Source of the DNA: Pleurocapsa sp. CCALA 161
Lineage (GTDB): Bacteria; Cyanobacteriota; Cyanobacteriia; Cyanobacteriales; Xenococcaceae
Reading direction: 5' to 3'
Assembly (NCBI RefSeq): GCF_003003995.1
Contig: NZ_PVWF01000014.1
Location: 1-59,571, forward strand
Length of the DNA stretch: 59,571 nucleotides
The notes beneath the pieces are model-generated. The model had not been told where the DNA came from and made no database searches. It was given only the letters and a program-made list of their open reading frames with translations. Position numbers and translations under genes: made by a program. The number at the start of each line of letters is the position of its first letter. Position 1 is the stretch's first letter. This document shows, in pieces, positions 1-59,571 of this stretch.

Positions 1-77
1 CTACTACCTACTACCTACTACCTACTACCTACTACCTACTACCTACTACCTACTACCTACTACCTACTACCTACTAC
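1..77. repeat. Heptanucleotide tandem repeat (CTACTAC)x11
   Basis: Eleven perfect copies of CTACTAC (GTAGTAG on the other strand) run from the window edge to base 77 and may continue outside it. The array resembles the short tandemly repeated heptamers (STRR) known from cyanobacteria. It supplies the stop codon (67-69) and last codons (Ser-Ser-Arg) of the neighbouring minus-strand gene, so the array has grown into or across the 3' end of that gene. Confidence 0.95.
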
Positions 78-1302
78 TCAATAGTGGCTGTGGAGGAGGG
101 ACAATTCCAGGTTTGTAGAGGAAAGCATCAATCTTTTTCAAAGTGGCTAAATCAGCTTCAGGTAACTTATCTAAACTATCTGCCTGCAAAAAATTAAAGG
201 CACGACGAAACTCTGTGGAGGTGGCAGCAACAGGAGCTGTAAAATGACAGGAGATGACTCGCTGGAAATTCCAACTCGCAACTTTATCCGCCCATGCGAG
301 GGTTTCTTTCGGGGCGCGATTAAGAATTAGGGTCTGTAGGATGGGGGCGACTAATAACCGACCATCTTGGCGTAATTGAGCAAAAGCATCTTGCCAATTG
401 GGTTGCCACTGAAAAGGAAACAAACCCCAATAAGCTTGAGCCGATTTGTTAGGCGATCGCCAAGCATCCTGAAAGATCTTACCCAACGAAGGTATATCCA
501 GGACACTAGAGCGAAAATACATCGCAAATAAGCAAATTCTTTGCCAACCCTTGAGGCGATTTTCAGGGGTATCTGTAATCTGCTCGCGACCATTTTCACG
601 GGCATGAAACAGCAAAGGAAACAAGTCCTGTTCAATGATTTCGGGTGGGCGATTGGGAATTGAGACAATCGAGTCTGTTACTAACAAAGTTTGCGATCGC
701 TTATGGAAAAAAGCCACTTCCTCAAATTGACCTAATCTAAGATCTATATCACCTAAAATAGCGTAATCAAACTCATCAGCAAAGGGGGTTTGGCTACTGT
801 CGGTAGGTAAAACTTGGGTGCGCTGAGGAGGAAACCCCAGCCAGCTTAAGGGCAGATTCACAGGAAAACTCCACTGTTTTGGGGCAACAAATACTGTTGC
901 TTGAGGAAACTTGCGCGCAAACGGACCAACAAAATATTTATGCTCTAGTCCAGAGATAGTGGGCAAGATAATATATTTTACCTCTCCATGTTCTGCTACC
1001 AACTCCTGTACTAAATCGATGCACTGCTGAGTAGGGGCAACGGGAGCGTATACGAGGAGTCCTCCTTGGTCTAACCTAATCACGGTCATACGAATTGGTA
1101 CTACCACATAGAAAATACCCTGTAGTTGATCGAAAGTCCAGATTGTGTTGGGTAAGATTTCTTGCCGAATTGTACGACGCTTACTATAAGGATAAATCGG
1201 CACGTTTGCCCAAAAACGCCAATGATACTGGCGATCTTTAATCTGATTATGACTTAACTTATTTGTTGATAGTTGATTCACTCTAACTCGCTCTCCACCC
1301 AA
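67..1302 (-). CDS. DUF4336 family protein (metallo-beta-lactamase-like fold)
   Basis: A 411-residue soluble protein that I recognise as the DUF4336 family, a cyanobacterial/plastid group related to metallo-beta-lactamase folds but without the full zinc-ligand set. The region from about residue 50 to 260 carries the family signature, including LLVYAPVAPT and KYIILPTISGLEHK. The first in-frame start is TTG at 1302. A GTG at 1281, preceded by GGAG, is an equally good start; there is no early ATG. The C-terminus runs into the heptamer array, so the last three residues are repeat-encoded. The biochemical role is unknown. It sits next to another MBL-fold gene on the same strand but is separated from it by about 170 bp. 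Confidence 0.75.
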   Translation of the reverse strand: MGGERVRVNQLSTNKLSHNQIKDRQYHWRFWANVPIYPYSKRRTIRQEILPNTIWTFDQLQGIFYVVVPIRMTVIRLDQGGLLVYAPVAPTQQCIDLVQELVAEHGEVKYIILPTISGLEHKYFVGPFARKFPQATVFVAPKQWSFPVNLPLSWLGFPPQRTQVLPTDSSQTPFADEFDYAILGDIDLRLGQFEEVAFFHKRSQTLLVTDSIVSIPNRPPEIIEQDLFPLLFHARENGREQITDTPENRLKGWQRICLFAMYFRSSVLDIPSLGKIFQDAWRSPNKSAQAYWGLFPFQWQPNWQDAFAQLRQDGRLLVAPILQTLILNRAPKETLAWADKVASWNFQRVISCHFTAPVAATSTEFRRAFNFLQADSLDKLPEADLATLKKIDAFLYKPGIVPPPQPLLSSR

Positions 1303-1421
1303 TGCACAAATTTCTTTTGTCTACATATTCTCGCTGAAAATAGGGCTTTGTTGACACTCCCATTCTCTAGTAGACGTGGGCGTAAATAAAGCTATCATGC
1401 TTAAATTGTCTAGCAGGACAA

Positions 1422-1475
1422 TGTGACTAATGTGACTAATGTGACTAATGTGACTAATGTGACTAATGTGACTAA
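1422..1475. repeat. Nonanucleotide tandem repeat (TGTGACTAA)x6
   Basis: Six perfect copies of TGTGACTAA. The last copy contains the complement of the stop codon (1472-1474) of the minus-strand MBL gene. On the plus strand the array translates as a repetitive Thr-Asn-Val string, which is an artefact and not a gene. Confidence 0.95.
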
Positions 1476-2359
1476 TGACTGGTATCAACTGGGTTTTTCA
1501 TCCAATTCAAACATATCTGCATTTGCTGTTTCATGGTGGCGCGATCGCCCTCAAAGCGACGACCATGTCCTGGTAAGACCCATTCAAAAGAGTAATTTGC
1601 CAATTTTTCCATTGACCGCACTTGTTCCTTCCATGAATACCAAGAATAGGCGCGAAAGGCATAAAGATGATTGAGATATTTCGACCAAGCTAAATGATCG
1701 CCTGTAAATAAAAATTTCTGGTCGTAAAGTAGTACTGTATGTCCTTTACTATGTCCTGGTACGGGAATAATTAAAACATCGTCGCTAAATTGAATTGGGT
1801 CGATACCTTGAAGTTGAATTTCCACAGCTTTAGTATCTGAAGTAATATCGTCACTATGAAGAATGCGATCGCATTGGAAATGGTCATGAAATTTTTGATG
1901 ATCGGCAACATCATCTCGATGGGTTAAATATAAGTAGCGTATACCCCCCATTGCTTCTAATCTTTTCACCAAAGGAGGAGAATATCGAGGTGAGTCAACT
2001 AAAATATTACCTTCTGCTCTTTGAATAAAATAACTGGCTGCGCCGTAAGAATTTTCTGCATGATAGCCACAGTGATATACCTTATCTGCAATCAAAATAG
2101 GTAAGCTTTGTTGTGCAACTTTAATATCTTTTGGTTTTTCTACCGTTCCGATTGAAGCTGTAGGACAGGATAACAATGCTTGCATCGCTTTAAGCTGTTC
2201 TATTTCGTTACTTGGTTGCTGATATACGGCTGATTGTTCCCCGACTTCTGTGAAAATTTCTGAAGCCATCCAGCGACATGTATCGCAATCGATGCAGGTG
2301 CTATCTACGTAAAAATTACCACTAATATTTTCCGAGCGTCGTTTTGCTAGTTTAGCCAT
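1472..2359 (-). CDS. 4Fe-4S ferredoxin domain fused to MBL-fold metallohydrolase
   Basis: A 295-residue protein in two parts. Residues 15-70 form a single-cluster ferredoxin-like domain with Cys22, Cys25, Cys28 (CIDCDTC) and Cys65 (followed by Pro). Residues 85-290 form a metallo-beta-lactamase fold. The metal motif is THRDDVADH instead of the classic HxHxDH, followed by PGHSKGHT, FTGDHLAW and VLPGHG. I recall the HRDDVADH variant from a plant/cyanobacterial MBL subfamily. The fusion suggests a redox-linked hydrolase or oxidoreductase, possibly acting on thiols or persulfides, but the substrate cannot be read from the sequence. ATG at 2359. The stop codon is in the 9-bp repeat array. Confidence 0.85.
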   Translation of the reverse strand: MAKLAKRRSENISGNFYVDSTCIDCDTCRWMASEIFTEVGEQSAVYQQPSNEIEQLKAMQALLSCPTASIGTVEKPKDIKVAQQSLPILIADKVYHCGYHAENSYGAASYFIQRAEGNILVDSPRYSPPLVKRLEAMGGIRYLYLTHRDDVADHQKFHDHFQCDRILHSDDITSDTKAVEIQLQGIDPIQFSDDVLIIPVPGHSKGHTVLLYDQKFLFTGDHLAWSKYLNHLYAFRAYSWYSWKEQVRSMEKLANYSFEWVLPGHGRRFEGDRATMKQQMQICLNWMKNPVDTSH

Positions 2360-2501
2360 TTGTCTGAGGGATCACAAATCAAAGTTTGATCGAGCTACTT
2401 TTGCTTACTAAAATTATAGCTTTTATTCATAGTCGTTATGACTACACTCAATTTAGAGAGTGAATAAATAGTATTTACTCAGGCAGAAGTATACGCTCAA
2501 T

Positions 2502-3503
2502 TCAATCCTCATACCAACTTGAGCGCCAAGCAGCCTGCGCCTCGATTATGGCAAGTTCTTGTTGAATTGCTCGATATTGACTGTCAAGTTTTTTCACTTT
2601 ACTCATCAGGTTGCGAATTTGTCCCCGCTTGGCATTTAAAAGATGGTCGGAAAATTCTACTTCTGCTAAACGCAAACGCAATAGACTGATTTGCAGTGAT
2701 TTTTTCCCTGTTTTTGATTTTTTACTTTTGTCATTTTCAATTGTCAAATTCATCACATGAGCAACTTGAGGCGGGTGAGAATTATTTCTCATGCCTTTGG
2801 CAACATCTGCCTGCATTGCCACATCAATAACTTTATTTGGCAGGCGATCGGGAATAATTTTCGACCCTTGAAGTAGCTGATTAACTTTCTTGGAAGTTTC
2901 ATCGAGGGTTTTTTTAATGTCACGTTCAATCTGCTGATGCCATGAAATTAAATGCTCAGGGTTTTCAAAGTCTATTTTTTCCTTGATTACTTCTTCGGGG
3001 AAATTATCTGGCTCAAGCTCCTCATTTAAGCTAGTATCGATCGCAATCAATTCAATATTTTCTAGGTCTCCAATATTTTCCAGATTGGCTATTTCGGCTT
3101 TAATTAACTCTAAATCGTTTTGCGCTAAAGTGTTCTCCGCTTCTCCTTCTCTGGTTGACTTAGGTAATTTTTTAATTAACTCTGCCATCAAGTTCAATTG
3201 TGAGGGTTTTGGCTCTAGTTCTTTTCGGGTAATAATTTCGCTTAGTTGTGGCTTAAGAGCAAGACTAAGCTGTCTGAGTTTTTGCTGTAGATCTTGTTTA
3301 GCGCTCAAAGACAAATTAATAAATGATTGAGGATAAATTTGAGTGCAAATTTGATAGCAAGCTAAAATTAGCTGTTGTTTCAGGGAATGACCTAAAAGTT
3401 CTAGGTAGCCGCCATGTAGCGCCTCAAGTTCAGTCGCGGTTTCGGCTACTTGTGATTTTAAATTTTCGAGGTTTTGCTTTACTTGCTGAATCGATTTTGT
3501 CAT
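2502..3503 (-). CDS. Hypothetical coiled-coil protein
   Basis: A 333-residue soluble protein that I do not recognise. It is rich in Gln, Leu, Lys and Glu, has no signal peptide or membrane segment, and contains long predicted helices at about residues 1-35, 75-105, 165-215 and 275-325, compatible with coiled coils. The middle (about 115-165) is acidic and probably flexible. It lies downstream of tsf on the same strand, with about 210 bp between them that may contain the tsf terminator, so it is probably a separate unit. Two tandem copies of a 10-bp GATTAGGACT word lie just upstream (about 3535-3554). Confidence 0.65.
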   Translation of the reverse strand: MTKSIQQVKQNLENLKSQVAETATELEALHGGYLELLGHSLKQQLILACYQICTQIYPQSFINLSLSAKQDLQQKLRQLSLALKPQLSEIITRKELEPKPSQLNLMAELIKKLPKSTREGEAENTLAQNDLELIKAEIANLENIGDLENIELIAIDTSLNEELEPDNFPEEVIKEKIDFENPEHLISWHQQIERDIKKTLDETSKKVNQLLQGSKIIPDRLPNKVIDVAMQADVAKGMRNNSHPPQVAHVMNLTIENDKSKKSKTGKKSLQISLLRLRLAEVEFSDHLLNAKRGQIRNLMSKVKKLDSQYRAIQQELAIIEAQAAWRSSWYED

Positions 3504-3615
3504 CCTATATTTTATGTGTGTTCACGGGACAGATGATTAGGACTGATTAGGACTGAATAGCAACCTGATAATGCGTAGCTAGTTTATCTTAATTCCATCT
3601 TTCAAAAAAAGCAAA

Positions 3616-3675
3616 AGTCGTAGAACAAGCATTAAACTAGATGGGAATCTTAAAAGTTTGATGCAGCCTACGACT
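3616..3675 (-). terminator. Possible terminator downstream of tsf
   Basis: AGTCGTAG (3616-3623) and CTACGACT (3668-3675) form an 8-bp inverted repeat. On the minus-strand RNA it is followed by a U-rich run (complement of the A-run at about 3604-3616). The loop of about 44 nt is long, so the assignment is weak. Confidence 0.3.
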
Positions 3676-3712
3676 AGTGGGATGGTAATTTCTACCACAA
3701 ATTGGTTTTGCT

Positions 3713-4372
3713 CTATTTTTGTCCTGTTTGAGCAGCCACTTCATCAGCGAAGTTGGATTCTACTTTTTCAATCCCTTCTCCCAAGACAAAGCGAACAAAA
3801 CGACGCACCTGAATGTTTTCTCCCAACTGAGATATACTCTGTTTGACTAATTCTTCGACAGTAATACTCTGGTCACGAATATAAGGTTGAGGTAACAAAG
3901 CAATTTCGTTTAAACGCTTGTCGATTCTACCAGTAACAATTTTTTCTTTAATATTATCTGGTTTACCCTCTAGGTCATCTCGACCCATTTCAATTTCTTT
4001 TTCCTTAGCCACGGTGCTTTCAGGAATATCGCTGGTTCTCACGAATTCTACGTTAGGACAAGCCGCAATCTGCATGGCAATATTTTTGACTAACTGTTGA
4101 AATTCTTCACGACGCGCCACAAAATCTGTTTCGCAGTTTACTTCTACCAACACGCCGATTCTTCCGCCAGTATGAATGTAGCTCTCTACCAATCCTTCTG
4201 CCGCAACACGACCTTGTTTTTTATCAGCAGAAATAGTTCCTTTTTGACGCAACCATTCGATCGCTTTGGTCATGTCGCCTTCATTTTCGCTCAAGGCTTT
4301 TTTACAATCCATCATCCCCGCGCCAGTTTTTTCGCGGAGTTCTTTGACTACTTTTGCCGATATAGTTGCCAT
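3713..4372 (-). CDS. tsf: Elongation factor Ts
   Basis: Guanine-nucleotide exchange factor for EF-Tu in the cytoplasm. At 219 residues it is the short cyanobacterial/plastid type, shorter than the roughly 283 residues of E. coli EF-Ts. The N-terminal UBA-like domain reads [19 protein letters not shown], and the core contains the family signature [12 protein letters not shown] (about residues 74-85). The gene follows rpsB on the same strand after 242 bp. That spacer contains a strong hairpin that could tune the S2:EF-Ts ratio. The ATG at 4372 has only a weak ribosome binding site. Confidence 0.97.
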
Positions 4373-4517
4373 ATTTTTCTGTTTTAATTTAATTCTAGTG
4401 ACGACAAAATAATTTTAAATTATGTTGGCAGAAGCTCTAATCATCAGATTAGCTAATATCTATTCTTCTCTTCTTCGCGGACGTGATTTTAGTCCACAGA
4501 TCTAATTTTAGATGATT

Positions 4518-4561
4518 CAGGACTTATACAATCAACAGCATAGATTAATGTATAAGTCCTG
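4518..4561 (-). promoter_or_regulatory. Perfect 13-bp hairpin between rpsB and tsf
   Basis: CAGGACTTATACA (4518-4530) and its exact complement (4549-4561) enclose an 18-nt loop. The hairpin lies in the transcribed spacer of the rpsB-tsf pair. No uridine run follows on the minus strand, so it looks more like an RNA-processing, attenuation or protein-binding structure, or a small repeat, than a simple terminator. Confidence 0.6.
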
Positions 4562-4614
4562 TAAGTGTTGTGACTAATCTCTATTTACTAGCAGTTTAGT
4601 TGTTGAGATTAAGT

Positions 4615-5415
4615 CTATTCTTCGCTATCGGCATCCACTTCTTCGGGTTCTTCCGCTTCTTCTTCTGCGCTAGGATATTCGTCTGTGTCGACTCCTTCCT
4701 CAAGCTCATCATAATCATCCTGATTATCTGGCTGACCATGGCGACCTTCATAAATAGCGTCTGCTAGTTTGCCTACGATTAGCTTGATCGAACGGATGGC
4801 ATCATCATTGGCAGGAATTGCCACATCGGCTACTAAAGGATCGCAGTTGGTATCCAAAAGGGAAACCACAGGAATACCTAGCTTTTGGCATTCAGCGATC
4901 GCATTGTGTTCCCGCTTTTGATCGATAATTACGACAATATCAGGCACTTTACGCATCATTTTGATGCCACCTAAATATTTTTGTAATTTACTCATCTCAC
5001 GACGCAATACTGAAGCCTCTTTCTTGGGTCTTCTGTCTAAAGCGCCAGTTTCTTCTAGATTTTCAATTTCTTTGAGTCTTTCTACTCTGGTTTTAATGGT
5101 TTCCCAGTTAGTTAGCATTCCCCCCAACCATCTTTGGTTGACGTAGAAAGCACCACAGCGAGACGCTTCTTGAGCAATAATTCCGGCTGCTTGGCGTTTA
5201 GTACCAACAAAAAGAACTCGCTTACCTCGCTCTGAAGAGGAGCGCATATAGTCATAGGCTTCTTCCATTAACTGGGCAGTTTGCACCAAGTCAATGATAT
5301 GTACACCGTTACGAGCAGTATAGATGTACTGAGACATCCGTGGATTCCAACGACGGGTCTGATGACCGAAGTGAACCCCCGATTCTAAAAGTTCTGCGAG
5401 AGAAACTACTGGCAT
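4615..5415 (-). CDS. rpsB: 30S ribosomal protein S2
   Basis: Small-subunit ribosomal protein S2, 266 residues. It begins [19 protein letters not shown], the conserved S2 start, and contains WLGGMLTNW and [10 protein letters not shown] strongly acidic tail from about residue 232 to the end (repeated Glu/Asp) extends beyond the bacterial core and is a common cyanobacterial feature. The start is set by a good AAGGAG about 12 bp upstream of the ATG at 5415. First gene of the rpsB-tsf pair, divergent from the blaI-like gene. Confidence 0.97.
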
Positions 5416-5661
5416 ATTATTTTTTTACTCCTTCGGGTTAATCCTCCATTCAGGGACATTTTTAATTAAGCTAAAAACACCCGAAAGCCTGAATGTGTGA
5501 ATTGTTTATTTTGCGTATACTAGTCTAGCACTATAAGCTCTTGATAGGCTGACTGAAAAGTCAAAAGTTAGAAGTAACGCAATTTAATTAAAAGTAGGTA
5601 AAGCAGGTAAAATTTAAACAGATTAACAGATTATTTAGATCACGGTATAGTTTTATAGTTA

Positions 5662-6084
5662 ATGGCATCATTACCTCAATATCGACCCAAAAAGTTGTCT
5701 TTAGGCCCATTAGAAGCGGAAATACTGGATATAATCTGGGATTTAAAAGTAGCTACGGTTAAAAATGTCCACGAGCAAATTTTAAAAGATCCCGATCGTG
5801 AGCTAGCTTATACTTCAGTAACTACGGTGCTACAGCGATTAACTAGTAAAGGCTGGCTTAAGTGCAGTAAAAAAGGCAAAGCTTTTTCTTGGCAGCCTCT
5901 GATCTCACGGGAACAAGCCCAGGTACTTCGTTCCTACGAACAGCTTAATGGTTTTTTAGCGGTAAGCAATCCTGATGTGGTGGCAGCTTTTGCTGATAGC
6001 CTGGATACTGCCAGTCTAGAGCAAATCGAAGCGATCGCCTCGCGTCTTAACAATATTCGTCGTCAAAGAGAGGAGCAAAGCTAA
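5662..6084 (+). CDS. BlaI/MecI/CopY family transcriptional repressor
   Basis: A 140-residue winged-helix regulator. The N-terminal domain (about 12-80) contains LGPLEAEILDIIWDL and YTSVTTVLQRLTSKGWL, the signature of the BlaI/Penicillinase_R family. The C-terminal 50 residues are a dimerisation helix region. It overlaps the next gene by one base (TAATG), which implies translational coupling with the M56 metallopeptidase. In the classical model the membrane peptidase senses a ligand and causes cleavage of the repressor. No TACAnnTGTA operator is visible in the upstream spacer, but TATAGTTT/TATAGTTA repeats directly precede the ATG and could be an operator. Confidence 0.88.
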   Translation: MASLPQYRPKKLSLGPLEAEILDIIWDLKVATVKNVHEQILKDPDRELAYTSVTTVLQRLTSKGWLKCSKKGKAFSWQPLISREQAQVLRSYEQLNGFLAVSNPDVVAAFADSLDTASLEQIEAIASRLNNIRRQREEQS

Positions 6085-6923
6085 TGCATTTGCTAGCAAT
6101 TTCAACCGTCGTTATTCTGGCGACAATCATCCGTTATCAATCAACTCCCTCCTCTGGAGAATGGTCACAACGCTGGTATAAAACTTTGTTTCTGTTTTGT
6201 TTTCCTGGATTATTGCTGCTGACAACGGCAATTACCGTATTGTATATGGGTTGTCATGGAGAAATGTTGGGAGTTAAAGCTGGTTCTGTCGGCTGTTTTA
6301 TTTCAGCTGGTTTAATTTTATTTGCCAGTGGTTGCTTGGTTAAATTAGCTATTCAAGGCGATCGCTCGATTCGTCAAGTTCGTAACTATCCAACCCAAGT
6401 TATTGGTCAAACAGCCGCTCGAATTCTAGAGTTTGATTTACCTTACAGCGCCCAGATTGGTTTCTGGAAGTCGCAGTTAGTGATTAGCAGGGGTTTATTA
6501 ACTACTTTAGATAGCGAACATATAACAGCAGTAATTGCTCACGAACAAGCTCATGTAGAATATCGTGATACCTTTTGGTTTTTCTGGTTAGGCTGGATAC
6601 GTTCTTTTAGTTTTTGGTTACCTAATACAGAATTATTGTGGCAAGAGTTGCTGTTACTTAGAGAATTAAGAGCAGATCGCAAAGCAGCCGAATCAGTTGA
6701 TTTCCTATTGCTAGCAGAATCCTTGTTAGCAGTAGCCAAAGCTCCTTTAGAATCTCCTCTTTGCTGTGTTAGCTTAAATGATGCTCAAATTGGCGATCGC
6801 CTTAGTGAAAGAATCTCCTCTTTGTTAAACCAGACTGAATCTGTTCCTGACAATCGTTGGTATAACTGGAGTTGGTTATGTCTTTTGCTGATGCCGTTGT
6901 TAACTATTCCGCTGCATTATTAA
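6084..6923 (+). CDS. M56 family (BlaR1-like) membrane metallopeptidase
   Basis: A 279-residue integral membrane zinc peptidase. Hydrophobic segments lie near residues 2-17, 35-55, 69-90 and 262-279. The zinc motif is HEQAH (His153, Glu154, His157), with a downstream RELRAD segment (Glu194, Asp198) that fits the third ligand. The BlaR1 penicillin-binding sensor domain is absent, so what it senses is unknown. Cyanobacterial BlaI/M56 pairs of this short type are widespread and are not necessarily linked to beta-lactams. It forms one unit with the upstream repressor (overlap TAATG). Confidence 0.88.
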   Translation: MHLLAISTVVILATIIRYQSTPSSGEWSQRWYKTLFLFCFPGLLLLTTAITVLYMGCHGEMLGVKAGSVGCFISAGLILFASGCLVKLAIQGDRSIRQVRNYPTQVIGQTAARILEFDLPYSAQIGFWKSQLVISRGLLTTLDSEHITAVIAHEQAHVEYRDTFWFFWLGWIRSFSFWLPNTELLWQELLLLRELRADRKAAESVDFLLLAESLLAVAKAPLESPLCCVSLNDAQIGDRLSERISSLLNQTESVPDNRWYNWSWLCLLLMPLLTIPLHY

Positions 6924-6940
6924 TTATTCATGATTATCTA

Positions 6941-6962
6941 GGGACTAACAATCGTTCGCCCC
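6941..6962. repeat. Degenerate interspersed hairpin repeat
   Basis: GGGACTAAC, loop AATC, then GTTCGCCCC. This is a decayed version of the GGGGCGAAC/GTTCGCCCC hairpin that is scattered through many cyanobacterial genomes (recalled, not searched). Further fragments with the GGGGCGAA core lie near 9010 and 34590. Confidence 0.5.
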
Positions 6963-6972
6963 TACAAATAAT

Positions 6973-6990
6973 TTAAAGCGATCGCTTTAA
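6973..6990. terminator. 18-bp perfect palindrome with HIP1 core
   Basis: TTAAAGCGATCGCTTTAA is an exact palindrome centred on a HIP1 octamer. It lies between the convergent M56 gene and purM and includes the purM stop codon. It could serve as a bidirectional terminator, but no loop or clear U-run supports that strongly. Confidence 0.35.
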
Positions 6991-8009
6991 CTGAAAGATA
7001 ATGTGCCGTCTCCCGATACTACCTGACCAATTTGGAAGGCGGTAATATTTTGCCCTTTAAACCAGTCTAGAGCCAAATTAGTTTGTTCTAATGGAACAAT
7101 AACCACAAAGCCAATACCCATATTAAAAGTATTAAACATTGCTTCTGGTTGAATTTTCCCTGCTTGAGCTAACCAATTAAAAACGGGCGGAATTGTCCAG
7201 CTGTCCTGCTTCACTTCAATCGACTGTTCTTGATTTAAACACCGAGGTAGATTTTCTGGTAACCCCCCACCAGTAATATGCGCCATGCTGTGTACTTCAA
7301 TTTCCGTTTTCAGCAATTCTAAGATCGGTCTAACATAAATTTGCGTGGGCGTAATTAATTCTGCCCCCAAACTATTCCCCTTGAATATTGCTGGTGTATC
7401 TGACCAAGAATAACCCCCTGTTTCTATGATCTTCCTGACTAAACTAAAACCGTTGCTGTGAAGTCCTGCACTGGCTAGCCCAATGGCCACATCACCAATC
7501 TGTACCCGCGACCCATCCAGCAGCTTGCTTTTCTCCACTACGCCAACACAAAATCCAGCTAAGTCATATTCCCCTAACTGATAAAACCCAGGCATTTCTG
7601 CCGTTTCTCCCCCCAAAAGAGCGCAACCGCTAAGACGACACCCTTGAGCAATTCCCTTAACTACCTCCGCTAGTTGTTGAGAGTTGAGTTTACCTGTAGC
7701 CAAATAATCTAAAAAGAAAAGAGGTTCTGCACCAGAGGTCAAAATATCATTGACGCACATTGCGACAAGATCGATGCCCACCGTATCGTGACGGTTAATT
7801 GCTTGAGCAACTTTGAGCTTAGTCCCAACTCCATCTGTCCCTGAAACCAAAACAGGTTGTTGATATCCTGATGGCATCTGAAAATAACCGCCAAAACCAC
7901 CTAAGCCACCTAAAACCTCTGGTCGATTAGTGCTTTCAACGTCCTGACGAATTTGACTAACGAAAGAGCGTCCTGCCTCAACATCAACACCAGCGTCTTT
8001 ATAGTCCAT
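6987..8009 (-). CDS. purM: Phosphoribosylformylglycinamidine cyclo-ligase (AIR synthetase)
   Basis: Fifth step of de novo purine synthesis: ATP-dependent ring closure of FGAM to AIR in the cytosol. At 340 residues it has the usual length. Family motifs include [16 protein letters not shown] (about 52-67), the nucleotide-binding [11 protein letters not shown] (about 138-148) and [15 protein letters not shown]. It starts [13 protein letters not shown], as typical PurM does. It is monocistronic as far as visible, and divergent from the RlpA-like gene. Confidence 0.97.
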
Positions 8010-8409
8010 AAATCTAATTGCCTAGCTCAAAATAACTACCCTTGTCGTCTAGAAATATTAAATCAGAAATTTTGTTGCTTAAGCCAAAGAGAATTCACTT
8101 TGCACTGTAAAGCGTATCGGCGATCGCCTAAATTTACTCTGTTGACAATAATTTAGTAGGAGATCGAGACTCAATTGATTAATAAATAAGTTCAATAGCT
8201 TTTTATCTCTTTTTCCAAATTTTACCTTTTTTGTATTTAGAATAACCATGATTTCTAATTTAAATCAGCCAAAACCTTGCAACTCTTGGTAAGTGATTGC
8301 ATATTTTTGTCTTGGATTTACTACATTCAATGTGGATGCAAATATTAAACAACCATATAAATTTGCTCCTATAAAAATACCATTACATACGAATTTCTAA
8401 CTAAGAACA
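8010..8409. other. Divergent intergenic region purM / RlpA-like gene
   Basis: 400 bp, AT-rich, with one HIP1 site near 8120. It must hold the promoters of both flanking genes. I see no convincing ORF, RNA gene or named operator. Confidence 0.5.
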
Positions 8410-8994
8410 ATGCTTAAACACTCAAAATACAGTAAAATTATTGCTATTACAGCATTTTTATCTGTTGCTAATGTATTATTAAATAGCTCAATTGTGACGG
8501 CACAAACAAATAGCAGAAAAAAAAGATTGCCAATAAAAACATCTGCTTTGAATAGTGCAAAAAAACAAGCAATTAGACAAAATATATTTTTTCCAAAAGC
8601 TTCTAATCATCAAAATTCCAAAAAAGCTTGGCAACAAGATTACTCCAAAATATCTAAAAATCGTCAAATCATTCCCGCACAAGAGCCTCTTTTAATAGCC
8701 AATTCTGTGAGCGGAAATGCATCTTGGTATGGTCCTGGTTTTGATGGGCGTTTAACTGCTAATGGCGAAACATACGATCAGCAGGAAATGACAGCCGCTC
8801 ATCCTCACCTAGAATTCGGCACAAAAGTTAAAGTAACAAATTTGCAGAATGGTCGCTCAGTAATAGTGAGAATAAATGATCGCGGTCCTTTTATCAGAGA
8901 TCGAATAATTGATCTGTCTGCTGCTGCTGCTAGTGCTTTAAATATGATCAGTTCAGGAGTCGCACCAGTGAGACTGACTATCTTAGGACAGTAA
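8410..8994 (+). CDS. RlpA-like septal ring protein (double-psi beta-barrel)
   Basis: A 194-residue exported protein. Residues 1-31 form a signal peptide ending near IVTAQ. A basic, Ser/Lys/Asn-rich linker of about 70 residues follows. The C-terminal RlpA/DPBB domain (about 100-194) contains GNASWYGPGFDGRLTANGE, the conserved Asp in VRINDRGPF and RIIDLSAAAA. RlpA-type domains act as lytic transglycosylases on denuded glycan strands, or at least bind them, at division sites. There is no C-terminal SPOR domain, so septal targeting would have to use something else. It could instead be a structural wall protein. Confidence 0.88.
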   Translation: MLKHSKYSKIIAITAFLSVANVLLNSSIVTAQTNSRKKRLPIKTSALNSAKKQAIRQNIFFPKASNHQNSKKAWQQDYSKISKNRQIIPAQEPLLIANSVSGNASWYGPGFDGRLTANGETYDQQEMTAAHPHLEFGTKVKVTNLQNGRSVIVRINDRGPFIRDRIIDLSAAAASALNMISSGVAPVRLTILGQ

Positions 8995-9185
8995 TAAAAG
9001 CCAGAAGGCAGGGGCGAATAGCAGGGTAAGAGATCTCAAAGCCTATTGACCAAAGCATTTGAGAACAGTCATCATTCATAACTAATGAACAGTTTGTGAT
9101 TATGACTTGTGCAATTTCTTCTTTGTCAACTAAATTCTAATCCATCTGTTTTTGTCGAGTGCGTTTTATCCAAAATTAGATGAGC

Positions 9186-10448
9186 TTACCCTGACAAACT
9201 ACCCTTGATTAGCTTGCGCCTTAATAAATCTAAAGCAGTACAAGAGCTGAGATAGCGCACTAGCTCTCGACCTCTTTGGTGACCAAAACGGTAATCATAA
9301 CTAAAGCTTTCATTTTCAGGGGTAGCTACACCAATATAGACCAGTCCTACAGGTTTATCTGGAGTATTTCCACCTGGTCCTGCTATGCCAGTAATACTAA
9401 TGCCCCAGTCCGTTTGTAAGCGCTGCTTTACTCCCACGGCCATCTGCTGCGCTACAGTATCGCTCACCGCTCCATATTTAGCTAAATCTTGACTATTTAC
9501 GTTCAAAAGAGCCTGCTTAACCTGATTTGCATAGGCAATTACTCCCCCAAAAAAATAGCTAGAGCTACCAGGAATCTCAGTTAACATTGCTCCCAAACCA
9601 CCCCCAGTACATGATTCGGCAACGCTCAGAGTCTGCTGGGCATTAGTTAATAATTTGCCGACTACCGCTGCGAGAGTTTCTTCGTTACTGCCAAAATAAT
9701 CTAACCCCGCAATCTGCTTAATTTTTGTAGCGATAGGTTCGATCATTGCTGAGGCTTCTGCTGGAGAACTTGCTTTAGCAGCTACCCGTAAGCGTACTTC
9801 TCCTTGTCCCGCATAGGGTGCAACAGTAGGATTCTGAGAATCAAACAGATGGGCTACTTTCTCTGCCAGAGCTGATTCACCGATACCCCGAAAGCGCATC
9901 ATTTCACTATAAATACTTTCCTTGCCCCAACCTTGACTTTTAAGAAAGGGAACGGCAGTATCTTGCCACATACGATACATCTCAGCAGGAACTCCTGGAA
10001 AGGTCATGATGGTGATACCTACTTGGGGCTGCCAAATAATGCCTGGGGCTGTCCCCATAGGGTTAGGTAAGGTAGTCGCACCTTGAGGAATAAGCGCCTG
10101 TTTACGGTTAGAAGGAGACATAATTCGTCCAACTGAAGCAAATTTATCTTCAATATCTTTTATAATTGCAGCTTCTTCTTGCAGAGGAGTATTAAAAAAA
10201 CTGGCAATTGTTTCGGTGGTTAAATCATCAGGAGTTGGACCCAAACCACCAGTAAAAATCAAAATTGAGGAGCGTTTAATGGCGATCGCTATGACTTGAT
10301 GGATACGTTCCACGTTGTCTCCTACCACCGTTTGATAGTAGTGGGGAATACCTAAGTCAGCTAATTCTCGGGCTAAATATTGGCAGTTGGTGTTTAAAAT
10401 ATCGCCTAAGAGTAGTTCTGTACCAATACAAATAACTTCTGCGCTCAT
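9186..10448 (-). CDS. cinA: CinA-like protein (competence/damage-inducible protein A)
   Basis: A 420-residue two-domain enzyme. The N-terminal MoaB/MoeA-like domain (about 1-170) contains ICIGTELLLGDILNTN and FTGGLGPTPDD. It is linked in this family to ADP-ribose pyrophosphatase activity. The C-terminal CinA domain (about 255-415) contains SVAESCTGGGLG and SITGIAGPGG and is linked to nicotinamide-nucleotide amidohydrolase (PncC-like) activity in pyridine nucleotide salvage. It starts only 21 bp after the stop of the WecA/MraY-type gene on the same strand, so the two are probably co-transcribed. Confidence 0.93.
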   Translation of the reverse strand: MSAEVICIGTELLLGDILNTNCQYLARELADLGIPHYYQTVVGDNVERIHQVIAIAIKRSSILIFTGGLGPTPDDLTTETIASFFNTPLQEEAAIIKDIEDKFASVGRIMSPSNRKQALIPQGATTLPNPMGTAPGIIWQPQVGITIMTFPGVPAEMYRMWQDTAVPFLKSQGWGKESIYSEMMRFRGIGESALAEKVAHLFDSQNPTVAPYAGQGEVRLRVAAKASSPAEASAMIEPIATKIKQIAGLDYFGSNEETLAAVVGKLLTNAQQTLSVAESCTGGGLGAMLTEIPGSSSYFFGGVIAYANQVKQALLNVNSQDLAKYGAVSDTVAQQMAVGVKQRLQTDWGISITGIAGPGGNTPDKPVGLVYIGVATPENESFSYDYRFGHQRGRELVRYLSSCTALDLLRRKLIKGSLSG

Positions 10449-10469
10449 TGATCTGATTTATTAATGTTG

Positions 10470-11531
10470 TTACCGATTATTGCTGCGTCCTTCTTTCCAG
10501 ACTTGCCTAACTTGCCAAAGTTGCCAAGCTAGTAGCATTGTTGCGCCAATTGCATATCCCCAACCGCTAGGAATATTGGAAAAGCCAAGAGCCAAGCTGC
10601 CGACCCAAAAAGTTAGGGTATAAATAAACAATACTGTCTGACGCTGGGAAATTCCCGTTTTGAGCAACCAGTGATGTAGATGACTTTTATCAGCAATAAA
10701 AGGAGATTTTCCTTTACTAATGCGGGAAAAAATTACCGCCGACATATCGAGAATAGGAACGGCTAAAATTAGATAGGGCAAGAGAACAGCGGTAATAGCA
10801 GTAGTTTTAACCAAGCCAACTACGCCGACTGCTGCTAGGGTAAAGCCCATAAAATATGCTCCACCATCCCCCATAAAAATCTGAGCGGGATTAAAGTTAT
10901 AGCGCAAAAATCCCAGGGCGCCCCCTGCCATCGCTGCCGCAATTAAACCCGCAGCAGGCTGATCCATAAACAAGGTAACGACTAACATCACAAAGGCAGC
11001 AATCCCTGAAACCCCAGCCGCCAATCCATCAACCCCATCAATCCAGTTAATTGCATTTGCCATGCCCACGAGCCAGACAACAGTAACAGGAAGACTTAAC
11101 CAATAGATTTGAACCAAAGAATAGACAGGAAAGGAGACAAAATCGATCCGTACTCCCATACACCAACAACCAGTAGCCACGGCAACTTGCATTAGTAACC
11201 GTGAAATGGGGGTGAGATTAAACAAATCGTCAGCAAAACCAATACCAAAAAATAAAATGCTGCCAATAATTACCGCCCAGACTTCTGTAACTTTATCAGG
11301 AGCTAGGGCAGAAAATCCCCCAAGCAGCCAGACAATTACTAAAGCAGCAATAGTGCCAGCAAAAATAGAAACCCCGCCCACACGGACAACGGGGTTTTGG
11401 TGAATCTTCCTGGCGTTTGGTCGATCTACGATACCCAACTTTAAACCCAAAGTTTTGACATCGGGTATCGTCCATAAAACGAAGGTAACAGAGGTGAGAA
11501 AAGCAATCAGATGATATAGTTCAACAGGCAT
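10470..11531 (-). CDS. Undecaprenyl-phosphate sugar-1-phosphate transferase (WecA/TagO/MraY family)
   Basis: A 353-residue polytopic membrane enzyme that transfers a UDP-activated amino-sugar phosphate to undecaprenyl phosphate, starting cell-surface polysaccharide synthesis. About ten hydrophobic helices are visible. Family motifs are NAINWIDGVDGLAAG (Mg/substrate aspartates), IFMGDGGAYFMGF and the cytoplasmic His motif KSHLHHWLL. The His motif and lack of MurNAc-pentapeptide features favour WecA/TagO (GlcNAc-1-P) over MraY. It lies between glyA (95 bp upstream) and cinA (21 bp downstream) on the same strand. Confidence 0.9.
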   Translation of the reverse strand: MPVELYHLIAFLTSVTFVLWTIPDVKTLGLKLGIVDRPNARKIHQNPVVRVGGVSIFAGTIAALVIVWLLGGFSALAPDKVTEVWAVIIGSILFFGIGFADDLFNLTPISRLLMQVAVATGCWCMGVRIDFVSFPVYSLVQIYWLSLPVTVVWLVGMANAINWIDGVDGLAAGVSGIAAFVMLVVTLFMDQPAAGLIAAAMAGGALGFLRYNFNPAQIFMGDGGAYFMGFTLAAVGVVGLVKTTAITAVLLPYLILAVPILDMSAVIFSRISKGKSPFIADKSHLHHWLLKTGISQRQTVLFIYTLTFWVGSLALGFSNIPSGWGYAIGATMLLAWQLWQVRQVWKEGRSNNR

Positions 11532-11626
11532 CTGAGTTCAAGTTCCAGGGGGAATATAAGGTGTACTTTCTAATAGCATCAAGCTGTTGCTCGCACGGAT
11601 CGCATTACTCCTTCCTCAGCATACTC

Positions 11627-12910
11627 CTATATCTTGGCAGGTACAGGAATTTGTAAATAAGGATAGAGGGGAAAACGATCGCATAAAGTAGCTACTCGAT
11701 CCAAACAGTTTTGTTGTACAGCCTCATCTTCAGGGCTAAGTAGTTTATCAGCGATAATATTAGCAATTTCTTGGAACTCTGTCCCCCCCATTCCTCTAGT
11801 GGTCATGGCGGGAGAACCCAAACGCAGTCCACTAGTGACAAAAGGTGATTCCGAATCAAAAGGCACGGTGTTTTTATTAGCGGTAATATTTACCTGACTA
11901 ACTAAAGCATCTCCTTTTTTCCCTGTCATGCCAATACTACGCAGGTCAACCAAAATAAGATGATTATCTGTACCGTCAGATACTAGCTTAAAATTTCTGG
12001 CTTTGAAAGCTTGAGCCATCGATCGGGCATTGGCAATTACCTGACCTGAATAATTTTTGAATTCTGGTTTGAGAGCTTCCCCAAAGGCAACTGCTTTACC
12101 CGCAATGACGTGTTCTAAAGGGCCACCTTGAGTACCAGGAAAGACTGATTTATTCAATTTTTTACCTAATTCGGGATCGCGAGTCAGAATCAAGCCCCCT
12201 CTAGGGCCTCTTAAGGTTTTATGAGTAGTAGTAGTGACCACATCGCAATAGGGGACTGGGTTAGGATGGTGTCCTGTTGCCACTAAACCAGCAATATGGG
12301 CAATATCAGCTAATAAATATGCGCCAACTTCATCGGCAATTTCTCTAAATTTAACAAAATCAATAGTGCGGGGATAGGCAGAATAGCCACAGATAATTAA
12401 TTTAGGACGTTCTTTTAACGCTAATGCTCTAATCTGATCGAAATCTAGCTGTTCTGTCTCTTGGTTTACGCCATATTGCACAACGTTAAACCATTTTCCT
12501 GAAACGTTGACAGGAGAACCATGGGTCAAATGTCCACCGTGGGACAAGTCCATACCCATAATCGTGTCCCCAGGCTCTAATAGAGTTAGAAAAACCGCAA
12601 AGTTTGCCTGAGCGCCTGAATGGGGTTGCACATTAGCCATCTCTGCCCCAAATAATTGCTTGGCGCGGTCAATTGCTAGCTGTTCGGCACGATCTACAAA
12701 TTCGCAACCGCCATAATAGCGTTTTCCTGGTAGACCCTCAGCATATTTATTAGTTAAGACTGAACCTTGGGCAGCCAACACCGCAGGAGAAGTAAAGTTT
12801 TCACTGGCAATTAATTCCAAATGCGATCGCTGACGACCCAATTCTAAATCAATAATTTCTGCAATTTCGGGATCTGTTTCTAGGAGAAAATCTAAATTAG
12901 TTTGATTCAC
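11627..12910 (-). CDS. glyA: Serine hydroxymethyltransferase
   Basis: PLP enzyme that interconverts serine and glycine and charges tetrahydrofolate with a one-carbon unit. 427 residues, normal length. It contains [10 protein letters not shown], the PLP-lysine motif [14 protein letters not shown] and the C-terminal [14 protein letters not shown]. The start [20 protein letters not shown] is typical for cyanobacterial GlyA. No glycine riboswitch is visible in the 268 bp upstream. It may lead a glyA-wecA-cinA transcript, since the spacing to the next gene is under 100 bp. Confidence 0.97.
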
Positions 12911-13178
12911 TATCTGATTCTGTAATTTTCGCTAAGGATAAGTAAGTATGATCTATGCTATCTAATTCAATGTCCTTTTGAAAACCATCAATTTAGTAAA
13001 TAGCCTAGTCTAGCCAGGAAAACCACAAGTTTTATCCATAATTCATCAATTCATCTAAAAAAAAAAATTTCGATTACTTATTTTCAAGATTATTAGCTAG
13101 TTAAAGCATGTATCAAAAAGTCTAATTTTAGTCAGAAGAAATTAGAATAATCTATATAACTAATAAAGGATCAACATC

Positions 13179-13454
13179 ATGATAGTTATGATTGCAGACC
13201 AGCAAATTTTGTCTGCTCGACAAGTTTGCCAAAATTGTGTGATGTCAGATCAAAGTGGTTTGCCTCGCTGGCATGATAGCAAGCTCGGATGTGGCAAAAG
13301 GCGATCGCCAAGCGTTCCTGGAGGGAAATCGCGAAGCCCTAGAGGATTTGTACCTCAAGGCGCGTCTGTGGAGGTCATTCAATCGCTACAAAGGTCAAAA
13401 CAGGCTCAAGTTTATGAGTGTCAAATGGGTTTTAATGTCACCTGGATTAACTAA
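13179..13454 (+). CDS. Small Cys-rich cyanobacterial protein with an apparent in-frame insertion
   Basis: A 91-residue ORF with a ribosome binding site (AAAGGA) upstream. The two ends look like one short protein family that I recall from cyanobacteria: CQNC...GLPRW...KLGCG at residues 17-39, and YECQMGF at 79-85, a four-cysteine pattern suited to zinc binding. The middle (about 40-66; Arg/Ser/Pro/Gly-rich) is GC-rich DNA with a HIP1 site and TCGCGA-type palindromes unlike its flanks, and is best read as an inserted interspersed repeat that kept the frame. An overlapping 70-residue ORF in another frame (13255-13467) is rejected. The family name is unknown to me and the reading is from memory. 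Confidence 0.5.
   Translation: MIVMIADQQILSARQVCQNCVMSDQSGLPRWHDSKLGCGKRRSPSVPGGKSRSPRGFVPQGASVEVIQSLQRSKQAQVYECQMGFNVTWIN
13296..13372. repeat. Putative interspersed GC-rich repeat inside a coding region
   Basis: A segment of about 75 bp, beginning AAAGGCGATCGCC and including AAATCGCGAAGC, is GC-richer than the AT-rich flanks. It splits what otherwise reads as one conserved small Cys protein. The boundaries are estimates. Confidence 0.4.
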
Positions 13455-13470
13455 ATCTTCGGTTTAGTTA
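13448..13470 (+). terminator. Hairpin with CUUCGG loop after the small Cys-rich gene
   Basis: TAACTAAA (13448-13455) pairs with TTTAGTTA (13463-13470) around TCTTCGG, which contains a stable C(UUCG)G tetraloop. The stop codon of the small gene is inside the 5' arm. No long U-run follows, so efficiency is uncertain. Confidence 0.45.
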
Positions 13471-13578
13471 TACTAGACATCATGGTGATATGGATAAGCT
13501 GTTGAGGTATATTTTGTTGCCTCAATAAATTTGATTATTTTGATCTGTTAACTTTTGGATTTTGGGAGCATATTTGAG

Positions 13579-14067
13579 ATGGCAAGGTTTGGTTCAGCCG
13601 ACGTTAAAGACCGCTTTTTTGCAGCAGCCGTATATTTGTTTGCCATCTATGATGCTATGGCTATAGGTATGGGATTAATAGTTCAAGTCCCTGCATTAGC
13701 CCCTATGTTTAACTTTTTGCAATTAATTTTGTTGCCAATCTCTTTACTTTACGGTGTTTTTGACGCAATTATCCCGCTGGGATTGGGCAGTTTGGTAGTC
13801 TTTTTTGTTTTATTCTTAGCAGTAGTCCAGAACGAAAAGATTTCTTACTTTATTCGGTTTAATACCTTGCAATCGATCTTGTTTGGCATTGCCATTTCTT
13901 TAATTTCAATTATTTTTAGCACTTTGGGGGGACTCGGATTAATTGGCGGTTTCGTGTTTATTATTGCTACGGGTGCAAGCTTGTTTTGCATGGCAGAATG
14001 CGCTTTTGGTCGCTATCCTGAAATTCCGACCATCTCTGCTGCGGTATACAGTCAACTGCCAAGGTAA
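13579..14067 (+). CDS. Tic20-like integral membrane protein
   Basis: A 162-residue membrane protein with four hydrophobic helices (about residues 12-35, 40-62, 65-82 and 100-145). It resembles the cyanobacterial relatives of the chloroplast translocon component Tic20: KDRFFAAAVYLFAIYDA at the start of helix 1, and NEKISYFIRFNTLQSILF between helices 3 and 4, are the family hallmarks. I chose ATG 13579 because GGGAG precedes it by about 10 bp. The longer reading frame begins at an unlikely TTG (13555). The function in cyanobacteria is unsettled. Protein translocation is inferred from plastids. Confidence 0.82.
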   Translation: MARFGSADVKDRFFAAAVYLFAIYDAMAIGMGLIVQVPALAPMFNFLQLILLPISLLYGVFDAIIPLGLGSLVVFFVLFLAVVQNEKISYFIRFNTLQSILFGIAISLISIIFSTLGGLGLIGGFVFIIATGASLFCMAECAFGRYPEIPTISAAVYSQLPR

Positions 14068-14083
14068 TCAGCCCCAAGTTTAA

Positions 14084-14121
14084 GTCATTAAAAAACTGAT
14101 TAATGACAGCTTAATGACAGC
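14084..14121 (+). terminator. Inverted and direct repeats after the Tic20-like gene
   Basis: GTCATTAA (14084-14091) pairs with TTAATGAC (14100-14107). The 11-mer TTAATGACAGC is directly repeated at 14100-14110 and 14111-14121. It may be a terminator for the Tic20-like gene, with no clear U-run. Confidence 0.35.
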
Positions 14122-14151
14122 ACTGCTAAATCAAATGAATCAAAACAAATA

Positions 14152-14919
14152 TCAAGCAACCTGATTCAAGAGAGAGCCAATGCCTTCAATTTCAACTCTC
14201 ACCGAGTCTCCAGGCTTAATTGAGCCAACTCCTTCAGGAGTACCAGTAAGAACGACGTCTCCAGGTAACAAGGTCATGATTTGTGAAATGTAGGAAACGA
14301 GAAAATCTGGATTAAAAACCATGTCGCTAATCACGGCAGACTGGCGAGGAGCATGATCGTCATTGATAAAAGTTTGAATTGTAGCCTCAACGCTCACTTC
14401 TCGGACAATCCAGGGTCCTAAAGGGCAAAACGTATCAAATCCTTTGGCTCTTGTCCACTGATTATCTTTTCTTTGTAGATCTCTTGCGGTTACGTCGTTA
14501 GCAATAGTGTATCCCCAAATACTTTTGGCTGCTTGTTCGGGATTGACTTTACTACAGCGATCGCCAATAATTAAAGCTAATTCTCCCTCGTAATCTACCT
14601 GCTGTGACTGTAAGGGGTAGATAATACTTTGGGTGTCCGCCACTATAGTAGTTGGTGGTTTAAGAAATAATAAGGGTTCATTAGGTACAGGTGTACCCAT
14701 TTCGACCGCGTGCTTCAGATAGTTTTTCCCCACAGCAACAATTTTGGAAGGGACACAAGGAGCAAGTAATTGATACGTATCTGACTCTAGCACCATGTCT
14801 GTTTCTTGTCCGTTTAACCAGGGTGGAGCATCATAGACTAATACACTACGATTTGCCTTCAGCACACCATAATAAATCTGCTCGCGGTTAGTTTTAATAC
14901 GGACATAGCGTTGTGTCAT
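14152..14919 (-). CDS. Fumarylacetoacetate hydrolase (FAH) family protein
   Basis: A 255-residue cytosolic metal-dependent enzyme of the FAH/YcgM superfamily. The catalytic domain (about 55-255) contains VAVGKNYLKHAVEMG, the metal-binding VDYEGELALIIG (acidic pair), GYTIANDVTARDLQ and the C-terminal GDVVLTGTPEGVG. Members hydrolyse or decarboxylate acylpyruvates and oxaloacetate-like ketoacids. The exact substrate cannot be assigned here. An N-terminal extension of about 50 residues, also seen in other family members, precedes the core. It stands alone and converges with the Tic20-like gene. Confidence 0.92.
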   Translation of the reverse strand: MTQRYVRIKTNREQIYYGVLKANRSVLVYDAPPWLNGQETDMVLESDTYQLLAPCVPSKIVAVGKNYLKHAVEMGTPVPNEPLLFLKPPTTIVADTQSIIYPLQSQQVDYEGELALIIGDRCSKVNPEQAAKSIWGYTIANDVTARDLQRKDNQWTRAKGFDTFCPLGPWIVREVSVEATIQTFINDDHAPRQSAVISDMVFNPDFLVSYISQIMTLLPGDVVLTGTPEGVGSIKPGDSVRVEIEGIGSLLNQVA

Positions 14920-15138
14920 AGCTAGATTAAACTTCTAATTATTTCGTTACCGTTACTAAGAAATCATACTCTTAAAGTTGGCTCTTATTAAACCTAACAG
15001 CGCCTGGCGAGCGCCTAATTTTAATGGATTAGCTCTTTCTACAGCACAGTCCTGGTAATTGAGCATCAAGTAATAGTAAGATTGTAATTCCTTGCTTCTA
15101 ATTTAGAAGCCATTTTGTCCACAAGGAGAATAAGTAAA

Positions 15139-15489
15139 ATGAGCAACAAGTACGAGTTAATGTATATCCTTCGTCCCGATTTATCGGAAGATCAAGTCGG
15201 TGATGCGGTTACTAAATATCAAGATTATCTGTCTGAAACTGGTGCTGAAAACCTGGAGGTTCAGGTCAAAGGTAAAAGAAGACTTGCATATCCTGTTGGC
15301 AAATATTTGGACGGCATTTACGTACAAATGAACTATGAAGCCGATGGTAGCCAAAATGCACCTTTGGAAAGAATGATGCGGTTGAGCGAAGATGCAATTC
15401 GCTATTTAACTATAAAGCTAAAAAAACGGGCGATTATTGCTCAGGAAAATGCTACTGCTGAACCTATCGCCGATCCCGCAGATGATTAG
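15139..15489 (+). CDS. rpsF: 30S ribosomal protein S6
   Basis: Small-subunit protein S6, 116 residues. It contains [16 protein letters not shown], the conserved N-terminal strand, and [19 protein letters not shown]. The start is fixed at ATG 15139 by AAGGAG about 12 bp upstream. The longer TTG-initiated frame from 15115 would run through this ribosome binding site and is rejected. The acidic C-terminal extension is typical of cyanobacteria. Confidence 0.96.
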
Positions 15490-15511
15490 ATAATTAAATA
15501 GAACTAAACAA

Positions 15512-15536
15512 AAAGCCAGCAATCAACGCTGGCTTT
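15512..15536 (-). terminator. Rho-independent terminator of secA (possibly bidirectional)
   Basis: AAAGCCAGC (15512-15520), a 7-nt loop, then GCTGGCTTT (15528-15536). On the minus strand the stem is followed by TTTTTGTTT, a good U-tract, just after the secA stop. It also sits 22 bp after rpsF and may serve both. Confidence 0.75.
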
Positions 15537-15565
15537 AAAGCTATTAAACTAGTGAAACAATAGTC

Positions 15566-18406
15566 TTAGTTTCCTGCCTGGGGTTGTGGCTTAAACTGGA
15601 AGAGAGAATAAACAACATTACGACGAATATCAATCATCATCTCCAAAAACATTTCATATCCTTCTTGTTTATATTCAATTAAGGGGTCTTTTTGTCCATA
15701 ACCCCTCAGTCCAATTGAATCTCGTAGAGCATCCATTGCCTGTAGATGTTCTCGCCAGAGAGTATCAATTTGTTGCAGAATAAAGAATCTTTCTGCCTGG
15801 CGCATTAATCCAGGCTGCATACTGTCAATTTGATGTTCTTTGATATCATAAGCCTTGCGGACTTCTTCACAGAGGAAGTTTTTGATCTCATTAACAGTCA
15901 TGTCTTCTAAATGTTCAGGCTTCACGTCTTCCAGCAGATAGATAAACTCTTTGGCTTTATCCACCATTTTGTCTAGCTTCCACTCTTCAGGAGGTAACTC
16001 AGGGTTAATATAGGCATCGACAATCTCGCCCATCGTTTTTTCAGCATACTGAATTACCTGTTCTTTAAGGTCTAATCCTTCCAGTACACGACGACGTTCA
16101 GCATAAATAGCGCGACGTTGGTTGTTCATTACCTCGTCATATTCAAATACCTGCTTACGGGTATCATAATAGAAAGTCTCAACTTTCTTTTGCGCTCCTT
16201 CGAGGGAGTTGGTGAGCATTTTAGATTCAATGGGCATGTCGTCTTCTACTCGCATCATGTTCATCAGTTTTTCCACGCGATCGCCACCAAAGATCCGTAA
16301 AAGGTTATCCTGTAAACTGAGGAAGAATCTAGTTGAACCAGGGTCACCCTGTCTCCCTGCACGACCTCGCAACTGGTTATCTACTCGGCGAGATTCATGA
16401 CGCTCAGTCCCGATTACATGTAGTCCACCGTTAGCAATCACCTCATTATGCTCAGCATCGGTGAACACTTCATACTCTTTACGCACCATTTTGTAAGCTT
16501 CTCTGAGCTTAACTAATACAGGGTCGTCTACAGGAGCATTTTCCGAAGCCACGGCAATTTTTTCCTCGGCATCTAGTTCGGGTAAGCTTTGTTCTCCATA
16601 TTGTTGAACGGCAAATTTAACCATTTCCTTCAAAAAATCCTGAGCTTCTGCTGATAGTTCAGTCGGAAAGATTTGTGGCGAGGCTTTCCAGGTTTTAACT
16701 TTTTTATTATTACTGTTACTGTTACCAAAACCTTTGGGAGTATCTTTACCCAAATCTAGTCCTGATACTCCTGCCATGAAATTGTCGTCTTCAGGAGCAA
16801 CTATTTTAGGCATCAAATACTCTCTAACTTTGAGCCTTGCCATATAATCGGCATTACCACCCAAAATAATATCAGTACCACGACCAGCCATATTGGTTGC
16901 GATGGTTACAGCAGTTTTGCGGCCTGCTTGTGCCACAATTTCTGATTCCCGCTCCACATTTTCAGGTTTGGCGTTGAGCAAATTATGTTCAATACCTTTT
17001 TCCAGCAACAACTTAGAAATCAACTCCGATTTTTCCACACTAGTAGTACCTACCAGTACGGGGCGACCTTTTTCATGCATGTTAGCAGTATCTTCAGCCA
17101 CTGCCTGCCATTTACCAATTTCTTGTTTAAACACGACATCAGCTAAATCAGCACGCTTAGAAGGCAAATTGGTAGGAATAATTGTTACCTGAAGTTTATA
17201 CACTTTTTCAAATTCAGTCTCCTCAGTTTTAGCTGTACCAGTCATCCCAGCCAAGGTGGGGTAGAGCAAGAAAAAGTTTTGGTAAGTAATACTCGCCAAG
17301 GTTTGAGTCTCTTTCTGAATTGTTACACCCTCTTTTGCTTCAATTGCCTGATGCAGACCATCACTCCAACGTCTTCCAGCTAATACCCGTCCTGTAAACT
17401 CGTCAACGATGACGATCTCATCATTACGCACCAAGTAGTTAACGTCTTTGGTAAATAGTTCTTTAGCTTTAATGGCATTAGAAATATAGTGCGCCCAAGG
17501 ATTTTCAGGATCGTATAAATCACTCACCCCTAATATTTCTTCCACCCGCGCAAAGCCTTCGTCGGTCATCAAAACATTACGCGCTTTCTCATCTACTTCA
17601 TAATCACCAACACCCTCGTGGGGATTTAGTTCCTCATCGTAATCTTCTTTTTGTCTAGTTAGCTGTGCTGCTATTTGAGATGCTTGCAGATACTTTTCTG
17701 TAGGACGTTCCACCTGCCCTGAGATAATTAAAGGAGTTCTGGCTTCATCAATTAATACCGAATCCACCTCGTCGATTACACAGTAGTTAAAAGGACGCTG
17801 TACTACTTCCTCCATGGAGACAGCCATATTATCTCGCAGATAATCAAACCCTAGCTCACTATTAGTAGTATAGGTAATATCGCAAGCATAGTTTTTTCTT
17901 CTCTCAGCAGGACTCATTCCCGACTGAATTAGACCAACAGACAGATCTAAGAAACGGTGAACTTGTCCCATCCATTCTGCATCTCGACGAGCAAGATAAT
18001 CGTTAACAGTGACAACATGAACTCCTTTACCAGTTAAACCATAAAGATAAGCAGGTAAGGTACAGACTAAGGTTTTACCTTCCCCTGTTTTCATTTCGGC
18101 AATCTGACCTTTGTATAATACTATGCCACCAAGCAACTGCACGTCGTAATGGCGCAATCCCAAGACGCGAATCGCTGCTTCTCTAACCACAGCGAAAGCC
18201 TCAGGCAGAATATCATCAAGGATTTCTTTGATTTCATCGTCGTTTTTTCCCTTAGCCAACTGTTCGCGAAATTCGCCCGTTTTGGCTTTCAAATCTTCGT
18301 CGGATAGATTCTTGATGTCCTCTTCAATCAGGTTGATTTCTGCCACTAAAGGCTGAAATTTCTTTAACTTACGCGCATTGGGGTCGCCCAACAGTCTTTT
18401 CAGCAT
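15566..18406 (-). CDS. secA: Protein translocase ATPase SecA
   Basis: Motor ATPase of the Sec translocon that drives preproteins across the plasma and thylakoid membranes. 946 residues, longer than E. coli SecA (901). Walker A is MKTGEGKT (about 105-112) and the DEAD-like box is DEVD (about 212-215). NMAGRGTDI and the arginine-finger region [10 protein letters not shown] lie in the second nucleotide-binding fold. An insertion of about 90 residues (about 545-640) containing an Asn/Ser-rich run is typical of cyanobacterial SecA. The C-terminus lacks the zinc-binding SEC-C Cys motif. Confidence 0.98.
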
Positions 18407-18599
18407 AGTAATTTTTTATGTATGATCCTTATTCCTAATTGATTTATATTTGCTTTCTAATCTTTGATTGCCCAATTAAATCGCAATATTTAATAACTCG
18501 TAATAATTCTACCATTTGCCTCTTGTCAACGACTTCTTTCAGTGAGCGATCAGCAATAAATAGTGAAATTTAGATTACTTGAAAAGTGCTATAAAAATT

Positions 18600-19184
18600 A
18601 TGGATTTAGCAGCTCTGATACGACAAAAAAAGCAGATTAGAGCAATAGGATTTGATGATGCTCCTTTTAAGCGTCATCAACAGGAAAAGGTAAGTATAGC
18701 AGGCGTAATTTGCACTAATACTCGTTTTGAAGGGATGGTATGGGGCAAGATTGAGGCTGATGGTAACGATGCTACTAAAACAATTTGTCAACTTCTAGTC
18801 GGCAAGAAATTTTTGCCTCAGCTACATTTAATTCTGCTCGACGGGATTGGCTTTGGAGGCTTCAACCTGGTTGATCTTCCTCAGCTAGCTCAAAGACTAG
18901 AACTTCCCTGTGTGGCAATGATGAGAAAACCGCCAAATCTCACAAAAATGAAGCTAGCAATGTCTAGATTGCCCAATTATGAGGAAAGATTGCTCATCCT
19001 GGAACAGGCGGGGAAGATTTATGCCTATCCTCCATTCTTTTTTCAAGTATATGGTGAACAGCCCAGAGTTATTGCACAAGCCTTAATTCAATTGACAGAC
19101 CATGGTAAAGTACCAGAAGCCTTAAGACTAGCCCATTTAGTCGGCGCAGCAGTAATTAATGGTCAAAGTAGTTCACAGGCATAA
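18600..19184 (+). CDS. DUF99 family protein (endonuclease dU-like)
   Basis: A 194-residue protein of the DUF99 family, widespread in archaea and some cyanobacteria and related to endonuclease V-like deoxyuridine endonucleases. The core has RAIGFDDAPF near the N-terminus, with the acidic pair expected at the active site, LILLDGIGFGGFNLVDL at about residues 78-94 and LRLAHLVGAA at the end. I use ATG 18600. An in-frame TTG at 18579 would add seven residues without a better ribosome binding site. A DNA repair role is inferred from the family only. It is divergent from secA. Confidence 0.8.
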   Translation: MDLAALIRQKKQIRAIGFDDAPFKRHQQEKVSIAGVICTNTRFEGMVWGKIEADGNDATKTICQLLVGKKFLPQLHLILLDGIGFGGFNLVDLPQLAQRLELPCVAMMRKPPNLTKMKLAMSRLPNYEERLLILEQAGKIYAYPPFFFQVYGEQPRVIAQALIQLTDHGKVPEALRLAHLVGAAVINGQSSSQA

Positions 19185-19260
19185 CATGTTACTACTAATA
19201 TAAACGGTTATTATGACTAATTGAGCTTAATTTTGCTCTTAGATACCATACTTTTAATAG

Positions 19261-19518
19261 ATGGATGTAATCAAACAAAGCCAGATAATTGGGCTTGGTT
19301 TGATTTTGAATGGCAATGTCAATAAACCAATAGTGTTCATGAATAACATAAGTAATAAAAATCAGGTAGTTCAATTTCTCTGCCAACCACAAGGGGGCAG
19401 GACTTATTTGTTAAATGCTTTGAATTCAAACTCGGAACAGGTGTTTATGGAAGCTTTACACAATATTATCGATGCAATGAGCCAGGATCTTTCATCCAGT
19501 TTGGCAAAGAAATTGTAG
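19261..19518 (+). CDS. Possible small hypothetical protein
   Basis: An 85-residue ORF in the 390-bp spacer between the DUF99 gene and ubiD. No family is recognised, and no good ribosome binding site precedes the ATG. The composition is protein-like, with a Gln/Asn-rich middle and an amphipathic C-terminal helix (about 55-85). It could be a real small gene, a decayed fragment or chance. Confidence 0.3.
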   Translation: MDVIKQSQIIGLGLILNGNVNKPIVFMNNISNKNQVVQFLCQPQGGRTYLLNALNSNSEQVFMEALHNIIDAMSQDLSSSLAKKL

Positions 19519-19574
19519 ATTCTTCCCCAACTCTTCTAGACTATGTATATAGTGATAAGTTTATATTTCTTAAT

Positions 19575-21083
19575 ATGGCTAGAGATTTACGGGGATTTAT
19601 CGAAATTTTGGAATCGAAGGGTCAACTTCGGCGCATTTCGGCATTAGTCGATCCCGAACTAGAAATTGCGGAAATTTCTAATCGCATGTTACAGGCAGGA
19701 GGTCCTGGCTTGCTGTTTGAAAATGTTAAAGGATCTCCCTTTCCCGTAGCAGTCAATCTGATGGGGACAGTCGAGCGAATCTGCTGGTCGATGAATATGG
19801 AAGCCCCAGAAGAGTTAGAAACCTTGGGTTCTAAACTGGCTATGTTACAACAGCCCAAGCCCCCTAAGAAAATTAAGCAGGCGGTAGATTTTGGGAAGGT
19901 GCTATTTGATGTTTTAAAAGCCAAGCCAGTCAGAGACTTTTTTCCGCCTTGCCAGCAGATAGTGATTGAAGGTGAAGATGTCGATCTCAACCGAGTGCCG
20001 ATGATTCGCCCTTATGTGGGAGATGCGGGAAAAATAATCACTTTGGGTTTAGTCATCACCAAGGATGTCGAAACAGGTACGCCTAATGTTGGTGTATATC
20101 GCCTTCAGCTTCAGTCCAAGAATACTATGACCGTTCATTGGCTATCGGTGCGTGGTGGGGCAAGGCATTTGAGGAAGGCAGCCGAGGCAGGCAAAAAACT
20201 AGAAATTGCGATCGCTTTAGGAGTCGATCCAATGATTATTATGGCAGCAGCTACCCCCATTCCTGTAGACCTCTCAGAGTGGTTGTTTGCAGGTTTATAT
20301 GGTGGCAGTGGGGTGAAGCTGGCTAAATGTAAAACTGTTGATTTAGAAGTGCCTGCGGATTCTGAGTTTGTTTTGGAAGGAACAATTACCCCAGGAGAAA
20401 TGTTACCCGATGGACCTTTTGGCGACCATATGGGCTACTACGGCGGAGTTGAAGATTCCCCCTTAGTCCGTTTTCACTGTATGACTCACCGCAAGAATCC
20501 CATCTACTTAACTACCTTTAGCGGTCGTCCACCCAAAGAAGAAGCGATGATGGCGATCGCCCTTAACCGTATTTATACTCCAATTCTGCGTCAGCAGGTG
20601 TCGGAAATTGTCGATTTTTTCTTGCCGATGGAGGCGCTGAGTTACAAAGCCGCAATTATTTCGATTGATAAAGCCTATCCTGGACAAGCGAGAAGGGCTG
20701 CCCTCGCTTTTTGGAGCGCATTACCCCAGTTTACCTACACTAAGTTTGTGATTGTCGTAGACAAGGACATCAATATCCGCGATCCTCGTCAAGTAGTTTG
20801 GGCAATTAGCTCCAAAGTCGATCCTTCCCGTGATGTCTTTATTCTACCCGATACTCCTTTTGATACCCTCGATTTTGCCAGTGAAAAAATTGGTTTAGGT
20901 GGGCGCATGGGTATTGATGCCACCACCAAGATTCCGCCAGAAACTGACCATCAATGGGGAGAACCACTAGAGTCGGATGATGATGTAGCAGCTATGGTTG
21001 ATCGACGCTGGCAAGAATATGGCTTGGGAGATATCGACTTAGCCGAAGTGGACGCTAATTTATTCGGCTATGAGCTGAAATAG
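19575..21083 (+). CDS. ubiD: UbiD family decarboxylase
   Basis: A 502-residue prenylated-FMN-dependent decarboxylase. Signature segments are GPGLLFENVKG, IRPYVGDAGKIITLGLVITK, and the catalytic glutamate region EGTITPGEMLPDGPFGDHM (about 273-291). In cyanobacteria this family is assigned to decarboxylation of the prenylated 4-hydroxybenzoate intermediate in plastoquinone synthesis. The flavin prenyltransferase UbiX is not in the window. The ATG at 19575 gives MARDLRGFIEILESKGQL, a family-typical start. Confidence 0.93.
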   Translation: MARDLRGFIEILESKGQLRRISALVDPELEIAEISNRMLQAGGPGLLFENVKGSPFPVAVNLMGTVERICWSMNMEAPEELETLGSKLAMLQQPKPPKKIKQAVDFGKVLFDVLKAKPVRDFFPPCQQIVIEGEDVDLNRVPMIRPYVGDAGKIITLGLVITKDVETGTPNVGVYRLQLQSKNTMTVHWLSVRGGARHLRKAAEAGKKLEIAIALGVDPMIIMAAATPIPVDLSEWLFAGLYGGSGVKLAKCKTVDLEVPADSEFVLEGTITPGEMLPDGPFGDHMGYYGGVEDSPLVRFHCMTHRKNPIYLTTFSGRPPKEEAMMAIALNRIYTPILRQQVSEIVDFFLPMEALSYKAAIISIDKAYPGQARRAALAFWSALPQFTYTKFVIVVDKDINIRDPRQVVWAISSKVDPSRDVFILPDTPFDTLDFASEKIGLGGRMGIDATTKIPPETDHQWGEPLESDDDVAAMVDRRWQEYGLGDIDLAEVDANLFGYELK

Positions 21084-21192
21084 TTTTGCCAGAAACTAAC
21101 CAGAAAACACATTTCTTAACTTCATCAAAAATTTATTGTTGTGACAATAAATTAAGTGAAATAATCAGCAGTGCATGCTTGTATATAGTCAA

Positions 21193-21210
21193 ATACACTT
21201 ATAAGTGTAT
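21193..21210. promoter_or_regulatory. 18-bp perfect palindrome upstream of the COP23 gene
   Basis: ATACACTTATAAGTGTAT is an exact dyad 45 bp before the COP23 start, in an AT-rich stretch with further GTATATAC-like words. Its size and position fit an operator for a dimeric repressor. No known regulator consensus is claimed. Confidence 0.5.
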
Positions 21211-21254
21211 ATACATATACATAGCTTTAATATCTCAATCTTTAGGTAGCACAG

Positions 21255-21770
21255 ATGAAAAATAAATATTTATCTCTTGTTTTGGTTGCAGGCGCGATCG
21301 CCTTAGTTACAGTTCCTGTTAAGGCTGAAGAAAAAGCCGCTCCTGAGTCTACTAAATCTGTATTTGTTTGCGCCGCTCAAGGCGACACCCCCACCATGTT
21401 TGCCTACAACCCAGGCAAAGTAAATTTGACACCTTTGATGAGTTGGCACGCTGAATATTTATTACCAGGACAGTCTGGAGCAGAAGTCTGTCAGCAAACC
21501 GCTACAAAATTACAAACTTCCTATCAACAGGAAGATGCTAAATATTTAAAAGCTGAAACTACTAAAGAGGAAAACCAGGTTTGTTTGGTCAACAAAGAAG
21601 ACCAAAATTGTCTGGACGAGACTAGTGAAAAGCTGTTTAGCGTCAACCCTAAATTTAATGCTAGTTGTGTTTTAGAAAATAAATCTCCTATTGATTGCGA
21701 AGTATATAAAGTTCGAGGAGTATATAGTTTCAATGATGAACCATATCAACCTCTTTGGTGGCCTTGGTAG
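21255..21770 (+). CDS. COP23 domain protein, exported
   Basis: A 171-residue protein with a signal peptide (about 1-24, cleavage after VKA). The mature part matches the COP23 family, first described as a 23-kDa circadian oscillating peripheral membrane protein in Cyanothece RF-1. It has FVCAAQGDTPTMFAYN, SGAEVCQQTATKLQT, ENQVCLV and paired cysteines (six in the mature region) that probably form disulfides in the periplasm. Its molecular function is unknown. The COP23 gene lies about 330 bp before the beta-barrel/CHAT pair, probably as its own unit. Confidence 0.85.
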   Translation: MKNKYLSLVLVAGAIALVTVPVKAEEKAAPESTKSVFVCAAQGDTPTMFAYNPGKVNLTPLMSWHAEYLLPGQSGAEVCQQTATKLQTSYQQEDAKYLKAETTKEENQVCLVNKEDQNCLDETSEKLFSVNPKFNASCVLENKSPIDCEVYKVRGVYSFNDEPYQPLWWPW

Positions 21771-22099
21771 GTATGCTATTGCCACTAACTGACACTTTAT
21801 ATTGCAAAATATTGCAAAATGGTCTTTCTAATCAGTACTTAATGGTATAGAGCTAAATCTATCAACCCATCAGTGTTTTCTTGCTCTTAGTTATTGACCT
21901 AAAGTTGTTCCCTCATAATCAACTAGCCTGTTAAGCGTGAGTTCTTAAACTCTGTCTATATTTCTTATAAAGTTACTCGATAGCTTATCTAGTAGTATTT
22001 GGTTGATGATGGGAGTCAAATGTTAGGCAAGCAAGATTTGGTAAAAGTCACTTTTACATATAAATTACATATAGAAATATATAAAGCACTGTGTTGTAG
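21771..22099. other. Intergenic region before the beta-barrel/CHAT unit
   Basis: 329 bp, AT-rich. It contains a tandem 10-mer ATTGCAAAAT x2 (21801-21820) and the spaced TTACATA repeats listed separately. No ORF or RNA gene is evident. Confidence 0.5.
22053..22071 (+). promoter_or_regulatory. Direct repeats TTTACATA / ATTACATA, 11-bp period
   Basis: TTTACATA (22053-22060) and ATTACATA (22064-22071) lie one helical turn apart, 28-47 bp before the beta-barrel start. They resemble response-regulator half-sites (the HLR1 motif of RpaB has similar TTACA half-sites but a 10-bp period). A regulatory role is inferred. Confidence 0.3.
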
Positions 22100-23083
22100 A
22101 TGTCTCTCATTAGAAAGTTCTTCCTTCCCTATCTAAAAATTGCTTTAATAAACATCGCTATATTGGCAGCCAGTAGTGTTCATGTTAAAGCTGAACAAAT
22201 TAAACTTTCCTCACCATCAAATTTCAGACAACCAAACAACAGCAAGTTGAGTAAAACCCAACTTCAGCCCATTCCCCTTAAAGAAAAGCTGAATAATGCT
22301 GTTGCTGCTCAACCATTAGAAGATGGTGCTCCCTCATTACGCCGTCAGCCATCGGCAGGAGAACGATTTGAACCAAAACGAATCCCATTACAACTTCCGT
22401 TTCCGAAAGAGACATACCGAACCTCTCCGAGTATCACGATTATCAATCCATCAGCTTATGGAGCAGCTTGGGGAAATGTGGGAATTGGGATCGGCTATCA
22501 AGAGAGGGCAAGATTTAGAGAAGATGCTGATGGAGTGATTGGTCTGGGCTTTGGCTTAGGAGATCCTCAAAAAAATCTTGGCTTACAGGTGGGAGTTAGT
22601 TTAGTTGATGTTAGTTCACCTTTTAGTGATGGGTCAATTAATCTCAAGCTACATCGTCGTTTACCAAAAGACTTTGCTGTTGCTATCGGCGTTCAAGGCT
22701 TAACTACGTGGGGAAATACGGACGGAGGATCATCTGTGTATGGGGTTGCTACTAAAAGGTTTAAATTACGACCAGACAGAACTAAGCCTTTTAGTGAATT
22801 GTATACAACATTGGGCGTGGGTGGCGGTCAATTCCGCTCCGAGTCCAATATCAATGAAGGTAACGAAAACGTCGGCGTTTTTGGTAGTTTAGCAGTTAAA
22901 GTGATTCAACCAATTGGTTTGGTAGCGGAATGGAGTGGTCAAGACTTAACGATTGGAGTTCCTTTGGTACCATTTAGAAAATTACCCCTCGTTATTGTTC
23001 CTTCAATTACGGATGTGACTGGTTCGGCGGGAGACGGAACAAGATTTGTTTTGGGTCTTGGCTACAGTTTTTCTTTTAAATAG
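22100..23083 (+). CDS. Predicted outer-membrane beta-barrel protein
   Basis: A 327-residue exported protein. Signal peptide about 1-31 (ends VKAEQ), then a polar Pro/Gln-rich linker to about residue 108. From about 110 to the C-terminus the sequence has alternating Gly/aromatic/hydrophobic strands with short loops, such as AAWGNVGIGIGYQER and FAVAIGVQGLTTWG, ending LGLGYSFSF-Lys. The alternation suggests about 10-12 beta strands. I do not recognise a named family. It is followed after 32 bp by the CHAT gene, so both products probably act together at the cell envelope. Confidence 0.7.
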   Translation: MSLIRKFFLPYLKIALINIAILAASSVHVKAEQIKLSSPSNFRQPNNSKLSKTQLQPIPLKEKLNNAVAAQPLEDGAPSLRRQPSAGERFEPKRIPLQLPFPKETYRTSPSITIINPSAYGAAWGNVGIGIGYQERARFREDADGVIGLGFGLGDPQKNLGLQVGVSLVDVSSPFSDGSINLKLHRRLPKDFAVAIGVQGLTTWGNTDGGSSVYGVATKRFKLRPDRTKPFSELYTTLGVGGGQFRSESNINEGNENVGVFGSLAVKVIQPIGLVAEWSGQDLTIGVPLVPFRKLPLVIVPSITDVTGSAGDGTRFVLGLGYSFSFK

Positions 23084-23115
23084 ATTATTAGTAAATTCAA
23101 AGTGAGACATCAATT

Positions 23116-24951
23116 ATGAAATTATCTCGATTATTAATAAGAGTAGTGTTGTCATGTGCGTTGATCATATCCTCTACAGAAATAGCGCGTTCTCAATCAG
23201 GTAATATGTCTGATATTACGCAACCTAATCCCAATGAGATCATGAATCAGCCTGAGCCAGATGAAGGCAACACAGCTGATAATTTGGGAGAAAACACAGC
23301 GGGGGATATCGTCGAAGAAACTCCTGTTGATAGTACTCAGCCTAATAGTGAGATAGAAACTTCTAGTCAAGAAACTCCTAGTCAAGAAACTTCTGACACA
23401 ATCAATACTCAATCTGAAATTGTTGAGAGCGAACCCGTAATAATCGAACAAACTACTGAAGCGGAAGCTGCCAACTCACCTGAGTCTGATGAAATAGTCA
23501 AAAAATTAGTTGACGAAGCTGAGCAGAGAGACATTAAAAAATCTGAGGAACCAAAGGAAGAAAAGGTAGCAGAGAAAAATTCTCAACCAGCGACGGAACA
23601 AATAGACCGTGGAGAATATGAAACTCAATTTCAAGATGCGCCTAGCGATTTAGCTATCTTGATGCAGGAAGAATTTCAACTGAATCAATTAATTGGTTCT
23701 ACGGGAATTCAACTTTATGGTTCTGTACCGTCAGTCAAACAGATTTCTCATCGATTAGCTCAGTTAGCTGAACAAACAGGCAAAAAAGCTGCCTTTATCA
23801 ATATTTCTCTGCAAAACAATCAGCTAGAGTCCTTTGTAGTTTTACCAGAGCAAGTGCAAGCAAATGCCGAAACCTCCTTAGTGGCATCATCTGAGTTAAA
23901 TGGTATTGATGCACCTCCAGCCGCTCAAGTTCCAATCATACGTAAGACAGTCAAAAACACCTCGCGAAAAGATATTATTGCTAAGGCAACAGAGTTGCGC
24001 GAAAAAATTGGTGATGTTAGAAGACTAAATCAGAATGAATACAAAAGGTCATCACAAGAGCTATACAATGTTCTGATCAAACCCATAGAAGCAGATCTAG
24101 CGGCTAATAAAATCGATGTTCTGGTATTTTCGATGGATTCAGGATTGCGTTTATTGCCTGTTGCCGCACTTTATGATGGAAAACAATTCTTGATTGAAAA
24201 GTACGCTATGGGAATGGTTCCTAGTTTTGGCTTAACTGATACTCGCTACGTGAGTCCAGCCAAGGCTTCCATTTTGGCAATGGGTGCATCAGAGTTCAAA
24301 GAGCAAGCAGACTTACCAACTATGCCTATTGAACTGAAAACTATTGTCAGTAATCCCCGTCGTGGACAATCATTTTTAAATCAACAGTTCACAATTCCCA
24401 ATTTCGTCGCTCAAAACAGTGGGCAAACACCATTTTCTATTATTCATTTAGGGACTCATGCTGAATTCAAAGCAGGTGATTTAAGCGATTCTTATATCCA
24501 GTTTTATGATAGTCAGCTAAAAATACCTCAGCTACAAAAACTATCAAATCAACTTGGTTGGAATACTAATAAGACGCCAATTGAGTTAATGGTTTTAAGC
24601 GCTTGTGAAACTGCCTTGGGAGATAAGGATGCTGAGTTAGGTTTTGCAGGATTAGCAGTACAAGCAGGGGTCAAATCTACATTGGCTAGTCTTTGGTATG
24701 TTAGCGATTTAGGAACTTTAGCTATGATGGGCGAGTTTTATGATCAGCTCGATAGTACTTTGAATAAGGCAGAGGCTTTACGTCAAACTCAGTTGGCAAT
24801 GCTGCGAGGCAATGTCAAGATTAATAACAAACAAGTTAACTTGTCCAATGGCACAGGTCTACCTCTGCCCTCAGATTTTCCAGACGGCACTTTAACTCTC
24901 AATCATCCTTATTTTTGGTCATCATTTACCCTTGTTGGTAACTGGAATTAG
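23116..24951 (+). CDS. Exported CHAT-domain (caspase-like) protein
   Basis: A 611-residue protein. The signal peptide is about 1-27, followed by a long, very acidic Glu/Thr/Ser/Gln-rich linker (about 30-165) and a CHAT domain (about 315-611). The catalytic dyad of the caspase/separase fold is intact: His448 in IIHLGTHAEF and Cys497 in VLSACETALGD. A 'SLWYVSD' segment follows, as in other CHAT proteins. The TPR repeats usual for cyanobacterial CHAT proteins are absent, replaced by the acidic linker. It is co-directional with the beta-barrel gene 32 bp upstream. Substrate and specificity are unknown. CHAT proteases in other systems act in death or defence pathways, but an exported one may work on envelope proteins. 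Confidence 0.88.
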   Translation: MKLSRLLIRVVLSCALIISSTEIARSQSGNMSDITQPNPNEIMNQPEPDEGNTADNLGENTAGDIVEETPVDSTQPNSEIETSSQETPSQETSDTINTQSEIVESEPVIIEQTTEAEAANSPESDEIVKKLVDEAEQRDIKKSEEPKEEKVAEKNSQPATEQIDRGEYETQFQDAPSDLAILMQEEFQLNQLIGSTGIQLYGSVPSVKQISHRLAQLAEQTGKKAAFINISLQNNQLESFVVLPEQVQANAETSLVASSELNGIDAPPAAQVPIIRKTVKNTSRKDIIAKATELREKIGDVRRLNQNEYKRSSQELYNVLIKPIEADLAANKIDVLVFSMDSGLRLLPVAALYDGKQFLIEKYAMGMVPSFGLTDTRYVSPAKASILAMGASEFKEQADLPTMPIELKTIVSNPRRGQSFLNQQFTIPNFVAQNSGQTPFSIIHLGTHAEFKAGDLSDSYIQFYDSQLKIPQLQKLSNQLGWNTNKTPIELMVLSACETALGDKDAELGFAGLAVQAGVKSTLASLWYVSDLGTLAMMGEFYDQLDSTLNKAEALRQTQLAMLRGNVKINNKQVNLSNGTGLPLPSDFPDGTLTLNHPYFWSSFTLVGNWN

Positions 24952-25005
24952 TTTAGAGCAGGAAAATGTTCTCAGACTATTTGTAGAAAAGATTAGCATC
25001 ACCAG

Positions 25006-25263
25006 TTATTTTTCCAGGCGTACTACATACCATTGTAGGTAATGATCGGCACTCACATCTAACTCAAAATAGTTATCAAGTAAGTGTTGAGCCTGTAATT
25101 CTGGTGATTCTAACTGTTCTAACTCTCTGGGAATAATTACTTCTGGCTGCTGTAACAGATTGGCTAGTTTAGTTTTCAGTTCGGCTGAATTCATAAATTG
25201 TTCAGGCTGATCTGATTCGAGGACAACATAACCATCCTCTTGATACATAATCGGATCTGGCAT
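25006..25263 (-). CDS. CRR7 family protein (chlororespiratory reduction 7)
   Basis: An 85-residue small protein of the CRR7 family. It starts MPDPIMYQEDGYVVLE and ends YLQWYVVRLEK, both characteristic. In chloroplasts CRR7 is needed for assembly or stability of the NDH-1-like complex used in cyclic electron flow. The cyanobacterial role is inferred from that. It is monocistronic, with no ndh genes in the window. Confidence 0.85.
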   Translation of the reverse strand: MPDPIMYQEDGYVVLESDQPEQFMNSAELKTKLANLLQQPEVIIPRELEQLESPELQAQHLLDNYFELDVSADHYLQWYVVRLEK

Positions 25264-25377
25264 AATTCAATAATCAAAAAACGACTAAAAGTTAACTTAT
25301 TGATGAATAAATGAATAAATTAACTGTAAAACTAATTGAACTCAGAAGCTAGTTGAGAATTAGATATTTTAATCATT

Positions 25378-26790
25378 ATGGGAACAAGTCTCAACCCGCT
25401 GCTCAACCTTGAATATGAACCCATGATGGAAAACTTGGGTGATGACTATTATGATATTGTTGCTGCTGCGGATTTTCCCAGTTATTTTTTACGTTATCGT
25501 AACGATCGCCTGTTACCATTATTAGGTTTAAAACCAGATTCAGTGACAGACGGTGATTTCATTGCAGCTTTTGGTCAATTTAGGGGGGGTAGACCTTTTT
25601 TGGCTCTACGTTATCATGGTTATCAGTTTGGCGCTTATAATCCATTTTTGGGAGATGGCAGAGGCTTTTTATATGGTCAGGTTCGTGGTATCGATGGCAA
25701 TCTGTATGATTTAGGAACTAAAGGATCGGGTCGAACGCCTTATTCTCGTACTGCTGATGGTCGACTGACTCTTAAGGGTGGTGTTCGCGAAGTGTTAGCA
25801 GCAGAGGCACTGCATCAGCTAGGAGTAAATACTTCTCGTTGCTTAAGCTTGATTGAAACTGGGGAGTCTCTCTGGCGAGGAGATGAACCTTCCCCTACAC
25901 GTTCTGCGGTAATGGTGCGTTTAAGCAAATCCCATATTCGGTTTGGCACTTTGGAACGACTTCACTATCTACAACGTCCCGATCTAATTAGTAAATTGTT
26001 AGATAGTGCGATCGCTGTATATTATCCAGATATCCCCGATAATGAGGACAAGTATAGTCAGTTTTACGCTCAGTTAGTTATCAGGGTGGCGCAATTAGCA
26101 GCCCAGTGGATGGCAGCAGGCTTTTGTCATGGAGTTCTCAATACCGACAATATGTCGATCGCTGGAGAGAGTTTTGATTATGGTCCTTATGCTTTTATTC
26201 CTAACTATGATGCTCGATTTACCGCTGCTTATTTTGATTATGGTGGTCGCTATAGCTATGGTAATCAGCCCTATATTTGTAGGTTTAATTTGGAGTTACT
26301 GCAAAAACCCCTGGCAATGATTACGGAACAATCGAGTTTAGAAGTTGGGTTGGCGCAGTTTGACGACTATTATCAGCAACACTATCAACAGTTAATGCTG
26401 CAAAAACTAGGGTTTGAGTCAGATTTGGGAATGATCGCTCAGGAACTATTAACTCAGACAATTAACTTATTGAGAGATACTAAGATTAGCTATCATGGTT
26501 TCTTTGCTGAATTAGCCCACGAATTTGATTCCCGTTGGCGGGAGGATCAAGAATTAATTTTAGCCAAGGCTACTTTCTCCTCTGAGATTCCCGACAATTG
26601 GCGAAGTATTTATCATCAATGTCTTAATCAAATTTCTTCCAGCAATAGAGATAAAATTAGCGATCGCCTTAAATTGCATAATCCTCAGACTGCTTTATTG
26701 CGTCCTCTAATTGAATCCGTTTGGGAATCGATTAGTGAGGATAATGATTGGCAACCTTTTATTTCCTTGCTTGATGAGCTACAGCAGTAA
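25378..26790 (+). CDS. selO: Protein adenylyltransferase SelO family
   Basis: A 470-residue pseudokinase-fold enzyme that transfers AMP from ATP to Ser/Thr/Tyr of target proteins and is linked to oxidative stress responses. Conserved blocks include [13 protein letters not shown]-like [24 protein letters not shown] (nucleotide-binding), [13 protein letters not shown] and [11 protein letters not shown] with the metal-binding Asn/Asp. The final residues lack the C-terminal selenocysteine/cysteine motif of some family members. The length fits the bacterial YdiU/UPF0061 form. The stop lies only 13 bp from the convergent membrane gene. Confidence 0.93.
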
Positions 26791-26803
26791 AAAGTCACAA
26801 ATA

Positions 26804-27679
26804 TTAGACAAGTCGATTTGAGCCATCTTTACTAACATGCATTAACTGTGAGAACACTTTCACAAAGTGCTTGCTTCCTCTAAATAAACAAAAGGCAATA
26901 ATTGCCAGTACTTGGTAATTAAATAATAAAGAAATATCACGTTCATTAGCAGCGATCGCACCTAAGATTAAAAGATAAATTAATAAATAAAAAAAGTAGC
27001 GAGGAAAGTCCATTGGCCAGTCACTATTTTTGCCCCCCATATAGCGATATAAAACATACTGCATTGAACGAATCAAAATTTTACTGATTAGTAAAACTAA
27101 GCCAACTGTATTAGTAGTTAACAAAACTAAATAACCACAATAGCGACATGTTTGCAACAAAAAGTAGAACCATACTCGACTCTGCTTATTAAGTTGATTA
27201 TAAATATGAAACAAAAATCTTAAGATTAATAAAAAAGCTATCCAATACAAGAAGCTTTCAGATGTTTGAAATAGTTTTTGATGAGCATTGCCAAATATTG
27301 CCACACCAAGATGAACGCCCTCAATCGCAATTTCTTGATTAAGAACAGTTATACCTAAGATGGAAAAGACAACTGCCCAGACCCAAGGTTGCCATAGTTG
27401 GAATGAATATTCGTAAGAATTATAGTTATAGGAAAGTACTGCTTTATCTTCAAACTTTTCGCCCAAGATATCATTTTCAATATAGCCAATTTCATAAATA
27501 CACCAAAAAGATACCTGTAGTAAAAATAGCCCTAAGATATTTGACCAGGGATAAAAGCTAGCAAAACTAAAAGTCAACAGCAAAATCAGAAAATCTTCTC
27601 CTAAAATACTCAATAAAAAAAACTTTTTATCAGGTCTTTTAATTTTTTCTGAATAAAGAAATGGTATATAAATATTCAC
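26804..27679 (-). CDS. Unknown polytopic membrane protein
   Basis: 291 residues with about seven to eight hydrophobic helices. No family is recognised with confidence. A short acidic motif, YEIGYIENDILGEKFEDK (about 61-78), follows helix 2 and recalls the ND/DxxE-type loops of UbiA-like prenyltransferases, but the second aspartate motif of that superfamily is not obvious. The gene is AT-rich with a large AT-rich upstream region and may be horizontally acquired. It is convergent with selO. Confidence 0.55.
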   Translation of the reverse strand: MNIYIPFLYSEKIKRPDKKFFLLSILGEDFLILLLTFSFASFYPWSNILGLFLLQVSFWCIYEIGYIENDILGEKFEDKAVLSYNYNSYEYSFQLWQPWVWAVVFSILGITVLNQEIAIEGVHLGVAIFGNAHQKLFQTSESFLYWIAFLLILRFLFHIYNQLNKQSRVWFYFLLQTCRYCGYLVLLTTNTVGLVLLISKILIRSMQYVLYRYMGGKNSDWPMDFPRYFFYLLIYLLILGAIAANERDISLLFNYQVLAIIAFCLFRGSKHFVKVFSQLMHVSKDGSNRLV

Positions 27680-28268
27680 TTTAAATATAAAAAAAGTAAG
27701 TTTTAATAAGTAGTTTTACTTATTTTTTAACTACTAGATTATCTGATTATAAACAAATTAATTTACAAGTTTAATTTAGTGTATTTTGCCAAAAGAATGA
27801 TTTTTCAATTGAAAAATACGCTATTTTATATTAATTAAAGTATTTATTTTATTTAAATAGCTAGTATTTAATCAGAGCAAGAAGTTTAACGATATCAAGA
27901 TAATATTTGGCTTAACGCTTAAATTAAGATAAAATTTTGGGCTACGCAATGGTGGGGTCAAGATACATTGTCTCAAAAAATAAGTAATTTTCAGATTAGT
28001 AGGAGAATTTTTATTTTTGTTCTTGTTGATAAGCTGATTTTGTAAAATTTAATACTGTAATTAAATTTGGATAATTTATCTGAGACTTTAAATAATAATA
28101 ATATTCTAAATGTTTGATTACTTCTAGTAGTTTACACGAAGTTTACATTGCGACAACATGTGAATGGTCTAAATTTTATATAAACAAACCATTTTGTCTT
28201 TACAGCCTTGTCGAATTGCAGTAGTTTTTAATTAAATAGATCAATAGAGTATGTTGTTGGTTCACTAA
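27680..28268. other. AT-rich intergenic region
   Basis: 589 bp, very AT-rich, between the membrane gene and the histidine kinase. It includes an 18-bp perfect palindrome ATTTTTCAATTGAAAAAT (27800-27817) and two AGTTTACA words 11 bp apart (28129-28136 and 28140-28147). No ORF or RNA gene is supported. Confidence 0.5.
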
Positions 28269-31052
28269 CTAATTGATGGCTGCTTGAGCAAGATTCATAA
28301 TCTGGTCAAAATCAAAATCATCTACTTTTTGCTGAATAGCAAGGGCAAGATTACGGTTTTCTTGGGGAATTTGAGACAACAACTGAACAATTAATTCTTC
28401 ATCAACTAAAGAAGCAGCTTCAGCAAGTTCTTCTAACCACTCATCAGACATAATTGCAAAAGCTTCGGCAGTCAATTTTTCCAAACTTACTAATTCGGCA
28501 TTCTTGTTGGTATCCAAATTCTCATAAAGATAATCCACTCCCAAATATTGAGCCATTTTTTCAAAAATAACTTCTGTGCGGAAAGGCTTACGAACAAAGT
28601 CATCACAACCTGCTGACAGTACCACAGTTCTCTCTTCTTCGAGGGTACTAGCAGTTAAAGCAATAATGACTGTAGCTTGTCCTTGAAGATGAGACTTAAT
28701 CTTTTGGGCCGCTTCATAACCATTCATTATTGGCATTCTCATATCCATCCAAATCAAATGGGGTTGCCATTGTTGCCATATTTCGACAGCTTCTTGTCCA
28801 TTGGCTGCTTCTTGTACTTGAAACCCAATTGGCTGGAGTAACTTGAGTAATAATTGTCGGTTTTCAAAACGATCATCCACGACTAAAATACGATATTCTG
28901 GCTGTTGGGGTTTAAGTCCAATGACTCTTTGAGTTGGTTTTTGTCCTGTAATTTCTGTAGCTTCAGCAACTTGAGCTTGGATCTCAAATTTGAAGATAGT
29001 TCCTTTCCCTAATTGAGAACTGACGGTAATTTGTCCTCCCATTAATTCCACAAACTTTTTACTAATAGGTAAACCTAAACCTGTTCCTTCTTGAGATTGC
29101 CTTCCTGTTTCAGTTTGAGTGAAAGCTTGAAATAAACTATTTATTTCTGTGGGGGCAATTCCCGCACCAGTATCTTCAATCTCGAATATAATCAGGCTGG
29201 TTTTGTCTATTTTGTCTGTTATCTGTTTTTTAACACGCAAAGTTACCGCACCTTCATGGGTAAATTTAATTGCATTACTCAAAAGATTAATTAAAACTTG
29301 ACGTAACTTTTTATCATCAGTGTTGATATATTGAGGCAAGTGAGGATCGCGCTCAACGATTAACTCTAATCCTTTAGATTCTGCTTTAAGAGCCAACATT
29401 TCGGCTATTAATTCTAAAAGAGCATACAAATCAAAATCTGTGGGATAGAGAATAATTTTGCCCGACTCAATTTTGGCTAAATCTAGTACATCGTTAATTA
29501 GAGAAAGTAAGTGTTCACCGCTACGATTAATAATATCCAGATTTTCTTGTTGTTCTGGAGCAAGAATTGCACGGCTCATTAATTGGCTAAAACCCAGAAT
29601 CGCGTTGAGAGGAGTACGCAGTTCGTGACTCATGTTGGCGAGGAATTCGCTCTTAGCTTGATTGGCTAATTCTGCTATGTTTTTAGCTTGGTTTAATTCA
29701 AGGGTTCTTTGTTCTACTCGGTTTTCTAGTTCTTGATTGATCCGATCAAGTTGTTGATTAGTGTTGGCTAGATTGGCAAAAGATGTCTGTAGCTGTTGTG
29801 CCATCTCATTAAAGGAATGAGATAATACTCCCAATTCGATGATACCTTCAACCTTCACCTGTTGATTAAGATCGCCGACAGCGATCGCACTTGATGCCTG
29901 ACTGAGCCGCAGAATTGGTCGAGTAATTAAGCGAGAAGTAATTAACCCCAACCAAACAGCTATCAATAATGCTAATAAACATAAAGCAATAGTGGTGCGG
30001 GTATTGGCATAGATTTGTACCATGAAGTCTGATTCGGGAATGGTAGTTATTACCAACCAATCCAAGCCATATTTATCTTGCCAAGGGGTTACGCGAATGA
30101 ACTGATATTCTCCTTGTAATTGAAAATTTAGTTTTTGTTCGTCTTTAATTGCTTGGAAGCTACCAAACTTTTGTTGTAGATATTTAGCTGTGGCTTGAAT
30201 TTGTGAATCGGAACTATTTGTAGCACTTAATCTTTTTGCTACTCCATCCACTAGGGTAAAAGGTTCTTCAGTACTAGAACTACCAATTAATAACCCATCG
30301 CGTTCGATAATGAAAGTTTTAGCTGTCGGGCTAATTTTTAATTGCTGCAAGAAATCGCTAATATTAGACAACAGCAGATCGATGCCAATAACAGCGATTA
30401 ATTGGTTATTTTTGTCATAAATGGGTGTATTGATCGTAGCTGACAAGAATTCTGGTGTATCATCCCAGTTATAGACAGAACCCCAAATTGCTCTACCTGC
30501 CTGAACTGTTTCCGTATACCAAGATTCTTCCAGAGGTTTATAATCGTTGTAAACTTTCACGATTTTAGTACGATTCCCCTGACTATCTGTAGCATAAATA
30601 TAATCTTTCCACTGAGTAGCAGGCGAAACCTCTTCAACCGTGACTCCTTGTCCAGGTAAATAGCTGCCAGCACCCGCAAATTCTCCTGTGGGGAGGGCAT
30701 AACCTATATAGGCTAGATCTGGATAAGCTTGTAGTTGTCGCCAGAAATACTGTCCTGCTGTCTTCAAATCTTTCACATCCAATAAGCCTAAAGCGATCGC
30801 ATCTAGATTAATTTGATTAATTTTTGGCGGGATTGCTAGATAATTATCAAGATGCTTAAACACTAAATTGCTACTTTGATCCATCAAGCGATCTGCGAGA
30901 TCGTTAACTGCTGCTTGTCCGTTTTTAAAAGAAAAATAGCCCACTAATCCCACCGCACCAAAAACTTGCAGTACAAAAGGTAAAACTAAGACCAAACGTA
31001 GTGGTAGTCCTTTAAACTTGGGTGCGATCGTGTTGGTGGTTTTTATATTCAT
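28269..31052 (-). CDS. Hybrid sensor histidine kinase (Cache-HAMP-HisKA-HATPase-REC)
   Basis: A 927-residue membrane kinase. TM1 about 18-42, extracytoplasmic Cache sensor about 45-345, TM2 about 352-374, HAMP 375-425 and a coiled-coil linker follow. HisKA has phospho-His476 in [13 protein letters not shown]. The ATPase has N-box [10 protein letters not shown]1 IEDTGAG and G2 [11 protein letters not shown]-terminal receiver (about 720-835) has Asp770 in [11 protein letters not shown] and Lys822. About 90 further residues at the C-terminus form no Hpt domain that I can see. The Cache domain suggests sensing of a small organic ligand outside the membrane. No partner regulator is adjacent, so phosphotransfer is probably to a distant protein. 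Confidence 0.93.
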
Positions 31053-31144
31053 CTAGTTATAGGGATTGATACTAGAATTGCTAAATTACTATTCTCTAGT
31101 TAGGTTTCCCCAAGAACTTGCTTAATTAACCAATTACCAATTTT

Positions 31145-31849
31145 ATGATGCAAACTTTGTTACAGCGGAGCGTTAAATTTTGGCGGAGTCGGATTAATCC
31201 CAAAATAGCTCCTTTAATTACCACAGTCGGTATAGTCGGATTAATTACTTGTCTATTGATTATTTATCTTGTTGCCCAAATCTCAGACGAAGTTTTAGAA
31301 CAAGAGGCTTTTGCTTTTGATCGGACAATTCTGCTGTGGATTCATTCTTTTGCTAGTCCGACTCTCGATCGCATCATGCTATTGGTTACCAGCCTCAATA
31401 ATCCCAATTTAGTCTCGATCATCGCTGGAGTTGCTCTAATTATGTTGCTGTGGAAACAGTGTTACTCTGAAGCTAAAATATTTGCTATTGACTGTGCTGG
31501 TGGTGTCATTCTCAGCTATGGTTTAAAGTCGGTATTTGGTAAAGCTCGCCCCGATCTTTGGCAATCGTCGATTAAGGAGATATCTTTTAGCTATCCTAGT
31601 GGTCATGCTTTAGGTTCAACGGTATTATATGGATTTTTAGCCTATTTGTTTGCCACTCGCTTTCCTCAATTCTCAGGGCTGATTTATCTGCTGGCGGTTA
31701 TTTTAGTTGGTGCAATTGGTTTAAGTCGCTTATATCTGGGGGTGCATTGGCCAACTGATATTTTAGGTGGTTATGGCATTGGTTTTTTATGGCTCACTTT
31801 CTGTATCACCATGTTGAAGTTGCAGAAAATGAAACAAATACAAACTTAA
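31145..31849 (+). CDS. PAP2 superfamily membrane phosphatase
   Basis: A 234-residue membrane protein with about six helices. The three-part lipid phosphatase signature is complete: KSVFGKARPD (KX6RP), YPSGHALGS (PSGH) and SRLYLGVHWPTDILGG (SRX5HX3D). Likely substrates are undecaprenyl pyrophosphate or phosphatidic acid/diacylglycerol pyrophosphate, which cannot be told apart here. Two adjacent ATGs (31145 and 31148) are possible starts. Confidence 0.92.
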   Translation: MMQTLLQRSVKFWRSRINPKIAPLITTVGIVGLITCLLIIYLVAQISDEVLEQEAFAFDRTILLWIHSFASPTLDRIMLLVTSLNNPNLVSIIAGVALIMLLWKQCYSEAKIFAIDCAGGVILSYGLKSVFGKARPDLWQSSIKEISFSYPSGHALGSTVLYGFLAYLFATRFPQFSGLIYLLAVILVGAIGLSRLYLGVHWPTDILGGYGIGFLWLTFCITMLKLQKMKQIQT

Positions 31850-31917
31850 TTAGCGATTAAGCTTTGCTTACTGCTTACTCTACGGGGCTGTATATTTCAT
31901 CATCCTGCCGTTATGTA

Positions 31918-31944
31918 GCCAGTTTGAACATCATCAAAACTGGC
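31918..31944 (+). terminator. Possible terminator after the PAP2 gene
   Basis: GCCAGTTT (31918-31925) and AAACTGGC (31937-31944) form an 8-bp stem with an 11-nt loop. A T-run follows after about ten bases, which weakens the call. Confidence 0.4.
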
Positions 31945-31989
31945 ATCAGACTAATATTTTTTTAATACTGTTAACCAGAAAATCAACTT

Positions 31990-32850
31990 ATGCGAGCAAA
32001 AATAAGAGATACAGAGATTTACTTTGATGTTGTAGGCGCAGGATTAGTGCTGGACGAAGCGCAATGGCGATCGCAACCCGTCGCCTTTATTATTCATGGT
32101 GGCCCAGGTGCGGATCACACCCTTGATAAACCCACCTTCTCTCCTCTTAGTCATAAGATACAGCTGGTCTATTTTGACCATCGGGGGCAAGGACGTTCAA
32201 TGCGAGGAGCAAAAGAAACCTATACCTTGGAAAATAATGTTGAGGACATGGAGGCATTACGGCAATATCTGGGTTTAGACAAAATTGTCGTGATTGGTTC
32301 TTCCTACGGTGGCATGGTTGCTCTTTCCTATGCGATTCGTTATCCCCAGAATGTCTCTCATCTAATTGTTATCTCCACGGTTGCTGATTCCCGCTTTTTG
32401 ATCCGAGCAAAGGAGATTCTTGCCCAACGCGGAACTGAGGCACAAAAGGCGATCGCCCAACGACTCTGGGACGGTACATTTGAAAATGAGGAACAACTGA
32501 AAGAATTCTTCCAGGTGATGATGCCGATGTACTCGTTCACTTACGATCCCAACTCACCTCAGCCAGCATCAAACCTCCTAATTCTCTCTCCTGATGCTCT
32601 TAATGTTGCCTTTAGTGGGTTTTTACGCTCTTACAACTTGCTAGACCAGTTACCTAAAATTACAGCCCCCACCTTGGTAATTGGCGGACGGCATGACTGG
32701 ATCTGCCCACCTGAATTCTCTGAAGAAATAGCGAGTAAGATTCCCCGTGCCGACTTAAGAATCTTTGAAAACAGCGCCCATCTGATTCGGATTGACGAGC
32801 CAGAGGCTCTGAGGGATGCGATCGCGGGTTTCTTGTTCTACAACTCATAA
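31990..32850 (+). CDS. Alpha/beta hydrolase, proline iminopeptidase-like
   Basis: A 286-residue cytosolic alpha/beta hydrolase of the S33 peptidase type. The oxyanion loop is HGGPGADH (about 36-43), the nucleophile elbow GSSYGGM (Ser about 105), the acid GGRHDW and the base His in NSAHLIRIDEP. The HGGPG motif is typical of prolyl aminopeptidases and related hydrolases. The substrate is not determined. It follows the PAP2 gene on the same strand after 140 bp and a possible terminator. Confidence 0.88.
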   Translation: MRAKIRDTEIYFDVVGAGLVLDEAQWRSQPVAFIIHGGPGADHTLDKPTFSPLSHKIQLVYFDHRGQGRSMRGAKETYTLENNVEDMEALRQYLGLDKIVVIGSSYGGMVALSYAIRYPQNVSHLIVISTVADSRFLIRAKEILAQRGTEAQKAIAQRLWDGTFENEEQLKEFFQVMMPMYSFTYDPNSPQPASNLLILSPDALNVAFSGFLRSYNLLDQLPKITAPTLVIGGRHDWICPPEFSEEIASKIPRADLRIFENSAHLIRIDEPEALRDAIAGFLFYNS

Positions 32851-32969
32851 AACTTGCTCGTACTGCAAAAATTGCAGGATGTAGAAAAAAGGTAGTAGAA
32901 AAAGCCAAAATTCAGTTTGCTTTATAACTATTTTCTACTCCTTTATGAAAATTTAAGCTGCTACTTTAA

Positions 32970-34295
32970 TTAAGCAAAGTCATATTCAACAGTTAAATCA
33001 TCAAAACTCAAATTACCTCCATTAGGTAAATCCTCAAAACCTATAATATTGTCGCCTAAGCTGCGAACATGTTCTGCTCCGTCAGAATTAGCTTCTAAGA
33101 AGGGAAAATACACCATAGGATCGTTGCTGCTAGCATCTTCTAGCTGTTCAATTGTGCCATCAATTACGATAAAGGGTGCGTAAGTTGAACCACCTACAAG
33201 CTCTGTGGTAAATTCGCTAGAAACGCCATTGACTCCATTAAGACTTATATCAGAGCGATTGGCGATCGCGGCAGCAGTGTAACCTTCATCTCCCACAGCG
33301 ATCGTTTTACCTGATTCTGAGTCGAGAATATTACCCTCTGCATCCACTGCATAGAACCCGACTGTATTATTAAACCCAGCATCTCGACTTACAGTAAAGT
33401 TAATTGTGGAATCTCCAAGATCGCTAAGATCGATTAAAGGAGCAGCAACTTCGGATACTGTTGGCGCTTCTTCTGAGGGTAAGCTATCTGCATCGTTGTC
33501 GCCAGATATAGCAGTTAATCCTTGTAAGTTGAGAGCATCTGTCCCAATTTCTCCCAGGCTCAATGCCTTACCCAGAGATAGATCGACAGTATATAAAGTC
33601 CCATCGGCAACAGCAAAAGCTGCATTCTCACCATTAGGAGAAGATACAATATCAAACCCTCCTAAAGTATCTAGATCAATACCCAAATCGCCTACTGTAA
33701 CTAAAGTTCCATCGTTAGGAGGGTTTTGTAACAGGAAGTCATTAAGTAGAGGATCGAGATTGTATAGCTGAGTGCTACTAGTCCCGTCAAAAGAATTAGT
33801 ATAGGCAGCAGCACTAATATTAGGATTTACTCCATCATTAGAATCTCCCTCAGCAAAAGCTAAAGTACCGTCAACAGTAACTTCTCCCGTGTCTACATTA
33901 ATTCTAAAATTTTGGTCATTATCTCCTACTAAACGTAAGCGATCGGCAACAGGATTGAAGTCAAATCCTGAGATAGTTCCACCCTCAAAAGGCGTATTTA
34001 AGGTACTGACGTAAGTTGCTGCACCACTATCAGCATCAATTGTATAAATATTATTGGCGGTAGTGATTCCATAAATCAAACCATCAGCCGGACGAGTATC
34101 GATACCTAGCAATATTCCATCAACTCCTGTAACTGATAGTGAATCTGTCTTGGCAGGGTTGGTAGGATCGAAAGAAACTAAAGTATTATCGTCGGTCAAC
34201 GCCACCAATTGGGAGTTGAGTGCCACATCAGATATTGGAGAAATGTCTACGTTATTGCTATTGAGGGTTTCTGAATCTGCGGTAAATTGCTGCAT
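32970..34295 (-). CDS. DUF4394 plus DUF4114 domain protein
   Basis: 441 residues, very acidic. Residues 20-265 match DUF4394, a beta-propeller-like domain with repeated LVALTDDN, IDTRPADGLIYGIT and LRLVGDNDQNFRIN units. Residues 295-441 match DUF4114, ending FEDLPNGGNLSFDDL, a calcium-ion-rich beta domain of secreted or surface proteins. There is no N-terminal signal peptide, although both domains usually occur in extracellular proteins. Export by a type I system or a missed upstream start are possible explanations. The role is unknown. Surface or exoprotein is an inference. Confidence 0.78.
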   Translation of the reverse strand: MQQFTADSETLNSNNVDISPISDVALNSQLVALTDDNTLVSFDPTNPAKTDSLSVTGVDGILLGIDTRPADGLIYGITTANNIYTIDADSGAATYVSTLNTPFEGGTISGFDFNPVADRLRLVGDNDQNFRINVDTGEVTVDGTLAFAEGDSNDGVNPNISAAAYTNSFDGTSSTQLYNLDPLLNDFLLQNPPNDGTLVTVGDLGIDLDTLGGFDIVSSPNGENAAFAVADGTLYTVDLSLGKALSLGEIGTDALNLQGLTAISGDNDADSLPSEEAPTVSEVAAPLIDLSDLGDSTINFTVSRDAGFNNTVGFYAVDAEGNILDSESGKTIAVGDEGYTAAAIANRSDISLNGVNGVSSEFTTELVGGSTYAPFIVIDGTIEQLEDASSNDPMVYFPFLEANSDGAEHVRSLGDNIIGFEDLPNGGNLSFDDLTVEYDFA

Positions 34296-34794
34296 AATAG
34301 CTGTTTGTTGAGATATTTTTTGAGTGCAAAAGCTGCCCTACCTATTTCAGACAGGACAAGTTGGATACATCAGCGGTGATGCTGATCAAGAATAATTAAA
34401 AGTTTCTAAACAATCTAAATGACGCCCCAGAGCAAATAGTATCTAGCTAATGAGCTGTTTCCTAATTTTTATTGCACTCGTTGATTAGCATCCATCAAGA
34501 TTGTTTTGGTAGACACAGGTAGAATCATTTGTGACTGCCTGCATAACTAAGTACGTCTTGAGAAGGCGATCGGATTCAAATAAATATTAGGGGCGAATTA
34601 TACTAAATAAATCCGTTTCAGAATAGGTTACTTAAAAAATTGAGCAGCAAGTAGCCCTCAAGGATTCCCTTCGGTCTCAAGTAACGAGTAGCAAGTATTA
34701 GTTACTCTAATTTCATCACCAAATTTTTACGCAGAAATTAAACATTACCTTTGCCAAGCGGATTTATTATTGTTATTCAGGTAAAATCGGCATT
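34296..34794. other. Intergenic region with repeat fragments
   Basis: 499 bp. It has a GGGGCGAATTATA fragment near 34590 and, at about 34640-34710, a run of AAGTAAC/AGTAGCAAG-like words around a CTTCGG hairpin core, typical of cyanobacterial interspersed repeats. It should hold the promoter of the DUF4394/DUF4114 gene. No ORF is supported. Confidence 0.45.
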
Positions 34795-36366
34795 TTAACG
34801 GCTTACCTTCAAAACATATTTACCAGTACCGTTTTCATCATAGGTATTGACGATTACGTTATAAATACCATCTTCTGGAAGGGTTACGCTAAGCTGCGAA
34901 TTACTATCTTCAGCACTAATATCATCATTCTCTCCAACAGTCTTACCGTTACTGTCTACTAAGGCAACAAAAGCATCAAACTCATCGCTTTCGAGGTTAA
35001 TAGTCAAAGATTCCCCTGCTTGACCCTGGATTGGATAGAAATCGTATAGGCTACCATCATCATCAATAACGCGATCGCCTTCTGCCAATGTACCTTCCTC
35101 AACTTTTTCGGTAAAATCGGCAGTTTCAGTATTAATTGCCACTTCTTCAGACTGATTTGACTCTTCTGTTGCCGATGTTTCTGACTCCTGCTCGTTTTCT
35201 GCTATTTTTTTTTGTTCTTGTTCTATTTCTGATTCAGCTTGAGCAATCTGTAGATCTTCTGGATTCGGCTTGGCTTCTGGACTAGGTTGAGGCTCGTTGT
35301 TTACCCCAGGAGGCGTTGCTTGAGGCTGGGGCGGAACAGGTAAACTAGCCTCATTATTCGTTTCTGCTGCTGGGGTTTCTTCGGCTTCTACAGGTTCATC
35401 TTCTGAATTCGCATTAGCTTCTAGACTAGGTTGAGGCTCGTTGTTTACCGCAGGAGGCGTTGCTTGAGGCTGGGGCGGAACAGGTAAACTAGCCTCATTA
35501 TTCGTTTCTGCTGCTGGGGTTTCTTCGGCTTCTACAGGTTCATCTTCTGAATTCGCATTAGCTTCTGGACTAGGTTGAGGCTCGTTGTTTACCCCAGGAG
35601 GCGCTGCTTGAGGATTGGGTTCGGGTTGAGAAGCTGTTACGGGCGGAACTTCAGCGACTGTCTGGTCAGGGGTGGCAGAGGCTTCGGGGGGAACTTCAGC
35701 AACATCTGGATTCTGAGGATAATCAGGGTGAACAGAATTAGAATAAGCGATCGCACATACCTTAGCGTATCTGGGATCTGGTTTACAAGCTACTCCCGTA
35801 TCTTCAGCTTCGGGACTCAACAGACTTTGACGACGACGGCGATCAGGAAATAGCTCATCTACCACTAAATCCATGACAATTCCTGAAGCAGTCTTTTTAC
35901 CGTAACTGAAGTATTGAATGTTATTAGAATTAGCAAAATTTTCTAACTCAGCTGTAGCAGCAGCGACGGTTTGCGAGGATTTGTCTAAAGCAGGTAAAGG
36001 CTGTTGCTGTTTTAAAGCGGCGATCGCTTCTTCTAATGCTTCTCTTCCTCTATTAGTTCTGACGGGTTTTTCTCCAGGCAGTCTTAGCCAAATGCCATCG
36101 TAATATTTTCGCTGCTGTTCTAACCACTGAGCATAGTCTTGAGGACTAGTCCTCACCCGATTAATTTCCGACAATATTTCAGGCTCTAAATCGGCGATCG
36201 TTGTATTAGCTGTATTAGCTGCTGTCTGTGTATTGTCTGGATTTGTATTGGTTTGAGCGAGAATATATCGTGGTTGGATTGCTAAAACTAAAAGGTTGAT
36301 ACTGATACTAAAAGTCCAAAGTTGCCAACCCGGAAAATAAACCTTAATCATCTTAGTTTTACCCAT
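34795..36366 (-). CDS. Exported CAP-domain protein with repeat linker and PPC domain
   Basis: 523 residues from ATG 36366 (a TTG at 36387 would add seven). Signal peptide about 1-38 (ends YILAQ). A CAP/SCP-like domain (about 50-220) begins ILSEINRVRTSPQDYAQWL and contains CKPDPRYAKVCAIAYS. A Pro/Glu/Asn-rich linker follows, with 2.4 copies of a 48-residue unit. The C-terminal domain (about 425-523) is a bacterial pre-peptidase PPC domain, with YDFYPIQGQAGESLTINL and YVLKV. CAP and PPC domains point to an extracellular or wall-associated protein, possibly binding wall or lipids. No protease domain is present. Confidence 0.8.
   Translation of the reverse strand: MGKTKMIKVYFPGWQLWTFSISINLLVLAIQPRYILAQTNTNPDNTQTAANTANTTIADLEPEILSEINRVRTSPQDYAQWLEQQRKYYDGIWLRLPGEKPVRTNRGREALEEAIAALKQQQPLPALDKSSQTVAAATAELENFANSNNIQYFSYGKKTASGIVMDLVVDELFPDRRRRQSLLSPEAEDTGVACKPDPRYAKVCAIAYSNSVHPDYPQNPDVAEVPPEASATPDQTVAEVPPVTASQPEPNPQAAPPGVNNEPQPSPEANANSEDEPVEAEETPAAETNNEASLPVPPQPQATPPAVNNEPQPSLEANANSEDEPVEAEETPAAETNNEASLPVPPQPQATPPGVNNEPQPSPEAKPNPEDLQIAQAESEIEQEQKKIAENEQESETSATEESNQSEEVAINTETADFTEKVEEGTLAEGDRVIDDDGSLYDFYPIQGQAGESLTINLESDEFDAFVALVDSNGKTVGENDDISAEDSNSQLSVTLPEDGIYNVIVNTYDENGTGKYVLKVSR
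35273..35614. repeat. 144-bp tandem repeat within the CAP-PPC gene
   Basis: The word ACTAGGTTGAGGCTCG recurs at 35281, 35425 and 35569, exactly 144 bp apart, and the intervening sequence is nearly identical. About 2.4 copies encode a 48-residue Pro/Glu/Asn-rich unit. The near-identity indicates recent duplication. Confidence 0.93.
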
Positions 36367-36527
36367 TGTATAATCTCTTTCTCGCAATTAGGTATGAGTC
36401 TATTAATACCAACGACAAGCCTATGTTAGCTCAACTTTCCTCAGCATCAAGTAGGAAATAAAGTAACAAATAGTTAGATGCGCACAATAAGGGTTAAGTT
36501 CCTGTTCTGCTCAATTTCTAGTTGGCT

Positions 36528-36860
36528 CTAAGGCAAAAATCGGTTTAACGCATTTTTAAGCTCTTGAATCTCTGCCTCCAGATTGCCTTGATCTACGGCA
36601 CGAATCAAGCATTCTTCTAAATGCTCCTCCAAAATAATTTTAGCCACACTGGAAATTGCTCCCTTCACCGCCGCAATTTGGTTGAGGACTTCTGGACAAG
36701 GGCGATGTTCATTCACCATAGTTTTGATCCCGCGAACATGACCTTCAATCCGCGACAGACGATTAATTATTTGCCTTAAAGATTCTTCATTATGAATATG
36801 AGGTGCAATATTTGAGTTACTTAATGTGTTCTTATTAGCAGGACTCGATTGATCGATCAT
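36528..36860 (-). CDS. CsoR/RcnR family metal-responsive repressor (InrS-like)
   Basis: A 110-residue four-helix DNA-binding repressor. The core RLSRIEGHVRGIKTMV is the family DNA-binding helix. Metal ligands are Cys55 (RPCPEVL), His80 and Cys84 (EEHLEEC), with an additional N-terminal His23 (PHIHNE). With an offset of two this matches the His21/Cys53/His78/Cys82 set of the nickel sensor InrS of Synechocystis, better than the copper CsoR set. No nrsD-type exporter or other metal transporter is adjacent, and no G/C-tract operator is visible upstream. It might control a distant target. Nickel specificity is inferred. Confidence 0.85.
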   Translation of the reverse strand: MIDQSSPANKNTLSNSNIAPHIHNEESLRQIINRLSRIEGHVRGIKTMVNEHRPCPEVLNQIAAVKGAISSVAKIILEEHLEECLIRAVDQGNLEAEIQELKNALNRFLP

Positions 36861-37301
36861 CTGGTTTTAAAATCTCTAAACAGTAAACAGCGCAGATTAC
36901 GAATAATTGGAGGTTAACAAATGAAATACAAGGTTCAACAGCTTAACAAGTTATCAATATAAATGATATGTAATATTCTGGCAGCGAGTTTTCGATCAAG
37001 TAACTAAGTTTAATTGTTATTAATATGCAAATTGCGATTAGGCTTCGCGATCGCTAAGCTGAGCGGTCAGAATTATTTTATTGTTAGCAACTATAACTAT
37101 TAAGCTAAAAGGATTAGATTTCTCGAATGCTGGAATAAAACAGCTATAACTACATTGTAAATAAGTTATGCTCAAAAAAGAACGATGCCATGATGTCTTA
37201 AAGATTACTCCTGATTCATCATCACATCGTCTCTAATTTTTGCTTAGCCAAATAAAGTTATTAAGCTATAGATAGATCGGCGAATATTTATTAATTATTA
37301 A
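36861..37301. other. Intergenic region rpoC2 3' end / InrS-like promoter
   Basis: 441 bp, AT-rich, with one HIP1 site near 37050. It contains the rpoC2 3' end region and the promoter of the metal sensor. No clear terminator, ORF or RNA gene was found. Confidence 0.45.
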
Positions 37302-40300
37302 TTAAATGTCTTCGTCATCTATGGTAGAACCATCAAAACTCGCTAAATCCCTGGCTGTTTGGTCGTCTAAGATCATGTTTTCATCGTCACTAATATTTTT
37401 ATATGAGCGACGTAGGTTAGATTCTGAATTAATGCTGATATCTTCTGACAAACGATAAGATTCAAAATCATCACCATAACCATAGACCGCATTACTCCGC
37501 ATTCCCCCGTCTAAATCTCCACGACCCATTGGTTCATCAAGAGTATTAAATCCAGTCCCAGCGGGAATTAGACGACCAATAATTACATTTTCTTTCAACC
37601 CTCTAAGCCAATCAGACTTTCCTTCAATAGCTGCTTCAGTCAAAACTCTAGTAGTCTCTTGGAAAGAAGCCGCCGAAATAAAGCTATCAGTATTCAGAGA
37701 AGCTTTAGTAATACCTAATAATACAGGGGTGTATTGAGCAGGTGCGCCTCCAGTAATGGACATTGCCTCATTGACCTGTTCAATCTGACGCAACTCCAGC
37801 AACTCTCCAGGCAGAATAATCGTGTCTCCACCGTCGTCAACTCTGACTTTGGCAGTCATTTGCTTAACAATCACTTCGATGTGCTTATCAGAAATATCAA
37901 TACCTTGACTTTGATATACAGACTGCACTTGGCGTACTAAAAATAGCTGGGCTTTTTGTAATCCAATCAAAGAAGCTTCGTAACAGCCTTTTTCTGGGAG
38001 ATGATAGTTAAAGTAAGTCTCTAAAATTTCATGAGGATTAGCAGGACCATCAGTTAAAGGCTGTCCCGCCTCAACCACTTGACCGTCACTAACAATCGCA
38101 TTTTGCCCAGGTTTGATGGGATAGTCACTAACCACACCATCTTCCTCAATAATTTTAATATCGACAGTTTCATTTTCTTCGTAGACTACCTGACAAACAC
38201 CAGAGTTACGGCTTAAAATACAGCCTTCTTTAGGTTTACGAGCTTCCAGTAACTCTTCAATTCGTGGTAAACCTTGAATAATATCACCAGTTTTTGAACG
38301 CTCAAAGACCAGTAGTACTAAGTTATCACCACGCTGTACCAGGTCACCATGATCGATATGCAGTACAGCACCTTGAGACACACGGTAAGGACGAGTATGA
38401 CGCAAGACTACCGTAGTTTTTCCTGCTTGCTCGTTAATATTGATTACCTGACCTGAATTTTCTAGAGTCACTCCTTCAGTCAGCTTGCTGCCAGAAACCA
38501 TGAGGTCACCTTTTTTGAAGCTACATTCGCTCTGAGGGATATCTAATTCGTGAGTGACTACATCACTGTCCCGCACAATTAAGATACGGCGAATTGCCTC
38601 AGAGCCTTCACGAATCCCCTGAACTTCTCCCTCTGATTTACACAGAATTTCTGTCCGAGCAATAGTTGCTCCCTTGACAATTTCTTCACCGTCTTCAACT
38701 AGTACTCTAGTTTGAATCTCACCGCTATGGGGATCTACATCAGTATCTCTTCTAAGAACTAACGATTCTAAGATTACCATTTGCAGTCTTTGAGTATCAG
38801 GATTATCCTCGTCAGGCTGTAGCTCAATATCCGCACTAAGATTAGCAACAATATCACTAGCTTCGGTAGTGTCAATTTCCAAGACTAACTGAGTACTCAA
38901 CAGGGATAAACTGTTTACCGACTTGACTCGTTCGCCATCTTTGTAGAAGAGTCTCTGTACAGAGCGCAATTCGATTTGACGACCATCATCTTGATTAATT
39001 GACGCTTGAGAAGGAATTGAAGGTCTATCGGCTACAGGAAATTCTTTGACAGGACGTAAAATCAAGGCTATACCTTCAGTAGTTTCCACCACTTCACCAT
39101 ATCGAAGCTCTTGGGTAATAACTCCTGGTAATACTTCCGTCCCAGGCTGAATTAACTGTTCGTGCCATTCGTTTTTAGGATCATCTATTTGATGAATTTC
39201 TCCTGGCTTAATGATGATTTCTCGCAGAATATCGTTTTTCTGCACTACTTCGGCAATACCTGAAGATTGACAGAAAACATCTTTAACAACTTCTGCTCCC
39301 GCTTCAACAAACTCGCCATCTTCAACGATTAAAAGAGAAATATCTTTGTTGACTTCATGGCTTTCTTCAGGAATCCAAAGTAAAGTTCCACCCTGTTCTA
39401 TTTCATACCCTTGCTTACGATTTCCTTTGCCGACAGTGATCCCACCGTACTTGATGATACCTCCTGTTTCAGTTTTATAAAAATCGTCAATTAGTTCGGC
39501 AACAACCTGCTTATTCTGTACTTTTGTGCCAGGAGCAGTTTTAAGTAAGAACTTGAGATCGTCAGCAGTGGTGATAATATACTGTTCGCGACCACCATCA
39601 CTTTCCACCCTAACTTTTGCCTGGTCAAGAGATACTGAAGCAGTCACAATCTCAATTTCACGGCTATCGCGAATCATTCTAACTACACCACCGTTGGCAG
39701 CAGTCAGTCTAGTCTGCGCCAGGAGATCACCTGGTTTTACCCTGTCGCCGTTTTTAACCAAAGCTTCTGCACCAGGAAGTAAATTATATACTTCTCCTGA
39801 TAACACCCACAGCAGACCGCCTCTTTGGGCAATTCGGGTAGTATTGCCTTGACGATCTTTCTTATCTTCAGGTATTAAGTCAGCAAAAAGAATTTCTCCT
39901 GCCAAATCAGAACTTACATCCTTGGCAGCTTTTTCAGTTGATTTTTGTACTTTAGCCATTGCTACTTCAACTAGTAACTGACCTTTTTTGACTTCTTCTC
40001 CATTCTTGACATAGATTAAAGAGCCAGCAGTCAACGCGGTGTTCACAGTTTTTCCCTTGTGAGGAACTAGCTTAATATCACCAATAGTTTCTACTTGGTT
40101 TCTTTCGTCCCCGTGACGAGTACGGATTTGACGAGTGCTTAAACCGTCGCCAAATTCAACTTTTCCATCGGCTTTGGCTCTAATCTGACGAGCTACTTCT
40201 CCTGTAAACACCCCTCCAGTGTGGAAGGTGCGCATAGTTAACTGAGTTCCAGGTTCACCAATAGATTGGGCGGCAATAATTCCTACCGCTTCCCCCATGT

Positions 40301-41225
40301 CAACCATGTGTCCATGAGCGAGACTCCAACCATAGCACTGTTGACAAACTGAACGAGCAGCTTCGCAAGTAAGAGGGGAACGTACCATCACTTCTTCGAC
40401 GCGATCGCCAATTTTAATGGCTAAATCCTGATCGATCGCTTGATTGCGGGTGGCGATTACTTCCCCTGTTTGATCATCGATCGCGTCACTAGCTAAGACT
40501 CGACCCAAAAGGCGATCGGAAAGATTGATTAAAGTGCGATCGCCATCTTTCATGGCTTTCAGACTAATACTGCGTTGAGTTCCACAGTCTACTTCTCGCA
40601 CGATTACGTCCTGGGAAACGTCCACTAAACGACGAGTCAAGTACCCAGAGTCAGCGGTTCTTAAGGCAGTATCTACCAGACCTTTGCGCGCACCGTAAGA
40701 GGAAATAATATATTCGGTTACGGTCAATCCTTCACGGAAATTAGTTTTAATTGGTAAGTCAATAATCTCTCCTTGAGGATCGGCCATCAAACCACGCATT
40801 CCCACCAGTTGACGCACCTGAGATAAATTACCTCGCGCACCGCTAAACGCCATCATATAAACGGAATTGAGGGGGTCGGTCTCACGAAAGTTGGTGACTA
40901 CCTCATCCTTGAGATTTTCTGAAGTGCTGTTCCAAGTATCAATTACTTTTTGGAAACGTTCTACCTCAGTAATTTCTCCTCTAGCATAGCGTGCTTCCGT
41001 TTCTCTAATTTCTCCTTCGGCAGCTTCTAACAGTTCTGCTTTAATAGGTGGTACTTTTAAGTCATCAACGCTGATAGAAACCCCTGCTATCGTCGCATAG
41101 CGAAATCCTAATTCTTTTAAAGAATCAGCTACAGTCGCACTATGAGCCGAGCCATATTCAGTGAAGGCTGATGCCATCAGTTTTTTCAAACGACCCTTAT
41201 CAACGATGTGGTTATAAAATTTCAT
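37302..41225 (-). CDS. rpoC2: RNA polymerase beta-double-prime subunit
   Basis: C-terminal part of the split beta-prime subunit of cyanobacterial RNA polymerase, 1307 residues. The N-terminal region contains the second zinc site ([15 protein letters not shown], about 285-299) and the trigger-loop region [16 protein letters not shown] (about 323-338). The middle is a large cyanobacteria-specific insertion (SI3) of sandwich-barrel hybrid motifs. The C-terminal part contains [13 protein letters not shown]. Last gene of the rpoB-rpoC1-rpoC2 unit, 56 bp after rpoC1. Confidence 0.98.
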
Positions 41226-41281
41226 TTTGTGGTTTTTCTTCTAGCTACTAAAACGTTGTAATTTGAGGCTGACAAGCTTTT

Positions 41282-43165
41282 TTATACTGCTGCGGACAGG
41301 GCATCTTGTACAGTCTTGTTATAAATAATGCGACCCACGGTAGTATTTATGTATTGAGAAATTTGTTCTCCTTCAGGGGATCTCCTCACAAATCTTTCGC
41401 GGTAATATTCGATTTTGCTGCCGTCACCCAAGTCTTCTGCTTCGATTACCTCCGTATCAGGGTTTTCTGTAACTACTTCTCCTTCGTAACGCAACCAAAC
41501 ACGAGCATGAAGATCTATCTGTCCCTGTTCATAGGCTTTAATCGCATCATCTAAATTGCCGAAACGACGACCTGTTCCCCTAACTGCTTTTGGATCTTCG
41601 GCGGTCAGATAATAGCAGCCTAAAACCATATCTTGAGATGGCGCTACAATAGGTCTACCTGTTGCGGGAGACAAGATATTATGGCAAGCCAGCATCAACA
41701 ATCTAGCTTCAGCTTGAGCTTCTAAAGATAGAGGAACGTGAACCGCCATTTGATCGCCGTCGAAGTCAGCGTTAAAAGCAGGGCAAACCAAGGGATGAAG
41801 TTGAATTGCTCTTCCCTCTACCAAAATTGGTTCAAATGCTTGAATACCCAAACGGTGTAGAGTTGGTGCTCGGTTGAGCATGACGGGATGTCCCGCAATA
41901 ACCTCTTTTAAAACTTCATAGACGCTGGAATCGTTGCGCTGGATCAGTTTTTTGGCCGCCTTAATGTTATTAACCATGCCGCTATTAATTAGGCGATGAA
42001 TAACGAAGGGCTGAAACAGTTCGATCGCCATTTCCCTGGGCAACCCACATTGATAGATCTTCAGCTTTGGCCCGACGACAATTACCGAACGTCCAGAGTA
42101 GTCTACCCGTTTGCCCAGTAAGTTCTGACGAAAACGCCCCTGTTTTCCTTCAATAATGTCTGATAAAGATTTTAGAGGACGATTATTTGCTCCCACCACA
42201 GTACGACCACGACGACCATTATCGATTAGAGCATCCACTGCTTCTTGCAACATCCGTTTCTCGTTGCGGACAATAATCTCAGGCGCGAGGATCTCTTGCA
42301 GTCTGGCTAGACGATTATTACGGTTAATTACCCGACGATAGAGATCATTAAGATCAGAAGTAGCAAAACGACCACCATCTAGCTGCACCATCGGGCGCAA
42401 ATCTGGCGGAATCACAGGAATGGCATTTAGCACCATCCATTCTGGGCGAGAACCTGTGGCGACAAAGTTATCAATAACCCGTAAACGTTTAATTAGCTTG
42501 GCTCTTTTCTGTCCTTTGGCATCGGCAATTTGCTCTCGCAGTTTTTCCGCTTCTTCTTCTAAAGCAACTTCTTCTAAAAGCCTTTGTACTGCTTCTGCAC
42601 CAATACCAACTTCCACCCCAACTAGTTCAGAATCTTCACTATAAAGCTGGTCTTCAATTTCAATCCATTGATCTTCGGTGAGCAGTTGTTTAGCCGAGAG
42701 ATTTCCCGCATTACCAGGATCGAGAACTACATAGGCGTTAAAGTACACTACCTGCTCCACATCTCGCAGAGGCATATCTAACAAGATGCTTAAATAACTA
42801 GGAATACCCTTAAGATACCAAACGTGAGTTACGGGGGCTGCTAATTTAATGTAGCCCATACGATGACGACGCACCCGTGACTCGGTTACTTCCACACCAC
42901 AGCGTTCGCAAACAATACCACGATGGCGCACGCGCTTATACTTACCGCAATGGCACTCCCAGTCTTTAGCAGGACCAAAAATACGTTCACAAAATAAACC
43001 ATCCATTTCTGGTTTAAGGGTACGGTAATTAATGGTTTCAGGCTTGGTCACCTCCCCGACTAACTGACCGTTGGGCAAGGTTCTTTCTCCCCACTGGCGA
43101 ATTCGCTCTGAAGATGCAATACCGATTTTGACGTAATCGAATCTTTGTTCTATTTGATTTCTCAT
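41282..43165 (-). CDS. rpoC1: RNA polymerase gamma subunit
   Basis: N-terminal part of the split beta-prime subunit, 627 residues. Zinc ribbon Cys71, Cys73, Cys86 and Cys89 (CHCG...CERC) and the catalytic magnesium site [12 protein letters not shown] (about 465-476) are intact. The rpoC1/rpoC2 split is diagnostic for cyanobacteria and plastids. Located 116 bp after rpoB. Confidence 0.98.
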
Positions 43166-43281
43166 TGTTAATTAAAAATTTAAGAATTAGGAGGAATTAA
43201 TTATTGCTTGACCAGAAATGAAGGTATCAGAAGCATTGTCACTGTCCTTATCCTTCATCCCTTATGGTTTATCCTGTGTAA

Positions 43282-46200
43282 TTAGACTTCTTCAGTTAAT
43301 TCCTCTCTTTGCAAAGATTCGTAAGTAGGTCGGTTAGGAGTGCGACGAGGGGTATCTGCCATCAAATCGACTTCTACGTCGCGACTACTACCATCTTCTT
43401 GCGCCTCTAGCTTGTGTACTGCTATATCCAGTCCCAAAGACTGTAGTTCGCGCATCAATACTTTGAAGGATTCTGGAGTTCCTGGGCGAGGAATGGGTTT
43501 TCCTTTAACAATTGAGTTTAGGGCCTCGTTACGTCCTTGCATATCATCAGACTTAACTGTTAGCAACTCTTGCAGAGTATAGGCTGCACCATAAGCTTCC
43601 AATGCCCATACCTCCATCTCTCCAAAACGTTGTCCACCCTGCTGTGCTTTACCACCCAAAGGCTGTTGGGTTACCAACGAGTAAGGTCCTGTAGAACGAG
43701 CGTGAATCTTGTCATCTACTAGGTGAACCAGCTTGAGCATGTATGCTTTGCCTATGGTCACAGGACGAGCAAACTTTTCTCCTGTACGTCCATCAAAGAC
43801 CTGAATTTTCCCTGGATTTTCTTCATCATAAACCCAAGATTTGCCTGGCTTGCGGGCTGCATCCTGAATCTTGCCGTGTACAGTTTCTCTTGATGCTTCC
43901 TTGCCATACATCTCATCAAAAGGCATCATTTTAAAGCGAGTAGCCAGGTTTTCACCTGCCCAGCCCAAAAGACATTCGAATACTTGTCCTACGTTCATTC
44001 GTGAAGGCACACCTAGAGGATTTAAGGCAATATCAATTGGTGTACCGTCGGGTAGATAGGGCATATCTTCAATCGGCAAGATGCGGGAGATAATCCCTTT
44101 ATTACCGTGACGACCAGCCATTTTATCTCCTACCTGAATCTTGCGTTTTTGAGCAACGTAGATCCGCACCACCATATTAGCGCCAGGAGGCAGTTCATCC
44201 CCCTGCTCTCTAGTGAAAACTCGAACATCAACTACGCGCCCTTTTTCTCCGTTAGGCACTCTTAAGGAATTATCCCGTACGTCTCTAGCTTTTTCACCAA
44301 AAATTGCTCTGAGCAGCTTTTCTTCAGGAGGCTGATCTGATTCTCCTTTGGGGGTTACTTTCCCTACTAGGATCTCACCTGCTTCTACCCAAGCCCCAAT
44401 ATGGATAATGCCTCGTTCATCTAAATTACGTAGAGCATCTTCCCCAACATTAGGAATTTCGCGGGTAATTTCTTCTGGTCCTAATTTTGTTTGTCGAGCT
44501 TCAATTTCAAACTTCTCAACGTGAATACTGGTGTAGACATCGTCATACACGAGACGCTCACTAATTAGAATGGCATCTTCGTAATTGTAGCCTTCCCAAG
44601 GCATATAAGCGATCAGCACATTTTGCCCGAGTGCTAATTCCCCTCCTTCTGTGGATGAACCATCTGCTAGTACTTGACCAGGAACTACATCTTCTCCTGC
44701 ATACACTAGAGGACGCTGGTTTAAACAGGTATCTTGGTTAGAGCGCTGATACTTTTGCAGCTTATAAACAATTTCTTCTCCAGGTTGGGGAGCATATAAG
44801 CCGTTATTGCCTTCTTCAACTCTAACTCGCACAACTTCTGCATCTACGTAAGTAACAATACCGTGAGTACGCGAAACTACTACCATTCCAGAGTCACGGG
44901 CTGCTTGAGCCTCTAGCCCCGTACCCACCAAAGGACGTTCAGGACGCAGCAACGGCACTGCTTGACGCTGCATGTTAGAACCCATTAGGGCGCGGTTAGC
45001 ATCATCATGTTCGAGGAAGGGAATTAGACTAGTTGCTACCGAAACAATTTGTACAGGGGAAATTGCCACATAATCTACTTCTTCAGGATCGCAGGTGGAA
45101 AATTCCTGGCGATAACGAATAGCGATAGTTTCACCCAGGATATAGCCATCATCATCGGTAGCTACGTCTCCAGGAGCAACTCTCATATCGTCTTCTTCAT
45201 CAGCAGTGAGATAGACGGCATCTTCATTTTTCAAGACTCGACCGCTCTCGACACGATAATAAGGAGTAGAAATAAAGCCATAGGAATTAACACGGGCATA
45301 GGTTGCCAGGGAACCAATTAAACCAGCGTTTGGACCTTCAGGAGTTTCTACAGGGCAAATTCGACCATACTGAGTAGGGTGAATATCTCGCACGGCAAAA
45401 CCTGCTCTTTCTCTAGTTAAGCCACCAGGACCTAAAGCCGAAAGGCGACGTTTATGAGTCAACTCGGCTAAAGGATTGGTTTGATCCATAAACTGAGATA
45501 GCTGAGATGAACCAAAAAATTCTTTGATGGCTGCAACCAAAGGCTTGGGATTAACCAGTGCGGCGGGAGTCAAACTATTGGCTTCACTAACCGTCATTCT
45601 CTCGCGAATAATGCGCTCTAAACGGTTTAAGCCGACGCGGACTTGGTTTTGTAATAACTCTCCAACCGATCGCACTCGGCGATTTCCCAAGTGGTCAATG
45701 TCATCGGTACTACCACCATCGAATTCAAGGTTAATTAGGTAAGCTACTGCTGCTAGTATATCCGTAGTAGTTAATACTCTAGTGGTATCGGGAACGGTTA
45801 GGCGTAACTTTTTATTCAGTTTGTAACGACCAACTCTGCCCAAGTCGTAACGTTTGGAATCAAAAAAGCGAGACTCTAATAATTGTTGTCCACCGCTTAC
45901 CGTAGGAGGTTCCCCTGGACGTAATTTACGATACAGCTCTAGTAGCGCTTCTTCTTCACTAGGATTACCTTCTTTGTCTAAAGTCTTTTGATAAAAATCG
46001 GGGTGACGAATACCGTCTAGGATCTCGTTATCGCTTAAGCCGATCGCTTTAAGTAAAACCTGAGCTGAAAGTTTACGAGTCTTATCAATTCTGACCCAAA
46101 CTAAACCATTTTTGTCCGTCTCAAACTTCAGCCATGCACCACGATTAGGAATCAAAGAAGCAGAGTAGGTACGGCGACCATTCTTATCAGTTTCTGATTT

Positions 46201-46593
46201 ATAGTAAACTCCAGGCGATCGCACAATTTGATTAACGATAACTCGTTCTGCGCCATTAATAATGAATGTTCCGCGATCTGTCATTAAGGGAAGATCGCCC
46301 ACAAAAACTTCCATTTCCTTAATTTCGCCACTTTCTTTGTCAATTAGGCGAGTAGGAACATATACCTGCACATTATAGGTACTATCACGACGTTTTGCTT
46401 CTTCCATCGAGTACTTTGGTTCTTTAAGCCGATAGTTCTCCCCCATAAAATGCAGTTCAAACTTACCCGTATAGTCAGTAATTGGGGAAAAGCTATTAAG
46501 CTCCTCAATTAATCCCTCTTCCAGAAACCAACGAAAGCTAGAACGTTGAATCTCAATTAAGTCTGGTAGCAGATTGTAAGTCAAATTAGTCAT
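43282..46593 (-). CDS. rpoB: RNA polymerase beta subunit
   Basis: 1103 residues, the usual cyanobacterial length. It contains the rifampicin-region core [32 protein letters not shown] (about 825-836) and the C-terminal [16 protein letters not shown]. No unusual rif-region residue stands out by eye. First of the three polymerase genes, 82 bp after tatD on the same strand. Confidence 0.98.
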
Positions 46594-46675
46594 GAAGATG
46601 ATAGTTGTACGATGTTTTACTGGTTCGGCTAGTCAACAAAGATAGCGTTAGAGAAAAATTTGCTTGATTGTTTTA

Positions 46676-47464
46676 TTATTTAGTTTTTAATTGGATGCCA
46701 AATAACCGACAGGCATTAGCAGTGGTCTGTTCGGCAATGATTTCTAAAGAAGTCTCCCGTAGTTGAGCAATATACTTGGCTACGTATAGCACGTAGGCAG
46801 GCTCGTTAGTTTCACCTCTTTTGGGAACTGGAGCTAGAAAAGGACAGTCTGTTTCAATTAATAAGCGATCGCTAGGAACCATTTTGGCTGCTGCTTGAAC
46901 CTGTTTAGCATTTTTAAAAGTTACAATTCCGCTGTAGCTGATATAAAACCCCAGATCGAGAAACCATTGGGTTTCTATTTCATTCCCCCCCCAACAGTGC
47001 ATCACTCCTTTGAGCGAACCTTCCTGATGGCAAAAATCTGTTAATACTTCTTTTAGTTTAGCTGCTGCATCGCGACAATGGATAATCACGGGAAGATCCA
47101 GCTTTTTCGCTATGCTTAGTTGTTCTTGTAGAGCTACAATCTGCTGTTGTTGATTGTCGGCTTTATAGAAATCCAATCCAGTTTCGCCAATCGCCACTAC
47201 TCGACGATCAGAAGCTGCCTGAGTTTCAATCTCATTCGCCGTATTATCATGCCACTTATGAACATCCAAAGGATGTAAACCCACCGCAAACGATAATTCA
47301 GGGAAACGATCTGCAATAGACTGTATTCCCTGAAATTCCATTGGCTCGACACATGAATGTACGAGATGAGCTACACCTGCTTCCTGCCAGCGTTGCCTTA
47401 ACGAGGTTAAATTCCCCTGAAAAACATCAAAATTGATGTGAACATGGGTATCTATTAACTGCAT
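46676..47464 (-). CDS. tatD: TatD family metal-dependent hydrolase
   Basis: A 262-residue TIM-barrel DNase/hydrolase. Metal ligands are visible in DTHVHINFD (HxH), GETGLDFY (Glu), IIHCRDA, HCWGG and ETDCPFLAP (Asp). TatD-type enzymes act as 3'-5' exonucleases or deoxyribonucleases in repair. Located between rpsT and rpoB, a conserved cyanobacterial order. Confidence 0.93.
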
Positions 47465-47524
47465 TTATACCTGGTGTATTGCTTGGTTATTTTGCTTATT
47501 TTTGAGAGAGAGCCTGAAAAAGCA

Positions 47525-47560
47525 ATTATTTTTGATCTTAATTCTCAAGATCAAAATAAT
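47525..47560 (-). terminator. Hairpin between rpsT and tatD
   Basis: The inner stem TTTTGATCTT pairs with AAGATCAAAA (10 bp, 47530-47539 with 47547-47556), then one bulge and four more pairs, with a 7-nt loop. On the minus strand TGCTTTTTC follows. It is a likely terminator or attenuator that would let rpsT be made in excess of the downstream genes. Confidence 0.55.
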
Positions 47561-47592
47561 TTTAGATTTTATCTTGGTATATTAAGCTAGTT

Positions 47593-47883
47593 TTAGACCG
47601 CAGTTGCCTGCTTTAAAACCCTGGCAATACGAGATTTTTTTCTCGCACCGTTATTTCGATGCAACACTTTACGTTTTACAGCTTTATCAATTTTGCTGTA
47701 AGCTTCGGACATAGCATTATTAACCACTTCCATGTTTTCAGAAGTTGGTTCGGCTGTGTAAGCTTCTACCGCGCTAAAATACTTTTTAGTCAGAGTTTTA
47801 AGGGAAGACTTGTATGTCTTATTGCGTAGACGGTTGCGCTCTGCTGTTTTGATCCGTTTGATTGCCGATTTAGAGTTAGCCAC
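47593..47883 (-). CDS. rpsT: 30S ribosomal protein S20
   Basis: 96 residues, basic, with [21 protein letters not shown] at the N-terminus and [12 protein letters not shown] at the end. The start codon is GTG (47883), a common feature of rpsT genes and one tied to autoregulation in E. coli. Head of the rpsT-tatD-rpoBC1C2 cluster. Confidence 0.96.
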
Positions 47884-48141
47884 AGTTTTTTAAACAGAAA
47901 TTGCTGGTTAAGTAATTAATTCTGGAATTACACATAGAATTGGATTTTAAAGTCTAGCAAGTATTTCCACTTAATGTCAAGTTGTTTTAAAAACTTGATT
48001 GATAGCGCTCAACTAAGAATTGACGATGAAATTCGCGTTAAGCTAGGACAAGAGTGGCTTTCTTACTGTAAAGATTCATATAATAAATTAGAAGTAAAAG
48101 TTTACTTCTGTGTAAAAGCTCAAATGGATATGGGGATCTCG

Positions 48142-49437
48142 ATGCTGCGAATAATTGATGATCGGCAAACTGAGGCACAAACAGAAATAAAACGAATCAG
48201 CGATCGCAACAATGGTGATGACGTTCAGCCCAAAGAAGCAGTTGTTCGGGAAATTGTTGCCAACGTCAAGCAAAATGGCGATCGCGCTTTGTTAGAATAC
48301 ACTGAAAAATTTGATCGACAAATTTACACTGCCGATCAGCTAAGAGTTAGAGGCTCAGAGCTAGACGCTGCTTATCAACAAATATCCAAAGATTTACTGA
48401 GTGCAATTCAGATCGCCTGCCAAAAAATTGAAGCTTTTCATCGTCAGCGAGTTCCTAAATCCTGGGTACAGTTTGAAGAAGACGATGTGGTTTTAGGTAA
48501 GCGTTATACCCCTGTAGATCGAGCAGGGCTGTATGTGCCTGGGGGAAGGGCAGCATACCCTAGCACTGTTTTAATGAATGCTATCCCTGCCAAGGTAGCC
48601 CAAGTTCCCCGCATAGTAATGGTTACGCCCCCTGGTCAGGATGGAAAAATTAATCCCGCAGTATTAGTGGCTGCACAAGAAGCGGGAGTAGAAGAAATTT
48701 ACCGAGTTGGTGGGGCGCAGGCAGTTAGCGCACTGGCTTATGGAACTCAAACCATTCCCAAAGTGGATGTAATCACCGGTCCTGGCAATATTTACGTTAC
48801 CCTCGCTAAGAAAATGGTTTATGGGACAGTAGGGATAGATTCTTTAGCAGGACCTTCGGAGGTGCTGGTGATTGCCGACGAACAGGCTAATCCAGTCTAT
48901 GTGGCTGCGGATCTACTAGCTCAAGCAGAACACGATCCGATGGCTGCCGCTATTTTAATTACCACTAGTAAAGAATTAGCTCAAAAAGTACAGCATGAAG
49001 TTACTTATCAGCTAGCCGAGCATCCACGCAAAATTTTAACGGAAAAAGCGATCGCTAATTATGGTTTGATCGTTGTTGTAGACTCCCTAGCAGAAGCAGC
49101 AGAATTGTCTAACTTGTTTGCTCCCGAACATTTAGAACTAGAAGTAGCAGAACCGTGGGACTTAATTGAGCAAATTCGTCACGCGGGGGCAATATTTATT
49201 GGCAACTCGACTCCAGAAGCAACTGGAGATTATTTAGCAGGACCAAATCATACTTTACCAACATCAGGAGCAGCTCGTTATGCTTCAGCTTTAGGAGTAG
49301 AAACTTTTATGAAGCATTCTAGCTTGATTCAATATTCAGCAACTGCTTTGAAAAAAATGTCTAGCACTATTCAAATTCTAGCTCAGGCAGAAGGCTTGCC
49401 CTCCCATGCTAATTCAGTCAAGTTTAGGACTGAATAA
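48142..49437 (+). CDS. hisD: Histidinol dehydrogenase
   Basis: Last steps of histidine synthesis: NAD-dependent oxidation of L-histidinol to histidine. I use ATG 48142 (MLRIIDDRQ), preceded by GGGG. The longer frame from 47974 adds 56 residues with no family similarity. At 431 residues it has standard length. Signatures are GPGNIYVTLAKK, the zinc/active region AEHDPMAAAIL and NHTLPTSGAARY. Not part of a visible his operon. Confidence 0.95.
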   Translation: MLRIIDDRQTEAQTEIKRISDRNNGDDVQPKEAVVREIVANVKQNGDRALLEYTEKFDRQIYTADQLRVRGSELDAAYQQISKDLLSAIQIACQKIEAFHRQRVPKSWVQFEEDDVVLGKRYTPVDRAGLYVPGGRAAYPSTVLMNAIPAKVAQVPRIVMVTPPGQDGKINPAVLVAAQEAGVEEIYRVGGAQAVSALAYGTQTIPKVDVITGPGNIYVTLAKKMVYGTVGIDSLAGPSEVLVIADEQANPVYVAADLLAQAEHDPMAAAILITTSKELAQKVQHEVTYQLAEHPRKILTEKAIANYGLIVVVDSLAEAAELSNLFAPEHLELEVAEPWDLIEQIRHAGAIFIGNSTPEATGDYLAGPNHTLPTSGAARYASALGVETFMKHSSLIQYSATALKKMSSTIQILAQAEGLPSHANSVKFRTE

Positions 49438-49496
49438 AATCTTTTAATGAATTTTAATTAAATTGATCAGTTAAATTAATCAGTTGAATTTTTACT

Positions 49497-49607
49497 ATGT
49501 CTTTAGCAGAAGAAACCGAATTATCTTTAATAAAAGTTAAGTTACGCCATAATTCGGCTATTTTTGTCGCTAGCCAAAATAAATCTGTTATAATTCAAAA
49601 TCGATAA
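49497..49607 (+). CDS. Possible 36-residue ORF
   Basis: ATG 49497 to TAA 49607 encodes 36 residues, with the start MSLAEETELSLIKVKL. No similarity is known to me. Its 3' half overlaps the likely tRNA-Ser promoter, and there is no ribosome binding site. Listed only because it fills the gap between hisD and the tRNA. Confidence 0.15.
   Translation: MSLAEETELSLIKVKLRHNSAIFVASQNKSVIIQNR
49564..49594 (+). promoter_or_regulatory. Putative promoter of tRNA-Ser
   Basis: TTGTCG (49564-49569) and TATAAT (49589-49594) are separated by 19 bp. The perfect -10 box is 24 bp before the tRNA, which would leave a leader of about 18 nt. The spacer is slightly long for a sigma-70 promoter. Confidence 0.4.
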
Positions 49608-49618
49608 ACCAGTAACTT

Positions 49619-49707
49619 GGAGAGGTGGCTGAGCGGTTGAAAGCGGCTCCCTGCTAAGGAGTTATGGGGTGTAAACTTCATCGGGGGTTCGAATCCCCCC
49701 CTCTCCG
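49619..49707 (+). tRNA. tRNA-Ser (anticodon GCU)
   Basis: An 89-nt class II tRNA. The acceptor stem GGAGAGG pairs with CCTCTCC (49700-49706), with discriminator G. The anticodon loop CTGCTAA gives anticodon GCT (49653-49655), reading AGC/AGU. A long variable arm and the T-loop TTCGAAT are present. The 3' CCA is not encoded. Confidence 0.96.
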
Positions 49708-50139
49708 TTCTAGATAGATGCTTGGCTTCAAAGCTTTTCATCTCACAAAAAAATTGTGATTAGTATAGATTTGCTCATCATCGCTCCGCACTCAGAGTAA
49801 TTACATTTTTACTTTCATTTTTACTTTGATGTTGCTCAAGCTACTTATAAGTAAAAATACTGATTGACTTAAGTAGAAGCACATAAATTATTGATCGAGC
49901 GCTGCATTAACTTTGTCAGAGACAAACAGGTTTGATGTTTCTGCTTCACTAACCGATCTATCAGATAATTGTGCATAAATATTGTGATTAGACGTGAACT
50001 TTAACTAGGCTTTAAATAATCAAAGTGTTTTGATTAACTTTAGATTAGTTAAGCGTAAAAATACTTCAAAAGTTAAAAATCAGTATTATTCTAAGTAATA
50101 ATATTTAAATGGAAATACTGAAAGGAACTTTTAAGGTTT
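49708..50139. other. Intergenic region tRNA-Ser / receiver-like gene
   Basis: 432 bp, AT-rich. It contains a 10-bp inverted repeat ATTTTTACTT (49817-49826) / AAGTAAAAAT (49849-49858) with a 22-nt loop, which may be a regulatory hairpin or terminator. No ORF was seen. Confidence 0.45.
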
Positions 50140-50586
50140 ATGCTCGATCCTATATTTTCTCCAAAACGTTTAAACGCAGTCATCATTGAACCCAATAGGC
50201 AACAGGGAAGACAGCTATATCAGCTGATTAAGACTCAAAGAGCAAACCTCAATGTGATTCTGTTAGATAATTCAGAGCAGGTTTTCTCCCTGATGTACGG
50301 AGAAATGAATATCGATCTACTATTTTTTGATATCGAATCAGAATCAGATACTGATAATCTAGCGCTATTTAAGGCGATCGCGCCTGAAAGTAGTATTATT
50401 CATTGGAGTGACTATCGACATCCAGAAGTAATTGAGCTGTTGTACTCCCTGGGGGTAAATTCTTTTTGTACCAAAGAAAGTGATGCTGAAGTTGTGTTGG
50501 AGGCAATAGATCTAGCCATCAGCTATCCTCATTCTCTCTATTTAGATCAGAAACTATATAAATGTCTACCCTTGCTACAAAGCTAG
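50140..50586 (+). CDS. Response-regulator receiver-like protein, single domain
   Basis: A 148-residue protein with the receiver fold and no output domain. The putative phospho-Asp is in LLFFDIESE (about residue 68), the Ser/Thr in IIHWSDY and the Lys in CTKESDAE. The N-terminal acidic pair is reduced to a single Glu (IIEPN), so magnesium binding may be weak and the protein may be a pseudo-receiver. It has a good ribosome binding site (AAGGAAC) and ATG. The target is unknown. It is 52 bp upstream of tldD. Confidence 0.65.
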   Translation: MLDPIFSPKRLNAVIIEPNRQQGRQLYQLIKTQRANLNVILLDNSEQVFSLMYGEMNIDLLFFDIESESDTDNLALFKAIAPESSIIHWSDYRHPEVIELLYSLGVNSFCTKESDAEVVLEAIDLAISYPHSLYLDQKLYKCLPLLQS

Positions 50587-50638
50587 GACTGTAAAAACCA
50601 GCGATAATATAAGTTATTTCTGCTTATAAATTATCATC

Positions 50639-52063
50639 ATGAGCGATCTGCCAGATCTATTTGCCGAACACAAAAACAGACTAAGCGAACTAATCACCAA
50701 ATATCGCGATCGCGTTGACTTTTTGACCATTCGTTTAGAACAAGCAGCAGAAACTAATATTCTCTTGCGCCAAAGTAAAATCGAAACCCTGAGTGAAAGC
50801 ATTGCTTTAGGTGGACAGGTGAGAGCTTGTTATCGTGGAGGTTGGGGATTTTCGGCATTTGACGATTTGAACAGTCTGGTAGAGAGAATTGAAGAAGCGA
50901 TCGCTGCTGCAAAAATAGTCGGCGACTCCGAAACAATCTTAGCAACCGTTGAGCCAATTCAAACAGTTTGTCATGTTCCCCTCAAAGGGAGCGATCCCAG
51001 ACATGTATCCTTAGCGGATAAAAAAGCCCTATGCGATCGCTACGATGAGCTACTGCGGGGCTATCATGACTGTCTGACTACTACTACCGTTAGCTATGGG
51101 GATAGCTCTCAAAGGATAATTCTGGCCACTTCTGAAGGGAGTTTAATTGAGCAATCCTGGTCAGATATGGAAATGCGCTTTTCGGCAACAGCAAGAAAGG
51201 ATGATGCGCTTCAAACAGGCAGGGAAACGACAGGCTCGCGTCAAGGTTATGAAGATCTGACTAACCTAGATCAACAGGTAATTAGTGCAGCCCAAAGAGC
51301 CGTAGCTGCTCTATCTTTACCCAAAATTAAGGGCGATATTTATACCGTCGTGATTGACCCAATTTTAACTGGATTGTTTGTTCACGAAGCTTTTGGGCAT
51401 CTATCGGAAGCAGATATGGTCTATGAAAATCCCGACTTATTAGAAGTGATGAGCATGGGTAAGCGTTTTGGTCCACCAGAACTACAAATTTTTGATGGTG
51501 CTGTACCAATGGCATCAGAAGATAATTATGTTCATCGCGGCAGCTACTTTTACGATGATGAGGGAACTCCCGCCACTACTACTCAGTTAATTAAAGATGG
51601 GGTTTTAGTGGGTAGACTTCATTCGCGAGAAACTGCGGGCAAACTGGAAGAAGCACCCACAGGCAATGCTCGTTGTTTAGACTACCATCATTCTCCTATT
51701 GTGCGCATGACTAATACCTGGATTGCTAGAGGCAAAACTCCTGTCCAAAATTTAATTAAAGATGTTAACGAAGGCGTATACGCTCGCAATTGGCTAGGAG
51801 GGATGACTAACGGTGAAATGTTTACCTTTAGCGCAGGGGAAGCCTGGATGATTCGTCAGGGTGAATTAGCCGAACCAGTCAAGGATGTAACTCTTTCAGG
51901 CAATGTCTTCAAAACCTTAGCAAATATTGAAGCGATCGGTGATGATTTTTATTGGGACGAGTCTGGCGGTTGTGGCAAAGGAGGGCAATCAGGGCTAGCT
52001 GTTGGTTGTGGAGGACCTAGTCTGAGAATTAAAGAGGTGACAATTGGCGGGAATTCTGATTAG
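50639..52063 (+). CDS. tldD: TldD/PmbA family metalloprotease
   Basis: A 474-residue predicted zinc protease of the TldD/PmbA (U62) family. The metal motif is HEAFGH (His249, Glu250, His254), followed by SEADMVYEN, and the C-terminal region contains GGCGKGGQSGLAVGCGGP. TldD works with a TldE/PmbA partner in maturation of peptides such as microcins and in antitoxin turnover. No partner is adjacent here. The substrate in this organism is unknown. Confidence 0.93.
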   Translation: MSDLPDLFAEHKNRLSELITKYRDRVDFLTIRLEQAAETNILLRQSKIETLSESIALGGQVRACYRGGWGFSAFDDLNSLVERIEEAIAAAKIVGDSETILATVEPIQTVCHVPLKGSDPRHVSLADKKALCDRYDELLRGYHDCLTTTTVSYGDSSQRIILATSEGSLIEQSWSDMEMRFSATARKDDALQTGRETTGSRQGYEDLTNLDQQVISAAQRAVAALSLPKIKGDIYTVVIDPILTGLFVHEAFGHLSEADMVYENPDLLEVMSMGKRFGPPELQIFDGAVPMASEDNYVHRGSYFYDDEGTPATTTQLIKDGVLVGRLHSRETAGKLEEAPTGNARCLDYHHSPIVRMTNTWIARGKTPVQNLIKDVNEGVYARNWLGGMTNGEMFTFSAGEAWMIRQGELAEPVKDVTLSGNVFKTLANIEAIGDDFYWDESGGCGKGGQSGLAVGCGGPSLRIKEVTIGGNSD

Positions 52064-52333
52064 GAATTGGTATTAAGACAGAAAAAAACCCAGTTTTGTA
52101 ACTAGGTTCTGGAGCAAGATTATGATAATTGGCTAGCCATGAGGCGATTTTGCAGCTAGCCTAATTAAAAAATTTAGCAGTGTTTTAATTAAATGCTGTA
52201 TTGTTACTGTTTAACTCTAGAATTTATCATCCTCTTAATAAAGCCTAGCAACAACAGTATATTTACTAGAGTTTAGTTTTTTGTCTAGCTTTCAACTTTG
52301 TCAGAATTCAGGTGGCAATTTGAAGAAATTCTG

Positions 52334-53107
52334 TTAAACAGTCATTCCCAGGATCAATGCTGCCAACTCACAAAATCCTTCTCCTGCCGACTGACTAGTT
52401 ACATAAGCAGGTAAATACTTGAGGCGATCGCAATATTGAACGACATTAGCTACTCCCACGGACAGGGGAAATTCTGCTTGATTAAACATCGACTCGTCAT
52501 TAGGACTATCGCCAATAGTGACTATTTCTGTTGCTTTTAGATGGGGAAAACATTGCGGGATGATTTTATTTAAGCCATGGGCTTTATCCTGGTAGATTGG
52601 TTTAATATGACACTGAATTGTGCTGTAGGTAAAACCATAACCCTGGGACTGACAAACAAGTTCAATTTGTTCTAATTCAAGAGGATTCAAGTTCTCGACT
52701 TCAAACGTCCAGTCGGTCATACGGAAGCAATTATCTAATGACTCTCTAATTTGCGGAAATTTCCGCTCAAGTAGTTGAAAAACTCTTTGTAATTGCTGGC
52801 GATGCTGAATAACATTTAGATCACTAATCAAATGTGGCTGTGGATCGTGATTCCAGTAAACTAAACCGCCGTTTTCAGCGATCGCTCCCACCACAGGTAA
52901 ATAAGTGGCGATCGCTTGTACCCATCCTGCCGATCTTCCTGTAGTAATTAAAACATCAATCCCCGCAGCTGATAATTTAGTTAGGACTTGTAATAATTTA
53001 GCATCAAACTTTTCTCCCTGAGTTAAAGTTCCATCCATATCTGTGGCGATTAAACGGATATTCTGCCAATGATAACTATTAATAGATTTAAGCTTAGTCT
53101 GATTCAT
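52334..53107 (-). CDS. HAD-superfamily hydrolase (Cof/sucrose-phosphatase type)
   Basis: A 257-residue HAD phosphatase with motif I ATDMDGTLTQ (about 18-27), motif II ITTGRS (about 55-60) and motif III/IV IVTIGDSPNDESMF (about 197-210). The cap domain is of the IIB type. Substrates of close relatives include sugar phosphates, mannosyl-3-phosphoglycerate and sucrose-6-phosphate. None can be chosen here. It has its own unit on the minus strand. Confidence 0.88.
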   Translation of the reverse strand: MNQTKLKSINSYHWQNIRLIATDMDGTLTQGEKFDAKLLQVLTKLSAAGIDVLITTGRSAGWVQAIATYLPVVGAIAENGGLVYWNHDPQPHLISDLNVIQHRQQLQRVFQLLERKFPQIRESLDNCFRMTDWTFEVENLNPLELEQIELVCQSQGYGFTYSTIQCHIKPIYQDKAHGLNKIIPQCFPHLKATEIVTIGDSPNDESMFNQAEFPLSVGVANVVQYCDRLKYLPAYVTSQSAGEGFCELAALILGMTV

Positions 53108-53177
53108 AAATTAGGTAAGTCGCAATCTATAGCCGTACAACATTAAGTTAGGACATATTAAAGTTATTTATGCTCAT

Positions 53178-53198
53178 AAGTAACAAGTAACAAGTAAT
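53178..53198. repeat. Short tandem heptamer AAGTAAC
   Basis: Two full copies plus a partial third (AAGTAAC, AAGTAAC, AAGTAAT) in the spacer between the HAD and PKS genes. Of the same class as the heptamer array at 1-77 but a different unit. Confidence 0.8.
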
Positions 53199-53312
53199 GC
53201 TTGTCCTCATACAGGTGCGTATCGCTATACAAGGTATTGGATGTTAGGCTGGCTATTTTGTCAACATTTTGGGAAAATTTCACAGTAAAATTATCACCAA
53301 TGCTAAATATGC

Positions 53313-56300
53313 TTATGGAATCAATTTATTAGTTAAGGCAACTGCACCACTAATGATTTTTGCTAACGCTGAAGGTGCTTCTAAAGGTAGATTATGTCCC
53401 CCAGAAACAACAACTTTAACGGCATTAGGCATTGCTTCCTCTTGTTTATTTAGATCTTCCTGCCGATTGAAATTGCTTTTGTCGCCATAGACTAAAGTAA
53501 TTGGTACTTTAATTTTTTGTAAGAGTTTTAAATAGCGCGATCGCCCGATCCCGTTTAAACTAATTCCTGCTCTAGTTCGTAATAAGGGTTCCCAGCGCCA
53601 CCTTACGCCACCTTGACAGGGTTCGGTAATTCTTTCTGCTAACAACATTGCCAAAGCAGGAGAAATCGCAGGGGTTGCTTTGCGTAGACGCTCGGCAGCG
53701 GTTTTTATATCGGGGAAGACGGGATGTTCGGGAGGCGATGCCATCGAATTTAGCTGATTAGTTAAGGCAGTGGTTGGATCGTCGTTTTCTTCGGCAGTAG
53801 GCAGAATAGTTTCAACTAAGACAATATTTCTAATCGTTTGGGGTCTAATTGTCGCAAATATTGCCCCTAAGACTGAACCGAGGGAGTGACCTACCAGAAT
53901 AAACGCTTTACCTGCTAAAATCTCGACAATAGCGTCGATATCTCCTAAAAAGTCAATTAGATTATAAGAACCACCCTTGCCGACGCGATCGCTTCTACCA
54001 TGTCCGCGTAAGTCTGGGGCAATTACCCGATAACCTTTTTGAGCAAGGCGAATAGCCACTTCTGACCAGGCTGCACCCTGTTCTAAAATGCCGTGTAGGC
54101 AGAGGACTAGCGGCCCTTCTTCAGGTCCCCAGGTACATAAACAGATTTTTAAACCTCGAATAGTAATCAGGGTTTCTTCCATCAAAAGATCGACGACATC
54201 GGTACAGGCTTGATTAGGCAGTTCATATTTAAGCTCCTGGGCTAGCTGCTGAGTATAAGTGCCTAAAGCGTTCGGTAGCTTGATGCCTTTCCAGGCTTCT
54301 GCTAACTGAGCATCAATAGTTTGATGCTTGAGGAAGTTGGGATCTCCTAAAGACATGGCGGTTTCGCTCACGCCATCGGTCATGCGATCGCCCTGATAGG
54401 GAGTTAATACCGCAGCATCAAAAGGAATTTCTAGAAATTCACAAATGCCTTTGAGTACTGACTGGGGTTTACTTACTAAGTCTTCGTAATAAACTAGGTG
54501 ATAGCGTTGAGGGTCAATCTCTTCAGCTAAGTTGAGAATATTTTGATTACTTTCGCGCCAGATTAATTCTGCTAGCTGATAAGGATCGCCTTCGCCAGAA
54601 CCCACCAGCTTATCCATCCGCATTCTGGCAAAAGATTCAATTACGGAATAAGGATGACGCACTAAATGGATATATTTAGCCCCCTCAAAGATGTCTTCTG
54701 CCTTGTCTAACGTCTCGCGGTTGCTGGCGTAGGTTGGAGATTTATCGACCAACAAGCGATCGACCGCTAGCTGCTGTAGTTGTTGATAAACTTCTTTGAC
54801 GCTGACGTTTTCGGCGAGCAACTCATCTACTAACTTCTGACTTTGGGCTGCATCAATATTCTTTAATGCCATGAAAGCTCGTTTTAATCCTTCCCCAAGC
54901 TGGGATACTCCTAATTCCTGCGATCGCTCTACCATGTTATCAAAAGGCAGCAGATGCAGTTCAGGAGGAGAACAGAGAAGAGGATGTCCTGCCAGCATAA
55001 CTCGTAGTAAAGTCGATCCAGAACGAGGACTAGAAAGAATAAAAGCTGCTGGAGCTAGTTTTTCCCTGACTAGATTGCGTTTGGGCTGAGAAACTGCTAT
55101 GGCGCTTTTGCTTGCCATTTCATGAGCTTGAGCAAATTCTTTAGCTAGATATTCTGCCAGATGATTAATTTGGGGACGCTCATAGAATTCTCGGGGATAA
55201 AGAACCAACTGCAAATCTGTTTTAAGCTGGTTAATGGCTTCCATTACCATCAAAGAATCCATCCCCAGATCTAGCAAACTATCATTAATCGATAATTTAG
55301 CGGGTTCAAGCTGAAGAATTTCAGCGATCGCCGTTTGGAGATATTGAGTTAGATAGGCAGGGCGTTGGACAGGAGAAGTTGCCAATAAATCTTGGAAAAT
55401 TTGTTTATTTTCTGGTTTTTCTGTGGGAATAACTAGCTCAGAGAAATAATTGGACTGCTGTAAATAGTCAAACTTCTGGCTTAATACTTGCCAGTCAGCA
55501 TCAATTACTCCTATCTGAGTTGCTTTACTATTAAGTAACTGCTCTAAAGCTGCTAATCCAGCAGCAGGATCGATTAGATTTAAGCCCTTAATCTGAAAGC
55601 CTTGCTCAACCGCCATGCCGCTATTTGCCCAAGCACCCCAGTTGATACTTAGGGCGGGTAAATTTAGACTATGACGATAACGCGCGATCGCATCTAAACC
55701 TGCATTAGCGACAGTATAGTTACTTTGTCCTGGTGAACCAATCAAAGCAGCAACAGAGGAAAAGAGAACAAAGAAATCTAGCTCCAGATCTTGAGTTGCT
55801 TGGTGTAGATTCCAAGCCCCTACTACTTTGGGAGCAATTACCTGATGGAAACTAGACCAAGTTTGATTCTCTAGTAAGCCATCACTTAGTACTCCCGCAG
55901 CGTGAATAATTCCCTTGATCGGGCAGTCTAAGTCAGCAGCGTCAAAGATATTTTTAAGGGCTTGATAGTCAGTAATATCGGCTTGAACAGTCTTAACGGT
56001 AACCCCTTGCTGTTCTAAATTGGCGATCGCCTGTTGAGCCAACTCTGAAGGCTGACTTTTACCCATGAGAATTAAATGCTTGCCACCTCGATCTGCGAGC
56101 AGTTGAGCCACCTTCAAACCTAATGAACCTAATCCACCTGTAATTAGGTAAGCACCTCGGGAACTTAATTCTAAAGATTGACTCAAGTCAGAAATTACTC
56201 CGCCGTAAGACGATGGAGCCTTCTTACGAAGCTTGCTCAACGGGGGAAACCCCCGCAACGCAACTTCGCGCTGCTCTGAGCGTTGGTCTATATCTGTTGT

Positions 56301-59300
56301 AGTTTGCAAGCGGGGAACATAAAGCCGATCTTGTCGTATTGCTAGACGATCCTCTTGGTTTGTTTGAGTAACAACCTGGATTAACAGATCGACTTCATGG
56401 TTACTTGACCGTTGGTCAAGATCGATAATGCCACCCCAAGATTCAGGATGTTCGACGGCGATCGCACTTGCCAAACCCCATAGACAGCTTGAAGCAATGC
56501 TAGTGATATCTAATTCATTTTCTATTTTTTGATGTCCTTTAGTAGCCAGCCAGATTGGTGCAGCCACAGAATTTGCTGTTGCAGTTTGCAACAGATTTAA
56601 GATATTGGTACAGTGCTGCTGTTGATAGTTAGTAATTGCGTTGATAGTTGGCTGCTGAGGCAGATCTAAGCCAGCCAGATAAATAATCTTGTCAATGTTG
56701 GGATACTGATTAAATATCTGCGTGAACTTGTCTTCATCAAGATGGCGATCGCTAATTACTAAACAATCCTGCTGTTGATTATTTAATTTAACCTTAAGCT
56801 GTTCACCCAAATGCTCGCTGGCGAAAATTAGCCAGAACTTACCTGTAATTAACTGGGAATTTAGTTTAGTTGGGTATTCTTGCCATTGAATCTGATAAAA
56901 ATCAGTGGTTGAAACCCGCTCTGGGGAAGGTAAATAAACCTCTTGGCTGTTGCTGTTGGCTGTTTTCGCTAACCAATAGCTTTGTCTTTGGAAGGGATAA
57001 GTTGGCAGAGCAACTTTTTGCAGATTCATACCCTGAGCTACATTCTGCCAATTGATGTCTATACCGCTAAGATAAAGTGAACTTAAACTCTGTAATACTT
57101 GCTGCCAATCTTTCTTTTTGGGGCGTAAGCTTGGTAACCAAATGTTGGTTTGACCAGCAACAGATATATTAGAACGTCCCATGCTAATGAGAATTGGTTT
57201 TGAGCCAATTTCTAAAAAGATATTACATTCTGCCTGTAAAGTTTTCATCCCTTCAGCAAAACGCACGGGAGCAACTACATGATTGATCCAATATTCAGCA
57301 GTGGCAATTTCAGCGGTAGCTAAATTTCCTGTCACGTTAGAAATTAATTTTCCTTGGGGTGGATAATATTCTACCGACTCGGCAATCTTGCTAAATTCTG
57401 GCAAAATTGGCTGCATCAACGGAGAATGAAAAGCATGAGATACTTTCAATTGCTTAGTTTTGATCCCCAAAGAATCAAACTTACTCACCACTTCGGCAAC
57501 TGCGGTTTGCTCTCCAGAAATGACAATACTTTGGTCAGTATTAATAGCAGCGATCGCTATTTTGGTAGCAAAAGGTGCAATGATTGATTTGACTGTATCC
57601 TCGTCTGTCAACACTGCAAACATATCTCCTTGGGGCAAGTTCTGCATGAGCTTCCCGCGCATTGCCACTAGCTTGAGGGCATCTGCTAAACTGAATACCC
57701 CCGCGATCGTCGCTGCCACATATTCACCGACACTATGACCAATTAAGGCTGTGGGTTTAATACCCCAGTCGATCCACATCTGCGTCAAGGCGTATTCTAA
57801 GGCAAAAATTGCTGGTTGAGTATAGGCTGTCTCGTTTAACCAAGATGAGGGATGAGGGCTAGTGGATGAAGGATATTCGGCAAATAAGATTTCCAGCAGA
57901 GAATGTTCTAAATAGGCGTGCAGAATGTTGGCACAGCGATCTATAGCTGCTTTAAAGACTGGCTGAGTTTGATATAGCTCATAGCCCATGTTTACATACT
58001 GAGAGCCTTGTCCTGTAAAGAGCAAGGCGACTTGATTATCATTGTCGGTATGACCCACCGCAATTGCTTTAGCTGATCGCTGGGTAAGAAAATTTGCCAG
58101 CTGTTCTTGAAGCTGAGTTTTTGTCTTAACTGCGATCGCCAAACGATGATTAAAATGCGTTCTGCCAACATTCGCCGTGTAGCAAATATCAGCTAAGTTA
58201 GAATCGGCATCGCTCTTCAGATAATTTTGATAACTCAAAACTAAATCTTTGAGAGCAGGTTCAGTTTTGGCCGATAGAGTTAATATGTGCCATGAGCGTT
58301 GTGGTGATTCAGCCTTGTTTTTCTCAGCGATGCCTGTCTGCCCCATTCCTAAGACAACATGGGCATTTGTACCACCAAAGCCGAAGGAACTAACCCCAGC
58401 ATATCTCGCCCCACCATTCCAAGGCTGTAGTTTTTGAGGAATAGTAATTTTGCTGTCTGCCAAATCAATTAACGGATTTAGCTGGTGAAAGTGCAGATTA
58501 GGGGGAATCGCCTCATGCTGTAGACAAAGCACTGCTTTAATCAACCCCGCAATCCCAGCTGCTGCCTCTAGATGCCCGATATTAGTTTTCAGCGAACCCA
58601 GATAACAAGATTCTGACCTTGCCCCTAAAACAGCCTTGAGAGAATTAACCTCAATGGGATCACCCAAAGATGTCCCCGTACCGTGAGATTCAATGTAGCT
58701 CACCTCGTCAGGAGATATATTGGCATTAGCCAAAGCCTGACGAATTACCGCCTGTTGCGACAAACCATTAGGAGCAGTCAAACCGTTACTCCGACCGTCT
58801 TGATTGATCGCCGAACCTTTAATTACTGCTAAAATACGATCCCCATCTCGTTGAGCATCTGCCAAACGCTTGAGGATCACTACCCCACAGCCTTCCCCAC
58901 GGACATAACCGTCCGCTTCAGCATCAAAGGTCTTACAACGCCCATTCTCCGCCATCATCCCTGCCATTTCAAAGGTTTGGCTGAGTTCAGGAGATAAGAT
59001 CAAATTAACTCCAGCAGCGATCGCGCGATCGCATTCTCCTGTTTTCAAACTCTGACTAGCTAAGTGTAACGCCACCAAAGAGGAAGAACAAGCGGTATCG
59101 ACTGCTAGAGAAGGACCTTTGAGGTCAAATATATAAGACAGACGATTGGCAGCGATGCTATGAGCATTCCCTGTACCTAAATAAGCATCTACATCTGTCC
59201 CATAGTGAAACCTCAGTTGGGAATAATCACTGCTGCTGATGCCAATAAACACCCCTGTGTTGCTTCCCGCCAAGTCATTGCCCGCTATAGCTGCATCTTC

Positions 59301-59571
59301 TAAAGCTGACCAACTTACTTCTAAAAGCAATCTTTGCTGAGGATCGATACTTTGCGCTTCACGGGGAGTAATCCCAAAAAACTGCGGATCGAATCGATCT
59401 ACTCCCTCAATAAAACCGCCCCAGCCCGAGCCTGACCAGCGATCGCCTACTGTACTAATCCGATCCTGTCCATCCCGCAATAGCTGCCAAAATTCTTCTG
59501 GATTATTCGCCCCAGGAAAACGACACCCAATCCCAATGATGGCAATAGCCGATTCCTCTATTCTGCCTTGT
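53313..59571 (-). CDS. ols: Type I PKS, olefin synthase-like (KS-AT-KR-ACP-ST-TE), 5' end outside window
   Basis: At least 2085 residues, open to the right edge; the first in-window codon is at 59570 and residues are numbered from there. KS: Cys161, His296 and His333 (ACSSSL, HGTGTS, NIGHLE). AT: Ser613 in GHSVGEY, with HAFHS (712-716) indicating malonyl-CoA. KR: TGGLGSLG near 1144, Ser1272, Tyr1285 and Asn1289. ACP: Ser1439 in GMDSL. Sulfotransferase: PAPS site RSGST (1516-1520) and RHPYS near 1638. TE: Ser1896 in GHSLG and His2059. No DH or ER is present. This order equals the C-terminal module of cyanobacterial olefin synthase and CurM: one extension, ketoreduction, beta-sulfation, then hydrolysis with decarboxylative loss of sulfate to a terminal alkene. 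A loading (FAAL-ACP) module is expected beyond the edge. The segment between the AT and the KR nucleotide-binding motif contains a translated repeat insertion. Confidence 0.93.
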   Translation of the reverse strand, partial: QGRIEESAIAIIGIGCRFPGANNPEEFWQLLRDGQDRISTVGDRWSGSGWGGFIEGVDRFDPQFFGITPREAQSIDPQQRLLLEVSWSALEDAAIAGNDLAGSNTGVFIGISSSDYSQLRFHYGTDVDAYLGTGNAHSIAANRLSYIFDLKGPSLAVDTACSSSLVALHLASQSLKTGECDRAIAAGVNLILSPELSQTFEMAGMMAENGRCKTFDAEADGYVRGEGCGVVILKRLADAQRDGDRILAVIKGSAINQDGRSNGLTAPNGLSQQAVIRQALANANISPDEVSYIESHGTGTSLGDPIEVNSLKAVLGARSESCYLGSLKTNIGHLEAAAGIAGLIKAVLCLQHEAIPPNLHFHQLNPLIDLADSKITIPQKLQPWNGGARYAGVSSFGFGGTNAHVVLGMGQTGIAEKNKAESPQRSWHILTLSAKTEPALKDLVLSYQNYLKSDADSNLADICYTANVGRTHFNHRLAIAVKTKTQLQEQLANFLTQRSAKAIAVGHTDNDNQVALLFTGQGSQYVNMGYELYQTQPVFKAAIDRCANILHAYLEHSLLEILFAEYPSSTSPHPSSWLNETAYTQPAIFALEYALTQMWIDWGIKPTALIGHSVGEYVAATIAGVFSLADALKLVAMRGKLMQNLPQGDMFAVLTDEDTVKSIIAPFATKIAIAAINTDQSIVISGEQTAVAEVVSKFDSLGIKTKQLKVSHAFHSPLMQPILPEFSKIAESVEYYPPQGKLISNVTGNLATAEIATAEYWINHVVAPVRFAEGMKTLQAECNIFLEIGSKPILISMGRSNISVAGQTNIWLPSLRPKKKDWQQVLQSLSSLYLSGIDINWQNVAQGMNLQKVALPTYPFQRQSYWLAKTANSNSQEVYLPSPERVSTTDFYQIQWQEYPTKLNSQLITGKFWLIFASEHLGEQLKVKLNNQQQDCLVISDRHLDEDKFTQIFNQYPNIDKIIYLAGLDLPQQPTINAITNYQQQHCTNILNLLQTATANSVAAPIWLATKGHQKIENELDITSIASSCLWGLASAIAVEHPESWGGIIDLDQRSSNHEVDLLIQVVTQTNQEDRLAIRQDRLYVPRLQTTTDIDQRSEQREVALRGFPPLSKLRKKAPSSYGGVISDLSQSLELSSRGAYLITGGLGSLGLKVAQLLADRGGKHLILMGKSQPSELAQQAIANLEQQGVTVKTVQADITDYQALKNIFDAADLDCPIKGIIHAAGVLSDGLLENQTWSSFHQVIAPKVVGAWNLHQATQDLELDFFVLFSSVAALIGSPGQSNYTVANAGLDAIARYRHSLNLPALSINWGAWANSGMAVEQGFQIKGLNLIDPAAGLAALEQLLNSKATQIGVIDADWQVLSQKFDYLQQSNYFSELVIPTEKPENKQIFQDLLATSPVQRPAYLTQYLQTAIAEILQLEPAKLSINDSLLDLGMDSLMVMEAINQLKTDLQLVLYPREFYERPQINHLAEYLAKEFAQAHEMASKSAIAVSQPKRNLVREKLAPAAFILSSPRSGSTLLRVMLAGHPLLCSPPELHLLPFDNMVERSQELGVSQLGEGLKRAFMALKNIDAAQSQKLVDELLAENVSVKEVYQQLQQLAVDRLLVDKSPTYASNRETLDKAEDIFEGAKYIHLVRHPYSVIESFARMRMDKLVGSGEGDPYQLAELIWRESNQNILNLAEEIDPQRYHLVYYEDLVSKPQSVLKGICEFLEIPFDAAVLTPYQGDRMTDGVSETAMSLGDPNFLKHQTIDAQLAEAWKGIKLPNALGTYTQQLAQELKYELPNQACTDVVDLLMEETLITIRGLKICLCTWGPEEGPLVLCLHGILEQGAAWSEVAIRLAQKGYRVIAPDLRGHGRSDRVGKGGSYNLIDFLGDIDAIVEILAGKAFILVGHSLGSVLGAIFATIRPQTIRNIVLVETILPTAEENDDPTTALTNQLNSMASPPEHPVFPDIKTAAERLRKATPAISPALAMLLAERITEPCQGGVRWRWEPLLRTRAGISLNGIGRSRYLKLLQKIKVPITLVYGDKSNFNRQEDLNKQEEAMPNAVKVVVSGGHNLPLEAPSALAKIISGAVALTNKLIP
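56208..56288. repeat. Interspersed palindromic repeat translated inside the PKS
   Basis: About 80 bp centred on the palindrome CGGGGG-AAA-CCCCCG (56241-56255), with ACGAAG/CTTCGCG arms, encodes about 27 basic residues (about 1095-1121) between the AT and the KR nucleotide-binding motif. The GGGGGTTTCCCCC-type core is a known style of cyanobacterial interspersed element (from memory). Confidence 0.65.

Follow-up and report, generated by a model that had tools for sequence, protein, structure and literature searches.

The placement of cyanobacterial proteins at or beyond the outer membrane is poorly understood. In two-partner secretion (type Vb), the gene for an Omp85-superfamily TpsB transporter neighbours that for a Sec-exported TpsA cargo with an N-terminal signal region. 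SLH porins have not, to our knowledge, been described with an obligate tagged partner. These porins, i.e., the cyanobacterial SLH-OprB porins (SomA type) and OmpM, are described as tethering porins with SLH (PMC8707739, PMC10628300). RcsF has a disordered N-terminal linker, a globular end domain and an OmpA/OmpC/OmpF partner (PMC7553776), and HetF of Anabaena is reported as a putative protease with a CHAT domain and a link to the divisome (PMC8406250). Here we describe a cyanobacterial gene pair in which a barrel may dock a tagged, exported partner, in this instance a putative CHAT protease on a stalk, at the envelope; we regard this reading as evenly balanced between right and wrong.

The pair lies in a 59,571-nucleotide stretch of DNA from Pleurocapsa sp. 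CCALA 161 (contig NZ_PVWF01000014.1; hereafter, the window), and its features are collected in Table 1. Both ORFs were found exactly where the initial annotation had placed them, with a gap of 32 bp between the barrel gene and the CHAT gene. The nearest named relatives are Hyellaceae cyanobacterium CSU_1_1 (barrel 95% identical) and a Myxosarcina (66%), and dN/dS relative to L006 was 0.23 for the barrel and 0.16 for the CHAT gene. A scan of the locus for promoters and terminators stayed at chance level. A COP23-family protein is encoded upstream of the barrel gene, at 21255-21770 (Pfam E 3.3e-12). We rejected a known anti-phage defence system, as PADLOC matched none of its families (0) to the three window proteins scanned.

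Table 1. Features of the barrel–CHAT locus, with positions in the window.
Feature	Position	Strand	Basis
Gene for the predicted outer-membrane beta-barrel, 327 aa	22100..23083	+	ORF; CHAT-adjacent relatives; residue alternation
Predicted signal peptide of barrel, about residues 1-31, ...HVKA/EQ	22100..22192	+	signal-peptide rule; site by eye
Pre-barrel segment, residues 32-105, conserved LRRxPxxxERFEPxRIPLxxP	22193..22414	+	alignment A1
Predicted barrel domain, residues 106-327, C-terminus GYSFSFK	22415..23080	+	conserved block, 84 family members; alternation test
CHAT gene, 611 aa, predicted to be exported	23116..24951	+	ORF; Pfam CHAT
Predicted signal peptide of CHAT protein, residues 1-26, ...ARS/Q	23116..23193	+	signal-peptide rule
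N-terminal tag QSGNMSDITQPNP, directly after signal peptide	23194..23232	+	conserved in aligned CHAT partners
Acidic low-complexity stalk, residues 40-164	23233..23607	+	length and repeats vary between genomes
Stalk-to-CHAT segment, residues 165-310	23608..24045	+	partly conserved, alignments A5, A6
CHAT domain, residues 311-609	24046..24942	+	Pfam PF12770 E 3.6e-60
Catalytic-type His448 codon, HLGTH	24457..24459	+	invariant in A5
Catalytic-type Cys497 codon, LSACETALG	24604..24606	+	Cys in 40/40 matched rows

The first protein combines a predicted signal peptide, alternating amphipathic strands and an aromatic C-terminus, all of which point to an outer-membrane beta-barrel. Hydrophobic/polar alternation across residues 106-327 was 1.057, compared with 0.762 in shuffles, and none of 500 shuffles scored as high; in the same test, 97 and 193 of 500 shuffles scored as high for the CHAT domain and the COP23 protein, respectively. 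The window barrel itself had no match in Pfam, NCBIfam or PADLOC. Among 84 members of its family, two match Pfam OMP_b-brl, one YfaZ and one TIGR04565, while six match the SLH-bearing porin model por_somb, perhaps via SLH alone; SLH domains occur in six of the 84 and were not detected in the window barrel. We retain the term "predicted" barrel as there is no family match, yet the alternation and the three members that match Pfam barrel models favour it. Across the wide family, the pre-barrel segment shows a weaker LRQ..LP pattern, the export rule (see below) was passed by 62 of 86 members, and an aromatic residue is last or next to last in 57 of 86. A sequence search of solved structures gave no useful relative. 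Two SAKe designed proteins matched the barrel protein over the whole sequence (E 1.8e-7 and 5.3e-7), with no single stretch passing; the match covers residues 70-122, in the pre-barrel segment, and was judged to be due to chance.

The second protein scored 204.3 bits against the CHAT profile (PF12770), for which the curated cut-off is 24. CHAT was the only domain found, and no TPR was detected by Pfam. His448, which we take to be the catalytic His of CHAT, and Cys497 stand at the positions given for them when the dyad was first called intact, and both are invariant across 11 aligned CHAT partners. Using a pattern that required the His and left the position of the Cys free, we found the Cys to be kept in all 40 matched CHAT rows (39 distinct records, since L006 and L165 are the same contig). 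His444 is also present in the protein. The CHAT partner is a putative protease that may cleave one or more substrates. A lipoprotein reading was rejected; no lipobox can be assigned, as Cys14 is not conserved and lies within the hydrophobic stretch.

Export was called with a simple home-made signal-peptide rule, which fires on six of the 34 window ORFs of at least 150 aa. Both the barrel and the CHAT protein passed it, in keeping with the signal peptides previously ascribed to them. The view that an exported CHAT protein is something unusual did not survive, as all five CHAT proteins found in the window's genome start export-like by the same rule. TPRs are present in three of these five, and one TPR-CHAT protein of the genome has a ShlB/FhaC transporter and a protein with a TPS domain as neighbours. 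Given that export-like CHAT proteins are ordinary in this genome, the special part of the locus would be the barrel partner.

Co-occurrence across cyanobacteria had been suggested in the initial annotation as a check on the pair, and the pairing proved to be conserved. Six of six barrel relatives have the same CHAT gene behind the barrel, or its start at a contig end (L008-L010); the five aligned relatives, at 60-95% identity, and the frameshifted L011 are all CHAT-adjacent. In a phylum sample of 386 genomes, the barrel profile matched 61. The CHAT-partner profile gave nine matches of at least 720 bits in this sample, all nine of which were barrel-linked; the next match, at 562 bits (G308), was without a barrel. 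No barrel relative was present in any of 12 other CHAT-bearing stretches that were opened, four of these being cut by contig ends. Among 388 genomes of the order, with the best five barrel and the best three CHAT candidates scored per genome, a barrel lay upstream on the same strand in 73 of the 82 CHAT rows of this subfamily (E <= 1e-165). This pairing was defined by a distance of at most 9 kb between profile-match edges (70 of the 73 lie within 1.3 kb), and coordinates came from the listed barrel rows scoring 254 bits or more, plus G442. Six of the nine unpaired rows are contig-edge cases (G407, G403, G386, G393, G395, G539); the remaining three are the barrel-less G308, the unopened G522 and an orphan (L198) that keeps the tag with no neighbouring barrel, in a genome with barrels elsewhere.

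The reciprocal analysis gave a similar picture. A total of 82 barrels scored at least 284 bits, and 70 of them had a CHAT gene by coordinates. The other 12 comprised five at contig ends, five in which a CHAT gene was seen on opening (one frameshifted) and two with a partner ending in YN, our working name for a helical-looking domain without a Pfam name. A CHAT gene is thus downstream of 75 of the 77 evaluable barrels at this score. For the 32 barrels at 255-284 bits, the listed coordinates gave at least zero with CHAT, a lower bound, since opening 10 of them revealed one CHAT partner (L204), along with six YN partners and three with a large domain. Within the window's own family (27 genomes, L008, L009 and L010 recurring in this search), 22 genomes have a CHAT-type barrel, 17 of them CHAT-adjacent and five cut at contig ends; in the latter five, a CHAT gene lies close to where a different contig ends. 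A further genome, 81% complete, contains the CHAT gene alone, truncated at the start of a contig, and four of the 27 have neither gene at the thresholds used.

On a barrel tree of 81 rows, in which L008-L010 were labelled CHAT from the partner's start alone and L120-L122 were left out, CHAT pairing maps as one change (SH-aLRT 93). The CHAT label is likewise one change (SH-aLRT 78) on a 63-row tree that includes the loci opened later, with only 8 rows from two distant clades. Supports of 93 and 78 favour a single origin of the CHAT pairing, without proving it. Together, the reciprocal counts and the tree mapping led us to reject accidental neighbours. The pairing had been deemed accidental should barrel homologues rarely sit beside CHAT genes. 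For the barrel family as a whole they do sit there rarely, with only 13 CHAT among 79 typed partners (48 are YN and 18 neither), and we rejected the idea that the family is generally paired with CHAT; in the barrel's own clade, by contrast, the adjacency is near-universal.

The first locus sample consisted of 80 fetched stretches, with the weakest or shortest rows left out; L007 and L043, duplicates on one contig, were counted once, except that L007 was kept in the control-neighbour counts. A downstream same-strand gene was found within 250 bp at 81 of 86 barrel loci. The partners it encodes were export-like without a later membrane span in 69 of 81 cases, compared with 21-28% of control neighbours (15/72, 21/74, 15/70 and 17/64). 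Barrel clades other than the window's have mostly export-like non-CHAT partners, and in the 67 partners without CHAT among the 77 scanned there was no convincing Pfam enzyme domain. Three further partners have a common large domain, distinct from CHAT and YN and without a Pfam match. The C-terminal parts of the partners therefore include at least three types (CHAT, YN and large) without detectable mutual similarity. As judged from these comparisons, the barrel–CHAT pair is one branch of a wider cyanobacterial module of predicted barrel plus export-like partner.

Across the 11 aligned CHAT partners, S32 of the tag is invariant and G29, N30, D33 and T35 are nearly so. Most rows fit the consensus Q[ST]GN[MQ]SD[IV]T, from which L050 departs, and GNxSDxTG is common to CHAT and some non-CHAT partners of related barrels. 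The sequence behind the tag is not conserved in the aligned CHAT partners. In the first sample, the pattern N.SD.T or N.SD..G, scanned for in the first 110 residues, was present in 22 of 81 partners (13 of 14 CHAT, 9 of 67 others) and in one of 324 other neighbours. The pattern was written by eye after the sequences had been seen, and was reused for the loci opened later, where the first 130 residues were scanned; it occurred there in 15 of 20 partners (CHAT 8/9, YN 4/8, large 3/3) and in none of 88 other ORFs, the partners having been chosen as CHAT or YN matches or as the next same-strand gene and the control ORFs including antisense frames. In 21 of the 22 partners that carry NxSD, it stands directly behind a cleavage-site pattern. 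Within the window's genome, GNx[ST]DxT is found directly behind an export signal in the CHAT partner only, and wider use of the tag was not seen (15 DNA pattern matches vs 12 for a control pattern). A motif model trained automatically on 47 non-CHAT partners performed far less well than the patterns set by eye. In 10 of the 14 CHAT partners, 0-7 of 300 shuffles scored above it, and in L048, L011, L010 and L050 the number was 14, 38, 108 and 135 of 300, respectively; the model is blurred, with one of the 324 control neighbours (score 7.3) above the window's tag (6.3).

Partners from distant barrel clades carry other Gly/Ser-rich stretches (GTAGxxSG and SGD types) at the position of the tag, and no N-terminal pattern matched in 33 of 79 partners or, in the second sample, in 5 of 20. 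Motif type, assigned with patterns that were likewise set by eye once the sequences were known, tracks barrel clade, with two changes among 46 typed partners vs 15 or more in each of 200 shuffles, and the NxSD tag was found with one barrel clade only. This confinement speaks against mere co-expression, i.e., envelope proteins of one operon that make no contact, with the tag inherited along with the signal peptide. Signal peptide and tag could indeed travel together by descent, but the tag is retained where end domains differ and stalks have been rebuilt, and we consider this explanation very unlikely. The docking of a tagged partner by the barrel is the reading that we prefer.

The stalk behaves quite differently from the tag. 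In 17 tag-bearing copies from the window's family (two being one contig), its length, taken from the tag to the conserved C-terminal half, is about 127-822 residues, an approximate figure as the far boundary was placed 330 residues upstream of the Cys motif, and 19-32% of its residues are acidic. Its repeats differ from genome to genome, assemblies break inside or beside it in five genomes, and the window's own copy contains a 15-bp repeat at 23355-23394. Such genome-to-genome variation in length and repeats is the pattern of a spacer that is free in length. The initial annotation had noted an acidic linker in place of TPRs; this is correct for the window, where residues 29-164 contain 36 D/E and 8 K/R among 136, but is not general, as the linker has only a few dozen residues in relatives such as L044 and L047. 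Some partners outside the window's family have almost no stalk.

The main rival to docking or display is an envelope-damage sensor, in which a periplasmic partner would be held by its tag at the barrel until outer-membrane damage freed the stalk and activated the protease, with cleavage of envelope proteins or death as the outcome. The stalk, at up to 822 residues, seems longer than a periplasm would require, and neither the missing lipobox of the CHAT partner nor the 67 non-CHAT partners without a convincing enzyme domain fits well with such a sensor. It does have precedents, as RcsF joins a disordered linker and a globular end domain to an outer-membrane partner, OmpA/OmpC/OmpF (PMC7553776), and as the CHAT protein of Craspase is a switchable protease (PMC9729208). 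Overall, we regard the sensor as rather unlikely.

Returning to docking, barrel and tag are constant and stalk and end domain variable; on the simplest reading, a docked tag would keep the end domain at the outer membrane, on its inner or outer side. Gene 1 would encode an outer-membrane beta-barrel, and gene 2 a Sec-exported partner whose mature N-terminus would be the short tag QSGNMSDIT. By docking in or on the barrel, the tag would keep the partner at the outer membrane; the barrel might also pass it to the cell outside. Behind the tag, a stalk that is acidic, disordered and variable in length would lead to the CHAT protease, which may act on substrates in the periplasmic space or on the cell surface. 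Barrel and tag would form the constant part of the module and the stalk a variable one, while the end domain would be swapped between module branches. We infer tag–barrel binding, the outer-membrane location, the side that the protease faces and the cleavage from sequence. The free length of the stalk leans towards a partner outside the cell. A periplasmic partner is what the lack of a known export route via so small a barrel leans towards, and we know of no similarly sized barrel through which a folded protease is exported. We also entertain, more tentatively and at somewhat less than an even chance, an undescribed cyanobacterial export or display system in which a small barrel recognizes a ten-residue tag that begins the mature Sec-exported partner and anchors or exports this partner, with unrelated end domains, a stalked caspase-like protease being one of them, swapped behind the tag and stalk length changing from genome to genome by repeat turnover.

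Secretion with release, in which the barrel would be a small export pore and the CHAT protein would act on other cells or the extracellular matrix, appears improbable to us. The arrangement seen here, two dedicated genes and one N-terminal tag before differing C-terminal domains, is that of a secretion pair, and in L197 one barrel is followed by three tagged CHAT genes in tandem, which would also suit secretion. However, Omp85, POTRA and TPS domains were absent from 84 barrels and 77 partners (E 0.01), and by reading there is no immunity-like gene after the CHAT gene in the window. The same profile library does detect POTRA and Omp85/ShlB in L162.

Docking at the barrel would give the locus a wider meaning. 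The initial annotation had been unable to match the pair to a described system; likewise, we found no description of a barrel–CHAT module in the open-access literature (subscription papers and preprints being outside the scope, and "barrel" never combined with CHAT). The module would appear to be a hitherto undescribed means by which enzymes are held or displayed at the envelope. With its barrel gene and its tagged partner that can be swapped, it offers a testable signal of about 10 residues and a named partner protein. If the proposal is true, a CHAT protease would be placed at the envelope with a fixed partner (75/77 evaluable high-scoring barrels), and if the tag binds the barrel, it might find use in protein display on cyanobacteria.

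By mechanism, the module would sit near two-partner secretion or the pairs of outer-membrane protein and lipoprotein, of which it fails the testable defining features. Its resemblance to two-partner secretion lies in an outer-membrane protein that is encoded next to its dedicated exported partner. It differs in that the window barrel is without POTRA/Omp85 and the partner without a TPS domain, and in that the tag has about 10 residues vs the 252 profile positions of the TPS domain; two-partner secretion was rejected on the domain scan given above. Unlike RcsF, the CHAT partner is not a lipoprotein, its barrel gene is adjacent and its end domain is CHAT. The six SLH-bearing members of the barrel family (of 84) are reminiscent of SLH-OprB and OmpM, whereas the window barrel is without an SLH match. 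In HetF, CHAT lies within the first 555 residues and is accompanied by a transmembrane segment and TPRs (PMC8406250). In the window protein, CHAT is C-terminal, there is no TPR, the start is export-like and a barrel is the partner. With the TPR-CHAT of the type III-E Craspase, it has the CHAT protease domain in common; it differs in being without TPRs and export-like, with a barrel in place of the RNA-guided partner.

SLH segments were found in 6 of 84 members of the barrel family, the predicted outer-membrane beta-barrels related to that of the window. Segments of this kind lie N-terminal to the barrel in the barrel loci L052, L053, L058, L194, L195 and L203. Those of L053 and L203 were checked, and those of L052, L058, L194 and L195 were read by eye. 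The partner of these SLH-bearing barrels is a YN protein, i.e., one with an unnamed, helical-looking C-terminal domain, and most of these partners, with the exception of that in L053, carry the tag, the short motif GNxSDxTG directly after the signal peptide. It is possible that an SLH barrel and a tagged YN partner tie together the cell wall, the barrel and the partner.

The barrel is preceded at 103-551 bp by a COP23-family gene in the window and in L006, L008, L009, L010 and L043. Of the 86 barrel loci in the first sample, a further seven (L054-L056, L096, L100, L105 and L109) have such a gene no more than approximately 5 kb from the barrel, as do two of the 20 loci in the second sample (L194 and L195). 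COP23-family neighbours of the barrel also occur with non-CHAT partners, and one was present in 1 of the 12 other CHAT-bearing stretches examined.

Coordinates of COP23-family, protease, CHAT and polyketide synthase features
Feature	Locus	Position	Arrangement	Basis
COP23-family gene (circadian oscillating protein)	window	21255-21770	upstream of barrel	
Trypsin-like protease gene	L194	826-2010	adjoins COP23 gene, behind SLH barrel module	Pfam
Trypsin-like protease gene	L195	3451-4638	adjoins COP23 gene, behind SLH barrel module	by eye
Three tandem CHAT genes	L197	332-6198	single barrel upstream, one tag per CHAT	
Tagged CHAT protein	L198	585-2276	no adjoining barrel	
CHAT partner, 1298 residues	L168	209-4105	acidic repeat stalk of ~822 residues	
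TPR-CHAT protein and its neighbours	L162 (genome of window)	64-6676	adjoins TPS-domain protein and ShlB/FhaC transporter	
Large polyketide synthase ORF	window	53313-59480		by reading

The genome of L198 possesses barrels at other sites, and its orphan CHAT protein may use one of these in trans.

Among other neighbouring genes, reading by eye placed a dnaK-like gene close to the barrel modules of L011, L202 and L207. As read from the sequence, the polyketide synthase ORF of the window ends in sulfotransferase- and hydrolase-like parts, an arrangement known from olefin synthases.
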